Shown here: positions 1 to 64,000 of the stretch, piece by piece
How the letters are laid out: every line of letters starts with the position of its first letter
Numbering within the stretch: position 1 is the first letter of the stretch
Assembly: GCF_000245795.1 (NCBI RefSeq)
Contig: NZ_JH601133.1
Coordinates: forward strand, 1,071,387-1,135,386
DNA length: 64,000 nt
Direction of reading: 5' to 3'
DNA from: Facklamia languida CCUG 37842
GTDB taxonomy: Bacteria; Bacillota; Bacilli; Lactobacillales; Aerococcaceae
Position numbers and translations under genes: made by a program
The notes under the pieces: generated by a model
The model's input: the letters and a program-made list of their open reading frames with translations, nothing else
Told to the model about the DNA's origin: nothing
Databases searched by the model: none

Positions 1-135
1 AAGTGACGAAGTAAGCAATTACGGAGACCTGTGCGATAGCTGTCGAAGAATGAGGAGTGAAACTACGAAATGATTCGAGACAGCGAACCGCTGAGAGTGT
101 CGTATTGATGTCGAGGAAATAAGATAATAGGCTAT
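1..135. repeat. Diverged dispersed repeat, copy A
   Basis: Bases 30-110 closely match 13291-13372 (roughly 80 percent by eye), sharing the blocks TGCGATAGCTGTCG, AGAATGAGGA, ACAGCGAACCGC and GTATTGATGTC. The last block also occurs alone at 13089-13104, at the edge of an IS3 remnant. No protein is convincing in either strand. The repeat borders the degraded left edge of the accessory region; it is probably part of an old mobile element, but its identity is unknown to me. Confidence 0.6.
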
Positions 136-395
136 AAAACCGTTGAAATCGATGGTTGGTAGCAATTTTGAAAGATGTTTTAAAATCAATTTTTTCATTA
201 AAAAACATCTTGTGGGAACATATTAATACCAAAAAACGTAGGGGTGAGTGGATAGGATAGATATTTTAGGTAGAGTGAATTAGCATTTATTTGTTATGAT
301 TAATTTGTTTCCTGTTAGGTATTATAGTAATGGAATTTGTTTCGCTTTTGACTAAGAAGAAATAGAATGATTTCAATTATGGGGATAAATGAAAA
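136..395. other. Gene-free AT-rich stretch
   Basis: I see no supportable gene here. A short inverted repeat lies around 170-210 (AAGATGTTTT and AAAACATCTT). The final bases include a GGGGAT Shine-Dalgarno-like stretch ahead of the broken cat gene. Confidence 0.4.
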
Positions 396-930
396 ATGAA
401 TTTTGAAAAAATCTATAGAGATAATTAGTTATGTAAAGAGTATTTTGAACATTATATTATAGCTGTTCCCTGCACATATAGTATGACTTTAAAATTAGAT
501 ATAACTTAAATCAAAGAAAAGAAATTGGACTTATATCTTACAATGCTTTATTATTTAACAACCATTGTGAATCGTCATTCTGAATTTAGAATGTCATTCA
601 ATAATGATAGAGAATAGGGCATATACGATGAACTGATACCTTGCTATACGATTTTCCATAAAGATACCGAAACATTTTCAAATATTTGGACAGAATGCTC
701 CGGAAAATTCTTTTCCTGTGTCAATAATACCGTGGACAACCTTTGAAGGGTTTAACTTAAATTTACAAAAAGTATACGATTACTTGAAGCCTATATTTAC
801 AATGGGAGAGTATTACGAAGAAAACCAAAGAATTATTCTTCCATTATCAATTCAAGTTCACCATGCAGTATGCGATGGATTTCACATTTGTTGTTTTGTT
901 AATAAATTACAGGAAATGATAAATAATTAG
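396..930 (+). pseudogene. Decayed chloramphenicol acetyltransferase (CatA/CatP type)
   Basis: Intact family members (about 210-220 aa) acetylate chloramphenicol with acetyl-CoA in the cytoplasm. The first part, from ATG 396, reads like the CAT N-terminus (MNFEKI, then PCTYSMT, NRHSEFR, YTIFH and WTEC) but is cut by in-frame stops after codon 10 and twice more. At about 695 the reading jumps into another frame, and about 25-30 family residues are missing. The rest (718-930) is a clean CAT C-terminus containing the catalytic HHAVCDGFH motif. The join contains AATGC, expected on both sides of the deletion, which suggests a microhomology deletion. The gene is almost certainly nonfunctional. Confidence 0.85.
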
Positions 931-1026
931 AATCCTATTTGTCTGTGGGTATGTTCCCGTTTGCAATAAAGCGAAAAAACACCATGGATATGTTCCCTTA
1001 GACGAACTGGTATTAAAAAAGGCGAT

Positions 1027-1708
1027 ATGATATTCATTCCATTGCCTCGTGCCATGTCGAACAGAGTATTTGAACATGAAAAAGAAAGCCTAGGTAGTCC
1101 TGATAGTGAGAAGTTAAAACTGAAGACTATCGTATATATCAAGGAAGTTGGACTTGAAGTTGAAAAGATAATTATAAATTCAAACTTAACCGCAGAAGAG
1201 GAGTTTGCGGCAGAGGCATCCCTGATCAATGTATTCAACTATGTTAGTGATACAGGACTTACAAACATTGGTGCTAGGCATCATTCATCAGAGGCCTTAA
1301 TGGTTGATGAGTATGAAAGAATAAATGGTGCTGTTGAACTTGAAGTAAAAGACATCAAGCACAGAATTCTTGTTATAAAAATAAACAGGATTTACCACAG
1401 AGGCATGGATGAGAAGGTATTATATGATGCTGTTCTTGGTGTCGGGAGGGCATCAAAAGAAAAAGTAAAGACAATTGAGTATGTTTTCTGTGTTTATAAT
1501 TTACTGATTGTGGCTGTGTATAAGCCATCAGAGTGGTTTGTTTGTAAAGAGGCAAAGGACAGGCTTCCAAGACAGGATATTGTTCTTACACTGAAAACTG
1601 AAAATAGATTATTTTTTTGTGGATGAAAAATATGAGCAGGGATTTCCGTTGGATGAGAATGAAGAGTTCTACATTGGAAAGTCGATAGCCGGACTGAAGT
1701 TAAATTAG
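1027..1708 (+). pseudogene. Frameshifted GIY-YIG (LEM-3-like) protein remnant
   Basis: The reading resembles bacterial proteins with a LEM-3-like GIY-YIG nuclease domain, recalled rather than searched. The likely catalytic-Glu helix is AAEASLIN at about residues 63-70. The N-terminal GIY and YIG strands are missing or unrecognisable, so the 5' end is probably truncated. The frame ends early at 1626 because of a T7 run at about 1611-1617; removing one T restores reading through VDEKYEQGFPLDENEEFYIG to a stop at 1706-1708. Its position between a broken cat gene and the Bce module suggests an eroding mobile-element passenger. A sequencing error in the T run is an alternative. Confidence 0.6.
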
Positions 1709-1794
1709 TCGGTACAGAATCCGATTAAGTATTTGAATCCATGGTAGAGAGAAAAAATCAAATTTATCATTTATTAAGGAGGGCATAGAATTCA

Positions 1795-2457
1795 ATGAAA
1801 ATATATATTATTGAGGACGACAAAGTCCTTAGAACAGAATTAATGAAATTACTGAATTCATATGGCTATGAATGTGCTTATAGTGATGACTGGCAGAATA
1901 TCATACAGTTAGCATTGCAGGAATCTCCTGATCTGATACTTCTGGATATTAACCTGCCACTATTTGATGGATTTCATATCTGTCGGGAGATACGCAAGCA
2001 ATCAGAAGTTCCGATCATTGTTGTTACTAGCCACAGCACTGATATGGATGAGTTGATGAGCATGAATCTTGGTGCAGATGATTTTGTTACCAAGCCATAT
2101 AACACACAAATACTAATTGCCCATATTGCTGCACTTTTAAAACGCAGTGTAGCTACTACTGCTTTGCAATCTACAGAGTACAATGGCGTAACATTTCAGC
2201 AGGCAAAAGGCATCATTACTTTTGAAGGCAACAGTTCAGAACTTACTAAGAACGAAATGAAGATTTTATCTGTGCTGCTTAAGAATATAGGTAAGATTGT
2301 TTCACGAGATGAGCTAATAAACGAATTATGGCAGTCAGATGAATTTGTGGATGACAACACATTGACAGTGAATGTGAACCGCCTGCGAAAAAAGCTTGAA
2401 TACATCGGTGCAAAAAATTTTATCACAACAAAACGTGGTATGGGGTATTTGATATGA
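1795..2457 (+). CDS. OmpR/PhoB-family response regulator, BceR-like
   Basis: Cytoplasmic transcription factor, 220 aa. The N-terminal receiver domain has acidic residues E7/D8/D9, phosphoacceptor D51 in LLDINLP and the conserved lysine in FVTKPY. The C-terminal winged helix (about residues 125-220) ends with the typical KRGMGYLI. It overlaps the kinase gene by four bases (ATGA), so the two are translationally coupled. With the downstream BceAB-type transporter it fits a regulator responding to cell-wall-active peptide antibiotics. A strong GGAGGG site lies about 8 bases upstream of the ATG. The exact ligand cannot be read from sequence. Confidence 0.9.
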   Translation: MKIYIIEDDKVLRTELMKLLNSYGYECAYSDDWQNIIQLALQESPDLILLDINLPLFDGFHICREIRKQSEVPIIVVTSHSTDMDELMSMNLGADDFVTKPYNTQILIAHIAALLKRSVATTALQSTEYNGVTFQQAKGIITFEGNSSELTKNEMKILSVLLKNIGKIVSRDELINELWQSDEFVDDNTLTVNVNRLRKKLEYIGAKNFITTKRGMGYLI

Positions 2458-3464
2458 AACTCTCGATATTTTTGAAAGATAAGTGGATTTTTCTTTTATC
2501 GCAGACAGCAATTATCCTGTTTTTGGCATTGCTCCTGAATACAATGAAAATTAGCAACGCAGCTATCGCTCTTGTTTGCATTTGTTTTTGCTTTATAACT
2601 GTTGTTTCGCTTATATTGGAGTATCTTCAAAAGAATTGCTTTTACAGACAGCTGTATCAGAATCTGGATGCGATGGAGAAAAAACATTATATTTCTTCCG
2701 TGATAGAGGAAGCGGGTTTTACAGAGGGTGCGCTCCTGATAGATGTGCTGAAACAGACAACAAAATCCATGAATGATGAAATCGCCTCCTATCGTCGGAT
2801 GAATACTGAATATCAGGATTATATTGAAACATGGATACATGAAATTAAGATTCCGATTTCCTGTATTGATCTGATTTGTGAAAACAATAAGGGGGAAATG
2901 GCTTCCGGTGTGAAAGAGGAGCTTTCCAGAATCGATGACTATGTGGAGCAGGCTCTTTATTATGCTCGTAGCACCAATTTGGAAAAAGATTACATGATTA
3001 GAGAAATCAATCTGGATAATCTGGTAAAGGGAACGCTCAAAAAATATTCCAAGCAACTCATTGCCGCAAAAGCGACTCCGACCTTTGATAACCTTTCTCA
3101 AACAGTATACGGTGATGCGAAATGGCTGGAATTCGTTCTGGGGCAGTTAATCGCCAACAGCATAAAATACAAAAAGGATACGCTTATGCTGACATTTTCT
3201 GCATGTGAGGAACAGGATCATGTTCTGTTGTATGTTTCGGATGACGGTATAGGTATTCAGGAAAGTGAATTGCCACGTATATTTGAAAAGGGATTTACCG
3301 GAACAAACGGAAGAAGTTATGCAAAAACCACCGGAATCGGCTTGTATCTGTGTAGGAAGCTCTGTAATAAGATGCATTTGTCTATTTCTGCGTCCTCTGC
3401 CAACGGGCAGGGCACAACTATACAGATTACTTTTCCAACGGATTCAAGATTGCTTTTAGAATAA
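2454..3464 (+). CDS. Sensor histidine kinase, BceS-like (intramembrane sensing)
   Basis: 336-aa kinase with two N-terminal membrane helices (about residues 12-30 and 35-57) and almost no extracellular loop, the layout of intramembrane-sensing kinases that read the state of a partner ABC transporter. The phosphoacceptor histidine lies in ETWIHEIKIPIS (about residue 130). The ATPase domain has an N box (LIANSIKY), G1 (DDGIGI), F box and G2 (TGIGLYL). It partners the overlapping response regulator. In known Bce systems flux through BceAB activates the kinase, and a BceAB-like pair lies downstream here. Confidence 0.9.
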   Translation: MKLSIFLKDKWIFLLSQTAIILFLALLLNTMKISNAAIALVCICFCFITVVSLILEYLQKNCFYRQLYQNLDAMEKKHYISSVIEEAGFTEGALLIDVLKQTTKSMNDEIASYRRMNTEYQDYIETWIHEIKIPISCIDLICENNKGEMASGVKEELSRIDDYVEQALYYARSTNLEKDYMIREINLDNLVKGTLKKYSKQLIAAKATPTFDNLSQTVYGDAKWLEFVLGQLIANSIKYKKDTLMLTFSACEEQDHVLLYVSDDGIGIQESELPRIFEKGFTGTNGRSYAKTTGIGLYLCRKLCNKMHLSISASSANGQGTTIQITFPTDSRLLLE

Positions 3465-3482
3465 GAAAGTGTAAACAATATT

Positions 3483-3512
3483 AGCGGACTACCATAGTGG
3501 GTCCGCTTTCTT
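3483..3512 (+). terminator. Rho-independent terminator after the two-component pair
   Basis: A perfect 7-bp stem (AGCGGAC with GTCCGCT), 11-base loop and short T-rich tail (TTCTT) lie 19 bases after the kinase stop. It separates the regulatory pair from the lipoprotein/ABC genes. Confidence 0.65.
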
Positions 3513-3536
3513 ACAATCTTAATGTGACAATTTTGT

Positions 3537-3559
3537 TCGTTTTATGTAAGATAAAACGA
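3537..3559. promoter_or_regulatory. Palindromic operator candidate
   Basis: A perfect 9-bp inverted repeat, TCGTTTTAT and ATAAAACGA, is separated by GTAAG. It lies about 100 bases upstream of the lipoprotein gene, in the intergenic region expected to hold the promoter for the transporter operon. It could be the response-regulator site or a second hairpin; the assignment is inference. Confidence 0.4.
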
Positions 3560-3656
3560 TTTTAACTTATCGTGAACTCCAATATACTATAACTGATGAT
3601 ACGGTTGTGAAGTAACGGGTCTTTCATATTCTTATATTTATTTTGGAGGTAATGTC

Positions 3657-4022
3657 ATGAAAAGTAAAATTACAATTATTTCATGCGTTGTGTTGTGTAT
3701 TGTTGCATTGAACGGATGTGGAAAAGTAGAAAAATACAGCAAGGCTGAGCAAGAAGCCATTAAGGCTGCAAATTCTATAGTGGGGGAAAAGTACAAAATA
3801 GAAATCGACGAGAGCAAATACTTGTATTCCGTTGGTAAGCAACTGTCAGAAAATGAGTTTGTGGATCTGGATAATGATACCGTTCAAGAAAATCAATATC
3901 AGAATGTTATTTCGGTTTCTGCAATGAATAACCGTCCGGATAAAAAGGATGAAATCTTATCATTCGCAGTGATATACAATAAACAGACAAAAGATATTAT
4001 TTTGAACAATGTTAACAGGTAG
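3657..4022 (+). CDS. Small putative lipoprotein
   Basis: 121 aa. A basic N-terminus and hydrophobic stretch end in LNGCGK, a plausible lipobox with Cys at about position 21, so the mature protein is probably lipid-anchored on the outer face of the membrane. The rest is hydrophilic and matches no domain I recognise. A GGAGG site lies 8 bases before the ATG. It is the first gene after the terminator and likely begins the operon leading to the ABC transporter. A role in antibiotic-peptide sensing or resistance is suggested only by context. Confidence 0.7.
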   Translation: MKSKITIISCVVLCIVALNGCGKVEKYSKAEQEAIKAANSIVGEKYKIEIDESKYLYSVGKQLSENEFVDLDNDTVQENQYQNVISVSAMNNRPDKKDEILSFAVIYNKQTKDIILNNVNR

Positions 4023-4029
4023 GGGGAAT

Positions 4030-4785
4030 ATGGTGAAACGGTTTAATGGATTTCAATTGAAACTATTTATGGCAATGCTTATGGTTCTTGATCATTTAGA
4101 TCATATTCCGGGACTTTTACCACCATGGTGGGCAGAAAGCTTTCATGTCATAACAAGATGTGTTGCACCGTTTTTTGGTTACATGGCAGTCGAAGGCTTT
4201 CTTAATACCCGAAACAGACTGAAATACAATGGGCGTCTGTTTTTGTGGGCAGGCATTATGTTTTCGGGTAACTTTGGAGTGAACCATCTGTTAAATGTAG
4301 ATTCACTGACAATTTATAATAATATTTTCTTTACATTGGCGATGGGAGTGCTTGCATTAAACGTATGGTGCTATCCTGTCAAAAGTGAGAAGATCAGTCC
4401 GAAAGTAATATTAGCATTGCGTATTCTGATTGCAGTTCCGATTACTGTTTATGCATGTGTAGCATGTGAAGGCGGCCAGGTTGTCGTTCCATTTATGTTC
4501 ATTTGTTATTTTTTGCGTAATAAAGTAAATATTCGAAATATTGCTATTTGTGTGTTGTCTGTATTGCTGTTCATTACAACTTTTGAGATTTATCCATCTA
4601 TGGACACAACCATAAAGATGATGATGTTCAACAGTGACTGGTTGGTTTTCACAGCACTTTTATTTATGCAATTATACAATGGTGAACGAGGACCAAAAAC
4701 AAAATTCAGTAAATACTTTTTCTATGTGTTCTATCCGGCACATTTGTGGATATTAGCATTAATAGGATATTTTGTGACTGTTTGA
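4030..4785 (+). CDS. TraX-family integral membrane protein
   Basis: About 251 aa with roughly eight hydrophobic segments. The N-terminus (FQLKLFMAMLMVLDHLDH) and following RCVAPFFGYMAVEGF are typical of the TraX/acyltransferase-like family. In F plasmid TraX N-acetylates pilin; chromosomal Firmicute relatives have unknown substrates. I chose the ATG at 4030 because AGGGGGAA lies just upstream and the longer frame overlaps the previous gene. Its position inside a Bce-type module suggests a cell-envelope modification role, but that is inference. Confidence 0.75.
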   Translation: MVKRFNGFQLKLFMAMLMVLDHLDHIPGLLPPWWAESFHVITRCVAPFFGYMAVEGFLNTRNRLKYNGRLFLWAGIMFSGNFGVNHLLNVDSLTIYNNIFFTLAMGVLALNVWCYPVKSEKISPKVILALRILIAVPITVYACVACEGGQVVVPFMFICYFLRNKVNIRNIAICVLSVLLFITTFEIYPSMDTTIKMMMFNSDWLVFTALLFMQLYNGERGPKTKFSKYFFYVFYPAHLWILALIGYFVTV

Positions 4786-4806
4786 GGAGGAAGTTGTTAT
4801 GAAAAG

Positions 4807-5016
4807 ATGGTTTGTTCAATTAGTTTTGCTATATTGGCTATAGTTTGTGTTATAGGATATCGTCTAATGGGCGGTGCCAGAGTTCTTGCGGATGGAACAT
4901 TACAGGAGCCGTTTTTCCTGATTCCGCTCGGGTGGATATTCGCAGTTGCATCTATCCTCTCGTTTGTAGTCACATTCATTTTTAAGGTTAGAAAAACAAA
5001 GAAGGACCAGAAATAA
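4807..5016 (+). CDS. Small DUF3955-like membrane protein
   Basis: 69 aa with two transmembrane helices (about residues 3-18 and 40-58) around a short loop containing LQEPFFLIPLG, which resembles DUF3955 proteins. The start is uncertain: the strong GAGGAGG site at 4784-4790 is spaced for an ATG at 4799, which opens a different frame and stops after 14 codons, while the frame encoding this protein has its first ATG at 4807, too far from that site. A small indel near 4802-4806 would reconcile the two. It ends one base before the ATPase gene. Confidence 0.55.
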   Translation: MVCSISFAILAIVCVIGYRLMGGARVLADGTLQEPFFLIPLGWIFAVASILSFVVTFIFKVRKTKKDQK

Positions 5017-5017
5017 A

Positions 5018-5782
5018 ATGACAAATATATTGAAAGTAGAACATCTTGAAAAATATTATGGAAATAAAGGCAACATTACACGTGCCATTGACGACATCAG
5101 CTTTGATGTTGCAGAGGGTGAATTCATCGGCATCATGGGAGCATCCGGTAGTGGAAAAACCACACTTTTGAACTGTATTTCAACCATTGACAGTGCTACG
5201 GCAGGACATATTTATCTTGAGGGAGAAGATATTACAACACTGAAATCTGCACAGCTGGAACAGTTCCGTAGAGAAAAATTAGGTTTTATTTTTCAGGACT
5301 TTAATCTTTTGGATACGCTAACAGCATTTGAAAATATCGCACTTGCACTTACTATTATGAAAGTTCCGGCAAAAGAGATTGAGACAAGAGTACAGAAAGT
5401 GGCTGAACTTCTGAATATCACCGATGTACTTTCCAAACATCCGTATCAGATGTCTGGAGGGCAAAGACAACGTGTCGCTTCTGCCAGAGCAATCGTTACA
5501 AATCCTTCTATGATTTTGGCAGATGAACCGACCGGTGCTCTGGATTCCAAGTCTGCTCGTATGCTTTTGGAGAGATTCCGAAAACTGAACGAGGAAATAC
5601 ATGCAACGATTCTTATGGTAACTCACGATGCTTTCACAGCAAGTTACTGCAAGAGAATTCTATTTATCAAAGATGGAAAAATCTTCAATGAACTGATCCG
5701 TGGCACAGAAAGCCGCAAGGAGTTTTTTGACAAAATTATGGAAGTAATCGCCCTTTTGGGAGGTGACCTGAATGCTGAGTAA
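5018..5782 (+). CDS. ABC transporter ATP-binding protein, BceA-like
   Basis: 254-aa cytoplasmic ATPase of the MacB/LolD/BceA type. It shows Walker A GASGSGKTT, a Q loop (FQDFNLLD), signature MSGGQRQRV, Walker B MILADEPTGALDS and the switch histidine (VTHD). It overlaps the permease gene by 11 bases, so the two are co-translated. With the FtsX-like permease it would act on lipid-II-binding peptide antibiotics such as bacitracin, as characterised BceAB pairs do. Substrate specificity is inferred from family only. Confidence 0.9.
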   Translation: MTNILKVEHLEKYYGNKGNITRAIDDISFDVAEGEFIGIMGASGSGKTTLLNCISTIDSATAGHIYLEGEDITTLKSAQLEQFRREKLGFIFQDFNLLDTLTAFENIALALTIMKVPAKEIETRVQKVAELLNITDVLSKHPYQMSGGQRQRVASARAIVTNPSMILADEPTGALDSKSARMLLERFRKLNEEIHATILMVTHDAFTASYCKRILFIKDGKIFNELIRGTESRKEFFDKIMEVIALLGGDLNAE

Positions 5783-7760
5783 ACTGGCTTTTAAAAATGC
5801 ATCAAAAAGCATCAGGGACTATGCAGTATATTTCTTTACCCTGGTTCTTGCTGTCTGCATTTTTTACATGTTTAATTCTATTTATGAACAGAAGGACATC
5901 ATGGTAGTTACGGAAACAACTGTTGAGTCCATGAAAACATTGAGGCAGATACTGTCATATATTTCTGTTTTTGTAGCTGTTGTTTTAGGATTTTTGATTG
6001 TTTATGCTAACAATTTTTTTGTACGGCGACGTAAAAAAGAACTTGGTGTTTATATGACGTTGGGAATGAGTAAACGAAATATTTCTATGATTCTTATGTT
6101 GGAAACATCGTTCATGGCATGTATGGCATTAGTAATAGGGCTGTTGCTTGGAATATTTGGCTCTCAGATGATGTCTGTTTTTACCGCAAAAATATTTGAG
6201 GCTGATCTTTCTGCATATCGATTTGTATTTGCACCCGATGCCGCAGTTAAAATTGTGATCAATTTTGGTGTAATATTTTTAGTGGTTATGCTCTTAAATA
6301 CAATCGCAATTGGAAAATACAAGCTGATTGATTTGCTATATGGTGGAAGAAAAAATGAGACTATAAGAATGAAGAACATGAAAACTGCAATGATGGTATT
6401 TGCAGCCTCCATACTATGCCTTGCTGTCGCATATGTACTCATTCTGAATAATGGAATCATTCATGTCAATCTGTATTTTTCACTCTCAATTATTTTGGGA
6501 ACCGTAGGGACGCTGCTGTTCTTTTGGTCTCTATCCGGTATTCTCGTAAAGGTTATGCAGCGGAACAAAAGACTTTATTTTAAACAGCTCAATATGTTTG
6601 TTGTGCGTCAGTTTTCCAGTAAGATTAATACGAATTTTGTATCGCTTTCTGTTGTCTGCATAGTTCTGCTGCTGGTCATCGGAATCTTTTCCACCGGGTA
6701 CAGTATGCAGAACATTTTGTCAACACAGCTGCGTGCGGAAATACCATATGAGTATAGTGTTATAGACTATAATAATGGCGAATCGGATACGATTTTAAGC
6801 CGACTGCCGTCTGAAATCAAGGACAGCAGCATGATTAAGGACAGCTATGAATGCGTGGAAGGTACTATGGCAGAGGGAAAGGCATATTATAAGGATTACG
6901 ATGTTAAGATACCAGAAACGCCGTCTGCATATGGATATGGAGATTTACCCCTGACATTTGTAAGTCTGTCGGATTATAATGGTTTACGAAAATTACAAGG
7001 CATGGATGAGGTTGATTTATCAGAAAATAACTATAGAATCTTATATGATAAAGAAAATGTCCCTGGACTTGCAGAACAATTTTATGATAAAAATATCAAT
7101 CTTACTATTGACGAAAATGTACTTTCTCCGGCGAAAGAAGCTGAAGAATTTACCATGTCAAATAGTGGCATGGGTCAAATCATATTTGTAGTCGCAGATA
7201 AATGGATGAAAAATATGAATGTCGATACGATGATATGGAATGTACAGTGTGTGAATGAAGATGCAGCAAAAGAATTTGGTACATTGCTGGATAATTATAG
7301 CAAAAAGAGCGAAAGAGAATCTGCCTTTGTGCATTATATAGGTAAGCAGCAGTTATATAAATCTTCGGTTACTACAAAGGCAATCATAGCATTTCTGGCA
7401 ATTTACCTTGGTATTGTATTTATGATAGCCTGTGCAGCAATTCTTGCTATTCAGCAGCTATCTGAAGCTTCTGATAATGTAGAACGATACAATCTACTAA
7501 AAAAACTGGGTGTAGAACGACGTGAACTGAATCATGCACTATTCATCCAAATTCTTAGTTATTTTCTGCTTCCGCTTTTACTGGCAGTTATTCATTCAGT
7601 TGTTGGCTTGACGGTGGCAAGCCGTGAAGTTATCAAGGTGTTTGGAGATATGAATGTAGCATCCACGATCTTTGCAACATCGGTATTTATTGTATTAGTG
7701 TATGGAAGCTATTTCCTGCTGACATATGTGGGAAGTAAAAGCGTTATTAACAAAGGATAG
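5772..7760 (+). CDS. ABC transporter permease, BceB-like (FtsX domains)
   Basis: 662-aa membrane protein with the BceB layout: one N-terminal helix, a three-helix FtsX-like block (about residues 55-185), further helices to about 305, a large extracellular domain of about 200 residues (roughly 310-520) and a C-terminal helix block. RRRKKELGVYMTLGM after the second helix is typical of the family. The large extracellular domain is the part linked to peptide sensing and kinase contact. The gene is intact; an ISL3 element inserted only about 20 bases after its stop codon. Confidence 0.9.
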   Translation: MLSKLAFKNASKSIRDYAVYFFTLVLAVCIFYMFNSIYEQKDIMVVTETTVESMKTLRQILSYISVFVAVVLGFLIVYANNFFVRRRKKELGVYMTLGMSKRNISMILMLETSFMACMALVIGLLLGIFGSQMMSVFTAKIFEADLSAYRFVFAPDAAVKIVINFGVIFLVVMLLNTIAIGKYKLIDLLYGGRKNETIRMKNMKTAMMVFAASILCLAVAYVLILNNGIIHVNLYFSLSIILGTVGTLLFFWSLSGILVKVMQRNKRLYFKQLNMFVVRQFSSKINTNFVSLSVVCIVLLLVIGIFSTGYSMQNILSTQLRAEIPYEYSVIDYNNGESDTILSRLPSEIKDSSMIKDSYECVEGTMAEGKAYYKDYDVKIPETPSAYGYGDLPLTFVSLSDYNGLRKLQGMDEVDLSENNYRILYDKENVPGLAEQFYDKNINLTIDENVLSPAKEAEEFTMSNSGMGQIIFVVADKWMKNMNVDTMIWNVQCVNEDAAKEFGTLLDNYSKKSERESAFVHYIGKQQLYKSSVTTKAIIAFLAIYLGIVFMIACAAILAIQQLSEASDNVERYNLLKKLGVERRELNHALFIQILSYFLLPLLLAVIHSVVGLTVASREVIKVFGDMNVASTIFATSVFIVLVYGSYFLLTYVGSKSVINKG

Positions 7761-7778
7761 TAGTAAGGCAGATATATG

Positions 7779-9239
7779 GGCTCTTTGTCAAATAGGGTTG
7801 ATGGTATTGAAAGTAGACTAAGCAACAAGTTGTTGCTTGGTCTCTTTTTCTTTTCTTCCTGACACATACAGTCGCGATATTAAAAGAATGCGGTTCTTGA
7901 AATGAGTATCCTTACGGTAGCCATAGGCATTGCGTTTAAGGACTTTAATTTTATTATTAATCCCTTCGATTGGGCCATTGGTAATGGTTGGATGGTCAAA
8001 GGTGTTGGAAATATAAGGCTGGAATTTCCTAAAGGTTCTTAAAACCCTTCTTAATCCAGGCGCGAGATGCTGGTTAGGTGCTTGATGAAGCGACATCATA
8101 AACTGATCGTAATCAGACTTTTCTAGGGCACAACGAAGGTCTTGAACCATCCGATACGATTCTTTAAAGACTTGATTTTGATCTAAGAGATAATCGACGA
8201 TATGACCAGTATTCGTTAAAGAATCAAAGAGGGTAAACCGCCTGTAATGTGTGTGGTCAAGGTCTGTCTCCTTCTTTAAAAACAGTTTCCAATACCGCTT
8301 CAGCTTATTATAGAGCCACCGATCGTGGTATTTGACCTGATACATCCAATGGATACGATACCGATTTAATTCAAGATTAAGGGATTGAACGATGTGGAAG
8401 CAATCAATAATAATGGAGGCATTAGGAAAGAGTTGACGGATCAATTCGATGTAGGGAGTGTACATATCGATACAAATGGTTTGGACCTTTTTTCGTTCTT
8501 TGCGACTATAACGGTAAAAGTAGGCCTTCAAGTATCTTAAACGTCGATCCTCTACGACATCAATGACTTGGTGGTCGGTGGCATCACAGAAGATAAAACT
8601 CATGGCCCCATTCACCGTTCGTGTGGACTTAAATTCATCAAAACAAAGATGTTTGGGGAGTGTCGTTGGCCTTTTACGGACTGCGGAAGAGAATGTATCC
8701 ACCACCCGACGGACTGTATGAATTGAAACATACGTTTGATCGGCGATCGACTTTTCTGAATAGGTTCTGGTGGCTAAGCTAGCAATCTTTTGTTTGGTGG
8801 CTCTTGAGATGGAGCAGTTCCTCTCCACAAGTTGTGTCTGTGCAGTGAATGAATAGTGACATTGTTTACAGAGGAAGCGCTGTTTATTGAGAATGAGATA
8901 ACTCGCTTGGCCAGCGGATTCGAGGTAGGTAACTTTAGAAGGACGGAAACCATTCTTAACGACACAACCTTCATGGTGACACTTTGGACAGGTATGAACA
9001 GGATAGGTGAGTGAACAGTGGATATAGAGCTTATTGTCTTGTTCTTGAACAGAATCTGGGGAAAACTGGATATTTAGGTCTTTAATATTAAGGAGTTTTC
9101 TTATATCATTAGTCATGCACAGGGTCCTTTCTGTTTTTGGTTAGCACTTTAAATATATCGGACTTCTGTGTTTTTGTGTATTCAAAAATAGGGTTGAAGG
9201 AAGATTTTTTCTTCCATCAACCCTATAAATTATAGAACC
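7779..9239 (-). mobile_element. ISL3-family insertion sequence
   Basis: The element contains one transposase gene read leftward. The left end begins GGCTCTTTGTCAAATAGGG and the right end, read inward from 9239, begins GGTTCTATAATTTATAGGG; both continue into TTGATGG, giving an imperfect terminal inverted repeat. No matching target duplication is obvious. The right end also carries an internal hairpin (9191-9223, GGGTTGAAGGAAG with CTTCCATCAACCC), and ATTATAGAACC is duplicated at its border, so the exact boundary could be about 14 bases further right. Confidence 0.75.
7818..9116 (-). CDS. ISL3-family transposase
   Basis: 432 aa, a normal length for the family and apparently intact. The N-terminal zinc-ribbon region has CPKCHHEGC and a second pair CKQCHY, followed by a helix-turn-helix (about residues 108-140) and a DDE-type domain (acidic residues in CFDEFKS, IDMYTPYI and IIDCFHIV). 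TNGPIEGINNKIKVLKRNAYGYR near the C-terminus is characteristic. It would catalyse movement of the surrounding element. Confidence 0.92.
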   Translation of the reverse strand: MTNDIRKLLNIKDLNIQFSPDSVQEQDNKLYIHCSLTYPVHTCPKCHHEGCVVKNGFRPSKVTYLESAGQASYLILNKQRFLCKQCHYSFTAQTQLVERNCSISRATKQKIASLATRTYSEKSIADQTYVSIHTVRRVVDTFSSAVRKRPTTLPKHLCFDEFKSTRTVNGAMSFIFCDATDHQVIDVVEDRRLRYLKAYFYRYSRKERKKVQTICIDMYTPYIELIRQLFPNASIIIDCFHIVQSLNLELNRYRIHWMYQVKYHDRWLYNKLKRYWKLFLKKETDLDHTHYRRFTLFDSLTNTGHIVDYLLDQNQVFKESYRMVQDLRCALEKSDYDQFMMSLHQAPNQHLAPGLRRVLRTFRKFQPYISNTFDHPTITNGPIEGINNKIKVLKRNAYGYRKDTHFKNRILLISRLYVSGRKEKETKQQLVA

Positions 9240-9271
9240 TAAATTATAGAACCAGTTTTCATCATAAGTCT

Positions 9272-9317
9272 AAAACCTAGAGGATCTTCTTTTACAGAAG
9301 ATGGCTCTAGGTTTTTT
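9272..9317 (+). terminator. Strong nested hairpin with T-run
   Basis: AAACCTAGAG (9273-9282) pairs perfectly with CTCTAGGTTT (9305-9314), and within it ATCTTCT pairs with AGAAGAT. A T6 run closes it on the + strand. It lies just beyond the ISL3 end, so the gene it once served is probably lost. Confidence 0.7.
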
Positions 9318-9527
9318 GTTTTCATTTATTATAGAATCCGTTCAGTTGCTTCTGTTCAGGAGTTTGAAAGAAAAGCTTATTTAGTTCCTTCGCAAAGGCT
9401 TACTGGTGAATAGTTCTAAGTTTCTCTTTTTGGTATAATGATTTGAAAGTAGCTAATCGTGCGAAAATCGTGCCAATAACATGTACATTATGCAACGAAA
9501 AAAATTGACTAGGTAGGGGCATCATGA

Positions 9528-9602
9528 ATGGGAGAGTTTCAATCGGCAGTCGATTATGAATTGACAGCAGAAGACTTTATCAATTACGCCATTGACGGAT
9601 GA
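9528..9602 (+). other. 24-codon ORF, probable gene remnant
   Basis: An ATG with weak upstream AGGGGC opens a short frame ending in EDFINYAIDG. Its composition looks protein-like, but it is too short to identify and probably represents the tail of a lost gene. The rest of the 9318-9641 gap shows nothing recognisable. Confidence 0.25.
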
Positions 9603-9641
9603 TTTTGTACGGAAATGATTAATTATTGAGGAGATGGAAAG

Positions 9642-10403
9642 ATGATTTATCAGGAATCCAATGACATAAACCAATCATGCAAGAATTTATTTAATCCCCC
9701 TTGGAATCATATTTTAGATTCGGTTTTAAGTGGTTTTCAAGGTAGCGTTTTGGTGGACCGGTCGACCTCACCCCAATCGGCGCTTGCTATCGTCGGAAAG
9801 GGGGCTCCCTTTGCTTTTTTGGGGGGACAGGTAAACGAGGACTTATGGATGCATCTCCCGAAAGGCGACTTGATCATGGTACCACAAAGTTCCGCCTGGT
9901 CTAATTATTTAATGACCATCAAGCAACACGAAGTCAGTCCCTTTATCCGCTATGCTATGCAAGCACCGCAAAAATTTAATAGGCAGAGAATCAATCAAAT
10001 GAAGCAATCTTTAGCAGATTCCTATTCGATTTCTGTCATCAATCAGCAGCTGTTTAATCAATGTCTAGAAGAGTCATGGTCTAAAGATTTAGTCAGTAAT
10101 TTTGATAACTATCAGGATTTCTGTCAGCAGGCGATGGGATTTGTTGTCCTTAATCAAGGAAAAATCATTTCTGGGGCCAGTACTTTCTTGTCCTTAGCAA
10201 ATGGCATCGAGATTGAAGTAGATACGCATCCTCGCTATCAGGGGCAGGGATTAGCCACCATAGGGGTGAGTTATTTAATCAATGCCTGTTTAGATCGTGA
10301 ATGGTACCCGTCCTGGGATGCCCATACAGCTATCTCACGAGATTTTTCCAAAAAGTTTGGCTATTCGGTCGCCTTCGACTATCAGGCATTTGAGTGGAAA
10401 TAA
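9642..10403 (+). CDS. GNAT-family N-acetyltransferase
   Basis: 253 aa. The C-terminal part (about residues 165-250) has the acetyl-CoA-binding signature region VDTHPRYQGQGLATIGVSYL, a variant of the R/Q-x-x-G-x-G/A loop. The N-terminal half is unlike the plain GNAT fold and resembles the longer GNAT_acetyltran group. GAGGAGATGG gives a good ribosome site 6-8 bases before the ATG. The substrate cannot be predicted. It is isolated between two insertion sequences, so it may have arrived with other accessory DNA. Confidence 0.75.
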   Translation: MIYQESNDINQSCKNLFNPPWNHILDSVLSGFQGSVLVDRSTSPQSALAIVGKGAPFAFLGGQVNEDLWMHLPKGDLIMVPQSSAWSNYLMTIKQHEVSPFIRYAMQAPQKFNRQRINQMKQSLADSYSISVINQQLFNQCLEESWSKDLVSNFDNYQDFCQQAMGFVVLNQGKIISGASTFLSLANGIEIEVDTHPRYQGQGLATIGVSYLINACLDREWYPSWDAHTAISRDFSKKFGYSVAFDYQAFEWK

Positions 10404-10416
10404 TAAAATTTTCTGA

Positions 10417-10464
10417 TGGCGGATTTTATAATCAACTTAGCCACCATAAAAAATAAAAAAGCCA
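10417..10464. repeat. 48-bp repeat at the left edge of the IS30 element (copy 1)
   Basis: These 48 bases are identical by eye to 16402-16449. In both places they directly precede an IS30-type terminal repeat, while the right-hand flanks differ. This suggests the 48 bp moved with the element or forms an extended left end. Confidence 0.7.
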
Positions 10465-10522
10465 TGTAAATTCATGTTATATTTTAGCTACCACACAAAA
10501 AATATAAGGAGAATGAATTTAC

Positions 10523-11617
10523 ATGACGCAAACACACTCTACCATATCTGATCGGAAATCAAAACACTTATCGTTCAAAGAACGGAGCCAAATTGAGCTT
10601 TTGAAAGAACAAGGGCATTCTAATAGAGCCAATGCTCGCATACTCAAACGTGCGCCACAGACAATCCATAACGAAATTAAACGTGGTACCATTAAACAAA
10701 TCCGACAACAAAAGCAAAACGGCAAGGTTTATAAATGGTACTATTCTAAGTATGTCGCTGAAGTCGGCCAAAAAAAATATGAGCATCAGCGTCAAAATTG
10801 TGGGCGCAAACCTCTCTGGTCCTACTCAAGCGACTTTATTGATTGGGCTGATCAGCGGATGTTAGATGATAAATGGTCGCCTGATGTCGTTGTCAACCGA
10901 GCCAAAGAAGTCCTTGATATCGACCATCGACTGATTCCTTGTACCACCACCCTCTATTATTGGATTGATTGTCAGATTATGAAGACTCGAAATATTGATT
11001 TACTTGAAAAACTTCGTCGTAATACTAAAGCTAGAGTACCGAAAACCCGCCCCCATAAGAAAGTCTTGGGAACTTCCATCGACGAGCGCCCTGAGGAAAT
11101 CAATGAGCGGAACACTTTTGGCCACTGGGAAATTGATACGGTCATTGGCAAGAAAGGTAAAGATGAACCCGTCTTGTTAACCTTAGCTGAACGATTCAGT
11201 CGATTTGAAGTTATTCTAAAGATAAAGAATAAGACTGCACAAGCGGTGGAGGTCGCCCTAAGAAAGTTACAAGGACTCGTAGGCGATCATTTATCGTTAC
11301 TCTTCAAGAGTATGACTGCTGATAATGGCTTAGAGTTTGCGACGTTAAGTCAAGCAGTAGCTGAACAAATAGCGGTCTACTTTGCCCATCCTTATGCCTC
11401 TTGGGAAAGAGGGACGAGTGAAAATCAACATGGATTCATTCGACGCTTCTTACCCAAAGAAACATCAATGAAAGATATAACAGAAGCGGATTGTCGCCGA
11501 ATTCGACAATGGATGAACAACTATCCACGCAAAATTTTAGACGATGAGACCCCTTATGAAGTCTTTGTACGCTGTTTACATAAAGAAAGACGATCTCAAA
11601 CACTCGTTCCGGCTTGA
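10523..11617 (+). CDS. IS30-family transposase
   Basis: 364 aa and apparently intact. The N-terminus has helix-turn-helix motifs for terminal-repeat binding (SFKERSQIELLKEQGHSNRA, then APQTIHNEIKRGT). The DDE/RNase-H domain shows HWEIDTVIGKKGKDEPV, the second Asp in MTADNGLEFA and the Glu in YASWERGTSENQHGFIRRFLP. The family transposes through linked-end intermediates. AAGGAGAATG upstream provides a ribosome site. Confidence 0.93.
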   Translation: MTQTHSTISDRKSKHLSFKERSQIELLKEQGHSNRANARILKRAPQTIHNEIKRGTIKQIRQQKQNGKVYKWYYSKYVAEVGQKKYEHQRQNCGRKPLWSYSSDFIDWADQRMLDDKWSPDVVVNRAKEVLDIDHRLIPCTTTLYYWIDCQIMKTRNIDLLEKLRRNTKARVPKTRPHKKVLGTSIDERPEEINERNTFGHWEIDTVIGKKGKDEPVLLTLAERFSRFEVILKIKNKTAQAVEVALRKLQGLVGDHLSLLFKSMTADNGLEFATLSQAVAEQIAVYFAHPYASWERGTSENQHGFIRRFLPKETSMKDITEADCRRIRQWMNNYPRKILDDETPYEVFVRCLHKERRSQTLVPA

Positions 11618-11708
11618 CAACGAGCCTCCTTCGGCATGGTCTTCTTGTTACGGGGTTGACTCATAACCTGTGAGCCAAACTACCATGCCTCAGCTCATTG
11701 TCAAGCCG
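11610..11708. repeat. Large nested inverted repeat at the 3' end of the IS30 transposase gene
   Basis: CGGCTTGACAACGAG (11610-11624) pairs with CTCATTGTCAAGCCG (11694-11708), with one mismatch; inside, GGCATGGT pairs with ACCATGCC. The structure overlaps the stop codon. It could block read-through transcription or stabilise the mRNA; no T-run follows. Confidence 0.6.
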
Positions 11709-11812
11709 TTACTAAAAGAGTGGAATAGCTTTAGATAGAACGTTAATCAGGTGGCTAACTTATACTTGAAATTTACGAATAAATCATTTTAAAAGAAAGG
11801 TAGGTGTTTAGA

Positions 11813-12400
11813 GTGGATATTTATTTTTTGTTATTTGATGGATTTGAAACTTTAGACCTTTTTGGACCTGTTGAAATCTTAGGTCAACTTGAAAGTACAA
11901 GACTTCATTATATTTCTTTAACTTCAAAGGAAGTAACTAGTGCCCATGGCTTTAAAGTCTCAGCAGAACTTAGTCCAGTTTTAGAGCCAAACTCTGTTTT
12001 ACTAATACCTGGAGGCTTTGCCACTAGAACCTTAGTTAAAGATCAGGCCTTTTTGGATAAATTATTGATCTTAAGCAAGTCGGCAAAATATGTTCTAACA
12101 GTATGCACAGGCTCAGCCTTAGTGGGAATGACAGGGCAATTAGATGGAAAAGAAGCCACTTCAAATAAAAGAGCCTTAGATTGGGTTAGAGAAACTGCCC
12201 CAAAGGTTAAGTGGAAGAAAAAAGCCAGATGGGTTAAAGACGGAAAGTTCTATACAGCGTCTGGAATTTCAGCAGGTATGGACATGGCTCTGAGCTTCGT
12301 TTCTGATCTCCTTGGCTATGATGAGGCAAGAGAAATTTCTAATAAAATAGAATATATTTGGAACGAAGATCAAAACTTTGATCCCTTTAGTAGACAATAA
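11813..12400 (+). CDS. DJ-1/PfpI-family protein
   Basis: 195 aa with the class I glutamine-amidotransferase-like fold. The nucleophile-elbow cysteine is in VLTVCTGSALVG (about residue 98), and the N-terminal DGFETLDLFGPVEIL is typical of the PfpI/ThiJ group with isonitrile-hydratase-like relatives. I chose GTG 11813 because AAAGGTAGG lies 8 bases upstream; an upstream in-frame GTG at 11804 overlaps that site. It is followed by a terminator and an opposing truncated flavin reductase. The reaction is unknown; roles in stress or small-molecule detoxification are typical. Confidence 0.8.
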   Translation: MDIYFLLFDGFETLDLFGPVEILGQLESTRLHYISLTSKEVTSAHGFKVSAELSPVLEPNSVLLIPGGFATRTLVKDQAFLDKLLILSKSAKYVLTVCTGSALVGMTGQLDGKEATSNKRALDWVRETAPKVKWKKKARWVKDGKFYTASGISAGMDMALSFVSDLLGYDEAREISNKIEYIWNEDQNFDPFSRQ

Positions 12401-12403
12401 TGA

Positions 12404-12446
12404 AAATCCAGCTTTAGGAAACAATCCTTCAGCTGGATTTCTTCTT
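12404..12446 (+). terminator. Terminator between convergent genes
   Basis: AAATCCAGCT (12404-12413) pairs perfectly with AGCTGGATTT (12431-12440), followed by CTTCTTTTT. It ends the PfpI-family transcript and overlaps the 3' end of the opposing reductase fragment. Confidence 0.8.
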
Positions 12447-12695
12447 TTTAAATAAAATGTATTTTAGCTTTAAACTATCTTTAAAGGCAGTTCCAACCCT
12501 ACCGCCAACCTTATAATAACCACTGGTGTAAGGATCAAAAGCTATTGCCTCTAAGGCATCAACATCAACTTTTCCATCTTTCATACAAGCTTCTTTTACT
12601 GGAGTTCTAAAAACCTTTCCAATAACTTCAATATTTTCAAAATCACTTAAATCTTCTAAAAAGTCACATTCAATGGCAAAAGGTCGAAAACTCAC
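12429..12695 (-). pseudogene. Truncated flavin reductase-family protein (C-terminal part only)
   Basis: The 88 residues resemble the C-terminal half of the FMN-binding flavin reductase family (PFAIECDFLEDL, NIEVIGKV, FDPYTSGYYKVGGRVGTAFKDS). The N-terminal half with most flavin contacts is absent: upstream on the minus strand there are stop codons and no family-like sequence. Family proteins are usually near 180-200 aa, so this is about half a gene and probably inactive. Confidence 0.7.
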
Positions 12696-12882
12696 CCAAA
12701 TGTTAGTCGATTTTCTAAAAAATAGAAAATTTGCTGGCTGTATAAGACCGACTGTTTATGTAAAGAGTTATAAACTTTATGGTGAAAAATAGATGTGATT
12801 GTTATTAAAAATGATAAAAACAATGCAACATAGTCAAGCAAATGGGCATACTTTTTAAATATATTTTCATAGAAAGACAGAA

Positions 12883-13115
12883 TTATTCCTGCCTCTTTAT
12901 ATAGAACTCCTCTATTTCATTGGGAGTCTAATCTCCAGGCGAAGAATGAGGATGCCTAGAATTGTAACGATTGATGTATTCAAAGCAGTATAGATGCAGA
13001 TCGTCCTGATTGCGGAATGTTTTCGGTTGATGCACTCGTGTTTCATATGACGAAAGAAACTTTCACAGCATGTATTGTCATGTGGAGTGTGTCGTATTGA
13101 TGTCAAGAGTTGCAC
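12883..13115 (-). pseudogene. IS3-family transposase (orfB) fragment
   Basis: The frame HTPHDNTCCESFFRHMKHE matches the region around the last Asp and Glu of the IS3 rve domain. A frameshift follows; the neighbouring frame reads KTFRNQDDLHLY, then NRYNSRHPHSSPGD, a stop and TPNEIEEFY, the usual IS3 C-terminus. The fragment starts abruptly at the repeat core GTGTCGTATTGATGTC (13089-13104), a likely recombination junction. It is nonfunctional. The neighbouring 12700-12880 has no recognisable gene. Confidence 0.75.
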
Positions 13116-13264
13116 CCAATAAGTAGATAAAGTGTAGAAAATAAAGGCTTATTCATAGACTATCGTTAAAAGGTTTATGGATATGTTTCCGCATACGAAC
13201 AGGTTAACATGACATATTTAGTGTTCGCTCGTTCCATGTTGAATCAGTCGTTTTGATGACAAGG

Positions 13265-13382
13265 AGTGATTAACGACGTAGTCATCAATTATGAATGATT
13301 TATGCGATAGCTGTCGCAGAATGAGGAACGAAGTGAAGAAATGATGCGGTAACAGCGAACCGCCGAAAGTGTAGTATTGATG
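13265..13382. repeat. Diverged dispersed repeat, copy B
   Basis: This matches 1-117, especially the last 80 bases. The two copies bracket the entire cat-to-IS3 block, so recombination between them or their capture by the same element is possible. The interval 13116-13264 shows nothing identifiable. Confidence 0.6.
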
Positions 13383-13390
13383 TCAAAGGT

Positions 13391-13560
13391 TTGTAGTAGA
13401 GCGACAAATTAAAATTATAGGGATAGTGAAAGAACTGAATATTAAAGATGAATTATTGGTCTTGCAGAATATTTCATACGCTGATTTTCAAGTAAAATTG
13501 ATGCCAACTATTCCTAGAGATCTATTTAAAAGAGACTTAGAAGCAAAACGAAACAAATAA
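13391..13560 (+). pseudogene. C-terminal remnant of an unidentified protein
   Basis: An open frame of about 55 codons without a start ends at TAA 13558-13560. It reads VERQIKIIGIVKELN and later PTIPRDLFKRDLEAKR, which looks protein-like, but I do not recognise the family. It directly follows repeat copy B, so its 5' end was probably lost in a rearrangement. Confidence 0.35.
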
Positions 13561-13633
13561 TGAAAGGATTCGAAAGGGTACTCTTTTTAGTTTCCGCCCT
13601 GTAAATTTAACCTAAAATTAAAAAAATTGAGTC

Positions 13634-13671
13634 GTAGAATCTCACGTTTGATATCAAATGCGAGATTCTTC
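13634..13671 (+). terminator. Hairpin upstream of the DUF969 operon
   Basis: AGAATCTCACGTTTGAT pairs with ATCAAATGCGAGATTCT with two mismatches around a near-zero loop, followed by a pyrimidine-rich stretch. It could end transcription from the left before the operon begins. Confidence 0.5.
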
Positions 13672-13794
13672 TCTCACTTCTAATTGCTACATATAATTTC
13701 ATATGTTAAAATTAAAAAACACGGTGCTTTTATTATTTTTTTGCCATAACTGTATCGTGATTTTTTTTTATTTTAATAATTAAGGAGATTCTAT

Positions 13795-14466
13795 ATGAAC
13801 TATTGGGTTTTAATAGGCGTACTGATAATCGTTATAGGCTTTGCTTTAAAGCTTGATGTTGTTGCAGTAGTGCTTATATCCGGATTGGTTACTGGTCTTA
13901 TCGCTGACATGCCAATTGTTGAAGTTTTAGATGTAATTGGAAAGGGATTTGTGGACAACAGATACATGTCACTTTTCTTCTTGAGTCTACCTCTAATTGC
14001 TATCATGGAAAGATATGGTCTTAAGGACAGGGCGGCGGAAGCTATTCAAAAGATGAAGTCAGCCAGTGCTGGTGGTGTTGTTGGGCTTTACATCTTAATT
14101 AGATGGGCAGCGGCTGCACTATCTCTACGTCTTGGTGGTCACGTTCAATTTGTTAGACCATTAATTTTACCGATGGCTGAGGGTGCTGCTAATAAGAAGG
14201 TTGAGCTTTCTGACAAGAGGCTTGAGGAATTAAAGGGTCTTGCTGGGGCTGCTGAAAACTACGGAAACTTTTTTGGGCAAAATATTTTCCCTGTAGCTTC
14301 TGGTGTACTTTTAATTCAAGGTACTCTTAACCAAGCTGGTTACGATGTTACTAATGGCGAGATAGCGAGGAGTTCTATTTTAGCTGGGGTTTCCATGGTT
14401 ATTTTAGCTCTAGTACAATGCTATCTATATGAGAGAAGATTACGAAAGGACATGAAGCATGTTTAA
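13795..14466 (+). CDS. DUF969 family membrane protein
   Basis: 223 aa with about five hydrophobic segments, including the N-terminal pair (residues 1-18 and 21-35). It belongs with the DUF969/DUF979 pair that commonly sits beside pyroglutamyl-peptidase genes and is thought to form a transporter, perhaps for pyroglutamyl peptides or 5-oxoproline. AAGGAG lies about 8 bases before the ATG. It overlaps the next gene by 8 bases. The function is inferred only from gene association. Confidence 0.8.
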   Translation: MNYWVLIGVLIIVIGFALKLDVVAVVLISGLVTGLIADMPIVEVLDVIGKGFVDNRYMSLFFLSLPLIAIMERYGLKDRAAEAIQKMKSASAGGVVGLYILIRWAAAALSLRLGGHVQFVRPLILPMAEGAANKKVELSDKRLEELKGLAGAAENYGNFFGQNIFPVASGVLLIQGTLNQAGYDVTNGEIARSSILAGVSMVILALVQCYLYERRLRKDMKHV

Positions 14467-15454
14467 ATTTATAGCTGATAACAGTATTATAATTGATGAA
14501 ATCATCTATATTTTATGTGGACTGATTTGTATTATGACTGGTATTACTGGTCTTAGAAATAAAAAAGCTAGGATGGGAACTTTTGTCTTTTGGACTTTAC
14601 TTGGTATTTTATTTTGCACTGGAAAGTTTTTAGTTGACAAACTAGAATATGGTGGAGCGATTGTTGGTGGACTTTTACTTGTGCTTGGTGCTTTAACTTT
14701 GACAAAGCAAGTTCAAGTTGGCGAGTTTGAAAACCAAAGTGAAGAACAAAAGGTAGAGTATGGCAAAAGGGTTGGAAATAAGATATTTATTCCTGCTCTT
14801 GCTATTGGTATTATTGCCATGTTTATGGCTCAAGCAAAGAGTTTAAAAATTCCTGTTGGTACTGGAGAAGAAGGCCCAATTTTTTTTGAGTTTTCAGCAG
14901 CACAAACTTTGGGTATATCATCTATAATAGCTATAATCATCGCCCTTGTTTTTACAAAGGCTAAGTATCATGAAACTAAGGAAGATACTGCAAAGATGCT
15001 TATGACCATTGGTAGTTCATCACTACTACCACAACTTCTAGGTGCTCTTGGTACTGTTTTTGCAGCTGCAGGCGTTGGTGAAGTTATTGGTTCTGGTGTA
15101 ACTGCTGTTGTGCCACCGGGAGCAAAGGTTCTAGGTGTGGTTGCATATTGCCTAGGCATGGTTATATTTACAATGATCATGGGTAATGCATTTGCAGCAT
15201 TTACCGTTATTACTCTTGGTGTCGGTATTCCATTTGTAATTGCAAATGGTGCAAACCCTGCTGTAATTGGTGCCCTTGGTATGACATGCGGCTACTGTGG
15301 TACTCTTATGACTCCAATGGCTGCAAACTTCAACATTGTTCCAGGGGCTATTCTTGAAACAGAGAATGAGTACACAATTATGAAGGCTCAAGCACCTGTG
15401 GCGTTAACTTTAATTGTTGTTCACATTATTTTGATGTTAGTATTTGGATTTTAA
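14459..15454 (+). CDS. DUF979 family membrane protein
   Basis: 331 aa, strongly hydrophobic with about nine or ten membrane segments. It has the conserved-looking [20 protein letters not shown] near residues 278-297, reminiscent of gluconate/citrate-type ion transporter families. It partners the DUF969 protein by translational overlap, and the next gene, pcp, starts 16 bases after its stop. A two-subunit permease supplying pyroglutamyl substrates to the cytoplasmic peptidase is plausible but not demonstrated by sequence. Confidence 0.8.
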
Positions 15455-15470
15455 TTTAAGGAGTGATTTA

Positions 15471-16112
15471 ATGAAAATTTTAGTAACTGGTTTTGACCCA
15501 TTTGGTGGCGAATCTATTAACCCTGCAATTGAATCGGTAAAGAAATTACCGGATGAAATTAAGGGAGTGGAAATAGTTAAGTTAGAAATTCCTACGGTAA
15601 TTGGAAAATCTGTTGATAAGATTAGAAAAAAGATTGAAGAAGTTAATCCCGATGTAGTTCTATCCATTGGACAAGCAGGGGGAAGACCTGACATTACAGT
15701 GGAAAGAGTTGGAATAAACTGTGACGACTGTAGAATCAAAGATAACGAAGGTAATCAACCAATTGACGAAAAGGTTTCGGAAGACGGTCCAGCGGCATAT
15801 TTCTCAACACTACCAATAAAGGCAATGGTTGAACATATTAAAGAAGGTAAAATTCCGGCATCAGTTTCAAACACTGCAGGAACATTTATCTGTAACCACG
15901 TTCTATATGGAGTTGCTCATATTCAAGCAACAAAATATCCGAACATGAGAACTGGTTTTATCCACATTCCATTCTTACCAGAACAAGTTACTGATAAGAA
16001 GAACATGCCATCAATGGCACTGGATACAATTGTTAAAGCGCTAGAACTTGCAATTGAAGCAATTGTGGAAAATGATTCAGATATAAAAGTTACTGGTGGA
16101 AAGACACATTAA
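15471..16112 (+). CDS. pcp: Pyroglutamyl-peptidase I
   Basis: 213-aa cytoplasmic cysteine peptidase that removes N-terminal 5-oxoproline from peptides. The catalytic Glu is in [10 protein letters not shown], the Cys in [14 protein letters not shown] and the His in [11 protein letters not shown], all in the expected order. ATG 15471 is chosen because AAGGAGTG precedes it by 6 bases and the resulting length is typical of the family. It is the last gene of the DUF969-DUF979-pcp operon and is followed by a terminator. Confidence 0.95.
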
Positions 16113-16127
16113 AGGAAGGGGAGGAAA

Positions 16128-16148
16128 GCGAGAGCTTTCCTTCTTTTT
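16128..16148 (+). terminator. Terminator of the pcp operon
   Basis: GGAAAGC and GCTTTCC form a 7-bp stem with a GAGA loop, then TTC and a run of eight T. It lies just after the pcp stop. Confidence 0.9.
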
Positions 16149-16401
16149 TTTGCCTTGCGGCATTGTTATGCAGGGCAATGCCCTACGACCTTATTATTTC
16201 TAATCCACTTTCCCATTTAACCAAAGGGAGGACTAAGAAACCTTGTCGTATGGTTTCTAACGTTCTCCCCTTGAAATCCCCTCTTCCTTACCTTCCAAAC
16301 GATTCAGGACAGGCCGTCCTGAAAACCTGATTTGTAAGAGGAAGAAAATCTTGTTGGATTTTCTACTGTTTTTATGGATTAATTTTGTAAAATTCTTATT
16401 T

Positions 16402-16449
16402 TGGCGGATTTTATAATCAACTTAGCCACCATAAAAAATAAAAAAGCCA
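16402..16449. repeat. 48-bp repeat (copy 2) at the mini-IS30
   Basis: Identical by eye to 10417-10464 and likewise directly abutting an IS30-type end. The region 16150-16401 before it contains no gene I can support. Confidence 0.7.
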
Positions 16450-16503
16450 CGTAAATTTCAAGTATAAGTTAACCAGGTGGCTAACTTATACTTGAAATTT
16501 ACG
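16450..16503. mobile_element. Miniature IS30-type element: two terminal repeats with no interior
   Basis: Arms of 22 bp (CGTAAATTTCAAGTATAAG plus TTA, and the exact complement) flank a 10-base centre. The arm equals the right terminal repeat of the IS30 element at 11777. It is either an extreme internal deletion or a MITE-like derivative that an active transposase could still recognise; it would also form a cruciform or RNA hairpin. Confidence 0.75.
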
Positions 16504-16864
16504 ATTTTTAATGAGTATTGATGATCATTAAAGTACTAATGAAATCTAGCATTTCTAATCATTATCAAGAATTCAAAATAGTTATTAAAAACAACACATG
16601 TTTAGACGCGCAGTCGGTCTGCGACGATAAGACCAGAGCTTCCTTATGTCTCACTTGTCAGGGAGCGAAGTGACGCAGACAAGCGGGAACAGCGTACTGG
16701 CGAGGCATGCGTTATCTTGAAGAAGATAAGCTTGGCTAAGACTAAATATCAATACACACTCTGACTGCGAGGCTCGAATGAGCCCCCGTTAAGATTTCCC
16801 CTCCCTAAGAGACTTTCAAGCAGCCTTTGAAAAGGCAGTAGGACTTTATACGAATATAAAACCC

Positions 16865-16903
16865 GCCCATTAAGAGTTAGACGCTCTTGATGGGCATTTT
16901 TTT
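16865..16903 (+). terminator. Orphan rho-independent terminator
   Basis: GCCCATTAAGAG pairs with CTCTTGATGGGC (one G-T pair) around a 7-base loop, followed by ATTTTTTTG. No intact gene lies upstream; 16504-16864 is gene-free with short inverted repeats, so the terminated gene is lost or an unrecognised RNA. Confidence 0.75.
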
Positions 16904-16979
16904 GTATCATCGTTGACAGGAATAATATCTTTGAGATCCTCAATCATATTATTAATAGGGTGATGAATCAGGGCTTGAC

Positions 16980-17152
16980 CGTAGGGGGGAGGGAATAACT
17001 TATCCGATGAAGCGATTAAGAAACTGAGATTTATCCGAAGACCAAGTCCTTATTTTTGACCATTTGTTCATAGAATTGTTAGGCAAGATGGGATCGAAAG
17101 AGGCTACTATTATTGCCTGCATCGATCTTTTGCGAGAATTCAAAAGAATATA
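16980..17152 (+). other. Probable C-terminal gene remnant
   Basis: The last 38 codons before TAA 17150-17152 read DQVLIFDHLFIELLGKMG and then KEATIIACIDLLREFKRI, helical and protein-like. There is a stop just upstream and no start with a ribosome site. I do not recognise the family. Confidence 0.3.
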
Positions 17153-17159
17153 AAAACAT

Positions 17160-17239
17160 TTGAACAAATATTCAATTATCGATTGACACCATTTATAAAA
17201 AATAATATACTACCCTTAGGACGCATGAACGATTGTTCA
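17160..17239 (+). promoter_or_regulatory. cad promoter with two CadC-type operators
   Basis: TTGACA (17183-17188), a 17-bp spacer and TATACT (17206-17211) form a near-consensus promoter. TTGAA-n6-TTCAA (17160-17175) lies just upstream, and TGAAC-GATT-GTTCA (17226-17239) lies just after the expected start. ArsR/SmtB repressors bind such imperfect inverted repeats and release DNA when metal binds, so cadC, next in line, is probably autoregulated here. Confidence 0.75.
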
Positions 17240-17275
17240 ATTGTCCAGATGAAATCATCAAGAAGGGGGGATTCG

Positions 17276-17644
17276 ATGACTGAAAAACTTACTTTCATTG
17301 AAAAATGTGAAAGTAACACCATTCACGAAGATATTATCAATCAAGTGAACGATAAAATGCCTCAACAAGAAAGCCTTTCTGACCTAGCAGAATTATTTAA
17401 AGTATTTGGAGATTTAACGCGAATCAGGATCTTATGGGCTTTACATGAAGCTGAAATGTGTGTTTGTGATATCGCCGTATTACTTAACATGACACAATCG
17501 GCCATATCCCATCAGCTGAGGGTCTTGAAACAAGCTAATTTAGTGAAAAACAGAAAAGAAGGCAAAGTGGTTTATTACTCACTCGTTGATGATCATGTAA
17601 GAGAAATCTTTGACCAAGGGCTCATCCATACTTCCGAGAAGTAA
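17276..17644 (+). CDS. cadC: ArsR/SmtB-family metal-responsive repressor (CadC-like)
   Basis: 122-aa winged-helix repressor. The N-terminal Cys (residue 11), together with CVC in the recognition region (EMCVCDIAVLL), matches the CadC thiolate site for Cd/Pb, and the C-terminal D-x-H plus H-x-x-E pattern (DDHVREIFDQGLIHTSE) matches the alpha-5 zinc site. I chose ATG 17276 since GAAGGGGGG lies upstream and the length is normal; the longer frame lacks a site. It is the first gene of the cad operon and likely represses its own promoter. Confidence 0.9.
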   Translation: MTEKLTFIEKCESNTIHEDIINQVNDKMPQQESLSDLAELFKVFGDLTRIRILWALHEAEMCVCDIAVLLNMTQSAISHQLRVLKQANLVKNRKEGKVVYYSLVDDHVREIFDQGLIHTSEK

Positions 17645-17788
17645 TCAGGGGACGAAGAAAACATTCTTGGAAATTCATTGGTCAAGAATTGAAGGCTTTA
17701 TAGTCAATGATTCATGTGTCAGGGGATTTCGAACAAGACGGAAAGTATTCAAAATAAAATAATAAATAATATCTAGGAGGCTATAACA

Positions 17789-18010
17789 ATGAAAAAGAAA
17801 TTTATACTAGAAGGTTTAGATTGTGCAAATTGTGCTGCAAAGATGGAGCAAGCTATCAATGAACTTGATGGCGTCAATAAAGTGACCGTTAACTTTATGA
17901 CCACAAAACTGGTCATTGAGGGTGAGGAGGAAAAAATGCCAGCTATCCTAGCAGAAGCCGAAAAAATCGTTAAAAAATTTGAACCGGACACAAGAATGAA
18001 GAAGGCGTAA
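17789..18010 (+). CDS. Heavy-metal-associated (HMA) domain protein
   Basis: 73-aa single-domain protein with the metal-binding GLDCANCAAKM motif (Cys-x-x-Cys) on the first loop and the ferredoxin-like fold pattern. In most CadA proteins this domain is fused to the ATPase N-terminus; here it is a separate gene directly before a CadA lacking it. It may act as a soluble metal chaperone for the pump. AGGAGG sits 8 bases before the ATG. Confidence 0.9.
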   Translation: MKKKFILEGLDCANCAAKMEQAINELDGVNKVTVNFMTTKLVIEGEEEKMPAILAEAEKIVKKFEPDTRMKKA

Positions 18011-18025
18011 GGGAGGTCATTAAGG

Positions 18026-19870
18026 ATGAAAAAGCGACTCTGGCGAATCATCATCGGTGCTTTGTTATTTACGGTCGCACTGTTGATGGATTTTAATAAT
18101 GAATGGCTACAGATCGCTCTCTTTGTGATAAGTTACATTGTAGTCGGCGGAGATGTCTTAAAAAGAGCGGTAAAAAATATGAATCGAGGTCAAGTTTTTG
18201 ACGAGAACTTTCTAATGAGTGTCGCAACCATTGGAGCCATGCTCATCAGTGAGTTTCCTGAAGCTGTGGCAGTGATGCTCTTTTATCAAGTGGGAGAACT
18301 CTTTCAAAGCTATGCAGTAGGCAAATCGAGAAATTCAATCGCTAGCTTGATGGAAATTCGACCCGATTATGCCAATGTCAAAAAGGGCGATGAAATCATC
18401 AAAGTTGATCCTGATGAAGTACAAATTGGAGATATGATTGTCATCACAGCAGGAGAAAAAGTTCCTCTTGATGGTAAGGTCATTGAAGGAAGTTCAATGC
18501 TTGATACGTCAGCTCTGACTGGAGAATCGGTTCCTCGTGAGGTCGAAGTAGGAAGCGATATCCTGAGTGGTTCTATCAATATAAATGGCGTCATTACAGC
18601 CGAAGTTACCAAGGAATTTGAAGAATCGACAGTTAGCAAAATTCTTGATTTAGTTGAGAATGCAAGCAGTAAAAAATCCAATTCGGAACAATTTATTACC
18701 AAGTTTGCGAGATATTACACACCGGCGGTGGTGATCATGGCCGTATTGCTAGCGATTATACCACCTCTTGTGATAAGCGGTGCGACCTTTAGTGAATGGA
18801 TCTATCGAGCACTCGCATTCCTTGTCATATCTTGTCCGTGCGCTTTAGTGATTTCGATTCCTTTAAGTTTCTTCGGCGGAATCGGTGGAGCCTCAAAAGA
18901 AGGGATTTTGGTTAAAGGGAGTAACTACCTCGAAGCCTTATCTCAAACTGAGATTGCTGTCTTTGACAAAACAGGGACTCTCACGAAAGGCGTCTTTAAC
19001 GTACAGGAAATTCATCCACAAGGAGTTTCCAAGGAAGAGCTACTTGAATTAACGGCGTATGCCGAGAGCTATTCGAATCATCCGATTTCACTTTCTCTGA
19101 AAGAAGCATATGGTAAGGACATAGACAATCAACGTATTTCTGAGGTCGAAGAGCTATCAGGACATGGTGTGACGGCAACCGTCGATGGCCGAAAGGTGGT
19201 AGCAGGAAATATCAAATTGATGAAGAAGATGGATATCCCTTATTTTGAGGGAGAATTAGTTGGGACGGTCGTGCATGTGGCTGTTGATAACAAATATATT
19301 GGTTACATTGTCATAGCCGATGAGTTAAAACCAGATGCCAAACAGGCCATCAAGGAACTTAAGGATGCGGATATTAAACAATTAGTCATGTTGACTGGTG
19401 ATAATCAAAGTGTTGGGGCCAAAGTTGCTAAAGAGCTGGGGCTTGATAAGTTTTATGCCGGACTATTACCAGCAGATAAAGTTGAAAAAGTAGAAGAATT
19501 ATTTGCGCAAAAATCCCAGAAGGGTAAACTTGCCTTTGCTGGAGACGGTATCAATGATGCTCCTGTATTAGCGCGTGCAGACATTGGAATTGCGATGGGG
19601 GGATTGGGTTCTGATGCAGCCATTGAAGCTGCGGATATAGTCATTATGACGGATGAGCCATCAAAAATTGCGACCGCCATAAAAATTTCTAAAAAAACAC
19701 TAAAAATTGCCAATCAAAATATAATATTGGCCATTGGTGTAAAAATATTGGTCCTTATTTTGAGTGCTTTAGGATTAACGACCATGTGGGCAGCGATCTT
19801 TGCCGATGTCGGTGTCACGATCCTTGCAGTATTAAATGCATTTAGAGCTTTGAACGTAAAGAATCTATAA
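18026..19870 (+). CDS. cadA: P1B-type Zn/Cd/Pb-exporting ATPase without N-terminal HMA domain
   Basis: 614-aa membrane pump driving heavy-metal efflux. Visible motifs include TGESVPREV (actuator), CPC in the metal channel (SCPCALVIS), DKTGTLTKG (phosphorylated Asp), SNHPIS in the nucleotide-binding domain and GDGINDAPVL. Eight membrane segments are expected. CadA proteins usually carry one or more N-terminal HMA domains; here that domain is supplied by the preceding gene, 15 bases upstream. The cadC operators predict induction by Cd, Pb or Zn. Confidence 0.93.
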   Translation: MKKRLWRIIIGALLFTVALLMDFNNEWLQIALFVISYIVVGGDVLKRAVKNMNRGQVFDENFLMSVATIGAMLISEFPEAVAVMLFYQVGELFQSYAVGKSRNSIASLMEIRPDYANVKKGDEIIKVDPDEVQIGDMIVITAGEKVPLDGKVIEGSSMLDTSALTGESVPREVEVGSDILSGSININGVITAEVTKEFEESTVSKILDLVENASSKKSNSEQFITKFARYYTPAVVIMAVLLAIIPPLVISGATFSEWIYRALAFLVISCPCALVISIPLSFFGGIGGASKEGILVKGSNYLEALSQTEIAVFDKTGTLTKGVFNVQEIHPQGVSKEELLELTAYAESYSNHPISLSLKEAYGKDIDNQRISEVEELSGHGVTATVDGRKVVAGNIKLMKKMDIPYFEGELVGTVVHVAVDNKYIGYIVIADELKPDAKQAIKELKDADIKQLVMLTGDNQSVGAKVAKELGLDKFYAGLLPADKVEKVEELFAQKSQKGKLAFAGDGINDAPVLARADIGIAMGGLGSDAAIEAADIVIMTDEPSKIATAIKISKKTLKIANQNIILAIGVKILVLILSALGLTTMWAAIFADVGVTILAVLNAFRALNVKNL

Positions 19871-19883
19871 ATCTTTCTCCGAT

Positions 19884-19934
19884 ATACCCCATGAGTGAAG
19901 TCGATCGATATTTGGCGACTCCATCATGGGGTAT
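19884..19934. terminator. Hairpin after cadA
   Basis: ATACCCCATGA pairs perfectly with TCATGGGGTAT (11 bp), with an inner GTCG/CGAC pairing in the loop. No strong T-run follows, so it may be a weak terminator or an mRNA-stabilising stem. Confidence 0.55.
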
Positions 19935-20177
19935 TCGAATTAAATAACGATGATTAAACGCAAGATGAAGGGTCGCCGCTCTTAAGTGCTTCTAGCCTAG
20001 GCTTCTGCCGGGATCTATTTGTTTAAGATGTTTCGAGCTTTGACTGAAGGGAGGAGAGCTTCCTTAGGAAAGTCGGCTTGAGGTTCAATGAATTGTCGTT
20101 GACCGTGACCTTCAAGGCCCCCTGCTCTTCTGCAGCATGTGGGGGTGAATTTGGTGGGTAAGAGAATGAGTTGCACC

Positions 20178-20566
20178 TTTTTTACAAGCCTTCATCCTAG
20201 ATCAGCAGATTAATAACAAGCTACACCCTATCGATTCTTTAAGAAATCTAGCGATGAAGGTCACATCCAATTTAAGTCCTTTTCCTAAACAAAAACGCTG
20301 TCTTCAACGACAGAAGATACCCTGAAAAAATGCTAGACCTATCGGAACAAATCAATCTCTATATTGATCGAGTGGTGGATTTAAAAAAAGAAATCAATGA
20401 GGCCACCATGGCACTAGAGAACGAGGAAGAAAAGACCATTCTAGAGAAGCTTTACGTCTGCTTCATCACTTAAGAACAGATTGCTTTAGATATGGGTTAT
20501 AGTTTACAGAACTGCTTCAAAATTCATAAACGAGCCTTATAAAAAAATGGAAGTTCCTAACTAATG
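20178..20566 (+). pseudogene. Decayed phage DUF1492/ArpU-like regulator gene
   Basis: Sections of several frames read like the small phage late-gene regulators: LDQQINNKLHPIDSLRNLA, then MLDLSEQINLYIDRVVDLKK, a helical middle, LEKLYVCF and EQIALDMGYSLQNCFKIHK, a sigma-region-4-like helix-turn-helix. A frameshift near 20300 and in-frame stops near 20478 and 20539 show it is dead. It marks an old prophage remnant. Region 19935-20177 has no clear gene. Confidence 0.6.
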
Positions 20567-20569
20567 AAA

Positions 20570-20605
20570 AAAGCTCTTATCCTAACGATAGGAGCTTTGT
20601 TTTTA
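20570..20605. terminator. Bidirectional terminator beside the toxin gene
   Basis: AAAGCTCTTATC pairs with GATAGGAGCTTT (one mismatch) around a 5-base loop, with T-rich tails on both strands. It ends the leftward toxin-antitoxin transcript. Confidence 0.8.
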
Positions 20606-20911
20606 TAGCTGAGAATCAAGGCGTCGTTTGGTGTAAAGTATACGGCGGATTTCCATGACGGAATCAATTACCACATAGAAAATAGAGTAATTTCCAACTC
20701 GGATGACATAATACGGATGTTTTCTCTTTTTTTGACTTAAGAAGGGTTGGAAGTTAAGAGGATAGTTAGCTCGCCCCTCAATTGCTTTATGAACGTTTTC
20801 TACAAGATTCATTGCTGCAGATGGATTGGACAGCGTTAAAGCGATATAATCGACAATTTGATTCAAATCTTCCTCAAAGCTAGGAAGAATACGAATTCGA
20901 TAGTTAGCCAT
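20603..20911 (-). CDS. RelE/ParE-family toxin
   Basis: 102 aa. The pattern YRIRILPSFEEDLNQIVDYIA, then NFQPFL and YYVIRVGNYSIFYVVID, and a C-terminal IRRILYTKRR is typical of the ParE/RelE fold. Family members either cut mRNA on the ribosome or poison gyrase; which applies here is not clear. I start at ATG 20911, which overlaps the antitoxin stop by 8 bases (ATGGCTAA); the longer frame would overlap the antitoxin much further. Confidence 0.88.
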   Translation of the reverse strand: MANYRIRILPSFEEDLNQIVDYIALTLSNPSAAMNLVENVHKAIEGRANYPLNFQPFLSQKKRKHPYYVIRVGNYSIFYVVIDSVMEIRRILYTKRRLDSQL

Positions 20912-21167
20912 GCTGGTTAATGCGCTCCTTGACTCGTTCAATCACCTCATCGAGGATATACCTTGTCTCAGTGGAAGCTGCGAAGTGATCTGCTTCATCA
21001 AGTTTGCTTTCAATGTCTTGGGTCATCAATTCGTATTGATCGATGCTCATTAATACCATCGTGCCATAACCATTTTTAGTTAAAAAGACAGGGCGCCCAG
21101 ATTCAATGACTTCTTCTTCGACTTCAGGAAACTTATTTCTTAGATCTGAAACAGGCCGAATATTCAT
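20904..21167 (-). CDS. Phd/YefM-family antitoxin
   Basis: 87 aa. The N-terminal DNA-binding part, IRPVSDLRNKFPEVEEEVIE, followed by PVFLTKNGYGTMVLMSIDQYE, is the classic Phd/YefM signature. The C-terminal half is acidic and helical and would wrap the toxin. It precedes and overlaps the toxin gene, the usual order, and a strong AGGAGG lies upstream of its ATG. Such antitoxins repress their own promoter together with the toxin. Confidence 0.9.
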   Translation of the reverse strand: MNIRPVSDLRNKFPEVEEEVIESGRPVFLTKNGYGTMVLMSIDQYELMTQDIESKLDEADHFAASTETRYILDEVIERVKERINQHG

Positions 21168-21887
21168 AAGAAGACCTCCTTTTTTGTTATCATAATTTTA
21201 TCATTAAACTATCAATAATTCAATCGTTCATAAAAAATACCCCCCACGTATGTGTAGTGCCACCAAAAAGTTGGACCAAAAATCTAACTTTTAGGGGTCA
21301 GTTCACTGTCAGTGATTTTTTAAAGCTGCTCAAGGGGCTTTCAGATTGGAGACAAACCCTGATTGAGTTACTCTCAAGACGCTTATATATAAAATCGGAT
21401 GACGCATAAATGCATCACCCGCAAAAATTTCATTTTCAATTCGTATCGTTATTATAATGGGACTATTGAAGAATCAGAGTTACCACAACCAGCATTGCCA
21501 AGATATTTCAGTTTATTTAGGTATGTTCGCAACTCTAGAGATATTGCTGTAGCGGTATAGCATAGTTGTGTGTCTCTTATTTTGCTATACTGTAGACGGG
21601 TGAATGTCAAATGAAAAAGACATTAAAATTGATGGGCAGTCTATTCCTTATGATTATAAGGAGATGGGACCAATTAGAGGAAGAGGCTGGGTATAAACTT
21701 GATAAATTTAGTTAAGATTATTGTTCATTAATTAGCGGCGCAGTGGTTGAGTGGCCTCAACCTGCGTCTTTTGACTTGTTTGAGGCCTACTCAAGTGTGC
21801 GGGGGTGAACAGACGAAGCGAAAATTATTTCATTTTCTACTTCTTGCCCACTCCCTAAAAAACATACTCTTCTTATTAGCGTATCCA
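21168..21887. other. Gene-free stretch with IS3 end and remnants
   Basis: Contents: an IS3-type terminal sequence at 21257-21306; an inverted repeat around 21395-21420 (GATGACGCAT with ATGCATCACC); a short open fragment ending in ELPQPALPRYFSLF and further residues near 21460-21560 that I cannot identify; and a terminator-like stem GGTTGAG/CTCAACC near 21743-21760. No functional gene is supportable. Confidence 0.45.
21257..21306. mobile_element. Solo IS3/IS150-type terminal sequence
   Basis: GTGCCACCAAAAAGTTGGACC, followed by AAAAATCTAACTTTTAGGGG, resembles the ends of IS150-group elements. No transposase is linked to it, so this is a remnant end. Confidence 0.5.
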
Positions 21888-22472
21888 TTATCCTTCTGAT
21901 TCAGTAGATAATAGCTCATCTTCTGGATAATATAAAACCACTTTATTCATTTTTTGGCTTTCTTTGACATTAATTATACGTTGGTTTGAACTCCCACGAA
22001 AACGTAAAGTTAAATCACACTTTGCTAAAATAAACCGTCCATCCACTAAGACATCAACATAATCAAGTAATGCTAATTTATCATCTGTTTCTTGCTGTAA
22101 TTCTTCCCAAGTATAACCAGACCACGACCAAATATCTTTAGTATCACCATAAGTTTTTCTTAATTGCTTACAAAGACGTAATAGTACCTCCGTGTTCAAG
22201 AAAGGTTCTCCTCCTAACAAGGTTAAGCCTTGGCAATAAGAAGCCCCTAAATCTTTAATAATTTGGTCTTCTAATTCTTGAGTATAATAAGTTCCATAAT
22301 TAAAGTTTTGAATGATTTTATTATAACAGCCCTCACATTGAAATAAGCAACCACTAACATATAAACTACAGCGAACTCCTTCACCATCGACAAAGTTATA
22401 AGGCTTATAATCGGCAATTTTATGTTGTGACCATTCTTCTGAACGCCATTCTTTTGGTTGTGGATTCTTCAT
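21888..22472 (-). CDS. nrdG: Anaerobic ribonucleotide reductase activating protein
   Basis: 194-aa radical-SAM enzyme that installs the glycyl radical on NrdD. The iron-sulfur cluster motif is C-x3-C-x2-C in SGCLFQCEGCYN (about residues 40-51), followed by TLLGGEPFLN, the SAM-contacting GGE. Its ATG shares one base with the nrdD stop (TAATG), so the two are translated together. It is oxygen-sensitive and functions only under anaerobic conditions. Confidence 0.95.
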   Translation of the reverse strand: MKNPQPKEWRSEEWSQHKIADYKPYNFVDGEGVRCSLYVSGCLFQCEGCYNKIIQNFNYGTYYTQELEDQIIKDLGASYCQGLTLLGGEPFLNTEVLLRLCKQLRKTYGDTKDIWSWSGYTWEELQQETDDKLALLDYVDVLVDGRFILAKCDLTLRFRGSSNQRIINVKESQKMNKVVLYYPEDELLSTESEG

Positions 22473-24604
22473 TATAGCGAACCCTTCATATGTTTCTTAC
22501 GAGCAGAAATTTCTTTATGACGTCCTTTTACCATTGGTCTTAACTGTGGATTTCCTAAATAACCACATGTTCTCTTTACGACGTCACAAGTTTCAGGATT
22601 ACGATTACCACATTGAGGACATTGAAACCCTCTTTCGGTTGGTTTAAAATCACCATCATAACCACATTCATAACAATGATCAATCGGTGTATTGGTACCT
22701 AAATAGCCTACTCTTTGATACGCATAATCCCAAACAGCTTCTAAAGCTTTAGGATTTTGACGCATATTAGGATACTCACAATAATTAATAAATCCGCCTG
22801 AAGTATAAGGTAAATAAGCAGCTTCAAAATCTAGCTTTTCAAAAGGTGTTGGTTGTTTTCGAACATCATAGTGGAAGGAATTAGTATAATAATCTTTATC
22901 TGTTATATCGGGAATCATACCAAAAAACTCTTGATCCATCCGGCAAAAACGATCGGTTAAACTTTCTGAAGGTGTGCCATAAATACTAAAATGGTAGCCA
23001 TATTGTTTGGCTAATTTATCTGCATATGCTTTCATATATTTTAAGATGTCGACTGTAAATTGCTTGGCTATAGCGTTCGTTTCCCAGTTAGGACCATAAA
23101 AGACAGTCCCTGCTTCATAGAGTCCAATATAACCCATTGATACGGTCGCACGACGGTTTTTAAAAACTTCATCTACTGAATCATTTGTTGTTAGACGCTT
23201 ACCAAAAGCACCATGTTGATATAAGATTGGTGCATTTTCAGGCAATGCTTCTTTTACACGTTCAACACGATATACTAGGGCCTCTTCTAAAATTGACAGA
23301 CGTTCATCTAATAGCTCCCAGAAACGATCTTTCGATTGCATCGATTCAATCGCAATACGAGGTAAATTTAAGGTCACAACACCTAAATTCATTCGACCCT
23401 CATTGACCTCATTACCATTTTTATCTTGCCATCCTTGTAAAAAAGAACGACACCCCATCGGTGCTTTAAAACTTCCTGTAAATTCAACAATTTTATCATA
23501 CATTAACACATCTGGATACATCCGCTTAGTAGAACATTCTAACGCTAACTGCTTTATATCATAGTTTGGGTCAGTAGGCTTTAGGTTCACTCCATCCTTT
23601 AAAGTAAAAACTAATTTAGGAAAAATAGCTGTACGTCTTTCTTTACCTAATCCTAAAATTCTAACTTTAAGAATGGATTTTTGAATTTCACGAGCGTACC
23701 AGGTTGTTCCTAGTCCAAATCCTAAAGTAGTAAAAGGTGTTTGACCTTGAGAGGTATATAAAGTATTGATTTCATACTCTAAACTTTGCATTGAATCATA
23801 TATATCTTTTTTGGTTTGTTTAACCGCGAACTCTTTTTGTTTCTCTTCATCTTCAATCCACTCGGCAGCAGTTTTAAGATGCTTTTTATAATTAAGTTCT
23901 GCATACTGTTCTAACAATTCATCGATACGATTAACACTAGTACCACCATATTGACTGCTAGCCACATTAGCAATAATTTGTGCCATTTGTGCAGTCGCTG
24001 TCTGAATTGATTTTGGTGATTCTACTTGAGCATTTCCGATTTGAAAACCATTCTCAAACATTTGTTTAAAATCAATTAAACAGCAATTAGTCATCGGTGA
24101 ATACGGATGATAATCTAAGTCATGATAGTGAATTTGACCTTTTAAATGGGCCTTTTTGACCTTTTCAGGCAATAAATCTAATCCGACTACTTTTGAGAGG
24201 ACACCAGCTGTTAAATCTCTTTGAGTATTAAAGACACGACTATCTTTATTAGCATTTTCGTTCACAATTTGTGTGTTGCGAGAACGTAGTTGGTTAACTT
24301 GATACTCTAAATTAGTAGCCTTTTCTTCAATTTCAGACATCTTTTCAGCAAACTTATCTTCAGAATCAGTTTGATTTACAGATGATATTATCTCCTTTAT
24401 GGAACTGCTCTTAATCATACTATCTTCATTGGCCTGAAAAATACGGTATGATATCTCGACAATTTTGTCATCTGCATCAATATGGCCGGAACGTTTTAAA
24501 CTAAAAATCATTTTGTTTAAATCGAATTTTTCTTTTCTGCCATCACGTTTTTGTACAATTAAACTATCAAAAGTAATTTGTTTTTTATTTAGGTCCACTA
24601 CCAT
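22472..24604 (-). CDS. nrdD: Anaerobic (class III) ribonucleoside-triphosphate reductase
   Basis: About 710 aa. The N-terminal ATP-cone (VQKRDGRKEKFDLNKMIFSL) is the allosteric site. The C-terminus has a zinc-binding pair of C-x2-C motifs (CYECGYDG, CPQCGN) and the glycyl-radical site RTCGYLG. It makes dNTPs in anoxic growth and needs NrdG. I favour ATG 24604 because GGGGTGATGAGA gives a proper ribosome site; GTG 24613 and ATG 24610 are alternatives. Two NrdR boxes lie upstream. Confidence 0.95.
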   Translation of the reverse strand: MVVDLNKKQITFDSLIVQKRDGRKEKFDLNKMIFSLKRSGHIDADDKIVEISYRIFQANEDSMIKSSSIKEIISSVNQTDSEDKFAEKMSEIEEKATNLEYQVNQLRSRNTQIVNENANKDSRVFNTQRDLTAGVLSKVVGLDLLPEKVKKAHLKGQIHYHDLDYHPYSPMTNCCLIDFKQMFENGFQIGNAQVESPKSIQTATAQMAQIIANVASSQYGGTSVNRIDELLEQYAELNYKKHLKTAAEWIEDEEKQKEFAVKQTKKDIYDSMQSLEYEINTLYTSQGQTPFTTLGFGLGTTWYAREIQKSILKVRILGLGKERRTAIFPKLVFTLKDGVNLKPTDPNYDIKQLALECSTKRMYPDVLMYDKIVEFTGSFKAPMGCRSFLQGWQDKNGNEVNEGRMNLGVVTLNLPRIAIESMQSKDRFWELLDERLSILEEALVYRVERVKEALPENAPILYQHGAFGKRLTTNDSVDEVFKNRRATVSMGYIGLYEAGTVFYGPNWETNAIAKQFTVDILKYMKAYADKLAKQYGYHFSIYGTPSESLTDRFCRMDQEFFGMIPDITDKDYYTNSFHYDVRKQPTPFEKLDFEAAYLPYTSGGFINYCEYPNMRQNPKALEAVWDYAYQRVGYLGTNTPIDHCYECGYDGDFKPTERGFQCPQCGNRNPETCDVVKRTCGYLGNPQLRPMVKGRHKEISARKKHMKGSL

Positions 24605-24618
24605 TCTCATCACCCCAA

Positions 24619-24634
24619 ATACTATATGTAGTGT
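24619..24634 (-). promoter_or_regulatory. NrdR box, proximal
   Basis: The minus-strand ACACTACATATAGTAT closely matches the NrdR consensus ACACTATATATAGTGT. It lies within 15 bases of the nrdD start. Confidence 0.8.
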
Positions 24635-24650
24635 TCACATTTAACATAGT

Positions 24651-24666
24651 ACCATATATATAGTGT
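24651..24666 (-). promoter_or_regulatory. NrdR box, distal
   Basis: The minus-strand ACACTATATATATGGT matches the first 12 bases of the NrdR consensus. Its centre is 32 bp from the proximal box, three helical turns, the usual spacing for cooperative NrdR repression of nrd genes. Confidence 0.8.
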
Positions 24667-24695
24667 TTTAGCTAGTGATTGCATAAAATTATTTA

Positions 24696-24851
24696 TTAAT
24701 AAAATATAAAAAAATAATTTAGTATATAGGCTAATTCTGGTTTATTCAAACGTTCCAAAATTCTTTCACAAAGTGTTACATTTTCTAATAGATCTTCTAA
24801 ATAAATACAATTCGCTTTAATAGAACGATTAATTAGATATTCGTTGGTAGT
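24696..24851 (-). pseudogene. Possible C-terminal gene fragment cut by IS256
   Basis: An open frame of about 50 codons reads out of the IS256 end and ends at 24696, including YLINRSIKANCIYLEDLLEN and ERILERLNKPELAYIL. It is protein-like, but no family is recognised. The IS end falls within the frame, so the 5' part may have been removed by the insertion. Confidence 0.3.
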
Positions 24852-24925
24852 GTCAAATTTCTTGTGTAACCTACATCGTAAGATTGTAATTGTTATATCA
24901 AATCTTAAACTATTTCCGTCCATAA

Positions 24926-25016
24926 CCTCGCATTTTAGAAGAGCTATCGATCTTAAAGATACTATCGAATCAATAAGGCGCTATAGGGAAGTCGAAAGCT
25001 CTTCTAAAATGCGAGG
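24926..25016. repeat. 20-bp perfect inverted repeat inside the IS256 3' region
   Basis: CCTCGCATTTTAGAAGAGCT (24926-24945) is exactly complementary to AGCTCTTCTAAAATGCGAGG (24997-25016), with 51 bases between. It occupies most of the space between the left terminal repeat and the transposase stop. It may be a small inserted element or a strong RNA/DNA stem; a terminator is unlikely since no T-run follows. Confidence 0.75.
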
Positions 25017-25045
25017 GAAGCAACCAACGGGCGCTAGTTTTGTTA

Positions 25046-26280
25046 TTAAGATACTTGAGGCTCTGTGTTCCCTTCTCTTAATCTCGTCTCGTTGACGGGT
25101 CTTCTTTGATCCAAAAGATTTCGAAGTTCAAAGGAAACTTTCCCAAATCCTTTATGGATCCGTTGTCCAAACCTTGCTTGATACTCGGCAACATAACAAT
25201 AGACCATTTTTTCTAGGGAATCTTCATGTGGAAACTGTTCCTTAACTTTCGTTCTTTTCTTCAAATGTTTCTTAAAGGACTCGGACAAGTTGTTGGTATA
25301 AGGGGATGCCCATATCTCCATGGGAAAATGCATAAATGAGAAAAGATTCTTCTTTCGTCTCAATTGTTCAATTAACTTTGGATAAGTCGCTCCCCAGGTC
25401 TGGATGAATTCATTAAGTAGTCGAGTGGCTTCGACAATACTACTGGCTTTAGGAACTTTTTTAGTGATGCTAACACTTCTTGACGGTCCTTCACACGAAC
25501 TTTCATGGAAAAATGTCTCAGTAAGTGTGTCCAACAGGATTGGTGAAGGACCATCGGAAATTCATTAGTCAAGGCCTCCGCTAACCCGGTTAATTCGTCT
25601 GACACAAAAAGCAAAACATTTTCGAGCCCTCTTTGTTTTAAGTCTTGAAGCATTTCACGGTAATGAAGGGCTGACTCTGTAGGATAGACTTGAAAATCAA
25701 GTACTTCCTTATAGCCTTGATCATCAATTCCAATAATTGTATGAACAGCTTCTTTCGATACACTTCCGCGCCTTACAGGGATAAAGGTGGCATCGCAGTA
25801 TAGACACACATAGTCTTGTTTAATAGGGCGTTGTCTGTAAGCAGCTAATTCTTCTTCAAATGTTTTTGAAAGGTTGGATAGGGTTGTTGGTGAATAATGA
25901 TGACCATACATTTTTTCAATGAGATCAGAAATCTCGCGTGTCGTCACCCCTTTTTGATGCATTAGGATAATCATCTCTTCTAAATGGGCGGGAGCATGTT
26001 GAATACATTCAAGGGTTTTAATATCAAACACACCTAATCGATCACGTGGTATTTTGAGCTGCAGCGTACCGTATTCAGTCGTGAGTGTTCTAGAATAATA
26101 ACCATTTCTTGAATTACCAGTATTATAGCCTTTCACTTCCCACTTCTCATAATTAAGAAAGACCATTCTTTCGCTTTCAAGCAATAGATTAATGGCGTCT
26201 TCTAAGGCCTGACGAAATAATTCAAGAATCGATTCACCTTGTGCTAGTGCTGTGATTAATTTTGTGTTAAAGTCTTCCAT
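25046..26280 (-). pseudogene. IS256-family transposase, split by a frameshift
   Basis: The combined frames give a full IS256 mutator-type transposase of about 410 aa: DDE residues appear around LYCDATFIPVRRG, LFVSDELTGL and, after the shift, NLSESFKKHLKKRTK, with conserved CWTHLLRHF in between. The first frame (from 26280) continues to a stop at 25372; the rest is in the -1 frame (to 25046). The shift lies at an A6-G run (25455-25461, complement) that is also an A-AAA-AAG slippery heptamer. It is either a disabled gene or one needing programmed frameshifting, which is not usual for this family. Confidence 0.8.
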
Positions 26281-26397
26281 AAGGGCCTCCTGTTTGTGAT
26301 TGTTTTGTCGTTATTACAATCTTACAAAAGGGAGGTCTCTTTTTCTAGGGAGACTTCGAGGTTACACAAGATATTTTACGCTATGGAGGTAATAATG

Positions 26398-26859
26398 ATG
26401 TGCTTAATATGTGAAAGAATAGAAATGATTAAAAATAATGAGAATCAATATTTCGTAAAAGAATTAGAAACCGGTTATGTTGTGTTAGGAGACAATCAAC
26501 ATTTTAAGGGATATACGATTTTTTTATGTAAACAACATAAGACAGAACTTTTTGAATTAGAAAAGAGTTTTAAATTGAAATTCTTAGAAGAAATGTCATT
26601 AGTAGGGGAGGCTGTATATAAAGGTTTTAATGCAGATAAAATTAACTATGAACTACTTGGTAATGGAGATTCACATCTACACTGGCATTTGTTTCCAAGG
26701 GTAGCGGGTGATATAGAAAACTATGGTAATAAAGGAAAAGGTCCAGTTTGGTGGTATCCTATGGAATTAATGTATAGTGATTCGAATCGTCCATCAGATA
26801 CTGAATTAATGGCATTAAAAGAGAAGCTAATAACTGAACTTAATAGAATATTTAAATAA
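26398..26859 (+). CDS. HIT-family nucleotide-binding protein
   Basis: About 153 aa. The histidine triad HLHWHLFPR (about residues 97-105) identifies it as a nucleotide hydrolase or transferase acting on dinucleoside polyphosphates or nucleotidyl conjugates. The N-terminal CLICERI resembles the zinc-like start of several HIT proteins. I chose ATG 26398 because GGAGGT lies 7 bases before it; ATG 26395 is too close. The IS256 end is less than 20 bases upstream, so its native promoter was probably displaced and expression may depend on the IS. Confidence 0.85.
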   Translation: MCLICERIEMIKNNENQYFVKELETGYVVLGDNQHFKGYTIFLCKQHKTELFELEKSFKLKFLEEMSLVGEAVYKGFNADKINYELLGNGDSHLHWHLFPRVAGDIENYGNKGKGPVWWYPMELMYSDSNRPSDTELMALKEKLITELNRIFK

Positions 26860-26936
26860 ATAATTTAGTTTTGTCTCGGCATCATTTTTAAGTTGCATTT
26901 GAAAATGGTGCCAATTTTTTATTTTATTAATTCGAC

Positions 26937-26990
26937 GTAAATTTCAAGTATAAGCTAGCCACCAGTTAACGTTCTATCTAAAGCTCTTCC
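26937..26990. mobile_element. Solo IS30-type right end
   Basis: CGTAAATTTCAAGTATAAG, then CTAGCCACC and GTTAACGTTCTATCTAAAGC, match the complement of the IS30 right end at 11723-11777 with small changes. No matching second end follows, so this is a deletion remnant. Confidence 0.75.
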
Positions 26991-27259
26991 TCGCCGCTTT
27001 GGATTTGAGATACTAATGCCTTACTTTTTTGATGATGATTTTAAGCCTGAGTATTTTGGGCTACCGGTTTCTGTTAATAGTGGGGAGTATTACGTTTAAA
27101 TGGTCATTGCGTGGTTCTTTGAATAGCTTTGGTAAAGCAATGGGATATGACCATAAGAGATATCGAACAACAGCGCTTAGATACATGGATACATAACAAG
27201 ACAATACAGAAGCACGTTAAAGTAAGTGCATTACACTGAAAAAAAGAGTATTTAAAGTC
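26991..27259. other. Remnant stretch without a supportable gene
   Basis: A short open fragment (LMPYFFDDDFKPEYFGLPVS, near 27015-27100) looks protein-like but stops after about 35 codons and has no start. Nothing else is recognisable. Confidence 0.3.
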
Positions 27260-27545
27260 GCTTAATCGAAGACTTACGATCTTTACCGTAGGTCTTTTTG
27301 TATGATGAAGAACCTTGGGCTAGTCAGAAAGTTATTAAGTCTCCCAGGTTGCTTATGATTCCATTGCGTCCTCACAAGTGGGGTGGAGGTTGGTAACGTC
27401 AGAACTTCTTAAAGGGATGAAACTAGGGCGCAGATTAACTCAGTGATGGGATCCTTGTTACTTAATCCCAGTCCATTCATTCTAAAGAAACGCGATTCAT
27501 TAGGTGTAAGGGTTTTAAATTGACTTTAAATAAGGCTATGAATAC
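27260..27545. repeat. Dispersed ~270-bp repeat, copy 1
   Basis: This aligns with 30735-31010 through most of its length by eye, with substitutions and small gaps. It starts with a hairpin (AGACTTACG with CGTAGGTCT) followed by a T-run, then shares AGTCTCCCAGG, CAGAACTTCTTAAAG, GGCGCAGAT, GTAAGGGTT and TAAATAAGG with variations. It lies directly upstream of the tetR-like gene. No conserved long frame exists, so it may be an RNA gene or a remnant of a shared element. Confidence 0.6.
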
Positions 27546-27593
27546 AATGAATATGAATTCAATGAAATTATATTCAACAAAGAAGGAATTAGA

Positions 27594-28181
27594 ATGATGA
27601 CTAGAAAAGAACAAAAGGAAAAAAGACGACAAGAAATTTTGATTGCGGCGTTAGACATTTTTATAAAGAAAGGATTTGGGGCCACAAAGATTACAGATAT
27701 TGCAGAAAAAGTTCATATGAGCAATGGCTTGCTTTTTCATTATTTTCCTTCAAAAGCAAGTTTGTATCATGAGCTGGTATCGATCGGGATCAAAGCCATG
27801 AAGCAAAAGATTGAATTCGACCATAAAAATCCACTGGATTCTTTACAAGCATTTATTGAAGAGCTATTGAATCGAATTGAGGAAGAGAATGCGGTCGCAA
27901 AAATATTTGTTTTAGTCGACCAAGCCCAGTACCTAGAGATGATTCCTGAAGAGACCAAGAGCGAACTAGCAGAATCTCAAGCATTTATCAAGAGAACAAG
28001 GGACATGATAAGGATCGGACAAGAGAATCAGACCATTCGTGATGGCGATCCAGAGGCATTATCGATCGCTTTTTGGTCAGCGATTCAAGGCTATGCGCAA
28101 CATAAAGCACAAGATTCGAGTTGTCCAAAGGCTGAAGCAGAATGGTTTATTGATATTTTAAGATACCGAGAGGAGGACTAG
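27594..28181 (+). CDS. TetR/AcrR-family transcriptional regulator
   Basis: 195 aa. The N-terminal helix-turn-helix (about residues 8-55) reads RRQEILIAALDIFIKKGFGA, then ITDIAEKVHMSNGLLFHYFPSKASLY, the classic TetR pattern. The C-terminal helical domain would bind an inducer. AAGAAGGAATTAG provides a ribosome site. Its stop is three bases before the serine hydrolase gene, so the two form an operon. A possible operator, TGAAT-ATGA-ATTCA, lies about 30 bases upstream. Confidence 0.9.
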   Translation: MMTRKEQKEKRRQEILIAALDIFIKKGFGATKITDIAEKVHMSNGLLFHYFPSKASLYHELVSIGIKAMKQKIEFDHKNPLDSLQAFIEELLNRIEEENAVAKIFVLVDQAQYLEMIPEETKSELAESQAFIKRTRDMIRIGQENQTIRDGDPEALSIAFWSAIQGYAQHKAQDSSCPKAEAEWFIDILRYREED

Positions 28182-28184
28182 ACC

Positions 28185-29288
28185 ATGTTAAAAATAATAT
28201 TGATGATTCTAATAGGCTGTCTTTTACTATTAGCCCTATACATAATCGCTAATCGGATCTATTTGAAAAATACTGACCCCGATAAATTACTCAAAGATTT
28301 AGATAAAAAATTCCAGCGGTCCACTAACAATTCGATACTACTCATTGAAGATCAATCAGGTCATAAAAACCATCTCGTAACCCATAATATAAAACCTTCC
28401 GATAAAATCATCATCGCATCGATTACAAAACTTTATACCCATGCCTTAATTTATGCCATGGCAGATAGAGGGCTTATTGACTTAGATAAACCGATATCAG
28501 ACTATCTACCAGAATCATCCTGGACGAGATTGCATCAATTTAAGGGGCAAGAGCATAGCCAAAAGATCCGAGTGATGGATTTAATCAATCAGACCTCGGG
28601 ATTACCGGATTATGAGATGGACATTAAGGGAATCCAATCCGTCATTAAACGGTTCAAGAAAGAAGACTTTACAATTAACGACAAGGATGCGATTCGCCTT
28701 ACCAGAACGTTAGAAGCAAAATTTGAACCAGGGGACCCCAAAGCCCATTATTCAAATGTGAATGCCATCCTTTTGGGTCTGATAGCTGAACAAGTATCCA
28801 ATCAGTCCTTAATTGAATTGTATCAAGACTATATTTTTACGCCCCTAGGCTTGGAAAATACAGAAATAATAACAAAGAATAACCATGTTTTTGCATCCAT
28901 GGACAAGGAGCCGGTGGATCGCACCCACTATATTTCTTCTGCTTTAGCATGTGGTGGACTCGTTTCTACTGTGGAAGATATGATGACTTTTATCAAAGCT
29001 TTTTATCAAGGGGACCTCTTCTCAAAAGCACATATTGAAGATATCCAGTTTTACAGGATCCAGTTTTTCCCTGTTAAATATGGAGGTGGCATGATGTCTG
29101 TTGCGATGCCAGCCTGGATGTCCCCGATCGTTGCGGCCCCGAAGATCATCGGCCATTCAGGGCTTTCGGGTAGTTTTTCCTATTACTGTCCAGAAAAAGA
29201 ATTGTTTGTTGTTGGAACTTTAAATCAATATGAAGCAAACCCCTTTAAGTGGATTTATCAATATATCAATGCTATAGCAGACAAATAA
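28185..29288 (+). CDS. Serine hydrolase of the class C beta-lactamase/esterase family
   Basis: 367 aa with one N-terminal membrane helix (residues 2-23), so probably membrane-anchored with the catalytic domain outside. The active-site motifs are SITK (Ser nucleophile, about residue 80), YSNVN (about 186) and HSGLSG (about 323). Such proteins are peptidases, esterases or lipases more often than true beta-lactamases. Co-transcription with a TetR regulator suggests control by a small molecule; the substrate is unknown. Confidence 0.88.
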   Translation: MLKIILMILIGCLLLLALYIIANRIYLKNTDPDKLLKDLDKKFQRSTNNSILLIEDQSGHKNHLVTHNIKPSDKIIIASITKLYTHALIYAMADRGLIDLDKPISDYLPESSWTRLHQFKGQEHSQKIRVMDLINQTSGLPDYEMDIKGIQSVIKRFKKEDFTINDKDAIRLTRTLEAKFEPGDPKAHYSNVNAILLGLIAEQVSNQSLIELYQDYIFTPLGLENTEIITKNNHVFASMDKEPVDRTHYISSALACGGLVSTVEDMMTFIKAFYQGDLFSKAHIEDIQFYRIQFFPVKYGGGMMSVAMPAWMSPIVAAPKIIGHSGLSGSFSYYCPEKELFVVGTLNQYEANPFKWIYQYINAIADK

Positions 29289-29451
29289 TACATCAGGGAG
29301 CACTTTATTCTTGCTTGGGATGCATTAAGAATAATATGAGTTATAGAAGATTCTCAAGCAATTTTTCACCATCTTCTTAACTATTTCGAATATAATAAAC
29401 TTAGAAATAATGAAAGTATTATTTAGATGATAAATATAGGGGGGATTCATA

Positions 29452-29760
29452 ATGAATAGATATTCAGTCTATGGGAGTATCACTGCGCAACCTGGTAAAG
29501 GTGAAGAACTACAAGGATACTTATTAGAAGCTGCTCGCGGCATGGAAGCTTTAGATTCGTGCTATTGTTATATTGTAGGTATTCACGAGGAAGAGCCAGA
29601 TGCTGTCTATGTGTTTGAAGTGTGGGAGAATCAAGACGCTCACCAGGCTTCGTTGCAACTGCCTGTATTCCAGCAATTAATTGAGAAAGCCAAGCCAATT
29701 ATTGCCGGAATGAACGACTATCCTAACTTAACAATTATTGGAGGCAAGGCAAGCTTCTAA
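29452..29760 (+). CDS. ABM-domain protein (putative quinol monooxygenase type)
   Basis: 102 aa, a single antibiotic-biosynthesis-monooxygenase dimeric alpha-beta barrel: YGSITAQPGKGEELQGYLLEA, the central GIHEEEPDAVYVFEVWENQ and a C-terminal amphipathic helix are typical. Relatives oxidise quinols or degrade small molecules without cofactors. AGGGGGG lies 9 bases before the ATG, and the gene seems to stand alone. The following 29761-30156 holds no recognisable gene. Confidence 0.85.
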   Translation: MNRYSVYGSITAQPGKGEELQGYLLEAARGMEALDSCYCYIVGIHEEEPDAVYVFEVWENQDAHQASLQLPVFQQLIEKAKPIIAGMNDYPNLTIIGGKASF

Positions 29761-30156
29761 AGAGAGCCTTTAGTGCGATATAAATGTTAATTGCGATCAG
29801 CATACTGATAACATCTCCTTCGTTACGTACTGGCATTCATATGCATCAAACTTTACTAATATCTCAGATTAATTGAATTCAAGCACAATCTTAATTAATA
29901 AGAACAAATAGAGAGCCAAGCATCAAGCTAATGAAGCCTGATGTTGAGGATCTTTAATGATCGATGTATCTCTAACAATTTGAACTTTATGAGGTGTAAT
30001 TGAATATTGAAACGATACGATAAGATTGCCGGAGCTAGTTTTATTGCAACATGCTGAATGCTTTAAAGGTATACAAGAATAGAGCTGTTTTGTGGATGGT
30101 CTCTATTGTATGGAGAGTGTTAGCGATTAGAAGTCTTATTTAAGGAGGTCCAAGAT

Positions 30157-30702
30157 TTGCTTTATATCCTTTTATTACGTGGCATCAATGTGGGTGGAAA
30201 GAATAAAGTATCGATGAGTGACCTAAAAAAATTATTGTTAAATACTGGCTTTGAGGATGTTGACTCTTACATCAACAGCGGTAATTTATTTTTCAGTACG
30301 GATGAAAGTCGAGAGACTTGCCTATCAAAGATAAGCAATCTCTTAGAAGAGCATTACGTTTTTGCGATTCCTTTTGCTTTACTGACCCAAGAAGCGTATT
30401 TGCAAGCAAGAGAAGAATTACCCGACTGGTGGGGTGGCGAGTTGGCAAGAAGAGATGTGTTATTCTTTTCGCATAACTCGGACAAGTCAGCTATTCTTGA
30501 ATTTTTCGATCAAACCGCCTTTGATAATGAGCGGGTGCATATCGGAAAACATGCAGTATTTTTGGGGAAAGAGGACGAAGCGGAGTATTTGAAATCCACC
30601 TATCATAAACAGTTAAAGAAGCAAAACTTCTATAAGGAAATAACCATTCGAAACGGCAAAACATTTGAAAAGATAGCGGAAATTCTGGAGAATGGAAGAT
30701 AA
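30157..30702 (+). CDS. DUF1697 family protein
   Basis: 181 aa. The opening YILLLRGINVGGKNKVSMSD and YINSGNLFFS are the signature of the DUF1697 family, soluble proteins of unknown function. It appears to start with TTG, supported by AAGGAGG about 9 bases upstream. Its length is normal. There is no operon partner, and the dispersed repeat copy 2 begins about 30 bases after its stop. Confidence 0.88.
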   Translation: MLYILLLRGINVGGKNKVSMSDLKKLLLNTGFEDVDSYINSGNLFFSTDESRETCLSKISNLLEEHYVFAIPFALLTQEAYLQAREELPDWWGGELARRDVLFFSHNSDKSAILEFFDQTAFDNERVHIGKHAVFLGKEDEAEYLKSTYHKQLKKQNFYKEITIRNGKTFEKIAEILENGR

Positions 30703-30734
30703 TTTCTGCTTTACCATGCAAAACACAAAATTTA

Positions 30735-31010
30735 AAAGGAGACTTACGAGCTTTATCGTAGGTCTTTTTTTGTACGATAAAGAACCTTTGGATATTCAGA
30801 AATTTATTAAATCTCCCAGGTCGCTCCTGATTCCATTGTCCCCTCAACAAGTACGGTGGTAACGTCCGAACTTCTTAAAGAGATAAAACCAAGGCGCAGA
30901 TCCTCTCAATTATGGGGTTCTTCCTCTAAATAAAGTCCCATTCAAGCTGAAGCGACGTGAGTCATTGCAGGTAAGGGTTCTAATTTGACATTAAATAAGG
31001 GCAGGAATAA
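30735..31010. repeat. Dispersed ~270-bp repeat, copy 2
   Basis: Partner of 27260-27545. It again starts with a hairpin, AGACTTACGA with TCGTAGGTCT, plus a T7 tail, which could act as the terminator of the DUF1697 gene. The first 90 bases after the T-run give a similar short peptide in both copies (QKFIKSPRSLLIPL here, QKVIKSPRLLMIPL there), so it might derive from a coding remnant. Confidence 0.6.
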
Positions 31011-31115
31011 AGGAAATAATGAGCAATATTTGAATCTATGTTCGAAACAAGCTGATCGCTTCCAGCTTCAAGGGGTGACGGGAGTCTTTCCTTTCCTCTT
31101 GAGGCAGAAAAAAGA

Positions 31116-31158
31116 AACCAGGCCCAGGAAAATTTCCTGGGTCTGGTTCTTTTAAGCG
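31116..31158 (-). terminator. Terminator of the leftward membrane-protein cluster
   Basis: AACCAGGCCCAGG (31116-31128) pairs with CCTGGGTCTGGTT (31136-31148), 13 bp with one G-T pair; on the minus strand it is followed by TCTTTTTTC. It ends transcription of the cluster starting near 36926 or of its last gene. Confidence 0.85.
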
Positions 31159-31204
31159 GCAATGTCGCCTGATTTTGAGGAGGGTTATTCAAGACAAAGG
31201 AGGA

Positions 31205-31954
31205 CTATTCAGAAGGTTGAGTAATGGAGGTTGTCATCTGAATCAGCGTGAAGGGATCCTTATGGGTGGTGATATAAACCACCTTGCCAATTTGCCAAGC
31301 CGCCACATTCTCTTCGAATGATTGATTATCTTTCAGCTTCAAATTGATTTGGCCCGCTGTTTCGGGGGCAGGGAGCAGGAATTTCTCGAGGTAGCTCACA
31401 ACCTCTTTACCTAAATGGGTCGGATCCTTGCCCTCTTGGTTAGCCGCTCGGATATTGAGGCTCCAATTGCCTTCCATCCAATCCAGATAAGACGACCCCA
31501 TTGCTCCACTTTGATAGCCTGTGATGCCATAACCCAGATCAATTGGTTCACCATTGAAATCTTTGATTTGTTTGATGGCAGCGATAGCCATTTCTTTATT
31601 GTCATATTCAATGCGCTGAAAGGAAGCGATCGGAACCTTCTGGTTCAGAATCGGATCATTGACTGAAATCGGGTCTTCTTCACTGTAATATAAGATTTTG
31701 AAGTTGTTTATATCAGTCGTTTCTGTGGTAGCAGCGGATAGGTAGCCTGGCATTTCAGGGGTTTGAATGAAATGAGGGAGGGCTTCGTTAGGAAAGTATG
31801 CTTGAAGTTCGTCGAGTACTTGTTGAACATGGGCTTCCACAGCGGTCTCTTCGGCAGCATGCAGGGTTCTTGGGCCTTGACTATTCGGTATAAAGGGAGT
31901 CGTAAAAGAGATCGAAAGTAGGCTGACTGTCAGATATTTCCAAAATCTTTTCAT
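31205..31954 (-). CDS. Secreted protein of unknown function
   Basis: About 249 aa. A signal peptide with hydrophobic core and LHAAEE cleavage region (about residues 34-37) indicates export; no lipobox is visible. The mature protein is mixed alpha/beta with no domain I can name; YQSGAMGSSYLDWMEGNWSL resembles the substrate-like lobes of DUF4367-type proteins, weakly. I chose ATG 31954 because AGGAGATGATCACA precedes it. It is the last gene before a strong terminator, 300 bases from the gene above, so it may have its own promoter. Confidence 0.7.
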   Translation of the reverse strand: MKRFWKYLTVSLLSISFTTPFIPNSQGPRTLHAAEETAVEAHVQQVLDELQAYFPNEALPHFIQTPEMPGYLSAATTETTDINNFKILYYSEEDPISVNDPILNQKVPIASFQRIEYDNKEMAIAAIKQIKDFNGEPIDLGYGITGYQSGAMGSSYLDWMEGNWSLNIRAANQEGKDPTHLGKEVVSYLEKFLLPAPETAGQINLKLKDNQSFEENVAAWQIGKVVYITTHKDPFTLIQMTTSITQPSE

Positions 31955-32261
31955 TGTGATCATCTCCTTATGCTTATTATAAGAAGATGGTCTTTTTTTA
32001 TCGAGACATGTGAACTTCCCAATAAGAAGATATCATGGTGAAAGCTAAGAATCAGTTAACCCTTAGGTCTTGCCGCTTATTGAACTTATTAAGCAAAACG
32101 GATTAAGTATCGCTAGAAGGTTATCACAATATTCAAAATTTATATAGCGTGTCATGAGGCCTTCACTACGATCCCAAAACTTTACTGAAGATGTAACCAC
32201 AGGGGTCTGTTAATTGACCCTTTCAAGCGAACAGGCACCATTTGTTGCCTATCGCTTTCTA

Positions 32262-33059
32262 TCAAAAATTTGGATAGCTTTTAGCTAAATCTTGAATTTC
32301 TTCTGCTGTCAGGTCTGCTTGATCAGTGTAATGGACCTGTTTGATGGATTGGATGATTTGCTTGTCTTGTTCGACTTGATAGGAAATCAGCTGGTGAGAG
32401 GTCTTGTCAAATTCAAAGGTCCAAATGCCATGATTATAAGGGGATAGGTCTTCAGGCATCTCCCCCTTGATCTGATAGGTCTGTTCTGCTTCGCTTAGGG
32501 TGGGATCCTTTAAGTCCGGTATACGAATTAAGAGGTCCATGAAGATTCCGCGAGGTTCGATCAAGTCCGCCATTTCTCCTTTTTGTTTATAGGGATCCAT
32601 TTCGGGTGCAGACATTTGGACATATTGACCGTCCAAATAGTAATTAAATTCAGTATTTCCCATTTGTAAGATTTCATAGAATAATCCCTTGGTTTTGTCA
32701 AACTTACCCGAGATAGCGGCCGATTCAGCTCCTTCAAAATGGGTCATCTCATAAGCATAATCCATTTGATCCTTATTAAAAGTCATTAAAGCATCAAAAA
32801 CGACTTGTCGAATGGTGGGGTCCATCTCTTTGGCTCGATCCTCATCCATACTCAAGACATAGGACAAGTAGGTCTGATTTTGTAAATAGGGTTCTTCTTT
32901 TGATTGGTTGGCAGAAATTTGTTGGACCGTTTCAATGGTCTCTTGCTGTGTTTGTTGGTCAACCTGGACATGGTAAAAGGCATAGCCTTCGTAAGCTATT
33001 AGTGGGATAGCGACTACCAGACTGGTGGTCAAGAGATAGCGTAAGGTTCTTTTTTTCAT
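32262..33059 (-). CDS. Membrane-anchored extracytoplasmic protein
   Basis: About 265 aa with one N-terminal hydrophobic segment (about residues 8-27), no clear cleavage site and no lipobox Cys, so likely a signal anchor. The outer domain (YYEIL-like strands, NTEFNYYLDGQYVQMSAPEM) suggests a LolA/LppX-like or DUF6612-like beta fold; this is a weak impression. ATG 33059 is supported by AAGGAGTG. It lies 32 bases after the preceding membrane gene and should be co-transcribed with it. Confidence 0.7.
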   Translation of the reverse strand: MKKRTLRYLLTTSLVVAIPLIAYEGYAFYHVQVDQQTQQETIETVQQISANQSKEEPYLQNQTYLSYVLSMDEDRAKEMDPTIRQVVFDALMTFNKDQMDYAYEMTHFEGAESAAISGKFDKTKGLFYEILQMGNTEFNYYLDGQYVQMSAPEMDPYKQKGEMADLIEPRGIFMDLLIRIPDLKDPTLSEAEQTYQIKGEMPEDLSPYNHGIWTFEFDKTSHQLISYQVEQDKQIIQSIKQVHYTDQADLTAEEIQDLAKSYPNF

Positions 33060-33091
33060 TACAGTCACTCCTTATTGTGAATATAACTAAA

Positions 33092-33775
33092 CTAATTTGC
33101 TTTCATTTTTAAGCGGGGCTGATACCAATATGCACTGTAAGCTAATGCAGTGATCAAGACCATCATTAGGAATCTGACCAGTAAAGTCCTAGCGGTCATC
33201 TGTGTGGAGGGATCCGTCATGATCCATTTAAAGCCAACTTGACTATAAAAACTATGCACAATGATGACTAAATTTACTACAAGTCCCAATATGCTATAAC
33301 CGAGGCAGTGAATGGTGGTCTGTAAGATCAACATTGACCAGAGCGTGATTACCAAATGGATGAAGAGGGAAAGAATAAAGGCAAGAGGCACTCCTTTATC
33401 TGCTTGAAAGAATAGGGCAAACAGAATCGATATGAAGACATAGGAGGCGCTATAGATTGCCATCCAAACTAAGCTTATGACAAACAAATGCCTAGGATGA
33501 CGAATCCGCACAAATTCAAAGGGACTTTCTTGGACTAAGACGTGTCCAAAGAAATTAAACGGGACCAATAAAGGGAAGATATTGAAGCTAAACCAATGCA
33601 TATTATTGGTCAGGGCGTTTCGATCGTGGATAGAAAAATAAGCCCAACCCCCTCCCTCGCCAATCATAAAGGAGAAGGTACTTAATAAGTAAATGACGAA
33701 CAAGACTCCAATAAAATAACGGAGTTGGAAGAGGCGATAGCGATTCATGCTTAAATAGTGGAGTGATTCTTTCAT
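33092..33775 (-). CDS. Polytopic membrane protein, ABC-2-permease-like (subunit C)
   Basis: 227 aa with about six membrane helices and short loops. FGHVLVQESPFEFVRIRHPRH after the second helix resembles the cytoplasmic elbow of ABC-2 type permeases. With two other polytopic proteins and one ATPase in the cluster, it may be part of an ABC export complex or an immunity protein. A purine-rich GGAAAGATCAT site precedes the ATG. No family name is certain. Confidence 0.65.
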   Translation of the reverse strand: MKESLHYLSMNRYRLFQLRYFIGVLFVIYLLSTFSFMIGEGGGWAYFSIHDRNALTNNMHWFSFNIFPLLVPFNFFGHVLVQESPFEFVRIRHPRHLFVISLVWMAIYSASYVFISILFALFFQADKGVPLAFILSLFIHLVITLWSMLILQTTIHCLGYSILGLVVNLVIIVHSFYSQVGFKWIMTDPSTQMTARTLLVRFLMMVLITALAYSAYWYQPRLKMKAN

Positions 33776-33815
33776 AATGATCTTTCCTTATTTGATTGAA
33801 AAGTAGTCAGTGCGT

Positions 33816-34493
33816 TTAAAGGATCGATTGTTGTTGGTGCATCAGGTACCGGTCCAGTTGGTAAGCAGGATATAAAATAAAGCCTATCTTGAGTAAGAGA
33901 TACACTAAGCCCCTCCAAGTCAGGGGATCACTTTCTTCAATGAAGATCAAAAAAACCGGGTTGAACATGAAGATTAATAATAAGGGGCTGAGGCCTAAAC
34001 TAATCAAGAGGGCTAATAAACGATGGTTCATTAAGGATTCCATTAAATGACATAAGACACCATAGAGGGTCAAGATGAGCAACTGTTGAACGGATGAATA
34101 TAAGATGTCCAGTAAGATAAATTCCTGGTCTGTCCAGATTAAATCCAATATCACGGATACCTCACTCAACAGAAACATCAAACCTAAACTCATTAGGAGG
34201 ATAATCCATTTATACCGACATTGTCGTTTAATTGAGAGGCGGACTTGTTCTAAATTTGTATAATAAGCCCTAAAAAGATAGACCAAGATTAATAAGGTCG
34301 GGACAGCAATCCATCTTACAAAATTGCTATCCATGGGCTGATTAATAATAATTTGATAAGGGATGGGTTTGAAGGGGGAATTTTTCAGACTGAAATAACC
34401 CCCAACAAGTAGCAAGAAAGCAACAGAGGTATAGAAAATAAGCCCTCTTTGCCAACAGATTCGGATCTTATCGTAGCAAATAACCCTAGTCAT
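33816..34493 (-). CDS. Polytopic membrane protein (subunit B)
   Basis: About 225 aa with about six membrane helices and basic cytoplasmic loops (KIRICWQRG, SIKRQCRYKW). I chose ATG 34493 since GGGGAG lies 7 bases upstream and it overlaps the previous stop by 8 bases (ATGACTAG), a sign of coupled translation. Context suggests a permease or assembly partner of the nearby ATPase. No conserved motif allows a name. Confidence 0.65.
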   Translation of the reverse strand: MTRVICYDKIRICWQRGLIFYTSVAFLLLVGGYFSLKNSPFKPIPYQIIINQPMDSNFVRWIAVPTLLILVYLFRAYYTNLEQVRLSIKRQCRYKWIILLMSLGLMFLLSEVSVILDLIWTDQEFILLDILYSSVQQLLILTLYGVLCHLMESLMNHRLLALLISLGLSPLLLIFMFNPVFLIFIEESDPLTWRGLVYLLLKIGFILYPAYQLDRYLMHQQQSIL

Positions 34494-34980
34494 GATTCCA
34501 CTCCCCACGGAAGCCAACATGTTGAAGGTCTTCCATCATAAAGTGACTAAAGGACAAAATCCATTCATTCTTACCAGGTTTAAAGGCCTCCTTAGGAAAG
34601 GCGAAGTATAAACGATAATTGTCGCCATCGACTTCACTCGCTGAGAAGATCGGCAAGGTCCGGTATTGCCGGTTAAATATGAGGCCAAAGCCCATATGCT
34701 TTTCTTTTGTATTAGAGAGAGGGCCCTCTAGCTCTACTTGGAAGATGAAATCTTCACCTGGGTTGAGAAAGCTAGCGTATTCTTCTTGGAACTGTTCTGT
34801 TTCCTGCTCATCTAATTGCCTAATTGAGTGCAGCTGATAGGGGTCCCCTTGCAGGGTAATGATCTCATCTGCTGCATATAAACGAGCGGTCACACCGGAT
34901 TGTGTTCGATTCACATAAATGATCCGAGTTAGGACGAGGGCAAGAAGTAGAATCGGCAAGATGATTTTATATTTTTTCAT
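34486..34980 (-). CDS. Membrane-anchored protein of unknown function
   Basis: 164 aa: a single N-terminal hydrophobic helix (residues 5-22) and a hydrophilic, probably beta-rich domain outside the membrane. It overlaps both neighbours (4 bases with the ATPase gene, 8 with the next), so it is firmly part of the operon. It might be an accessory or immunity component of the transporter. No known family recognised. Confidence 0.7.
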   Translation of the reverse strand: MKKYKIILPILLLALVLTRIIYVNRTQSGVTARLYAADEIITLQGDPYQLHSIRQLDEQETEQFQEEYASFLNPGEDFIFQVELEGPLSNTKEKHMGFGLIFNRQYRTLPIFSASEVDGDNYRLYFAFPKEAFKPGKNEWILSFSHFMMEDLQHVGFRGEWNHD

Positions 34981-35618
34981 CGTTGACCTCCTACAATCCG
35001 CCCATCCGCAATCTCGTAGATATGGTCGGAGACTGCTTGAATCAGTTGATCATCATGGCTAGCTATTAAGAAGCCTTTACCGAGGGATTTAATCTTTTGG
35101 ACGAAACCAATAAAGACCTTGACGGAATCCTTATCCAGACCGTTGGTTGGTTCATCAAGCAAGATCAAGGCTTGGTCTTCCATGAGGGCTTGAACGATGG
35201 CCAGTTTTTGCCGCATGCCAAGGGAATAGTTGGATACTTTGATATCTTTGTGTTGGTAGAGGTCTAAGTCTTTTAACAACGATAGGACCTGGTTTTCTTG
35301 GTAATTATCTTTTATAGATGCAAGGTATTTCAGATTCTCTAAGCCAGTAAAATGAGGAATGAAATCAGGATTCTCAATAATAACCCCGACATCAATGGGC
35401 AAGGGTTGGTTAAAGACAACGGGGTGGTCTTTTAGATAAACTTGGCCACTATTCAACCGCATGCTGGCGATAATCGTTCTTAATAACATTGTCTTGCCTG
35501 ATCCATTATGGCCAACCAAGCCCACCACTTCACCTTCGTTCACTACCAGGTCAACTTGGTCTAGGACTTGCTTTGAACCAAAAGACTTGGAGACTTTATT
35601 AACTTCTAATAAAACCAT
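34977..35618 (-). CDS. ABC transporter ATP-binding protein
   Basis: About 213 aa, a compact ABC-2 type ATPase. Walker A is GHNGSGKTML, the Q-loop region IIENPDFIP, the signature is the variant YSLGMRQKL, Walker B is LILLDEPTNGLD and the switch His is ASHD. ATG 35618 is preferred because AAGGAGTG lies just upstream; GTG 35627 would sit in that site. It lies 15 bases after the first permease and would energise export in this cluster. The Y-S-L-G-M signature is common in peptide and bacteriocin exporters. Confidence 0.9.
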   Translation of the reverse strand: MVLLEVNKVSKSFGSKQVLDQVDLVVNEGEVVGLVGHNGSGKTMLLRTIIASMRLNSGQVYLKDHPVVFNQPLPIDVGVIIENPDFIPHFTGLENLKYLASIKDNYQENQVLSLLKDLDLYQHKDIKVSNYSLGMRQKLAIVQALMEDQALILLDEPTNGLDKDSVKVFIGFVQKIKSLGKGFLIASHDDQLIQAVSDHIYEIADGRIVGGQR

Positions 35619-35633
35619 CTTCTTCACTCCTTC

Positions 35634-36440
35634 CTAGTCGACACCTAAGTTGCGATCGGATACCTTCCAATGAAATAAGATCCCAATCACTAGCACGATG
35701 ACGATCCAATAGGCAAGTGTCTGCATCCATAGAGGGCCATCCAGCATCGATAAATGAGAGAGGAGCATCATCGGAACTAAGTTCAAGTAATAAATCCCAA
35801 ACACGCCAAAGACAAGGGGGGTTAAAAAAATAACAGCAAAAGCAAAGAAATATTCAAAATACTTATAAGATATGAAGTATGAGACGACCAGGCCTAAACA
35901 GGTTAAAATCCCCGAAATCAGAAAGATCCACAGGCTGAGAAGTAACCATAAGGTGAAAGGATGGAGGGAATACAAGGTATACATCCAACCTGGCGAAAGA
36001 CTATTCAGCTGAGTGACAATCGGATCGGGTAAGGTCATGGGGTGTAGCATGAAGAATAGCACCGAACTGACTAGATAGGGACTGACCCCGGCTATCCCAC
36101 CACCGATAAAGGCCGTCAATAATTGTTGATAATAGTAAGACTTCCGACCAAACCGGACGGATTGGTTGAGAATGATCGACCGCCTTACATCTTCTCGGTA
36201 AAGGCCAGCTCCAAAGAAGGCGACCATAATCGGTAAGGTGATCGCATAGACTTCAGAGCCATAACCCGTATGGTCAAAGCAGAGTAACCGCACAAAGGCA
36301 GACGGTTCAAATAAATAATTAGGTCGATTATAGGTGTAAAATTGAATGGCACTGATCCCCAAAATATAAGTTAAGAGAATAAGACCATTTCGCTGCAGGA
36401 ACATGCGCTTCATATTTTCCTTAAATAAAGCCACGGACAT
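35634..36440 (-). CDS. ABC-2-like permease (subunit A)
   Basis: 268 aa with about six membrane helices. The elbow region GLYREDVRRSIILNQSVRFGRKSYYYQQ, between helices two and three, is the pattern of ABC-2 type bacteriocin or peptide transport permeases. GAGGAGGAGTCG precedes its ATG. It is the first membrane gene after the secreted DUF2712-like protein and is directly followed by the ATPase gene, so the two probably form the transporter core. Confidence 0.75.
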   Translation of the reverse strand: MSVALFKENMKRMFLQRNGLILLTYILGISAIQFYTYNRPNYLFEPSAFVRLLCFDHTGYGSEVYAITLPIMVAFFGAGLYREDVRRSIILNQSVRFGRKSYYYQQLLTAFIGGGIAGVSPYLVSSVLFFMLHPMTLPDPIVTQLNSLSPGWMYTLYSLHPFTLWLLLSLWIFLISGILTCLGLVVSYFISYKYFEYFFAFAVIFLTPLVFGVFGIYYLNLVPMMLLSHLSMLDGPLWMQTLAYWIVIVLVIGILFHWKVSDRNLGVD

Positions 36441-36524
36441 CGACTCCTCCTCAATAGGAAGGAGGCCATACGCAGATAAAATTAAAAATTAGAACGCACA
36501 GCCTCCTCGTTGACATTTTTATTA

Positions 36525-36926
36525 TTAAATACTATCTGGACTCCATACACCAGATACAGTTGATTTATTTACCCAATAGGGATTTTTGACACCTAATTTA
36601 CAGGAGGTATATCCCATCTCATTAATATATTGAGAAATATATGAGGATTGACCTGCTCCAATATCAACGTAAGCAGAATTCACATTTTGACCGTTGGGCC
36701 CTACCATGAAGCAAGTAACAGTACTAATATTATGAAGACTAAGTACTTTCACGTATGATGAGGTTGCATCCGTCTTGGGTCTTGAGTACGTATATTGAGG
36801 TTTAATTCCTCCTAAAGCAAAATGGAAACCAGTATCGCTATGATTATTAGCAGATACCAAACTAGTTGCACCTAAACCTAGGAGAGAAATAATAATTAAC
36901 AAAGATTTAATGAGTTTATTTTTCAA
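36525..36926 (-). CDS. Small secreted protein, DUF2712-like
   Basis: 133 aa. A cleavable signal peptide (core LIIISLLGLGATSL, cut after SLVSA at about 26) leaves a mature protein of about 107 residues with two Cys (TVTCFM, YTSCKL) that could form a disulfide outside the cell. DTGFHFALGG, YTYSRPKT and the ending VSGVWSPDS resemble DUF2712 proteins, which often precede ABC exporter genes and are suspected bacteriocin-like factors. It appears to start with TTG, with GGAAG 8 bases upstream. It is the first gene of the leftward cluster and is driven by the promoter with the C10 spacer. Confidence 0.7.
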   Translation of the reverse strand: MKNKLIKSLLIIISLLGLGATSLVSANNHSDTGFHFALGGIKPQYTYSRPKTDATSSYVKVLSLHNISTVTCFMVGPNGQNVNSAYVDIGAGQSSYISQYINEMGYTSCKLGVKNPYWVNKSTVSGVWSPDSI

Positions 36927-37030
36927 TATGTCTCTTCCTTTCTAATATGCTGCAACGGCCAACGGATCCTATTTATTTGTTTAATTATCTCTCCTTTCTT
37001 TACTAGAACAGCCATCTTGTTTACGCTTCC

Positions 37031-37059
37031 ATTATACTAAATACTGGGGGGGGGGACAA
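37031..37059 (-). promoter_or_regulatory. Promoter with a homopolymer spacer (candidate phase-variable switch)
   Basis: On the minus strand TTGTCC (37059-37054) and a perfect TATAAT (37036-37031) are 17 bp apart. Ten consecutive C (G on the + strand, 37046-37055) make up the last two bases of the -35 and eight of the 17 spacer bases. Gain or loss of one C would change spacing to 18 or 16 and alter promoter strength. The predicted start is about 100 bases before the DUF2712-like gene. Confidence 0.75.
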
Positions 37060-37324
37060 TAGTTTTTTGAAAATTGGCCGCCAAATCACAAATTTTGGCC
37101 GCGAAAGGAATTTTTATAGGAAGAACGGATAATTTATCGTCAGTTTGGTTGAAAGTTAGTGACTTTTATCTACTATCAGCTGATAGAGGAATAAGATGTC
37201 TTAAAGGTCGACATGGTTTCCTTCTTGACGCATTGAGTGAATCGCATTAGCATAGTAACAATGAATGAAGTGGTATTCATTACTTGAAAGTCCTGGTTTT
37301 GATCAGAAGTTGAGGAGGGTTAGA

Positions 37325-37858
37325 ATGAACAATCCAGAAGCCGTACAGCTCTATATCCCAACATTGGAAGAGCTCGATTTTTACCAATCGCGTCTATTTG
37401 ATCCGGATACGATGTCTTACAATGCCCCTTGGTTTCCGCCTAATGGATGCATTCCCTTTCCAAAAGAAAAATGGGCACCATGGTATGAACGATGGGTGAA
37501 TCAAGAGCCTGAGCGTTTTTATGCCTACCTGCAGCGTTCGCGTGACAAGGCTTTTGTGGGGGATGTTAATTTTCATTATAATCCGGAAGACAATTGGTGG
37601 GATATGGGTATTGTCATCTTAGCTGAAGAACGGGGCAAGGGCTATGCCAAACAAGGTCTAAGATTACTCTTACAAAGAGCCTTTGAAGTGAATCACCTCT
37701 CCTTGTTGCATAATCATTTTGAAAGAGGGAGACAGGCAGCCTACCATCTCCATACATTAAATGGCTTTAAAGAAGGGCATGAGGAAGATGGGATTGTCCA
37801 TCTCTATTTGACTAAGGAAGACTACTTCAATGGGTTGTCGGATCAGTCAGTCGTTTAA
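37325..37858 (+). CDS. GNAT-family N-acetyltransferase
   Basis: 177 aa. The central VGDVNFHYNPEDNWWDMGIVILAEERGKGYAKQGLRLLL has the beta-4 strand and the R-G-K-G-Y-A acetyl-CoA loop of RimJ/RimL-type acetyltransferases, and LHTLNGFKE is the usual beta-6/7 turn. ATG 37325 is preferred to the upstream ATG 37265 because GGAGG precedes it by 7 bases. The substrate is unknown. It diverges from the phase-variable promoter region. The following 37859-38124 has no supportable gene. Confidence 0.85.
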   Translation: MNNPEAVQLYIPTLEELDFYQSRLFDPDTMSYNAPWFPPNGCIPFPKEKWAPWYERWVNQEPERFYAYLQRSRDKAFVGDVNFHYNPEDNWWDMGIVILAEERGKGYAKQGLRLLLQRAFEVNHLSLLHNHFERGRQAAYHLHTLNGFKEGHEEDGIVHLYLTKEDYFNGLSDQSVV

Positions 37859-38124
37859 TGGTCTTATGATCCTGGCGGGGTTTGGTCATCGTGCAGGCTT
37901 TCTTGGTCAATCTGCCTCTTTCGGAAAAGGGATTGTTGAGGGCAAGTCGGTTAATGGCGAGTCTCTTATACCGAGTCTTTCTGTTGGAGAGGACGGTTTT
38001 ATAAAGTGAATAGAAGGCTTTAAGTCGTTCAGATTTTTACTGATCGTTCCACTCGGCATTTTTCGTAATGAATGGAATTACTGGATTGAAGATCGTCTAA
38101 TGATCCTTCAACCATATCAATACA

Positions 38125-38157
38125 GAACACCTTTGCTTGCCAAAGGGTTCTTTTTTT
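38125..38157 (+). terminator. Rho-independent terminator
   Basis: GAACACCTTTG pairs with CAAAGGGTTC (one bulge or mismatch) around a CTTGC loop, followed by seven T. It isolates the kdp operon from upstream transcription. Confidence 0.85.
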
Positions 38158-38300
38158 ATTGGTTTATTTATGTAAAGAGAGCAGTCTGTGAATAATGATG
38201 ACTGGCTGCATGAAGAACAATCCAAATGAGCGAAGTTCATTTCATTTAGATAAGACTGAAGAAGCAAGGAAGTTTTTAACCATCTTTATGCAAACTTTAT

Positions 38301-38348
38301 ACCGTCGTCTAAACCCTTAGACCGTCTTAATATAAATCGATTTATAAT
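38301..38348 (+). promoter_or_regulatory. kdp promoter region
   Basis: A perfect TATAAT (38343-38348) has no good -35 at normal distance, as expected for an activator-dependent promoter. Upstream, ACCGTC occurs twice, 20 bp apart (38301 and 38321), and GTCTAA-ACCC-TTAGAC (38307-38322) is a perfect inverted repeat. These are candidate KdpE sites; the assignment is inference. Confidence 0.5.
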
Positions 38349-38377
38349 AGCAAAAAATGAAGTTAGGAGGAAAAGTC

Positions 38378-38479
38378 ATGATGTCTGATATTGTGATGTT
38401 AATTCTTTTAGTGATTTGTTTCGCTATCCTTTTACTTTTTGTGGATTGGTGCGATAAACAAGTCGAGTCGAAAGAATAG
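38378..38479 (+). CDS. 33-aa membrane peptide preceding kdpF
   Basis: A short frame with excellent AGGAGG 7 bases before the ATG. It encodes one membrane helix (DIVMLILLVICFAILLLFV) followed by WCDKQVESKE. Similar one-helix peptides ending in a CD-containing tail precede kdpF in other bacteria, from memory. It is probably a real gene and a Kdp-associated small subunit, but no function is established. Confidence 0.6.
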   Translation: MMSDIVMLILLVICFAILLLFVDWCDKQVESKE

Positions 38480-38493
38480 AAAGGGGTTTAAAA

Positions 38494-38574
38494 ATGATTT
38501 ACGTTCTTGGCGGTGTCGTTTTAATTTTGGGTGTCTACCTGATCTATGCTTTGGTTCATCCTGAAAAATTCTAA
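38494..38574 (+). CDS. kdpF: Potassium-transporting ATPase subunit KdpF
   Basis: 26-aa single-helix peptide, VLGGVVLILGVYLIYALV, ending in the typical HPEKF. KdpF stabilises the KdpABC complex and sits at the interface of KdpA. AAAGGGG precedes the ATG. It lies 17 bases before kdpA. Confidence 0.88.
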   Translation: MIYVLGGVVLILGVYLIYALVHPEKF

Positions 38575-38591
38575 AAAAAGGAAGAAGAAAC

Positions 38592-40355
38592 ATGTTACAA
38601 CTTGCGTTAACTCTTTTGTTTTATATGGTGATGGTGATTCCGGTTGGGTCTTATTTGTACCATATTGCAGCTGGTAAAAAGACATTTTTCGACCCGGTCT
38701 TTGATCGAATAGACCGTCTTATTTATAAGGTGAGTGGCATTGATCCGGGTAAAGAAATGAACTGGAGTCAATATGCTCTAGCTCTCATTGGGACCAATGC
38801 TGTTATGGTGCTGCTAGGATATATCGTCTTAAGGATACAAAGCATTTCGCTGTTTAATCCTAACGGGATTGGAGCGATGGAAGCCTCACTTTCATTCAAT
38901 ACGATTATTAGTTTTATGACAAACACCAACTTACAGCATTACTCAGGTGAATCGGGTCTGAGCTATCTTTCTCAGATGTTGGTGATTACTTTTATGATGT
39001 TTGTCTCAGCAGCGAGTGGTTATGCTGCTTGTATTGCATTTATCCGTGGTCTTGCAGGTAAGACTAAGTACAACGTAGGGAACTTTTTTTCAGACCTTGT
39101 ACGGATTACAACGCGCGTACTCCTTCCATTCTCATTGATTGGAGGATTAATGCTAGTTTGGCAAGGAGTGCCTCAAAACTTTAATGGGAATGTGATTGTC
39201 GATACGATAGAGGGGGCTAAACAGGTTATTGCAATGGGCCCAGTTGCTGCTGTTGAAATTATTAAACATCTCGGTACGAATGGTGGAGGGTTCATTGGAG
39301 CGAATTCTTCAACTCCGATCGAGAATCCAACAATGCTGACAAATTTAATCGAATTATATTCAATGATGTTGCTGCCGGGTGCTTGTGTGATTACTTTCGG
39401 TAAGATGGTCCGTGACCGGAAATTAGAAAAGAAATTGAAGAGTGGTCTCTTATCAGCAGATAGACAAGATTTACAGAGAAGTTTGACGGTTCGTTTATTT
39501 GGAAGTGAAGGTCGGACCATATTCGCAACGATGGGAGTGATCTTTCTAATTGGATTGGGTGTGTGCTTTTGGGCAGAGTCACAAGGGAATCCGTTACTTG
39601 CTGATTTAGGTCTTTCACAATCGATGGGAAGCATGGAGGGGAAAGAAGTCCGTTTTGGAGTCGCACAATCAGCCTTATTTACAACCACTACGACATCGTT
39701 TACAACCGGTACAGTCAATAACATGCATGATACTTTAACACCGATTGGTGGGATGGTTCCGCTTTTACATATGATGCTCAATGTGGTATTCGGGGGCAAG
39801 GGAGTCGGCTTGATGAACATGATTATGTATGCGGTTCTGGCTGTCTTCATTTGTGGACTGATGATAGGACGTACACCAGAATATCTTGGTAAGAAGATTG
39901 AAGGACGTGAGATGAAACTGACTGCGCTCTGTATCATCATTCATCCATTTTTAATTCTAGCTTTTTCTGCTTTGGCTATCGCCACGACGGGCGGTTTAGA
40001 AGGCATTACCAATTCGGGCTTCCACGGACTTTCCCAAGTGCTTTATGAGTTTTCATCTTCGGCTGCAAATAACGGATCGGGTTTTGAGGGATTGGCTGAT
40101 AATACAATCTTTTGGAATATTACCACCGGTCTAGCTATGTTCTTTGGACGTTATTTGTCGATCGTGATTCAGCTTGCGATAGCGGGATCCATGATGAAGA
40201 AGAATTTTGTTAATGACTCCGTAGGGGCTCTGCATACCGATACAGTGGCATTCCCAATGATACTTGTTGTTGTTGTCTATATTTTTGCTGCACTAACGTT
40301 CTTCCCAGTGCTTGCACTCGGACCGATTGCAGAACATTTAACGCTTTGGATGTAG
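38592..40355 (+). CDS. kdpA: Potassium-transporting ATPase potassium-binding subunit KdpA
   Basis: 587-aa, ten-helix membrane protein of the K+ transporter superfamily, which forms the selectivity filter of the high-affinity pump. Filter-like loops include FMTNTNLQHYSGES, GTNGGGFIGANSS, NNMHDTLTPIGG and SAANNGSGF, in the expected order. AAAGGAAGAAG precedes the ATG. It is followed 12 bases later by kdpB. Length and motif order are normal. Confidence 0.97.
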   Translation: MLQLALTLLFYMVMVIPVGSYLYHIAAGKKTFFDPVFDRIDRLIYKVSGIDPGKEMNWSQYALALIGTNAVMVLLGYIVLRIQSISLFNPNGIGAMEASLSFNTIISFMTNTNLQHYSGESGLSYLSQMLVITFMMFVSAASGYAACIAFIRGLAGKTKYNVGNFFSDLVRITTRVLLPFSLIGGLMLVWQGVPQNFNGNVIVDTIEGAKQVIAMGPVAAVEIIKHLGTNGGGFIGANSSTPIENPTMLTNLIELYSMMLLPGACVITFGKMVRDRKLEKKLKSGLLSADRQDLQRSLTVRLFGSEGRTIFATMGVIFLIGLGVCFWAESQGNPLLADLGLSQSMGSMEGKEVRFGVAQSALFTTTTTSFTTGTVNNMHDTLTPIGGMVPLLHMMLNVVFGGKGVGLMNMIMYAVLAVFICGLMIGRTPEYLGKKIEGREMKLTALCIIIHPFLILAFSALAIATTGGLEGITNSGFHGLSQVLYEFSSSAANNGSGFEGLADNTIFWNITTGLAMFFGRYLSIVIQLAIAGSMMKKNFVNDSVGALHTDTVAFPMILVVVVYIFAALTFFPVLALGPIAEHLTLWM

Positions 40356-40367
40356 GAAGGGAAAGTT

Positions 40368-42425
40368 ATGATGACCAAAAAACACAATAAGAAGTTGATT
40401 TCTCCCCAAATTTTGAAGCAGGCGATAATTGGCTCCTTTATAAAGTTAAATCCGCGATACATGATGAAGAATCCTGTGATGTTTGTGGTAGAAGTAGGAT
40501 GTTTCATTACCCTGCTTTTATCTTTCTTCCCAGGCCTATTTGGTGACGCGGCAACGGATGATCAACAAATCTACAATATGATTGTTTGCGCTGTATTATT
40601 TGTCACAGTCTTGTTTGCTAATTTTGCAGAATCTGTAGCAGAAGGAAGAGGAAAAGCCCAGGCAGCGAATTTGAAGAGAACACAAAAGGATACCATTGCA
40701 CATCTCTTGGGTGAAGATGGAAAGATGCGTGAAATTCATTCAGGCGAATTGAAAAAAGGGGACCTCGTGATGGTTTCTGCGGGCGAAATCATTCCGGGTG
40801 ATGGTGAAGTGATTGAAGGAATTGCTTCCGTCGATGAATCCGCCATAACAGGTGAATCCGCTCCCGTTGTTAGAGAGTCTGGAGGAGACTTCAGTTCAGT
40901 TACAGGAGGGACGATGGTGATCTCGGACTGGTTAAAAATTCGGATTACATCTGATCCTGGTAACAGTTTCTTGGAACGGATGATTGCTCTGGTTGAAGGC
41001 GCTTCTCGAAAGAAAACACCCAATGAAATTGCGTTGAATACTTTGCTGGTTTCGTTGACGATTATTTTCTTAATTGTTATTGTGACCCTTTATCCAATTG
41101 GTCAGTACTCGGGTGTTCAGCTTTATGTTTCGACCTTGATTGCCTTAGCAGTCTGCTTGATCCCAACAACGATCGGTGGCTTACTTTCGGCAATTGGGAT
41201 TGCGGGGATGGACCGAGTGACCCGTTTCAATGTCATCGCGATGTCTGGAAAGGCAGTAGAGGCTTGTGGGGATGTCGACACGATGATTCTGGATAAGACT
41301 GGAACCATTACTTATGGGAATCGTCTAGCGGCTGATTTTATTCCAGTAGAGGGTGCAGACCGTAAGGAACTCATCCATCATGCAGCTTTAACTTGTTTTC
41401 ATGATGATACCCCAGAAGGAAAGTCCACCTTGGAACTTGCTCGTCGAATGGGAGACAGTAGTAATGAAATTCCTGGGACTCGCTTTATCGAATTTACAGC
41501 TCAGACAAGAATGAGTGGTGTGGACTTGCCTGACGGAACAAAAATTCGTAAAGGGGCTTCGGATGCAATTGAAAAGTTTGTAACGGAATTAGGAGGGAAG
41601 CTTCCAAATGATCTAAGAGAAGCGGTCGAAAGAGTTTCAAGTTTAGGTGGTACACCACTGACCGTTTGTGAAAATAATCGTGTTTTAGGTGTCATTTATT
41701 TGAAGGATACGGTAAAAGAAGGTATGGCAGAGCGCTTTGAACGCCTACATGCGATAGGAATAAAGACCATTATGTGTACGGGTGATAATCCCTTAACAGC
41801 TGCAACAATAGCAAAAGAAGCGGGTGTTGATGGATTCATTGCAGAATGTAAACCGGAAGATAAGATTGAAGTCATCAAGAAGGAACAAGCAGAAGGCAAA
41901 GTGGTTGCCATGACGGGAGACGGGACAAATGATGCTCCAGCACTTGCTCAAGCCAATGTCGGATTAGCCATGAACAGTGGAACAACAGCTGCTAAGGAAG
42001 CGGCCAATATGGTCGATCTTGATTCGGATCCGACTAAGATTCTGGAGGTCGTGGAAATCGGTAAGCAGTTGCTCATCACCCGCGGCAGTCTCACGACATT
42101 TTCGATTGCAAATGATATTGCAAAATACTTTGCGATTATCCCTGCCATGTTCATGCAAGCAATTCCGGAGTTAAATGTCTTGAATATCATGAACCTTGCG
42201 ACTCCAAACACAGCGATACTATCCGCTTTGATTTTTAATGCCTTGATCATTCCTTGCTTAATCCCATTGGCTATGAAGGGTGTTCAGTACCGTCCTATGT
42301 CTTCGGGCAAATTACTACTACGTAACATGATGATTTTCGGTGTGGGTGGGATCATTACCCCATTTATCGGGATTAAATTAATCGACATGCTCCTTTATCC
42401 CTTATTGGGTTCATTGGGTATGTAA
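40368..42425 (+). CDS. kdpB: Potassium-transporting ATPase ATP-binding subunit KdpB
   Basis: 685-aa P-type ATPase that powers KdpA. It shows TGESAPV (actuator), [10 protein letters not shown] (phosphorylated Asp), [10 protein letters not shown] in the nucleotide-binding domain, CTGDNPLTA and [11 protein letters not shown]. The characteristic Kdp region [20 protein letters not shown] follows. KdpB couples ATP hydrolysis to ion passage through KdpA. It lies 14 bases before kdpC and is intact. Confidence 0.97.
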
Positions 42426-42439
42426 AGGAGGAAATCGTG

Positions 42440-43102
42440 ATGAATAAAAAAATTAAAACTTTATTTCATGGGGGCCGTCAAGCATTCTCGGTCTCTCTTG
42501 TCCTAATGGTCATTTGTGGATTTCTTTTCCCAATTCTTTTGACAGGACTTTCGGCAATCTTTTTCCCTTACCAAGCAGAAGGAAGCCTATTGAAGGTTAA
42601 AGATAAGGCTGTTGCATCCGAAAATGTGGGACAAGAATTTTTGGAGGATTATTATATGTGGAGTCGTCCGTCGGCCTACCACTATAATGTGTATACGGAA
42701 AATAAAGAAGGCGATAAAAGGTATCAAGATGGGAGTGAATTTCCGGGAATCGCTTCAGGATCGAACAACTATGCCCCTTCTAATCCTGACTTAATCAAGC
42801 GCGTTGAAGCAGATATGCAGGACTTCCTAGATAAGAACAAAGGGATTCAGCCTGAGGATATCCCGACGGATCTGTTGACAGCTTCTGGGTCTGGACTAGA
42901 TCCGCATATTTCACCTGAATCAGCAAGGATTCAAATCCCTCGGATCGTGGAGGCTTCTGGATTAAGCAAAGCACTTGTTCAAAACATTATCAAGAAGCAT
43001 ACAGATGAAAAATTATTAGGGGTTATGGGAGAAGAAAGTGTCAATGTCGTGAAGGTAAATATTGAGATTGCTAAGGAAATGGGCTTAATTCAGGATGAAT
43101 AG
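42440..43102 (+). CDS. kdpC: Potassium-transporting ATPase subunit KdpC
   Basis: About 220 aa with one N-terminal membrane helix (about residues 18-40) and an extracytoplasmic domain containing SRPSAYHYN and GSGLDPHISPESARIQIPRI, the conserved KdpC core. It stabilises the KdpABC complex. ATG 42440 follows GGAGGAAATC by the right distance; GTG 42437 is an alternative. Confidence 0.95.
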   Translation: MNKKIKTLFHGGRQAFSVSLVLMVICGFLFPILLTGLSAIFFPYQAEGSLLKVKDKAVASENVGQEFLEDYYMWSRPSAYHYNVYTENKEGDKRYQDGSEFPGIASGSNNYAPSNPDLIKRVEADMQDFLDKNKGIQPEDIPTDLLTASGSGLDPHISPESARIQIPRIVEASGLSKALVQNIIKKHTDEKLLGVMGEESVNVVKVNIEIAKEMGLIQDE

Positions 43103-43135
43103 AGGCATTCTTTGACCAAAAAGGAGGTGAAAGAG

Positions 43136-44029
43136 ATGTTGTTGCGACCCTATCAAGAAGCCTCTAAGACGGTGATTCAAATAAAGAGAGCAGATGATAC
43201 AATAAGCCCTGGTCAGGAACTATTGGCTATCTTATGTGATTTCAATGAGTGGCTAGGAATTACCGACACACAAGCTTGTATCTGCGAATCGACCGATGAG
43301 ACAACGCTCTATATTTTTTATCGGGATGTTGCCTTTGACATTGCAGATTTTTGGGATCTCTTTGCCTTACGAATGGCCAAGATTAACCAGATTTGGGGTT
43401 TATGTGTCTTTGGAACAACAGACCGTCAAGACTCGATTCGATTATTTGCTGACTTAGTAGGATCATCTCTGGAACTGGGACAACAGACTATCTCTGGGAA
43501 TCGGTCGGAGGTGGTTTGGACACCTTGTTTTCAAGTCCTTTGCAATGACAAAGAGACTGCTGAGGGGCTGATGGAATTACTTGAGACGCTCAACTGGTCG
43601 CTAGGTGTTGCTGCTATGCGTTGGGAAAAAACAAACTTTGTTAAGCAGCAAGATTTGGTCTTGTTGCCCCAAAGTCGCACCTATTTTTGCTATGCGGGCT
43701 TGCAAAATTATCTTGATTCAAAAGATTTATTGGAGTCTTTGAGCTTCAACCAAAAGATAGACCTTTGGAAGAGTTTTTTGCGAGATGGCATCGAAACTAC
43801 TGAGTTTGAATGGTTACAACATTCAATTGGTCAAGATTGCCTAAACAACCGGATGGAATGGGAACTCTCCTTGCATGAATCCATGAAGCAGCTAGGCTTT
43901 CATATGACCAATCAAAATCATCAGTTTGAGCTCTATGACCAAACAGGTGAAAGATGCTACTTCGGTGCGAATAGCCAGCGACCTGCTGAATGGGCTTTTA
44001 TCAAAATTCTGTTTCCAATCAATGATTAA
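43136..44029 (+). CDS. Unknown soluble protein encoded in the kdp locus
   Basis: 297 aa, no signal or membrane segment. I recognise no domain. The middle is rich in aromatic residues, and the C-terminus ends AEWAFIKILFPIND. ATG 43136 is chosen because AAAGGAGGTG lies just upstream; the longer TTG frame would contain that site. It follows kdpC by 33 bases and precedes the CBS-domain gene and kdpDE, so it is probably co-regulated with potassium uptake. Function is unknown. Confidence 0.7.
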   Translation: MLLRPYQEASKTVIQIKRADDTISPGQELLAILCDFNEWLGITDTQACICESTDETTLYIFYRDVAFDIADFWDLFALRMAKINQIWGLCVFGTTDRQDSIRLFADLVGSSLELGQQTISGNRSEVVWTPCFQVLCNDKETAEGLMELLETLNWSLGVAAMRWEKTNFVKQQDLVLLPQSRTYFCYAGLQNYLDSKDLLESLSFNQKIDLWKSFLRDGIETTEFEWLQHSIGQDCLNNRMEWELSLHESMKQLGFHMTNQNHQFELYDQTGERCYFGANSQRPAEWAFIKILFPIND

Positions 44030-44288
44030 ACCTCTTGTCCAGGTTGGTACAACATGACTAGGCAAACGGGACAAATACGTGTATGATCGTCTCAAAATAA
44101 TAAGAATTTCCCAGTGAAATCCTTGTTAAAAGGATATTTTCTACCTGCCTTCCACTTTCTCCGTTTATTAGTCTCCTTGGTCTGTCCCTTGACATTTAAC
44201 TGTAGAATTTCATGGTAACTGGCTTGAAAAGGGATCATTGAGTCGATATTCTGTATACAATAAAGGTCTAAAAGAAAGGAGACAAAAG

Positions 44289-44705
44289 GTGAAGCCGTCT
44301 CAAGTTAATATCGTTAAAATGATGATTCCAAAAGTCTCAATTGCTTTGTTACATGTAAATGATACGGTGCGCCAGGGGTTAGAGGTGATGCGTTATCATG
44401 GATACACAGCCATACCTGTTGTGGATGACAAGGAGGGCTACTTAGGTAGCGTGACCGAGGGGGATTTTCTCCGCCATATTCTTACAACAGGTAAGTCCGA
44501 TTTAAAGAGTCACGAGCAATACCGGATAGGGGAAATCTTTCGAAAAGATTTTTGTAAACCTCTCCCTATTTACGCCCCTCTCAATGAGCTGGTTTCAGTA
44601 TCCTTCGAACAAAATTTTATTCCAATTGTCGATGATCGCAATAGTTTTTGTGGGATTGTGACGAGAAGGTCTCTTATTGAAGCCTTATATCTGGATGAAT
44701 TTTAA
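44289..44705 (+). CDS. CBS-pair protein resembling DarB/CbpB
   Basis: 138 aa, two CBS domains (about 1-70 and 75-138). HGYTAIPVVDD in the first and GIVTRRSLIEAL in the second match the regions that contact c-di-AMP in Bacillus DarB and Listeria CbpB (Y-T-A and T-R-R). GTG 44289 is preferred because AAAGGAGACAAAAG lies just upstream; a TTG at 44238 gives a longer form. Its place between kdpABC and kdpDE suggests a second-messenger link to potassium control. Confidence 0.75.
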   Translation: MKPSQVNIVKMMIPKVSIALLHVNDTVRQGLEVMRYHGYTAIPVVDDKEGYLGSVTEGDFLRHILTTGKSDLKSHEQYRIGEIFRKDFCKPLPIYAPLNELVSVSFEQNFIPIVDDRNSFCGIVTRRSLIEALYLDEF

Positions 44706-44912
44706 TTCTCTGGGACAAATTATCTAAACAAGCTTTATTTAATGAGCTTTCTGTTTGGTTCATCTTGCTTCTTTGATTGAAGAGGGTGACAGGCTTTGGT
44801 GAAGTGATCTTTCAAATGGGTTTATAAGGCAGGTCGCATTTAAAGGGTTGGCTCAAGTGTTTTAATGTCATGACAGATTGGCATCACATATCGCTTTTTA
44901 GGGGGGGATTAT

Positions 44913-47615
44913 TTGGAACATTCGAATCATACGCCAGAGCAATTGCTCAAGGTTATTCAGGAGGAAGAAAAGAATAAAGAACTGGGCCAGTTAAAAATTT
45001 TTTTTGGTTATGCTGCTGGAGTTGGAAAGACGTACGCAATGCTTGAAGCAGCTCATTTGGCAAAAGAGCGTGGAATGGATGTGGTGATTGGGTATATCGA
45101 ACCCCATACCCGCCCCAAAACTATGGCCCTCCTGCGAGGACTCGAACAGCTGCCCAATTTGCAGATAGCCTACAATGGGATCCGCCTTCGTGAATTTGAC
45201 CTAGATGCGGCACTTCAAAGAAAACCTGAAATTGTGATTGTCGATGAATTGGCTCATACCAATGCGGTTGGCTGTCGTCATGAGAAGCGGTATCAAGATA
45301 TTGAAGAATTATTAAATGCAGGCATCGATGTTTATACAACCATTAATGTTCAACATATTGAAAGTTTGAATGATACGGTCTCATCCATCACAGGTGTCAG
45401 GGTGCGAGAACGAATACCGGATTTTGTTTTTGACCGTGCGGACCAGGTGGAATTGGTCGATATTGAGCCCCAAGATTTGATTGACCGTTTTCAAGAGGGA
45501 GACGTCTATAAAGAACACCAGGCGAGACAGGCTCTTCAAAATTTCTTTTCAATTAAGAATTTAACTGCCTTAAGAGAAATCGCAATGCGGCGGTGTGCCG
45601 ATAAGGTCAATCGGTTGACCGAAAGTGCCAATATCACGAACCTCTCGGATTATCATACGGATGAGCATATCCTTGTATGCCTGTCGCCTTCACCATCGAA
45701 TGCCAAAGTCATTCGAACGGCTGCTCGCATGGCAAATGCTTTCAAAGGCATTTTTACAGCGCTCTATGTCGAAACACCTGAATTTGCTGATATGAGTGAT
45801 CAGAATCAAAAGCGCTTTCGTGCCAATATGCACCTGGCAGAACAGCTAGGCGCTACCATTGAGACGGTTTATGGGGAAGACATTCCTTTTCAAATTGCAG
45901 AGTTTGCCCGGCTATCCGGTGTCTCTCAGATTGTCATCGGACGTAGTGCCGCTATAAAAAAGAAATTTCTTGGCCAAAAAACACTGGTCGAAAAACTAAT
46001 ATCTGATGTCCCCAATATGGATGTTCATATTATTCCAGACATCATTTCGGCTGATTCCTTTTATCGCCTATTAAAGATAAGAATGAAGGTTGATCTTCAC
46101 TTTTCGCCTTTAGACCTACTTAAAAGTGTCGTAATTTTATTAGCAAGTAGCTTGATCGGCTTCGTGTTTCAGAGGTTTGGCTTTGTCGAAGCAAACATTA
46201 TCATTGTGTATGTGCTTGGGGTCCTCCTCATCTCGGTGGTCACCAAGAATCGGGTTTACAGTTTAATTTCCTCAGTTGTCAGTGTTCTCTTGTTTAATTT
46301 CCTTTTCACTGATCCCAAATATACCTTTCAAGCCACTGGCCAGGGTTATCCGGTAACCTTTATCATTATGTTTTTAGCTGCTTTTATAACCAGCTCTTTA
46401 GCCCTACAATTGCAGCGGAACACTTTGCAGTCTGCTAAGGCTGCTTATCGGATCAAAGTGTTATTTGATACCAACCAACTCCTCCAGAAGGCATCTGATA
46501 AGGAGGAAATTGTATCAACAGCGGCTAGCCAGTTAAATAAATTACTCGGTAAAGACATTATTATTTATTTAGTAGATAACAACATGCTTGGGGCACCGAT
46601 GTTTTTTTCCTTACAGGAAAAGCCAGTGACTCCCGAATTGATATCGAATAACGAAAAGGCGGTCGCCAGTTGGGTCCTTAAAAATAACAAGCATGCTGGA
46701 ACGACGACGAGGACCTTCTCCAATGCTCTGGCCAGATATTTAGCCGTCCGGGTGAATGATCGGGTCTATGGTGTAGTGGGTATTGTGATGAGGGAAGAGC
46801 CTTTAGACACCTTTGAGAATAGTATCCTACTCTCTCTTTTAGGTGAGTTCGCTCTATCATTAGAGAATGAACACAATGCTAGGGAAAAAGAAGCTGCTAA
46901 GATTCTCGCCAAGAATGAGCAGTTGCGAGCCAATATTCTTCGGACCATCTCTCATGATTTGAGAACACCTCTAACTTCTATTTCTGGAAATGCAAGTAAT
47001 CTGATTTCGAATAGTGAAGGCTTTGATGATGAAACGAAAAAGCAGTTATACAAAGATATTTATGACGATTCCATGTGGCTCATCAATCTGGTTGAAAACT
47101 TGCTGACTGTGACTCGGATTGAAGAAGGGCGGATGAACCTTCGAATCACTGAGGATTTGGTTGAGGACGCAGTCGCAGAAGCGCTTCAATTTATCAATCG
47201 AAAGAGTGAAGGCCACTCGATTCGAGTTGAACACAAAGAAGATTACCTACTGGCTAAAATGGATATCCGATTGATTGTACAAGTGATCATTAATATTTTG
47301 GATAATGCTATTAAATATACGCCCAAAGATTCCCATATCGTGATTAAAACAGAAAAACACGGCGATAAAGCAGTCATATCCATCGCAGATGATGGTGAAG
47401 GTCTCTCAGATGAAAGTAAGAAAAGAGTGTTTGACCGGTTCTATAATGGATCGAACACTCTGGCTGATAGCCGCAGAAGTCTTGGGTTAGGCTTGTCACT
47501 TTGTCAGTCGATTGTCAATGCTCATGGTGGAGAAATCTTTGTGAGGGACAATCAGCCACATGGTACAGTGTTTACCTTTACATTACCCACAGGGGAGGTG
47601 CAAATTCATGAATAA
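44913..47615 (+). CDS. kdpD: Sensor histidine kinase KdpD
   Basis: 900 aa. The N-terminal KdpD domain has Walker A GYAAGVGKTYAM (about residue 32); the USP-like domain follows (about 250-370), then four membrane helices (about 400-505), a GAF-like region, the histidine in ISHDLRTPLTS and the ATPase domain (NILDNAIKYTP, DDGEGL, LGLGLSL). The USP segment has S-P-S, 20 residues, then FTALY, the S-x-S-X20-FTAxY motif linked to c-di-AMP binding in Staphylococcus aureus KdpD. TTG start with a strong GGGGGGG site. It overlaps kdpE by 8 bases. Confidence 0.95.
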   Translation: MEHSNHTPEQLLKVIQEEEKNKELGQLKIFFGYAAGVGKTYAMLEAAHLAKERGMDVVIGYIEPHTRPKTMALLRGLEQLPNLQIAYNGIRLREFDLDAALQRKPEIVIVDELAHTNAVGCRHEKRYQDIEELLNAGIDVYTTINVQHIESLNDTVSSITGVRVRERIPDFVFDRADQVELVDIEPQDLIDRFQEGDVYKEHQARQALQNFFSIKNLTALREIAMRRCADKVNRLTESANITNLSDYHTDEHILVCLSPSPSNAKVIRTAARMANAFKGIFTALYVETPEFADMSDQNQKRFRANMHLAEQLGATIETVYGEDIPFQIAEFARLSGVSQIVIGRSAAIKKKFLGQKTLVEKLISDVPNMDVHIIPDIISADSFYRLLKIRMKVDLHFSPLDLLKSVVILLASSLIGFVFQRFGFVEANIIIVYVLGVLLISVVTKNRVYSLISSVVSVLLFNFLFTDPKYTFQATGQGYPVTFIIMFLAAFITSSLALQLQRNTLQSAKAAYRIKVLFDTNQLLQKASDKEEIVSTAASQLNKLLGKDIIIYLVDNNMLGAPMFFSLQEKPVTPELISNNEKAVASWVLKNNKHAGTTTRTFSNALARYLAVRVNDRVYGVVGIVMREEPLDTFENSILLSLLGEFALSLENEHNAREKEAAKILAKNEQLRANILRTISHDLRTPLTSISGNASNLISNSEGFDDETKKQLYKDIYDDSMWLINLVENLLTVTRIEEGRMNLRITEDLVEDAVAEALQFINRKSEGHSIRVEHKEDYLLAKMDIRLIVQVIINILDNAIKYTPKDSHIVIKTEKHGDKAVISIADDGEGLSDESKKRVFDRFYNGSNTLADSRRSLGLGLSLCQSIVNAHGGEIFVRDNQPHGTVFTFTLPTGEVQIHE

Positions 47616-48309
47616 CTCATTGATCCTAGTTGTAGAAGATGATACATCAGTGAGAAATTTGATCACAACAACCCTCAAAGCGCATAATTATCGTTTTTTG
47701 ACCGCCTATAATGGCTCCTCAGCAATCGCTGAAGCTTCTTCTCACAATCCCGATATCGTCTTGCTAGATCTAGGTCTACCCGATATGGATGGGGTTGAAA
47801 TTATTCAAACGATTCGGTCCTGGTCGAACATGCCAATTATCGTGATCAGTGCACGTAGTGAGGATAGTGATAAGATCAATGCACTTGATGCAGGGGCGGA
47901 CGACTATCTAACAAAACCTTTTTCTGTGGAAGAATTACTGGCCAGGATCCGTGTCACTCAGAGACGTCTTCCCATAATGCAACGGAGTTCCTCAGAAGAA
48001 ACGTCTGTCTTTGTGAATGGAGACTTGCGATTAGACTATGCCGCTGGATGTGTCTTCCTTAATGAAGAAGAATTGCACTTGACACCGATTGAGTACAAAT
48101 TACTTTGCTTGCTGGCCAAACATGTTGGGAAGGTCTTGACGCATACCTTTATTACGCAAGCGATTTGGGGGAGAAGTTGGGATAATGATATTGCTTCTTT
48201 GCGGGTATTTATGGCCACACTGCGCAAAAAAATTGAAAACCAGGCGAATTCGCCGCAATATATCCAAACCCATATTGGTGTCGGCTACCGCATGATGAAG
48301 GTAGAATAA
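47608..48309 (+). CDS. kdpE: Response regulator KdpE
   Basis: 233-aa OmpR-family regulator that activates kdpFABC under low potassium or osmotic stress. The receiver Asp is in VLLDLGLPDMDG, the Lys in YLTKPFS, and the winged helix ends HIGVGYRMM. ATG 47608 overlaps the kdpD stop (ATGAATAA) with GGGGAGGTG before it. It is the last gene of the locus. Confidence 0.95.
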   Translation: MNNSLILVVEDDTSVRNLITTTLKAHNYRFLTAYNGSSAIAEASSHNPDIVLLDLGLPDMDGVEIIQTIRSWSNMPIIVISARSEDSDKINALDAGADDYLTKPFSVEELLARIRVTQRRLPIMQRSSSEETSVFVNGDLRLDYAAGCVFLNEEELHLTPIEYKLLCLLAKHVGKVLTHTFITQAIWGRSWDNDIASLRVFMATLRKKIENQANSPQYIQTHIGVGYRMMKVE

Positions 48310-48499
48310 TGGCTCCCATATTAAGGAAAGTTTTTCAGGTGACCCTATCTGAATTTATAATTAGTCATTCACCGAATCAGTTGAAGCTAGGATGATTTCC
48401 TATTTTTTCCCAAAACGCTTTTTAATTTGGGGCTATAAAAAATTTGAGCAAGCTTAAGAAAACTAGAACCTTATGATTGGTTGGCTGAGTTGTGCTCTT

Positions 48500-48534
48500 T
48501 AAGATTGGAGTAGGATGGCCCCATTCCAATCTTA
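48500..48534. repeat. Inverted repeat downstream of kdpE
   Basis: TAAGATTGGA pairs perfectly with TCCAATCTTA around 15 bases. There is no T-run, so it may be a processing or weak termination stem in the 380-base gap after kdpE. Confidence 0.5.
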
Positions 48535-48590
48535 TTCGAGGAGATCCGATCGATTAGGGCATCCGGTCTCTGCCATGCTTCTACTAACCA

Positions 48591-48678
48591 AAAAACAGTC
48601 AATCCGCTACTCGCTGCCGATTAAAGGTTTTGAATGACCTTTTAGGGGGCTGCTGATGGATCGACTGTTTTTTATTTT
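48591..48678 (-). terminator. Terminator-like structure of the merR gene
   Basis: AAAAACAGTC-A-ATCC pairs with GGAT-C-GACTGTTTTT across a loop that itself folds (AAAGGTTTT with GACCTTT). T-rich tails on both strands suggest bidirectional termination between kdpE and the leftward merR-type gene. Confidence 0.6.
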
Positions 48679-48692
48679 AAAGCATCTTTACT

Positions 48693-49427
48693 TTATTGAC
48701 ATTTGACGTAGGCTTGAATGGCATCGCAGACATATTGAGCCGTGCCTTCACCGAATTGGTCGATGTTCTTTTTGAACTCAGGGTCTTGAATGTAACCGTA
48801 ACCGATCGATGAGAAGACTTCTAGGCTACAGTCAAAAGCGTAAGTGCATAAGTAGTGATGCAATCTTCCTGCCAAATCAACGTTTTCTTGACTTGTTGGA
48901 TTGAATCCATCAGTCTTATTTTGAGCGAAAGCAAAGAAAACATCATTAAATTCATCTGTTGTTTCCTGTTCTTTTCCTTCTTGCTTTTTAAACGCTTGTT
49001 CAACCACTTCTTTTCCGTAGCGATCGATGGCCGTCTGCTTATATTTTGAATGATCCTGGTAAGTAAACCCAGCAAACTTATCTTGAGTGGACATGGTGAT
49101 TCTCCTTTCATGAGCTGAGATCGTTTTTTCTAAAGTGTCGATCAGTGTTAGGAGTTTTTCTTTCTCTTTGAGCATTAACTGAAGCTGATTTTGAAGGTGT
49201 GAGAGTACTTTTGTATCCTCTTCTCTAAGCAGGACTTTGATCTTCTTCAAGGGAAAGCCTAGGTATTTGTAGAACAAGATCATCTGAAGAAAAGATAGGT
49301 CTTCTTCAGAGTAGTAGCGGTAGCCATTTTCCTTCTTCTGAGGAGACAATAAGCCAATCGCATCATAATGGTGTAAAGTGCGCACCGATACACCACTCAT
49401 TTCACTCACTTCTTTAATCTGATACAT
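48693..49427 (-). CDS. MerR-family regulator with TipAS domain
   Basis: 244 aa. The N-terminal MerR DNA-binding domain (YQIKEVSEMSGVSVRTLHHYDAIGLL, about residues 2-28) is followed by a long dimer helix (about 77-118) and a C-terminal TipAS-type antibiotic-binding domain (DEFNDVFFAFA, then LHHYLCTYAFDCS and EGTAQYVCDAIQAY). Mta and TipA relatives activate multidrug-resistance genes when they bind drugs. It reads leftward, away from the membrane genes to its right, which are candidate targets. Confidence 0.9.
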   Translation of the reverse strand: MYQIKEVSEMSGVSVRTLHHYDAIGLLSPQKKENGYRYYSEEDLSFLQMILFYKYLGFPLKKIKVLLREEDTKVLSHLQNQLQLMLKEKEKLLTLIDTLEKTISAHERRITMSTQDKFAGFTYQDHSKYKQTAIDRYGKEVVEQAFKKQEGKEQETTDEFNDVFFAFAQNKTDGFNPTSQENVDLAGRLHHYLCTYAFDCSLEVFSSIGYGYIQDPEFKKNIDQFGEGTAQYVCDAIQAYVKCQ

Positions 49428-49774
49428 TCAATTTCCTCCTAACATTTTTCAGTATAAACTATGACGTAAGGGGAGGGTCAACCTTCTTTTTACTTAAGTG
49501 TCGCTACTGACCAAGCTGGGTGATGAAAGCCATAAAATAGCTTCCAATGGGCACACTATTGTTTAGGGCAAGTAACCAGGTCGATATAGGCATTGGATTG
49601 GTCGAGTTTCCCCCTATGATTAGAAAAAGACGACTGCCTGGAGTATAATTGATGAAGATAATGGATGGTAGCATGGTTAAGACTAGTTCATAGTGGTTAT
49701 CAAATAAAAAAATAAGGGTGTAAGTCAGAACAGAAGCTATCTACATCCTTTAATTAAAGGAGAGTAGGATCGGA
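49428..49774. other. Intergenic region with divergent promoters expected
   Basis: This gap between the leftward merR-type gene and the rightward membrane genes should hold their promoters. I see a purine-rich ribosome site before 49775 but no convincing MerR-type dyad or ORF. Confidence 0.35.
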
Positions 49775-50035
49775 ATGGATCTTCTAAGAGTATTATTACC
49801 TGTAATTTTAATCTGTGTGCTTGTTGTTTATATCATCTATTACACAGTGAAGAAGGGAAAAGCAAAATCAAGTGAGGAAGAACAAAAAGAAGAGAATCAC
49901 ATGACGGAAGGCATGGCAGTTGGGATGTGTCTGGGTACAGCAGTCGGTGTGGCACTCGGCTCAGAGAATATCGCCATCGGCATGTCCATTGGCATGTTGT
50001 TGGGCATGATTGTGGGGATGAGTCGTCCTAAATAG
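49775..50035 (+). CDS. Small glycine-zipper membrane protein
   Basis: 86 aa. An N-terminal membrane helix (residues 5-24), a charged linker (KSSEEEQKEEN) and a C-terminal glycine-rich hydrophobic hairpin (GMAVGMCLGTAVGVALG, then IAIGMSIGMLLGMIVGM) with small residues every fourth position. Such glycine zippers favour helix packing or oligomerisation. AAAGGAGAG precedes the ATG. It lies 39 bases before the exporter-family gene. No function is known. Confidence 0.7.
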   Translation: MDLLRVLLPVILICVLVVYIIYYTVKKGKAKSSEEEQKEENHMTEGMAVGMCLGTAVGVALGSENIAIGMSIGMLLGMIVGMSRPK

Positions 50036-50074
50036 AGGTTGATGAATGATGGATACAGGTGAAAGGAATGCTAC

Positions 50075-51070
50075 ATGAATAAAGCGATTATGATTCGAAC
50101 CGTCAAGATTGCGCTAGCAGCCCTCTTGGCCATTTTTTTAGCCCAATGGCTAGGCCTTGAATTCTCGTCAGCCGCGGGGATTATTGCGATCTTAAATATT
50201 TTTGAGACCCGAAAAGCCACGATGCAAGGTGGCTTGAAGCGAACTGTGTCGGCTGTGATTGCTTTATTTGTTGGAGGGGTTCTCTTTGAGCTGATTGGCT
50301 ATGATACTTGGGTCTTTGGCTTATATTTATTAATTTTTGTTCCGGTCTCCTTCTTATTAAAAGTTGAAATCGGCCTGGGTCCCTCAAGTGTCCTTTTGAC
50401 CCATCTTTTGGCCTTTGGCGAAATTAACCTAGGAATTATTCTAAATGAAATGGGACTCGTCATCATTGGGACGTCATTTGCCATGTTGACCAATTATTAT
50501 GCGCCCAATAGTCAATCTGAGTTGATCCGCTTGATTGAAGGAATTGACCGAGAAATTGAATCCTTACTTAAGCTCTATGGTCAGTCCTTAGTGGATTCCT
50601 TGGATGTCCAAGCCTATGAGGACTTGATCGATACCTTGGAGAAAGATCTATCGGATGCGATTGTCTTGGCTGTGACTGAACAGGACAACCTAATTGAGCA
50701 TAGCAGTGACCTCCTCTATATCTTGCGTTTGAGGGAGATGGAACTCGACCTTCTTCAGGACATGTATGATAATCTCAAAACCATCCCACCCGAATATTCG
50801 GATGGTCAGCTGGTCTCCGATATTCTCATTCAAACGGCAAATAGCTTAAATAAGGAAGCCGATATTCAAAAGATGAAAGACCGAGTGGCCTATCTCAAAG
50901 ACCACTTCCATATGATGCAACTCCCTCAAACTCATGAGGAATTTGCGATTCGTGCTGCGATCTTCCAAGTCTTCCGTGACCTGGACCAGTTCATCGAAAT
51001 TAGCAATCGGATTAATCTAAAGGCAAAATCTAAAGGAATTCTGGCTGGGTTGTTGATTAAGACGAAGTAA
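50075..51070 (+). CDS. Aromatic acid exporter family (ArAE/DUF939) protein
   Basis: 331 aa. The N-terminal half (residues 1-150) has about five to six membrane segments, with FSSAAGIIAILNIFETRKATMQGG typical of the family; the C-terminal half is a cytoplasmic helical domain (about 160-330) with heptad-like stretches. Relatives are FUSC-like exporters of small aromatic or toxic compounds; Gram-positive members are uncharacterised. GAAAGGAATGCTAC lies before the ATG. Confidence 0.85.
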   Translation: MNKAIMIRTVKIALAALLAIFLAQWLGLEFSSAAGIIAILNIFETRKATMQGGLKRTVSAVIALFVGGVLFELIGYDTWVFGLYLLIFVPVSFLLKVEIGLGPSSVLLTHLLAFGEINLGIILNEMGLVIIGTSFAMLTNYYAPNSQSELIRLIEGIDREIESLLKLYGQSLVDSLDVQAYEDLIDTLEKDLSDAIVLAVTEQDNLIEHSSDLLYILRLREMELDLLQDMYDNLKTIPPEYSDGQLVSDILIQTANSLNKEADIQKMKDRVAYLKDHFHMMQLPQTHEEFAIRAAIFQVFRDLDQFIEISNRINLKAKSKGILAGLLIKTK

Positions 51071-51171
51071 AGGGCTTACGAACTAGCTGAAGGTGGATGA
51101 AGAAGGATCGTGTTCTCTAGTTCATTCGAAAGCTAATTATTAAATTTTCTGATAACAGTTAATAATGAAGA

Positions 51172-51206
51172 GACCATCTTTAGGTTAGGATGGTCGTTTT
51201 TTGTCT
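51172..51206 (+). terminator. Terminator after the exporter gene
   Basis: GACCATC pairs with GATGGTC around TTTAGGTTAG, followed by GTTTTTTG. Confidence 0.85.
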
Positions 51207-51297
51207 ATTTATTTATCGAAGAACCTTATTTGAAGACTGGTAGGACTCATTCCTACAATAGGGAAGGAGAAGTATGATCCAGAAAGAAGGGTAATCA

Positions 51298-52230
51298 GTG
51301 CAATACAATTCTGCTATAGATCTTATTGGAAATACGCCATTGCTGAAATTAAATCGCGTATTTAAACAAGAGCAGGCAAATGTCTACGTCAAGTTGGAAA
51401 TGTTCAATGCAGCAGGGTCTGTTAAAGATCGAGTCGCTCTGAGGATGATTGAAGCCGCTGAACAATCAGGTGAATTAAAACCAGGTCAGACGATCCTGGA
51501 GTGTACCTCCGGGAATACAGGAGTTGGATTAGCCATGGTTGGAGCTTTAAAGGGATATCCTGTGATTATCGTGATGTCTAAGAAGGCTAGTCGAGAGCGA
51601 CAGCAGTTAATTTCGGCCTATGGGGGGCAGGTGATTTTATCATCAAGTCCAGGAGGAATTGCAGAAGATGTCGACCGTTATCGACAAATTGCTAAGGACA
51701 AGGGATATTTTTTTATGTCGCAATTCTGGAATAGGGAGAATCCTCGATCTCACTACGAATCAACCGGTCCGGAAATTGTGAAAGATTTGGGCCAAGCTCC
51801 GGATGCACTATTTGCAGGAGTCGGTACGGGTGGAACCTTGACAGGTACAGGAAGTTATCTAAAAGAATGTAATCCTAGTTGCCAGGTCTATGCGATTGAA
51901 CCGAGTGAAGCTGCTGTCTTATTGGGTGGAGAGGATGGTGAACACCAAATATCCGGTATAGGGGTGTCTATTTTGCCTGGAATTCTGGATCAGAGTCTGA
52001 TTGATAAAGAACTAACGGTTAATTCCGAAACTGCAATCGACTGGGTTAAGCGGTTAGCACAGGAAGAAGGACTCTTCCTAGGAGCCTCCTCTGCTGCTGC
52101 TATAGCCGCAGTCAATCAGGTGATTGATCAATTTGAAAGTGACCAGAACTTAGTCGTGATTTGCCCTGACTCAGGAGAGCGCTACTTATCAATGGAATTG
52201 TTGCCGAACCATGTGATGGATGATCAATAG
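51298..52230 (+). CDS. cysK: Cysteine synthase/cystathionine beta-synthase family protein (PLP)
   Basis: 310-aa cytoplasmic PLP enzyme. The lysine that binds PLP is K43 in AAGSVKDRVAL; TSGNTGVGLA and GVGTGGTLTG are the substrate and phosphate loops. It makes cysteine from O-acetylserine and sulfide, or cystathionine from serine and homocysteine; sequence alone does not settle which. GTG start with AAGAAGG upstream. It is followed 13 bases later by a MetB/CGL-type enzyme, and that pairing is common in low-GC bacteria for cysteine/methionine interconversion. Confidence 0.88.
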   Translation: MQYNSAIDLIGNTPLLKLNRVFKQEQANVYVKLEMFNAAGSVKDRVALRMIEAAEQSGELKPGQTILECTSGNTGVGLAMVGALKGYPVIIVMSKKASRERQQLISAYGGQVILSSSPGGIAEDVDRYRQIAKDKGYFFMSQFWNRENPRSHYESTGPEIVKDLGQAPDALFAGVGTGGTLTGTGSYLKECNPSCQVYAIEPSEAAVLLGGEDGEHQISGIGVSILPGILDQSLIDKELTVNSETAIDWVKRLAQEEGLFLGASSAAAIAAVNQVIDQFESDQNLVVICPDSGERYLSMELLPNHVMDDQ

Positions 52231-52243
52231 AAAGAGGGATATT

Positions 52244-53392
52244 ATGAATGATTTTTTAACACGCGCAATACACAGCGGCCGCTTAGAAGATAGCCAATAC
52301 CCGGGGCCTTCCTATCCAATTTATTTGTCTTCAACTTATAACCAAGCGGGTATCGATAGCTTTGGTGAATTTATGTACTCTCGCTCAGGGAACCCAACCA
52401 GGTCTCACTTGGAAGAGCAAGTGGCAAGTATTGAGGACTGCCAACATGTATTAGCTACTTCATCTGGGATGGCCGCAACCGCAATTGCCCTATCTTTCCT
52501 ACAGGCCGGAGATAAGATCCTGTTGAATTCAAATGTCTATGGTGGGACTTGGACCTATGTTTCTGACTTCTTGAAGCAGAAAGGAGTTCATTATGAGATA
52601 GTAACAGACTTTAATGTCTATCAATTTGACGAGCTTGATCCTTCGGTCAAAGCAGTTTTCATCGAAACACCTTCAAATCCTTTGGTCGAAGTGACGGATA
52701 TTGCGTATGTTGCCCAGGCTGCTAAGCAAAAAGGGATCAAAGTAATTGTAGATAATACATTTATGACAGCTTACCTTCAAGAGCCATTAAAGTTGGGGGC
52801 AGATGTGGTCGTTTATTCTGCAACCAAGTATTATGGTGGGCACTCTGATTTGATTGCAGGTTTGATTGCGCTCAATGATTCAACATTATTTGACATTTAC
52901 AAGAAACAACGCAAGCTCTATGGATCACCGCTTGCTCCTTTTGACTGTTTCTTGTTAAGTCGAGGGATTAAGACAATGCCTCTGCGGATCGATCGTCAAG
53001 AGTCAAATACTCAAGCGATTGTTTCCTTTCTAAAGGATCACCCCGCTTGTGACCGTATCTATTACACTGGATTGGACCCTGAATCGGATTCATACGCAAT
53101 CCAAGTCAAACAAGCAAAAGGATTTGGCTCATTAATCTCTTTTGAACTCAATGAATCATATCATTTGGAAGCCTTCTTTAAAGCTCTGAAGGTCTTTGAT
53201 TTGGCAGTTTCTTTAGGCGGAGTTGAGTCTTTAATTTGTTTGCCAGCTACGATGACACACGAAGATTATGCGCCAGAGCTACTCCATCAGATTGGAATTA
53301 AGTCAAACCTCTTGCGGATAGCGATCGGTATCGAGGGAATTGAAGATCTGAAAGAAGATCTGAGACAAGCCTTTGAAGCAGCCAAGATTTAG
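52244..53392 (+). CDS. Cystathionine gamma-synthase/lyase-family PLP enzyme
   Basis: 382 aa of the Cys/Met metabolism PLP family. The PLP lysine is in VVYSATKYYGGHSD (about residue 200); YSRSGNPTRSHLEEQVA and VFIETPSNPLVEVTDI are family hallmarks. It could act as cystathionine gamma-lyase, making cysteine from cystathionine made by the upstream enzyme, or as gamma-synthase. ATG 52244 is preferred over the upstream in-frame ATG because AGAAAGAGGG sits at the right distance. A bidirectional terminator follows. Confidence 0.9.
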   Translation: MNDFLTRAIHSGRLEDSQYPGPSYPIYLSSTYNQAGIDSFGEFMYSRSGNPTRSHLEEQVASIEDCQHVLATSSGMAATAIALSFLQAGDKILLNSNVYGGTWTYVSDFLKQKGVHYEIVTDFNVYQFDELDPSVKAVFIETPSNPLVEVTDIAYVAQAAKQKGIKVIVDNTFMTAYLQEPLKLGADVVVYSATKYYGGHSDLIAGLIALNDSTLFDIYKKQRKLYGSPLAPFDCFLLSRGIKTMPLRIDRQESNTQAIVSFLKDHPACDRIYYTGLDPESDSYAIQVKQAKGFGSLISFELNESYHLEAFFKALKVFDLAVSLGGVESLICLPATMTHEDYAPELLHQIGIKSNLLRIAIGIEGIEDLKEDLRQAFEAAKI

Positions 53393-53394
53393 TC

Positions 53395-53436
53395 AAAAAA
53401 ACAAAACTGCTCCTTTGATTGGAGCAGTTTTTTGTT
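53395..53436. terminator. Bidirectional terminator between convergent genes
   Basis: AAACTGCTCC and GGAGCAGTTT form a perfect 10-bp stem with a TTTGATT loop and T/A runs on both sides. It ends the rightward cys genes and the leftward PhnD-like gene. Confidence 0.9.
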
Positions 53437-54245
53437 TAACGTTTGAGAATTTCTTGATTGTAAGCTTCATAGATATTGAGGTAATCTGCACCATCTAATA
53501 AGAGCTGATAACGATCAGGTCTTCCCTCGACCCATTTATTGACCCCTTCCATCCGCATTTCTTTGGCAACAAGGGGGTCATCTTTATCCATTTTTAGCAT
53601 TAAGTCGATCAGCTTATGATAGTCTTCAGATTTTTCTTTGTCTAAATTGGGTTGACCAAGGAAGATACAGTGGTCCCAGACAGGTGTGCGTCCAATAACT
53701 TTTAGCTCCCAGTCCATATAGACACCAAAAGCGAGCTCTTTTAAAAAGTTACGGTAGAAAGAGACTGCACAGTCAATTTGGCCTTCATACATCGCACGTA
53801 TCCCCTCGTTTTGAGTAGGAAAATTCACTTCTTGATAGTCTTTGTTGATTTCTAAGCCAGCTTCTCGCAAATATTGTGCTGGAATGATTCGAGACTCAGC
53901 AGAATATTTGGGGCCAGTCGAGATGGTCTTCCCTCTGAGGTCTTCAATTGACTGGATAGGGCTGTCAGACCGTGTAATAAAAACAGAATGGCAATCAATG
54001 TCTGTGTCTTCAGCGAGCGGAGCTAGTTGTTTGCCATCAAGGTGATGATTTATAATCGCATAATTTAAGGGACCACCCCAGAAGAGATCAGCTTTACCAT
54101 CGAGAAAATAATTTAAAGCGGTATTAGCAGGTGAGAGGTGAAGTACCTCAATTTCAAGTCCATTCTTAGCAAAGTAAGCAAGATAAGCATCAAAGATCTC
54201 GACATAAGCAGCTGAAGCATCCATTGTAATCGTTAGTTTATTCAA
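53436..54245 (-). CDS. PhnD-like periplasmic-binding-fold protein without signal peptide
   Basis: 269 aa. The protein has the PhnD/NMT1 binding fold: ADLFWGGPLNYAII, the domain hinge SIEDLRGKTISTGPKYSAESRIIPAQYL and GQIDCAVSFYRNF. It begins directly at the first beta strand (MNKLTITMDASAAYVEIF), with no signal sequence, so it should stay in the cytoplasm. GGAGGTTTAAAT precedes the ATG. It could be an enzyme or ligand sensor rather than a transport protein; location beside sulfur genes suggests an organosulfur or related ligand. Confidence 0.75.
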   Translation of the reverse strand: MNKLTITMDASAAYVEIFDAYLAYFAKNGLEIEVLHLSPANTALNYFLDGKADLFWGGPLNYAIINHHLDGKQLAPLAEDTDIDCHSVFITRSDSPIQSIEDLRGKTISTGPKYSAESRIIPAQYLREAGLEINKDYQEVNFPTQNEGIRAMYEGQIDCAVSFYRNFLKELAFGVYMDWELKVIGRTPVWDHCIFLGQPNLDKEKSEDYHKLIDLMLKMDKDDPLVAKEMRMEGVNKWVEGRPDRYQLLLDGADYLNIYEAYNQEILKR

Positions 54246-54496
54246 AATTTAAACCTCCTTATTCAATCTAACCTTATCATAGTCAAAAGAATAAGGTTCA
54301 GCTAAGTAAATTTGAGATTTATTTATGAAATTTTTAAATGAATAGAGGGGAATTATGAAAGATATCTACTTTTTAAGCAGCAAAAAAAACTTATCATCCG
54401 ATGATTGATCAATTAATCACAAACCATGGATGAACCAATAGGTTATTTTTGATTGATTGAATAAGATAATAAATATTATGGTCGAATATCAAATGC
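54246..54496. other. Intergenic stretch with divergent promoters and a short ORF
   Basis: A frame at 54355-54408 starts with ATG after AGAGGGG and encodes MKDIYFLSSKKNLSSDD; skipping one A in the A8 run would extend it to about 25 codons, so it may be a decayed gene start. Promoter-like TATTAT at 54474-54479 lies upstream of the flavoprotein leader. Confidence 0.35.
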
Positions 54497-54580
54497 GGTT
54501 GACCCTTTACCATTGTCTAGGTAGGATAAAGCTGTTGTCTATAGGTCCAACCTTACTGGCGAGTCAACCTAGAGACAAGC
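54497..54580 (+). ncRNA. Structured 5' leader of the flavoprotein/Ssu-type genes (candidate)
   Basis: GGTTGAC (54497-54503) can pair with GTCAACC (54563-54569), while TTGTCTAGGT (54513-54522) and TTGTCTATAGGT (54535-54546) both can pair with ACCTAGAGACAAG (54567-54579). The pairings are mutually exclusive and end just before the AAAGGAGG of the next gene. It fits a riboswitch-like or attenuator leader, but no known class is recognised. Confidence 0.35.
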
Positions 54581-54607
54581 TTATAAAAGATTAAAGGAGG
54601 AAAAAGA

Positions 54608-55726
54608 TTGTCAAAGTATTATGACGAGGCCAGAAGTTTCGGTGAGAAGTATCTCGCACCTTTTGCTAGAGAGGCAGACCAGAAGGGTGCATTTCCACGG
54701 GAAGCGATCCAAGCGCTTAGAGAGAATGGTTATTTTGGTTTGGTGATACCAGAAGCTTATGGTGGTCAAGGCCAAGATATCGGTGCTCATGCAGAAGTTT
54801 GTACGGCACTAGCAGAATGGGATGCTTCGGCTTCTCTTTGCTATATGATGTCGAATGTAGGGGCCTATTGTTTATCGCTCTATGCTGGAGAAAAGTTAAA
54901 GCAGGAAATTTTGCCAAAAGTAGCTTCAGGGGAAGCTATTTTAGCCTTAGCCTATTCAGAGACAGGAAATGGGACACACTTCTATTTACCAGAAATGGAA
55001 GAAGTAACCGAGGACGGCTATTCGATTTTAAATGGACGCAAAAGCTTTGTAACAACAGCTAGAGAGGCTGATTATTATTTGACAATCAGTCGTAATGTAG
55101 AAGATGGTTCGACGAACTTATGGGTTGTACCATCTAATACAGAGGGTCTATCTTTTGAATCTAATTACGATGGAGTGGGTCTACGTGGAAATGTATCAGA
55201 CCCAATGGTTTTAAAGGATGCCAAAATTGACCACTTCTATCGGATCCAAGGAAATGGTGATGGAGATCGATTAATCTTTTTAGTAGGCTTAGCTTCATCT
55301 TCAGCTGGAATTGCGATGGCGATTGCTAGAGAAGCGACTCGCTATGTTAAAGAACGAACTTACTCCAATGGACGTTCATTGGGAGAGATTGAAACAGTTG
55401 AAACCAATTTAGCTGAGCTTTATGCCCGTGCTTATGCAGCGAGAGAGACACTTTTTGCAGCGGCTTATAATGTTCAATCTGGAGCTGAGGATGGTTTTCA
55501 GAATGTGAATGCTGCACGCATTGTAACGACTTCGGCTGCTGTCAAAAATGGTAGTCAAGGGATGCGATTAGTAGGTGGTATTGGATATGTGCGGGGTAAG
55601 AATCCAATGGAACGCTTAATGCGGGATTCTTTAGGCGCTCAAGTTATGGCGCCCGGCTATGATGTCTTGAGAGTTTGGCTTGGTCGCCAGCTAGTTGGTT
55701 TACCTTACTTGAAAGGAATTGACTAA
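54608..55726 (+). CDS. Acyl-CoA-dehydrogenase-fold flavoprotein lacking the catalytic Glu
   Basis: 372 aa, normal family length. The N-terminal helical domain (EAYGGQGQDIGAH), middle beta domain (ALAYSETGNGTHF, GRKSFVTTA) and C-terminal bundle (GSQGMRLVGGIGYV, MERLMRD) are clear. At the position of the acyl-CoA dehydrogenase catalytic Glu (usually Y-E-G-T) the sequence is QVMAPGYDV, so Glu is replaced. Related folds without the Glu include flavin monooxygenases such as DszC/SfnC used on organosulfur compounds. It starts with TTG after AAAGGAGGAAAA. It precedes an Ssu-type transporter, supporting a desulfurisation role. Confidence 0.75.
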   Translation: MSKYYDEARSFGEKYLAPFAREADQKGAFPREAIQALRENGYFGLVIPEAYGGQGQDIGAHAEVCTALAEWDASASLCYMMSNVGAYCLSLYAGEKLKQEILPKVASGEAILALAYSETGNGTHFYLPEMEEVTEDGYSILNGRKSFVTTAREADYYLTISRNVEDGSTNLWVVPSNTEGLSFESNYDGVGLRGNVSDPMVLKDAKIDHFYRIQGNGDGDRLIFLVGLASSSAGIAMAIAREATRYVKERTYSNGRSLGEIETVETNLAELYARAYAARETLFAAAYNVQSGAEDGFQNVNAARIVTTSAAVKNGSQGMRLVGGIGYVRGKNPMERLMRDSLGAQVMAPGYDVLRVWLGRQLVGLPYLKGID

Positions 55727-55882
55727 ACCTGTTGGATCCATAGAATCTTGTTGGTAACAAATCTTTTCGAGATTAGCACTTTAAGATCTGTTTATATTGT
55801 TATATAAATGATTACGATTGCTCTATAGTCACTTGGAATACATAATTCGGTTAGACGCTTTGTAAATTTAAGGAGGATAAAG

Positions 55883-56932
55883 ATGAAAAAAGCATGTCAA
55901 TTTATTTTAGCAGTTATCTTGTTAAACATTGTTGTAACGATTGCACCCAATCAAATTCATGCGGAAGAAAAGTTTAAGATTCGCTGGGCACAAGGCTTGA
56001 GTGGTAATGCAATGGTGACGATTGCCAAAGAACAGGGATACTTTGATGAATATGGACTCGAAATTCAAGAGATTCCACTAGAAGGGCCGTCAGATACTTT
56101 TTCTGCTCTAAATAACGGTCAATGTGATATTGTCTCCAATGAAGGGACAAACGCTCCACTTCAAAATATTTCTGCGGGAAATGATTTGATGATTTTTGGC
56201 GGTCACATGGTGGCGGGTGCGATGCCAATTATTGCACCAGCAGGAACTAAGTGGAATGGTGTAGAAGACTTATTAGGTAAGAAAGTAGCAGGAAGTCCAA
56301 CTGGATACTACATCTCAGGTCCTTTACTTGATAAGGGATATGATCCAGCAAATGAAATCACTTGGTTAGAATTCGATGATGACAAGGATAAAGTAATGGC
56401 TGTTGCAACAGGAGAAGCAGATTATGGTGTAATCGGCACCAACCAAAACTATGCTATCTCATTATCAAATGAAGTTGAAGTAATGGCTTATTTAGATGAT
56501 GTACTCCCTAACTATTCTTGCTGCCGCATGGTGACTCGTCGTGATTTCTTTAATGACAATAAAGAAGAATTCAAAAACCTACACAAGGCTCTACTAAAAG
56601 CAACAAAATATTTCTATGAAAACAAAGATGAAGTCGTTCAAATGACCATGGATAAATTAGGTGCAAACAGAGAATATGTAGAGGCATATATTAAGAGTGA
56701 GCACTATATCATTCATCCAGACCCACTAAAAAAACCTGTCCTACGAGCTTGGGATTGGTTAGGTCAATTAGGAATCCTAGATGCACGATCTAAAGATGTT
56801 AATATTGAAGATCACTTAGATAATGAGGTCTACCTTCAAGCCTTGACGGAGTTAATCGATGAAGTACCTGAAGATCAAAAGGCTTGGTATCAAGAACAGA
56901 TGGCATACTTTGAGGAAAACAACCAAGACTAA
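55883..56932 (+). CDS. SsuA/NMT1-type substrate-binding protein, secreted
   Basis: 349 aa. A signal peptide ends at QIHAEEK (about residue 28); there is no lipobox Cys, unlike most Gram-positive binding proteins. The mature fold shows WAQGLSGNAMVTIAKEQGYFDEYGL, GPSDTFSALNNGQCDIV and LGKKVAGSPTGYYISGPLL, the SsuA/TauA/NMT1 family. It would bind a sulfonate-like, taurine-like or aromatic ligand for the next two genes. AAGGAGG precedes the ATG. A perfect 17-bp stem-loop follows its stop. Confidence 0.85.
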   Translation: MKKACQFILAVILLNIVVTIAPNQIHAEEKFKIRWAQGLSGNAMVTIAKEQGYFDEYGLEIQEIPLEGPSDTFSALNNGQCDIVSNEGTNAPLQNISAGNDLMIFGGHMVAGAMPIIAPAGTKWNGVEDLLGKKVAGSPTGYYISGPLLDKGYDPANEITWLEFDDDKDKVMAVATGEADYGVIGTNQNYAISLSNEVEVMAYLDDVLPNYSCCRMVTRRDFFNDNKEEFKNLHKALLKATKYFYENKDEVVQMTMDKLGANREYVEAYIKSEHYIIHPDPLKKPVLRAWDWLGQLGILDARSKDVNIEDHLDNEVYLQALTELIDEVPEDQKAWYQEQMAYFEENNQD

Positions 56933-56950
56933 TGGCGATAACGGATGAAA

Positions 56951-56990
56951 AGCCAAAGAAATTGAATCGATTTATTCAATTTCTTTGGCT
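56951..56990 (+). repeat. Perfect 17-bp stem-loop after the binding-protein gene
   Basis: AGCCAAAGAAATTGAAT pairs exactly with ATTCAATTTCTTTGGCT around a 6-base loop. No T-run follows, so it more likely stabilises the binding-protein mRNA or partly attenuates the downstream genes than fully terminates. Confidence 0.75.
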
Positions 56991-57022
56991 CGTTTATGAT
57001 ATTTTATGATGAGAGGTGACAT

Positions 57023-57820
57023 ATGAGTTATATTCAAGTTGATAATCTCGTGTTCTCCTACAAGGGAAGCGATGAAATTATCCTGAAAGATATTAACTTT
57101 ACAGCGGAAAAGGGAGAGATCATAACGATCCTTGGACCTTCTGGATGCGGTAAGAGCACGCTCTTAAAGCTCTTAGCAGGACTTCAAATTCCTAGTCAAG
57201 GTCGTATTCAAATGAATGGTCAAGACATCAAGTCTGCCAGTTTAGATCGTGCTTTTGTGTTTCAAAATTATGGTCTCTTTCCTTGGATGAAGGCTGGCGA
57301 GAATATTGAACTGGCTCTAAAACAAAAGTTTCCGAAACTTTCAAAGGATGAGGTTAAAAAGCGGATGTTTCATTTATTATCACAAGTAGGACTTGGAGAG
57401 GAAGTCGCTCATAAGCTTCCGAAAGAATTATCAGGGGGAATGCAGCAACGTTGTTCAATTGCTCGTGCCTTGGGTATCGATTCACCTGTACTTCTTATGG
57501 ATGAACCATTCGGCGCTTTGGATGCTATTACACGCGCTAAACTTCAAGACTTGTTGCTCGATCTGATGGAAGAATTTGAGCAAGAGAAGACGGTTTTCTT
57601 TGTCACTCATGATGTTGATGAGGCAATTCTTCTTGGCACCCGGACAATCGTCTTAGGTCAGAAACCCTCTAGTATCCTCTACGATGTGAAGGTTCCATTA
57701 TTGAAAGGGGAAGATCGTGCGACTTTATATGAAGATCCAGCGATCCTAGAACTTCGTAATCAGCTTCTTTATTACATTAATTTGGATATCTCCAAACGGG
57801 TTGATGAGGAGGATCAATAA
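57023..57820 (+). CDS. SsuB/TauB-type ABC ATP-binding protein
   Basis: 265 aa. Walker A GPSGCGKSTLL, Q loop FQNYGLFPWM, signature LSGGMQQRCS, Walker B LLMDEPFGALD and the switch His VTHD. The F-P-W region and overall length match nitrate/sulfonate/bicarbonate importers. It powers the permease encoded immediately after it (1-base gap). GAGAGGTGAC precedes the ATG. Confidence 0.92.
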   Translation: MSYIQVDNLVFSYKGSDEIILKDINFTAEKGEIITILGPSGCGKSTLLKLLAGLQIPSQGRIQMNGQDIKSASLDRAFVFQNYGLFPWMKAGENIELALKQKFPKLSKDEVKKRMFHLLSQVGLGEEVAHKLPKELSGGMQQRCSIARALGIDSPVLLMDEPFGALDAITRAKLQDLLLDLMEEFEQEKTVFFVTHDVDEAILLGTRTIVLGQKPSSILYDVKVPLLKGEDRATLYEDPAILELRNQLLYYINLDISKRVDEEDQ

Positions 57821-57821
57821 G

Positions 57822-58589
57822 ATGAAGAAAACTATTCGTTTCATTAAGAATTATTGGGTCACCGGCCTCCTGTTTTTAGGACTGTATTTTACATATGTCT
57901 ACTTATCTAATAATGATAATGTTAATAAGCTTTTATTTCCACCTGTCGATCAAATCATAAAAGCTTTTGGAGAAGTTAATTTAACTTTCTTTGATAATAT
58001 GCTTGGATCCTTCGGTTTGATGATTCCGTCTTTAATTATTGCTTTAATTATTGCATTGGCTTTGGGGACAATCATGGGTTTAAGTCCTTTCTGTCGCCGT
58101 GTATTGTATCCGATTATTTATACAGTGAGTGTGGTCCCCTCTATTCTTTTATCACCCTTTGCCTTGGTATTAGCACCAAATTTCAAGCTCGCATCGATTT
58201 TTTTGATCGCATATAATATCATTTGGCCAACGCTGTTTGCTACGATTAATGGAATTATCACGATAGACCGTGTGTATTTAGATATTGCCGATACGCTGGA
58301 AATAAAAGGGGTTAAGCGCCTGTTCAAGGTCCTATATCCGGCTGCAATGCCTTCCATCTTTTCAGGTTTGGTCACTTCGATTCGGGGAACTTTCTTGATT
58401 CTAGTCTTTGCGGAGATGTATGGAACTCAGCTAGGAATGGGTTACTTCGTCAAGAAATATACAGATTATGGAATGTATGACTATGCATGGGCCGGTCTAC
58501 TATTTATGATCTTTATCCTCTTGATTGTCATGCTGGCATTCGAGAAAGCTAAAGAGCGAACACTTCGATGGACAATCAATGACAAGTAA
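57822..58589 (+). CDS. SsuC/TauC-type ABC permease
   Basis: About 255 aa with six membrane helices. The EAA-like loop DIADTLEIKGVKRLFKVLYPAAMPSIFSGL (about 155-185) contacts the ATPase. ATG 57822 is preferred because GAGGAGGATC lies just upstream, inside the ATPase gene; the earlier ATGs would overlap that site. It completes the importer with the binding protein and ATPase. Confidence 0.9.
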   Translation: MKKTIRFIKNYWVTGLLFLGLYFTYVYLSNNDNVNKLLFPPVDQIIKAFGEVNLTFFDNMLGSFGLMIPSLIIALIIALALGTIMGLSPFCRRVLYPIIYTVSVVPSILLSPFALVLAPNFKLASIFLIAYNIIWPTLFATINGIITIDRVYLDIADTLEIKGVKRLFKVLYPAAMPSIFSGLVTSIRGTFLILVFAEMYGTQLGMGYFVKKYTDYGMYDYAWAGLLFMIFILLIVMLAFEKAKERTLRWTINDK

Positions 58590-58775
58590 ACATCTAGACC
58601 AGTGTTATTTCTAGTCTTGTAAGATGATCGATCTCTTTGGGTGAAATCTTAAGATGTGAATCGATTCAGTCTTAAGGAACAGGGTGAATTGTAGGATAAA
58701 TGATGTATCCCATATCAACTCATTTAACAAAGGGAATAATCAAAAAACTTCTGAATAAGAGATTCAGATTCGAGA

Positions 58776-58812
58776 CGAACCTTACATGAAAAAATGTAGG
58801 GTTTGTTTTTTT
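58776..58812 (+). terminator. Terminator after the Ssu-type transporter
   Basis: CGAACCTTACAT pairs with ATGTAGGGTTTG (one mismatch) around GAAAAA, followed by seven T. Confidence 0.85.
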
Positions 58813-58965
58813 ATTTAATTTTGGGAATCAAATAAAACTATCTGTGCCAAATTTTTTGAAAGATTTACCAGTTAGAATCTCTTATCAAAAATGGCTCTTC
58901 TTTCTAATCGGATTAACAATAACTTCTCTATCATATTAGTGATTTACAGGTAAAAATCAATAAGC

Positions 58966-58995
58966 GCCAACCGCAAGAGCGGATGGCTTTTTTTA
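58966..58995 (+). terminator. Second terminator before the Pho promoter
   Basis: GCCAACCGC pairs with GCGGATGGC (one mismatch) around AAGA, followed by T7. It insulates the phn promoter. Confidence 0.8.
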
Positions 58996-59048
58996 CTTCT
59001 AATTTACATAAACTTTACGTAGTATTAACATTTCTCTGGTAAGATAAT
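58992..59048 (+). promoter_or_regulatory. PhoP-box promoter of the phn cluster
   Basis: TTTACT (58992), TTTACA (59003), TTTACG (59014) and TTAACA (59025) begin exactly 11 bp apart, matching the direct-repeat PhoP box of Bacillus (TTAACA-like, 11-bp period). A GATAAT -10 lies at 59043-59048 with no good -35, as expected for a PhoP-activated promoter. It predicts induction of phn genes on phosphate starvation. Confidence 0.75.
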
Positions 59049-59077
59049 TTTGATCACAAATAAAGGAGATTGAATGC

Positions 59078-59995
59078 ATGAAGAATTTGTTTAGAAATAT
59101 GTTATTAGGTCTGACGCTTGTTTTCTGTTTAGTAGTAGGTACGACTTCCAGTCAAGTCCTTCATGCGGAAGACCAAAAGCCTCTACAAGTCCAATTTGTT
59201 CCGACCAATAATGATGGGTCGATGGAGGCGAAAGCTAAGCCACTTGGAGAATACTTGTCTAAGAAATTAGGTCGTGAAGTCAAAGTAACCTTGGCAACAG
59301 ACTACTCAACCATTGTTCAAGCCATGTCGTCAGGTCAAGTGGACCTGGGAATCATGCCGCCGGCTGCCTATGTGCAAGCACGTAATTTAAATGCTGCTGA
59401 AGCGATTCTAACTTCAGAATTAGGTAAATTTGATCCAGAAACAGGTCTTCCGCTTGAGGGGGAGACAACAGGCACTTTCAAGGCGGAAGTCCTCGTTAAG
59501 GCAGATAGTGAGATTGAAACACTTGAAGACCTTGTTGGTAAGCGTATCGCAACCTTGAGCCCAGCTTCTGCTTCAGGTTTTATTTATCCAATTGCAGAAA
59601 TGAAAGAAAAGGGTATCGATGTTAAAGACTTAACATTAACAACTGTTAACGATATTCCAAGTATGATCACTTCAATTCTAAATGGTCAACAAGATGCCAT
59701 GTTCTCATTCCAAGGAACGCGTATCGTCTTTGGTAAGGCCTTTCCAGATAATGATCTGATGAAAGACCTCAAGGTGATCTATTTAAGTGAAGGTGATATT
59801 CCGAACGATGCGATTGCGGTTCAACCTTCTATGGATGATGAATTAAGAGAAAAAATCAAAGAAGCCTTCTTAACCATGGGAGATACTGAAGAAGGTCAAG
59901 AAATCATGTCACTCTGGAGCCACATCGGTTATACCGAAGCGGACGAAGCAGCTTATGATACGGTTGAAGACTATACAAAAATTGCTGCGGAATAA
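59078..59995 (+). CDS. phnD: Phosphate/phosphonate-type ABC substrate-binding protein
   Basis: 305 aa. A signal peptide ends near VLHAEDQ (about residue 31), again with no typical lipobox. The mature protein has QVDLGIMPPAAYVQARNL, DLVGKRIATLSPASASGFIYP and the NDAI motif, all typical of PhnD/PtxB/HtxB proteins that bind phosphonates or phosphite. AAGGAGA precedes the ATG. A perfect 15-bp stem-loop separates it from phnC. The ligand is not fixed by sequence. Confidence 0.9.
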   Translation: MKNLFRNMLLGLTLVFCLVVGTTSSQVLHAEDQKPLQVQFVPTNNDGSMEAKAKPLGEYLSKKLGREVKVTLATDYSTIVQAMSSGQVDLGIMPPAAYVQARNLNAAEAILTSELGKFDPETGLPLEGETTGTFKAEVLVKADSEIETLEDLVGKRIATLSPASASGFIYPIAEMKEKGIDVKDLTLTTVNDIPSMITSILNGQQDAMFSFQGTRIVFGKAFPDNDLMKDLKVIYLSEGDIPNDAIAVQPSMDDELREKIKEAFLTMGDTEEGQEIMSLWSHIGYTEADEAAYDTVEDYTKIAAE

Positions 59996-60025
59996 GTAGA
60001 TAGCCAACCAAATCATCAAGTAAAG

Positions 60026-60058
60026 TAAGTAGCGACATAATGATTATGTCGCTACTTA
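60026..60058 (+). repeat. Perfect 15-bp stem-loop between phnD and phnC
   Basis: TAAGTAGCGACATAA pairs exactly with TTATGTCGCTACTTA around TGA, with a weak T-containing tail. It likely favours high phnD over phnCEE expression through stabilisation or partial termination. Confidence 0.8.
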
Positions 60059-60081
60059 TTTAGATAAAGGAGATTCTGATT

Positions 60082-60900
60082 GTGATAGAAATCAATAACG
60101 TGACAAAAGTCTTTAATAATGGGGTCGTCGGTCTTAAGAATATAAATCTGAAGATCGATCAAGGAGAATTTGTTTGTATTATCGGTTTGAGCGGTGCTGG
60201 AAAGTCTACCCTCTTAAGAAGTTTAAATCGGCTCAATGAGATTTCAGAAGGAGAAATCCTAATCAATGGGGAGTCTTTAACTAAAGCTTCACCCAGACAA
60301 CTGCGTCGAATCCGTCGAAATATCGGAATGATCTTCCAACAGTTTAATCTTGTAAAGCGGAATACTGTACAAAAGAATGTGTTATCCGGGCGATTAGGTT
60401 TTTATAATAATCTGCAATCTTTCTTTGGTCTCTTCAAGAAGGAAGATTATGATAAAGTTGCAGAAGCTTTGAAGAAGGTAAACCTGTCAGATAAGTTAAA
60501 AGTTCGCTCGGATGCCTTGAGTGGTGGCCAGCAGCAGAGAGTCTCGATCGCTCGAACGATTGTTCAGGAAGCCGAGATCATCTTAGCCGATGAGCCTGTC
60601 TCTGCTCTCGACCCTGTAACGGCTCGGACCGTGATGAATGACTTTTTGCGCTTGAATCGTGAACTTAATCGCACAATTATAGTAAATATTCACTCTATTC
60701 CGCTCGCCCGTCAATATGCTAGTCGGATTATTGGTATGCGGGCGGGGGAGATAGTCTTTGATGGTCCTGCTAGACTTGCAACAGATGCGAAGTTAAGTGA
60801 GATTTATGGAGCAGAGATTCTAAATGATGCTGCAGACCAAGCAAGCCATCCAGACGTGAGCGAAGCCCCCCTCATTAATGAACCAGCCCAGGAGGTGTAG
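60082..60900 (+). CDS. phnC: Phosphonate-type ABC ATP-binding protein
   Basis: 272 aa. Walker A GLSGAGKSTLLR, Q loop FQQFNLVKRNTV, signature LSGGQQQRVS, Walker B ILADEPVSALDP and the switch His NIHS. FQQFNLVKR is characteristic of PhnC. GTG start after AAAGGAGA. The C-terminus has a loose acidic tail. It precedes phnE by 4 bases. Confidence 0.93.
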   Translation: MIEINNVTKVFNNGVVGLKNINLKIDQGEFVCIIGLSGAGKSTLLRSLNRLNEISEGEILINGESLTKASPRQLRRIRRNIGMIFQQFNLVKRNTVQKNVLSGRLGFYNNLQSFFGLFKKEDYDKVAEALKKVNLSDKLKVRSDALSGGQQQRVSIARTIVQEAEIILADEPVSALDPVTARTVMNDFLRLNRELNRTIIVNIHSIPLARQYASRIIGMRAGEIVFDGPARLATDAKLSEIYGAEILNDAADQASHPDVSEAPLINEPAQEV

Positions 60901-60904
60901 GGTC

Positions 60905-61684
60905 ATGAAGTTGAAAGAAACGATCCATGATCAGCTACCAAAGCAGCTTGCAATCCTAGGCCTAGTAATCTTGCTCTTTATCGGAGCAGGATCGGTCATT
61001 GAAGTCGAGTGGAATGACGTGATTGATAATCATTCACAAGCAGTAGTCTTTTTAAGTGGTTTCCTAAACCCTGAATGGTCCTACCTACCTGAGCTCATTG
61101 ATCCCATGATTGAGACCCTCTTAATGTCCTTAGCAGGTACTTTTCTGGGTGTTATTTTAGCAATTCCAGCTGCTTTTTTAGGGACGCAGCTAGTTACTCG
61201 TAATCTTTTTGTAACGGTTATATTTCGAACGTTTTTTAGCCTGATCCGAACGATTCCTAATTTATTATTGGCTGCTATCTTCGTGGCCATAGTCGGAATT
61301 GGGGAATTAACAGGGGTTTTGACCATCGCCGTTTTTACTTTTGGTATGGTGTCGCAACTCATATTTGGATCGATTGAGACAATTGATTACGGTCCTATTG
61401 AGGCAAATGAATCGATTGGTGCGACCCGATTTCAGTTGGCCATCACTGCGGTTTGGCCTCAGGTTAAGGATGCGGTCTATGGTTATGCTCTCTATGCCTT
61501 TGAAGTGAATGTCCGTGCCTCAGCTGTACTCGGCTATGTTGGAGCAGGAGGAATTGGTGTGATGTTAAATTCGGCGCTTAGTTTCTTTCAATTTGGTCGA
61601 GTCAGTTTAATCATGCTTATGATTCTCTTGATGATCTTCATTACAAATGCTATTAGTAAGTATATTCGAAGGGAAGTGCTATAA
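60905..61684 (+). CDS. phnE: Phosphonate-type ABC permease, first subunit
   Basis: About 259 aa with six membrane helices. The C-terminal YALYAFEVNVRASAVLGYVGAGGIG is the PhnE signature (E-x-N-x-R-x-[SA]). ATG 60905 is chosen since AGGAGGTG at the end of phnC lies just upstream. Its stop shares a base with the next start (TAATG), so it is coupled with the second permease to make a heterodimer. Confidence 0.92.
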   Translation: MKLKETIHDQLPKQLAILGLVILLFIGAGSVIEVEWNDVIDNHSQAVVFLSGFLNPEWSYLPELIDPMIETLLMSLAGTFLGVILAIPAAFLGTQLVTRNLFVTVIFRTFFSLIRTIPNLLLAAIFVAIVGIGELTGVLTIAVFTFGMVSQLIFGSIETIDYGPIEANESIGATRFQLAITAVWPQVKDAVYGYALYAFEVNVRASAVLGYVGAGGIGVMLNSALSFFQFGRVSLIMLMILLMIFITNAISKYIRREVL

Positions 61685-62469
61685 TGGCTAGCCACCATAT
61701 TAAAAAACTTGTCAATCACTTCCTATTAGTGGTCTTACTAAGTCTTATTATTTATGCTTTTTGGTCCTTAGATTATTCGAACCTTGCTAATATGCGTTTG
61801 AATGACTTAGCCAATATGGTTAAAGGCCTTGCTAATCCAGATTGGACTTATGTCTATGATCGCTCAGGGGAGGACCTGGTCTATTTGATGTTCGAGACGG
61901 TATCTATTGCTTTTTACGGCACAATTTTAGGGGTCATTCTATCCATTCCTTTTATTCTTCTCGCTTCAGATGTTGTCTGGGGCAATTGGAAGTGGATCCC
62001 CTTGATTGGTCGCCTCGTCTTAAATCTCTTACGATCTGTTCCAGCCCTCATTTATGCTATTCTTTTTGTCCGAATTGTTGGCCCCGGGGCCTTTGCAGGT
62101 GCGCTAGCTTTGGGGATTCAACTCATCGGCATGCTGGGTAAATTGGTGAGTGAAGAATTAGACCGATCGGATGAAGTGCCAGTCGAGGCGATGAGAGCTT
62201 CTGGGGCTTCAGCCTTTCAGAGCTTTCAGTATGCGAGGATTCCTCAGGTGATAGCTATGTCGGCTTCACATGTGATCAATCATTTTGAAATCAATGTGCG
62301 AAGTGCAACAACACTTGGTTTGGTTGGCGCGGGTGGAATCGGAGCCCCTGTTATTTTTGCTCTACAGCAGCGAAATTGGGGGCGAGTGAGTATCATTTTA
62401 TTAGCAATTATTTTGGTCGTCATCTGTATTGATCTCCTTTCGACACAAATTCGACAACTTATGAAATAG
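61684..62469 (+). CDS. phnE: Phosphonate-type ABC permease, second subunit
   Basis: 261 aa, six membrane helices, ending with INHFEINVRSATTLGLVGAGGIG, the same signature as its neighbour. The pair probably forms the heterodimeric channel driven by PhnC. It is translationally coupled to the first permease and lies 8 bases before the phosphatase gene. Confidence 0.92.
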   Translation: MASHHIKKLVNHFLLVVLLSLIIYAFWSLDYSNLANMRLNDLANMVKGLANPDWTYVYDRSGEDLVYLMFETVSIAFYGTILGVILSIPFILLASDVVWGNWKWIPLIGRLVLNLLRSVPALIYAILFVRIVGPGAFAGALALGIQLIGMLGKLVSEELDRSDEVPVEAMRASGASAFQSFQYARIPQVIAMSASHVINHFEINVRSATTLGLVGAGGIGAPVIFALQQRNWGRVSIILLAIILVVICIDLLSTQIRQLMK

Positions 62470-62477
62470 GAGGTATC

Positions 62478-63674
62478 ATGACCTACTCAATCCTTTCGAC
62501 CAGTGATATGCATGCCCAATATCCGAATATAGTATTGGATTTAAAGCAGTTGCAGCCAGATCTCTTGATTGATAATGGAGATTTTTTAATAGGGAATCTT
62601 TTCTCTCTTTTTTGTTATTTGAACTATTCAATTAGTCCACTTACACACCTTGCTAACTCTATCCAATACGATGTGATGATTCCAGGTAATCATGATCTAG
62701 ATTATGGGCTCGACTGGCTAATTCAACAGGTCCATGTTTTGAAGGCGGATTATATCTGCGCTAATCTTTATGATCCTCAAGGAAAAAGGATCTTTAAACC
62801 CTATATGCTTAAAGAAACGCGAGATGGCACTCGAATTTTAGTGATTGGCTTAATGACTTCAGCTTTTAGTCGATTGACGCGACCAGAAGTCTTAAGCCAA
62901 TGCATTGTCAGTTCGGCTTTGGAAAGTCTCAGAGAGGTTCTCAGAGACATTGATCAAGCTGATCTTAAGTATGACCACCTTTGTTTGGCCTATCATGGTG
63001 GGATCGTCCAAGATCCATCGAACGGGCAGCTCTGGCATTATCCAAGTGAGGAAGATCAGGCCTATCAGTTGATGCATCAGTTCCCAGAAATTGATAATTT
63101 AATATGCGGCCATCAACATCTTGTCAAGGAAGCGGTCCATTCTAATGGAGTTGCGATGGTACAAGTAGGTAGTTATGGCAAGTATTATGGCGAGCAGACT
63201 TTCGACAGAGGCAGGTTATTAACCAATCAAGTTCATAAGGCAGAAAGCTTGATGCGCGAAAATTGCCTGCTTAAACCGATCTATGAAGGGGCTTATCAAG
63301 AATGGCTACAAATCTCGGTTGATCAAGAGGACTTTATGAAGTATCTGGTTGCGACTTATCCTGCGGATCTCGTTTATATGGATCTCGGAGAGGATAGGAC
63401 TCTGAGTGGTTTAAGTAAGCAGCTGGTTTTACCTTTTCCTATTCAGCAATACGTCATTGAAGGCTGGCGGCTTATAGACTGCATTTTGAAGAATGAAGAG
63501 ACTCATCCAATGCAGAGAGTGTCCCAACCCATTGACCAAATTGAAGAAGATAGGGTCTACACTGTGATTGCAACCGATTCACTCTTACCAAGCTACCGAA
63601 TAAGAGAAAAAATACTCACCCCTGTGTTAGAAGACTATGTGTTGGCGCAGAGAGACCATTTCAAAAGGATTTAA
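62478..63674 (+). CDS. Calcineurin-type 5'-nucleotidase/cyclic phosphodiesterase family protein
   Basis: 398 aa. The metal-binding motifs are SDMHAQYPN (first Asp and His), LIDNGDF, IPGNHDLDYG, LAYHGG and ICGHQH; the C-terminal nucleotidase domain contains FPIQQYVIEG-like substrate elements. There is no signal peptide, so it is cytoplasmic, unlike the surface-exported 5'-nucleotidases. It is the last gene of the Pho-controlled cluster (AGGAGG just upstream), suggesting hydrolysis of an imported phosphate ester or nucleotide-like compound. Confidence 0.88.
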   Translation: MTYSILSTSDMHAQYPNIVLDLKQLQPDLLIDNGDFLIGNLFSLFCYLNYSISPLTHLANSIQYDVMIPGNHDLDYGLDWLIQQVHVLKADYICANLYDPQGKRIFKPYMLKETRDGTRILVIGLMTSAFSRLTRPEVLSQCIVSSALESLREVLRDIDQADLKYDHLCLAYHGGIVQDPSNGQLWHYPSEEDQAYQLMHQFPEIDNLICGHQHLVKEAVHSNGVAMVQVGSYGKYYGEQTFDRGRLLTNQVHKAESLMRENCLLKPIYEGAYQEWLQISVDQEDFMKYLVATYPADLVYMDLGEDRTLSGLSKQLVLPFPIQQYVIEGWRLIDCILKNEETHPMQRVSQPIDQIEEDRVYTVIATDSLLPSYRIREKILTPVLEDYVLAQRDHFKRI

Positions 63675-63878
63675 GATTCATTATGAATAGTTGGTTGTGA
63701 GGAGTGAGACGGAAAGATCCATAAGAAGCCAAACGAAAGAGCGGTTAGCTTTTGTTTGATCCTGTATAAGTTAAGATTTAGTTGATCCATCCGCTTTCCT
63801 CCTAATTCTGTGCTACAATTGAACGGTCGATCCAGATAGGGTCTGTGCTTTAAGAACTAGAATTAAGAAGGAGATCGG

Positions 63879-64000
63879 ATGATGCAAGATCGAAGTATGT
63901 TAGTAATTGCGCTCTGTGTGGTGATAGGTATTTTGAGTATTCGAAATTTTAAGATACGGAGTGAGTGCCAATATCCAGCAATGATGACTGCACCTTTGAA
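63879..64000 (+). CDS. Partial membrane protein, runs off the window
   Basis: A frame starting ATG 63879 (AAGAAGGAGAT upstream) encodes DRSMLVIALCVVIGILSIRNF, a likely membrane helix, then a basic stretch. It remains open to the end of the window. No identification is possible from 40 residues. Between 63675 and 63878 there is a weak terminator-like stem (GCCAAACG with CGGTTAGC, 63729-63752). Confidence 0.55.
   Translation, partial: MMQDRSMLVIALCVVIGILSIRNFKIRSECQYPAMMTAPL

Follow-up and report, generated by a model that had tools for sequence, protein, structure and literature searches.

What does a tight run of leftward genes in Facklamia languida CCUG 37842 do, with its single ABC ATPase, its several membrane proteins and its small secreted protein? 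The window analysed here is a stretch of 64,000 nucleotides, and the first-pass annotation had placed eight genes of this run between positions 36926 and 32262. All eight open reading frames exist on the minus strand with the coordinates assigned to them, but only seven (A to G) fall within that interval, gene H being the eighth. The intergenic distances from A to G span −35 to +84 bp, in keeping with the short gaps and overlaps described earlier, and the seven genes constitute one operon from which H is excluded. The GC content of the cassette is 40.7%, versus 39.3% for the window. Region-wide, neither promoter-like sites (17 versus 20.9 in shuffles) nor terminator-like sites (6 versus 7.2) are in excess. 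Gene H (31205–31963, minus strand) starts 298 bp beyond the seven-gene run, has its own promoter-like site (32004–31976) and is followed by an 8-pair terminator-like hairpin (31141–31123).

Gene A (36525–36926, minus strand) starts with TTG and encodes a secreted protein of 133 amino acids, which was correctly described as DUF2712-like: its PF10916 match scores 36.8 bits (cut-off 22), with residues 69–132 lying on profile positions 42–111. Model positions 1–41 are not reported by Pfam for A, yet they align in a 28-row alignment of the A family. The C-terminus of the window protein is GVWSPDS, as opposed to WDEET in canonical DUF2712 proteins, and this subgroup is weakly scored or missed by the Pfam model; a copy in genome G202 has no PF10916 match. 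Judged by eye, A carries a Sec-type signal ending LVSA/NNHSDT. Searches with A gave nothing in NCBIfam at E 1 and no relative among PDB sequences at E 10. Its predicted structure is a seven-strand β sandwich (mean pLDDT 86.8), for which Foldseek and VIA-align returned mixed β sandwiches (PirA, XepA, GOLD, and CBM) with Z scores of up to 8.6. Such PDB matches are no closer than those between common β sandwiches, and they belong to mixed families. That A descends directly from lactococcin 972 was considered and receives no support from the sequence, given the empty NCBIfam search; the absence of the lactococcin 972 structure (2LGN) among the structural matches listed for A excludes nothing.

The genes that follow, all on the minus strand, encode the core of a transporter and two accessory proteins. 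B (35634–36440, 268 amino acids) is permease subunit TM1, C (34977–35627, 216 amino acids) is the ABC ATPase, E (33816–34493) is permease subunit TM2 of the WxPxxD type, and F (33092–33775, 227 amino acids) is permease subunit TM3 of the DUF2705 type. The reading frame of E is open from 34520, but a start at 34493 is likelier, with GGGGAG upstream of its ATG. By the earlier statement, the ATPase alone could be firmly assigned to a family. This holds for direct Pfam and NCBIfam matches of B and D to G, and a Pfam search with B, E, and F gave nothing at E 1; it does not hold for profile–profile comparison, which places all three permeases. B matches canonical TM1 with an hhalign value of 98.3 and the TM1 profile of loci with the WSPDS ending with 99.8 (E 2.2e-29), and F matches the corresponding TM3 profiles with 90.8 (E 1.2e-6) and 94.3 (E 1e-7), respectively. 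E gives the weakest of the three permease matches, 74.1 (E 2.8e-5) to canonical TM2, and only 2.2, i.e., no match, to its WSPDS counterpart. Comparison of B, E, and F with one another inside the window clade reveals no relationship (hhalign ≤12.3). C matches the profile of the cassette ATPase (sATP) with 4e-69 over 0.98 of the profile length, and its closest NCBIfam model is TIGR03740, a lantibiotic-protection ATPase, at 135.6 bits, below the cut-off of 309.75.

D (34486–34980, minus strand, 164 amino acids) is an extracytoplasmic protein with a one-helix anchor that occupies the slot of the cassette's 1-TM protein; it has the position and topology of that protein and may be its homologue, profile comparisons giving 11.7 and 33.8. 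G (32262–33068, minus strand) has an N-terminal anchor and is restricted to the window clade among the loci examined. Its predicted fold is LolA/LppX/LprG-like, from a model that is weak overall (mean pLDDT 60.9). The best PDB match of this model is 4mxt (Z 12.1, rmsd 4.7, 164 aligned), followed by LprF (11.4) and LprG (11.2), and 16 of the top 17 structural rows are LolA, LppX, LprF/G, or RseB/MucB entries, the remaining one being uncharacterised. The count of five accessory envelope proteins given earlier is thus too high: H lies outside the unit and B, E, and F belong to the transporter core, which leaves D and G as accessories.

Searches with the A family led to 72 distinct loci, almost entirely in Bacilli and Clostridia. 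The 69 loci with neighbours on the contig were testable (L064, L066, and L069 were left out as contig ends), and with broken genes counted as matches, a related ATPase is present at all 69 and three distinct permeases in addition at 61. The order A-TM1-TM2-TM3-ATPase on one strand is found at 54 of the 69, whereas in L174–L176 the transporter lies on the strand opposite to A. Also left out were copies (L098, L068, and L088, of L062, L067, and L027, respectively), duplicates (L035, L049, L051, L056, L089, L093–L095, and L100), loci with no A match (L023 and L140–L142), and the window itself; 20 of the 28 new matches from a later A-family search were taken into the set. Genes chosen by position in 40 of the same loci supplied the permease and ATPase profiles, so that matches in those loci are partly by construction; the A searches were independent of the transporter, except for L024 and L025, which were first met via B. 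Three polytopic proteins with one ATPase, earlier called unusual, are hence the rule for the cassette, and the conserved co-occurrence of subunits that the first-pass annotation had proposed looking for is indeed found.

These data bear directly on the view that the genes are unrelated neighbours from separate housekeeping families that merely share a direction. That view is true of H, which was rejected as a member of the unit: its family occurs in 32 of 148 genomes of the order and is absent beside L023, L024, and L025. The match lists of the A family include just two of these 32 genomes, G000 and G026; in G026, H lies 3′ of a cassette whose A is broken (L032), which looks like coincidence. 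For A to C, E, and F, the view is refuted by A-led searches, which recover the same genes together at 61 of 69 testable loci across Bacilli and Clostridia, and as an account of the locus it is scarcely credible. What has been delimited is a conserved five- to six-gene unit of these two classes, to which no function is assigned.

The spread of the cassette is patchy: it occurs in 9 of 295 genomes of the order and in 15 of 397 in the order of G580, and B was found in 3 of 76 genomes of the family. Two Priestia plasmids carry the cassette family, and canonical DUF2712 occurs in three plasmid records, one of them a 2.9 Mb Listeria record, and in two unannotated Listeria phage records. Searches found no B in viral contigs and no A on plasmids, and an origin from a mobile element or phage was rejected. 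No empty site was definable, the kdp flank being differently arranged in G138 and G244. A role in anti-phage defence was likewise dropped, as only C matched, to ATPase-bearing models.

We regard it as about evenly balanced that A is a Sec-exported, bacteriocin-like β-sandwich protein and that the ABC complex protects its producer, an arrangement that would work like that of lactococcin 972 and mediterrocin while standing outside their family. Sec would export A, the signal peptide would be cleaved, and the protein would fold outside the cell as a small β sandwich whose targets would be rival Gram-positive bacteria and whose site of action would probably be the envelope. The permeases B, E, and F would form a complex powered by C. 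A Sec-type signal on A itself makes export by this complex less likely than protection of the producer; such protection may come from expelling A or from reversing the effect of A at the membrane. The proposed role of the anchored D and the LolA-like G is to accept or shield A, or a lipid target, on the outer face of the membrane.

The same genes could instead form a dedicated secretion system, in which the ABC complex releases, folds, or positions a non-lethal A serving as a surface or matrix protein, an adhesin, or a signal. A and the transporter almost never separate, and carbohydrate-binding and other surface β sandwiches are found among the structural matches of A, both as such a system would have it. 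Moreover, A is intact beside a broken permease or ATPase in seven loci (L026, L027, L033, L054, L168, L171, and L178; three of them in genomes less than 90% complete), which is expected if A is harmless and counts against a lethal A. Conversely, the transporter is intact with A lost or broken in six loci (L023, L032, L062, L067, L099, and L140), and the decay of the two parts, at 6 versus 7 loci, shows no clean toxin/immunity asymmetry and is not decisive. Yet with a Sec-type signal of its own, A does not obviously require a second exporter, and we hold a secretion system to be an unlikely, if serious, competitor of the bacteriocin reading.

The transporter might also be a detoxification module against peptides made by others, comparable to lantibiotic-protection pumps, with A as a sensor or decoy. 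The closeness of C to TIGR03740, albeit below its cut-off, and the transporter copies without A (L023 and L140) point this way. However, among the 11 WxPxxD loci over the cut-off in 299 genomes, a single one (L140) is clearly without A, and L141 stops at a contig end, which makes a detoxification module improbable.

Antagonism by the cassette, as the bacteriocin reading has it, is plausible from the genomic context of its relatives. The constant linkage of A to the transporter, the matches of B, E, and F to TM1, TM2, and TM3, the signal and β-sandwich model of A, and the patchy spread of the cassette also speak for this reading. In G167, the cassette adjoins an operon with a mediterrocin-family secreted protein (NF052268, 122.5 bits, cut-off 40), and ahead of each of the two lie genes for a small exported peptide, an AgrC-like kinase, and a response regulator. 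These regulators are paralogous, the kinases being 60% and the response regulators 35% identical, and a LytTR domain is confirmed in the response regulator of the cassette. Of 48 DUF2712 loci, 7 have a regulator of the Agr, Com, or LytTR type at a distance of up to 6.5 kb, a count that has no background control and whose queries came from six of those seven loci; the search in 20 WSPDS loci gave one polyprenyl-synthase-like match only. Against the bacteriocin reading stand the empty NCBIfam search with A, its unspecific β-sandwich matches in the PDB, the unrelatedness of B, E, and F to one another in the window clade, and the absence of a regulator gene next to the window copy. In Bacillus subtilis, the form of the cassette is, as we take it, the Rok-repressed yybN operon, with YybN presumably a DUF2712 protein. 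This operon is published as a Rok target without an assigned function, and the Rok-target table places it alongside sboA-alb, sunA, yydHIJ, and sdpABC, as well as comK and others (PMC2978689). Both the G167 neighbourhood and the Rok table are bacteriocin settings, which argues against a mere secretion system for A.

The region upstream of A resembles bacteriocin promoters in part. A promoter TTGTCC-N17-TATAAT is located at 37031–37059 (minus strand), and a sister species has TTGTCA-N17-TAAGAT at the corresponding place. Just upstream, at 37074–37100 (minus strand), is the direct repeat GGCCAA-N15-GGCCAA, a LytTR-type operator with a 21-bp period; the pattern gave one match versus none in 100 shuffles, and its second GGCCAA ends 14 bp ahead of the −35 element. 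This is somewhat further than the 4–11 bp given for the LytTR repeats of Streptococcus mutans in the relevant part of PMC6193735. According to the same part, bacteriocin promoters of lactic acid bacteria are driven by LytTR repeats 12 bp apart near −35, to which the direct repeats of the window, with their 21-bp period just upstream of −35, are alike. Unlike those systems, the window copy has no adjacent LytTR gene, a search next to it having found none. LytTR-domain genes adjoin both G202 copies, and a LytTR regulator gene is present beside L023 and L024. A search of the genome with the two G202 regulators finds a single gene, the LytTR-like G000:C1:1480490, about 370 kb from the window copy; its product could act in trans on the operator, with transcription running from the adjacent promoter.

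The same promoter contains a C10 tract (37046–37055, minus strand) that makes up the last two bases of the −35 hexamer and eight of the 17 spacer bases. The first-pass annotation mentioned neither this tract nor the operator. It is the only G/C run of at least 9 in the 1,717,767-base genome (one assembly), versus a first-order Markov expectation of 3.6 runs of at least 9 and 0.84 of at least 10. Thus, a G/C run of such length is not unusual in itself; its location is, although the positional argument (about 17 in 1.7 million) was computed after the tract was noticed. The position across −35 and −10 suggests a candidate phase-variation switch, whereby slippage of the tract would change the spacing of the two elements and, with it, the level of expression. 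The Neisseria genes porA, fetA, and opc have phase-variable promoters with a tract in the spacer, as described in the pertinent section of PMC2791445, and the homopolymer of the window similarly sits between −35 and −10. It differs in its Gram-positive host and in the operator adjoining the promoter. Switching by such tracts is a typical trait of surface antigens, porA, fetA, and opc being examples (PMC2791445), which also favours A as a secreted surface protein. Were the tract to vary in length, a Gram-positive bacterium would control such a system by a phase-variable promoter.

A wider proposal would make DUF2712 a new and widespread class of Sec-exported β-sandwich bacteriocins, whose three-permease ABC immunity complex hands its cargo to extracytoplasmic carriers (LolA-like in this clade), while a poly-C tract in the spacer of an operator-controlled promoter switches production stochastically and splits a clone into producers and non-producers. 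In this full form the proposal is doubtful. Should antagonism alone prove true, the known bacteriocins would gain a class whose immunity complex is unusual.

Among known systems, lactococcin 972 and mediterrocin comprise a small Sec-exported protein, a membrane protein thought to confer immunity, and an ABC ATPase, and the predicted structure of mediterrocin resembles lactococcin 972, as far as the sections of PMC8538875 and PMC12345188 on these loci describe them (the structural resemblance in PMC12345188). The window is like the loci so described in that a small Sec-exported protein is encoded beside membrane proteins and an ABC ATPase. Yet A does not match the family models TIGR01653 and NF052268, and three small permeases replace the one seven-TM DUF1430 protein, to which there was no match. 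LanFEG transporters have two permeases. The cassette is like them in that C is closest to TIGR03740 and the permease subunits are small and separate, and unlike them in its three permeases and in the score of C far below the cut-off of that model; Pfam matches to lantibiotic enzymes were absent from the eight genes.

The closest comparison is the yybN operon, and in view of it the label "undescribed" was too strong: DUF2712, DUF2705, and WxPxxD are annotated families, and both the operon and YybJ2KL are published, although a literature search found no paper naming DUF2712. PF10916 and NF035952 both have matches in the B. subtilis control genome, and the presence of the unit in strain 168 makes its function directly testable there. 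The literature models YybJ2KL as an exporter with no assigned function, in which the ATPase YybJ is paired with YybK and YybL only; the comparative data indicate that a third permease belongs to it. The published yybN, yybM, yybL, and yybK, together with YybJ, are compatible with the order of the cassette, and the window likewise encodes a secreted DUF2712 protein, three related membrane proteins, and one ATPase. In contrast to the yybN type, the window has the order A-TM1-ATPase-D-TM2-TM3-G, an additional LolA-like gene, a LytTR-type operator, a C10 tract in the promoter, and the GVWSPDS ending of A.

All eight leftward ORFs of the first-pass annotation (A–H) were recovered on the minus strand with unchanged coordinates. 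Closely spaced genes make up the run 36926–32262, seven in number (A–G); H (31205–31963) lies 298 bp beyond G and has its own promoter-like site and a terminator-like hairpin (31141–31123). By eye, a plausible ribosome site precedes every gene from A to G, except E at its longer start; the likelier start of E is 34493, an ATG with GGGGAG ahead. The description of A as DUF2712-like is borne out by a DUF2712 (PF10916) model score of 36.8 bits against a cut-off of 22. A has a Sec-type signal, as judged by eye, and mature A is predicted to form a seven-strand β sandwich (mean pLDDT 86.8); its matches to PDB structures were too mixed for naming a family. C is an ABC ATPase whose nearest model, TIGR03740 (lantibiotic protection), scores 135.6 bits, far below the cut-off of 309.75. 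A direct library search with Pfam and NCBIfam gave no match above cut-off for the permeases B, E, and F, the one-helix anchored protein D, or G. H has no Pfam or NCBIfam match at E 1; its family, secreted or lipoprotein-like, was found in 32 of 148 order genomes.

Of 295 genomes in the order, 9 carry PF10916, as do 3 of 398 in the class (two of them order genomes already counted) and 15 of 397 in the order to which genome G580 belongs. A scan of named species genomes, queried with six aligned DUF2712 proteins, yielded 36 loci, including ones from Listeria, Vagococcus, Enterococcus, Lactiplantibacillus, Bacillus-group genera, and Clostridia. A profile built from four loci of the window-like subgroup (C-terminus GVWSPDS) has matches in 25 of 375 order genomes; 20 of the 28 matches outside those four loci were fetched, and the ATPase and polytopic proteins adjoin A in all 20, the ATPase being broken in L178. 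After removal of copies, 72 loci had an A match, broken A included, and 69 were not emptied by contig ends. An ATPase is present at each of these 69 testable loci (E < 1e-40, within 7 kb), and 61 also match all three permeases of the canonical cassette, TM1, TM2, and TM3. The arrangement is A-TM1-TM2-TM3-ATPase on one strand in 54 of the 61, while four have A last and three are rearranged, including L024 and L025, close relatives of the window. Among the eight loci without full permease matches, L065 and L174–L176 have three polytopic ORFs in place, on the strand opposite A in L174–L176, and L181 and L182 have just two. Conversely, 11 genomes out of 299 have a WxPxxD permease above the cut-off; A is matched in nine of these, in broken form in G812, while of the other two loci, L141 stops at a contig end and L140 is without A. 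In L140, the cassette transporter that lacks DUF2712 has different small ORFs where A would stand (10400–11578), possibly a broken gene. Near the DUF2712 cassette in Terribacillus and in G580 (L057, 1815–4780; L071, 12537–15410) lies another small ABC system, comprising a ~260-aa 5- to 6-TM protein, a ~490-aa 10- to 11-TM protein, and an ATPase.

In L036, the canonical locus tested, TM2 is WxPxxD_TM (NF035952, 1.5e-70) and TM3 is DUF2705 (5.7e-42). Two Priestia plasmids are annotated with DUF2712, DUF2705 or hypothetical, WxPxxD, DUF2705, ABC ATPase, and hypothetical proteins. In profile comparisons, B, E, and F of the window clade (the window, L023, L024, and L025) matched canonical TM1 (98.3), TM2 (74.1, E 2.8e-5), and TM3 (90.8), respectively. 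The canonical permeases are mutually related (85–96), and the window-clade profiles, of four rows each, showed no mutual relation (12.3 or less). For the fetched loci whose A ends GVWSPDS, the three permeases (TM1, TM2, TM3) scored 99.8, 97.6, and 98.9 against their canonical counterparts, and the one-TM protein 89.6. Since B and F reach 99.8 and 94.3 against these GVWSPDS-type profiles but E only 2.2, E is the weakest permease assignment. D sits where the canonical cassette has its one-TM protein and shares that protein's topology, but profile comparison did not establish homology (scores 11.7 and 33.8).

The gene order in the window is A-TM1-ATPase-D-TM2-TM3-G. Among the loci compared, G is confined to the window clade, plus one further locus in the window's own genome. 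Its structure model is weak overall (mean pLDDT 60.9) with a better core, and it matches LolA, LprF, LprG, and LppX with Z values of 12.1 to 11.2 and rmsd values of 3.8–4.7; 16 of the best 17 structural matches are entries named LolA, LppX, LprF/G, or RseB/MucB. From the predicted fold, G may be a carrier or lipid-binding protein. L023 (5431–10413), from the sister species' genome G202, is the window cassette's closest ortholog, with 75% identity in B and 86% in C; it is without A and has a LytTR gene ahead of B. The second locus of the window's genome, L190 (4533–6604; G000:C1:1480532–1482603), is incomplete: it contains a LytTR-like gene (Pfam LytTR 15.9 bits, under the cut-off of 22.6) and two genes resembling E (5-TM, 29% identity) and G (32% identity). 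Neither A nor TM1, TM3, or D has a match there. Elsewhere in the window, 38592–48309 holds kdpA, kdpB, kdpC, then kdpD and an ORF akin to the one that adjoins kdpD in relatives; kdpD and its adjoining gene lie before kdpA in G138 and G244.

Ahead of A lies the promoter TTGTCC-N17-TATAAT (37059–37031). This call is supported by L023, which has TTGTCA-N17-TAAGAT at the equivalent place, at a distance of 21 bp (20 in the window) from where the last repeat begins, with no C-tract. Immediately upstream of the promoter, the direct repeat GGCCAA-N15-GGCCAA (37074–37100) is a candidate LytTR-type operator. It occurs once in the window and in none of 100 shuffles; among 188 loci compared, it was found in six, of which four are copies of the window's locus and the others (L020/L023) the sister ortholog. 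An identical repeat lies at L190 5136, inside the 3′ end of the LytTR-like ORF and followed by the E-like and G-like genes, and L024 has two GGCCAA 32 bp apart. According to PMC6193735, LytTR regulators act on 9-bp repeats spaced 12 bp apart, which in S. mutans lie 4–11 bp from the −35 element; in the window, the distance to the −35 element is 14 bp. LytTR-domain genes adjoin both G202 copies; none adjoins the window copy. A C10 tract (37046–37055) runs across the −35 element into the spacer; no other G/C run in the genome reaches nine bases. Comparable tracts between −10 and −35 are described for porA, fetA, and opc in PMC2791445, and the C10 promoter is a candidate for phase variation.

In G167, the cassette (L025) adjoins an operon whose bacteriocin belongs to the mediterrocin family (NF052268). 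Leading each of the two adjoining operons are genes for a small exported peptide, an AgrC-like kinase, and a response regulator; the paired kinases are 60% and the response regulators 35% identical, and a LytTR domain was confirmed in the regulator of the cassette. The mediterrocin-family operon (L025 61–5494) also encodes a 650-aa membrane protein, and its ATPase comes near L_ocin_972_ABC (223.8 bits against a cut-off of 254.85); the exported peptide that leads it has 59 aa. AgrB-type or comQPA-type genes lie near the cassette in L039, L042, L040, and L071; in all, Agr-, Com-, or LytTR-type regulator genes are within 6.5 kb in 7 of 48 DUF2712 loci, a count that had no background control and whose queries came from six of the seven. 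PF10916 and NF035952 both have matches in the B. subtilis control genome, whose DUF2712 protein is presumably YybN. The yybN operon is tabled as a Rok target beside sboA-alb, sunA, yydHIJ, and sdpABC, also comK and others, in PMC2978689, and PMC11841835 describes it as an operon of unknown function. The name yybN also turns up in B. subtilis papers on CcpA and on Fur. Taken together, the Sec signal and fold of A, the G167 setting, the regulators, and the Rok table favor A being a bacteriocin-like protein, against which the ABC complex would protect the producer. Counter to this reading, seven loci keep an intact A although one of their transporter genes is broken.

The DUF2712 family is annotated yet uncharacterised; DUF2712 is named nowhere in the literature searched, and DUF2705 is absent from the literature matches listed. 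Mediterrocin (PMC12345188) is a purified active bacteriocin with a 114-residue precursor bearing a Sec signal, and its cluster encodes an ATPase as well as a membrane protein that probably confers immunity. The YybJ2KL model (PMC11466899) omits the third permease. New in the window are the added LolA-like gene, the shuffled order, the LytTR-type operator, and the candidate phase-variable promoter.

Follow-up and report, generated by a model that had tools for sequence, protein, structure and literature searches.

A C10 tract within an apparently LytTR-dependent promoter of a DUF2712/ABC-exporter gene cluster in Facklamia languida, a plausible site of phase variation

The stretch of DNA analysed here (64,000 nucleotides of the Facklamia languida CCUG 37842 genome, hereafter the window) carries on its minus strand a gene for a DUF2712 protein, followed by genes for an ABC exporter and for several membrane proteins, and preceded by a promoter with a run of ten C. 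The features of the locus, in the order of transcription, are the following:

37095..37106, minus strand: distal half of the predicted LytTR-type site, TTTCGCGGCCAA, a direct repeat with 21 bp from start to start
37074..37085, minus strand: promoter-proximal half of the predicted LytTR-type site, TTTGGCGGCCAA, with 37 bp from GGCCAA to the -10 hexamer
37054..37059, minus strand: -35-like hexamer TTGTCC (the F. hominis orthologue has TTGTCA in this position)
37046..37055, minus strand: C10 tract, overlapping the last bases of the -35 hexamer and reaching into the spacer; no other C/G run in the genome exceeds 7
37031..37036, minus strand: -10 hexamer TATAAT (TAAGAT in the F. hominis orthologue)
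36923..37015, minus strand: possible leader reading frame of 30 codons, with a stop that overlaps the start of DUF2712 (TTGA)
36525..36926, minus strand: DUF2712 protein (PF10916), 133 aa, signal-peptide-like N-terminus, TTG start, 53% identical to F. hominis
36460..36507, minus strand: RNA hairpin with a 14-bp stem and no T-run, between the DUF2712 and permease genes
35634..36440, minus strand: membrane protein, probable ABC-2 permease, 268 aa, 75% identical to F. hominis locus B
34977..35627, minus strand: ABC transporter ATP-binding protein (PF00005, 8e-29)
34486..34980, minus strand: exported or membrane-anchored protein, 164 aa, 74% identical to F. hominis locus B
33816..34520, minus strand: membrane protein, 234 aa, 68% identical to F. 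hominis locus B, with a paralogue in the same genome (L012)
33092..33775, minus strand: membrane protein, 227 aa, 63% identical to F. hominis locus B
32262..33068, minus strand: membrane-anchored protein, 268 aa, 70% identical to F. hominis locus B, with a paralogue in the same genome (L012)

In regard to the genes, a first-pass annotation of this DNA had named a DUF2712-like protein as the next product downstream of the promoter, and the minus-strand reading frame at 36926-36525 indeed belongs to that family, scoring 36.8 bits with PF10916 (gathering cut-off 22). Its predicted structure (mean pLDDT 52.5) was too poor for use, protein searches of genome contigs and plasmids returned only F. 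hominis or no match, and in the literature searched DUF2712 was the subject of no paper, and nothing relevant to phase variation in Facklamia was found either. The ATPase has as its best NCBIfam model the lantibiotic-protection ABC ATPase, with a score below the cut-off of that model. It is a fair guess that the operon produces a secreted antagonistic or signalling protein together with its exporter or immunity functions.

Related clusters are found next to LytTR genes. In the sister genome of F. hominis CCUG 36813 (G001), a LytTR gene of locus A is followed by a DUF2712 gene and an ABC cluster, while at locus B (L125:7431-12413) a LytTR gene is followed by the orthologous ABC cluster, with 63-86% protein identity and without DUF2712. 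In another genus of the family (G041), a LytTR-domain response regulator, a DUF2712-type gene with a score below the cut-off, and permease/ATPase genes stand together. Likewise, another family of the Lactobacillales includes several genomes with DUF2712-like genes 5′ of those for related permeases.

The promoter proposed by the first-pass annotation, TTGTCC (37059-37054) followed by a 17-bp spacer and TATAAT (37036-37031), was read again on the minus strand as CTATTGTCCCCCCCCCCAGTATTTAGTATAAT, and the ten consecutive C that had been described across the -35/spacer boundary lie at 37055-37046, the first two of them being the last two bases of TTGTCC. Such -35/-10 consensus matches numbered 16 in 7.6 kb, against 18 in shuffled sequences, so the match by itself proves nothing, even for one of the two best-scoring of the 16 (10/12). 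The credibility of this promoter comes from the comparison with F. hominis and with relatives in the same genome. The core of the orthologous F. hominis promoter is TTGTCA-17-TAAGAT, and its flanks are similar, with CTATTGTC upstream and AAGCG downstream. While the position of the proposed promoter is thus conserved in F. hominis, its description as a bare -35/-10 pair of the Neisseria por type is incomplete, as direct repeats of LytTR type lie upstream and had been overlooked.

These repeats form a paired site of two copies of GCGGCCAA with a 21-bp period, at 37106-37074 of the minus strand. According to PMC6193735 and PMC2766830, LytTR sites consist of two 9-bp repeats with about 12 bp between them, usually placed about 10 bp 5′ of the -35 element, and the geometry of the window site is close to this. 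Its 12-nt repeats begin at 37074 and 37095, a spacing of 21 that agrees with direct repeats of about 9 bp lying about 12 bp apart. Measured against an expected position of about 4-11 bp 5′ of the -35 element, the site lies 14 bp from TTGTCC when counted from the final base of its 12-nt repeat (37074), and about 11 bp when GGCCAATTT is taken as the unit.

Furthermore, a DNA search of the same genome with the upstream region revealed a second stretch with 85% identity (E 2e-5, L012), which is a pair of CGGCCAA repeats with the same 21-bp period. It is located at the 3′ end of a LytTR-type gene, ahead of genes whose products are paralogous to two of the window-cluster proteins. F. hominis holds a GGCCAA pair at both of its loci: with a 21-bp period between the LytTR gene and the operon at locus B, and with a 32-bp period just downstream of the LytTR gene at locus A. 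The site is therefore linked to regulator genes at L012 and at both F. hominis loci, and by this linkage and its geometry the GCGGCCAA pair is apparently a LytTR-family site. A search of the DUF2712-type cluster in G041, which is more distant, did not reveal the 21-bp repeat. A third occurrence of GGCCAA-N37-TATAAT in the F. languida genome (1362158) was taken as a chance match, because it falls in a coding frame of the opposite strand and has no paired repeat. Taken together, a promoter consisting of a LytTR-type site and TTGTCC-17-TATAAT is likely.

The distance between the predicted site and the -10 hexamer proved to be similar in all promoters carrying the pair. From the promoter-proximal GGCCAA to the -10 hexamer, the gap measures 37 bp in three promoters (the window, the second F. 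languida promoter and F. hominis locus A) and 38 bp in the fourth (F. hominis locus B). The -10 hexamer of locus B had been placed at GATAAG, with a gap of 37 bp, and was replaced by TAAGAT, with a gap of 38, on alignment to the window promoter. As this gap is one base longer, the distance is not absolutely fixed. The bases in the interval are unconserved, with only 8-13 of 37 in common among the three TATAAT promoters; ungapped comparisons with F. hominis locus B gave 11-13 of 37, but with the register off by one base. Given that the spacer is 17 bp in both orthologues and the gap agrees within one base, the C10 tract stands in for an unconserved spacer with the distances little changed. In other words, the gaps of 37, 37, 37 and 38 bp and the 17-bp spacer suggest that the tract fills the activator-to-promoter spacer at an ON-like length.

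In its length the tract has no equal in the genome. In the 1.72 Mb single-contig genome of F. languida, C/G runs of exactly 7 occur 38 times, those of 8 or 9 are absent, and this C10 is the single longer one. Markov models trained on the window predict 5.5-13.9 C/G runs of at least 8 and 0.2-0.7 runs of at least 10 per genome by chance, so a C10 somewhere in the genome is not improbable. This C10 stands out because the runs of 8 and 9 are missing and because of its location in a promoter, where it forms an unusually long tract between the promoter elements, as in slipped-strand promoters. This position, at which a change in its length would alter the promoter spacing, supports the earlier interpretation. 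On the other hand, in a comparison of one genome per species (F. languida and F. hominis), neither the F. hominis orthologue of the promoter nor the two paralogous promoters had the C tract; conservation of the tract in relatives is a usual, not a defining, trait of slipped-strand phase-variable promoters. F. hominis has C9 and C11 tracts (L003:1501 and 2056), both within phage tail-like coding genes, which excludes them as promoter counterparts; they are candidate frame-switching tracts of a prophage.

The absence of the tract from the orthologue and the paralogues, the unconserved sequence between the site and the -10 hexamer, and the agreement of a single C10 per genome with the Markov expectation would all suit a neutral tract, expanded in an unconstrained region of a LytTR-dependent promoter, that varies little or has little effect on expression. 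We regard such neutrality as unlikely, since no other C/G run of at least 8 occurs anywhere in the genome, the C10 touches the -35 hexamer in the length-sensitive part of the promoter, and the total length equals that of the relatives. The same agreement in length bears on another explanation, according to which the true tract is longer or shorter and the number ten carries no biological signal. Homopolymers are error-prone and a single assembly is the source, so the tract length could be a sequencing error. However, with ten C the tract gives a spacer of 17 bp and a gap of 37 bp, the same as in the relatives, which would be unexpected from an erroneous length, and an artefact thus appears very improbable.

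With a little better than even confidence, we favour the explanation in which the DUF2712/ABC-exporter operon has a LytTR-activated promoter and slippage in the C10 tract changes its transcription in part of the cells. A LytTR-family regulator would bind the two GCGGCCAA repeats at 37106-37074 of the minus strand and activate RNA polymerase at TTGTCC-17-TATAAT. Slipped-strand mispairing that adds or removes one C could then alter the -35/-10 spacing and, because the direct repeats lie upstream of the tract, also the distance and the phase between activator and promoter, so that transcription would go up or down in a fraction of the cells. If these distances matter, ten C would be an ON-compatible length and one C more or less would disturb both of them. 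The sequenced clone would accordingly be ON-compatible, as both of its distances match those of the other promoters carrying the paired site. Against this explanation count the tract missing from the orthologue and the paralogues, the 0.2-0.7 such runs given by chance, and a regulator that may be decaying, as discussed below. Phase variation by the C10 tract is thus plausible and unproven, and the mechanism proposed in the first-pass annotation is partly supported, in the refined form of a promoter that apparently depends on a LytTR regulator and has poly-C in its spacer.

Several known systems resemble this arrangement. In the Neisseria genes porA, opc and fetA, as cited in PMC2791445, a homopolymer likewise occupies the -35/-10 spacer and altered sigma-factor binding is described, whereas the Facklamia promoter adds an activator site upstream. 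Due to this site, the activator-dependent fim promoters of Bordetella are a closer analogue. In Bordetella pertussis fim2 and fim3, a poly-C tract is located in the promoter of an activator-dependent gene (PMC10172299, PMC1891110), a one-base change shifts the geometry between activator and polymerase, and the loss of one C from the fim3 promoter tract abolished expression (PMC10172299); the Facklamia C10 is comparable in position. Bordetella differs in its phylum, its activator (BvgA, not LytTR), its product (fimbriae) and its longer tracts (13-18 in fim3), and the effect of length was tested there, while in Facklamia it is predicted. As for the repeats, the consulted portions of PMC6193735 and PMC2766830 describe for Streptococcus mutans HdrR/BrsR and streptococcal SilA short direct repeats in pairs, with a period close to 21 bp, immediately 5′ of the -35 element, and note that LytTR promoters of Firmicutes often drive bacteriocin and related genes. 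Unlike for the Facklamia promoter, no C tract is reported for those promoters in these portions, and the repeat GCGGCCAA also differs from theirs.

If the C10 tract varies, it would represent poly-C control of a LytTR-dependent promoter, which is the principle of Bordetella fim in another regulator family, and mixed ON/OFF populations would be predicted for the secreted DUF2712 protein. This could be of wider relevance, as the LytTR family often governs bacteriocins and quorum-sensing outputs in Gram-positive bacteria.

The candidate regulator in the genome of F. languida itself is the LytTR gene of L012, which scores 15.9 bits against a Pfam cut-off of 22.6. No second homologue of the F. hominis regulator was found in this genome. 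A ribosome site, AAAGGGGG, is followed by a TTG and then by an alternating AT tract of 15 nt (L012:821-835, G000:1480446-1480460), the only one of that length in the genome, which starts 8 nt behind AAAGGGGG. The TTG, which together with the tract spans L012:818-835 (G000:C1:1480443-1480460), is the probable start of the gene. It matches in position the ATG with which the F. hominis regulators start, yet is out of frame with the long reading frame. None of the codons ATG, GTG and TTG occurs in the latter 5′ of position 907 of L012, and the stretch between the TTG and this position is an open frame whose translation gives a weak alignment to the N-termini of the F. hominis proteins. In a further difference from the published LytTR systems, the regulators here have a weak N-terminal domain that gave no match to Pfam receiver models. 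A degenerate paralogue of the window cluster (locus B of this genome, L013:6533-8604) retains the LytTR gene and two membrane-protein paralogues, the ATPase gene and the other cluster genes being missing. The score below the cut-off, the start out of frame and the cluster lacking its ATPase gene suggest that the regulator may be decaying.

It is also possible that the circuit has two tiers, in which the AT tract would set translation of the regulator ON or OFF and the C10 tract would tune the DUF2712/ABC-exporter promoter. At the present AT length the gene would be out of frame, so that the sequenced clone would have its regulator OFF and would not express the operon before the tract changes. 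This scenario includes the promoter mechanism of the favoured explanation, and we hold it only tentatively, as rather doubtful. It draws on the position of the AT tract directly 3′ of the TTG equivalent to the F. hominis start, on a long frame that has no earlier start and is still open where the F. hominis N-terminus aligns, and on the apparent lack of a second homologue of the F. hominis regulator in this genome. Likewise, in Bordetella a slippage tract in bvgS, part of the regulatory system, is paired with a fim tract (PMC1891110), and the LytTR gene here may carry one of the same kind. However, the locus looks partly decayed, with its weak LytTR score and missing ATPase gene, so that an ordinary mutation may account for the shift in frame. 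In addition, the alignment of the N-termini is weak, only shared sites link the regulator to its target, AT tracts occur commonly 5′ of genes, and the argument is post hoc. The GCGGCCAA site common to both loci provides a testable regulator-target pair, and both tracts are readable by deep sequencing.

Downstream of the promoter, two smaller features could influence expression or point to the history of the operon. The hairpin between the DUF2712 and permease genes is stable (-26.2 kcal/mol for a 95-nt stretch, z -2.7) and would thus allow unequal expression of the two; lacking a T-run, it is possibly an attenuator or a processing site. The possible leader reading frame resembles the N-terminus and ribosome site of the F. 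hominis locus B permease, as if DUF2712 had been inserted there.
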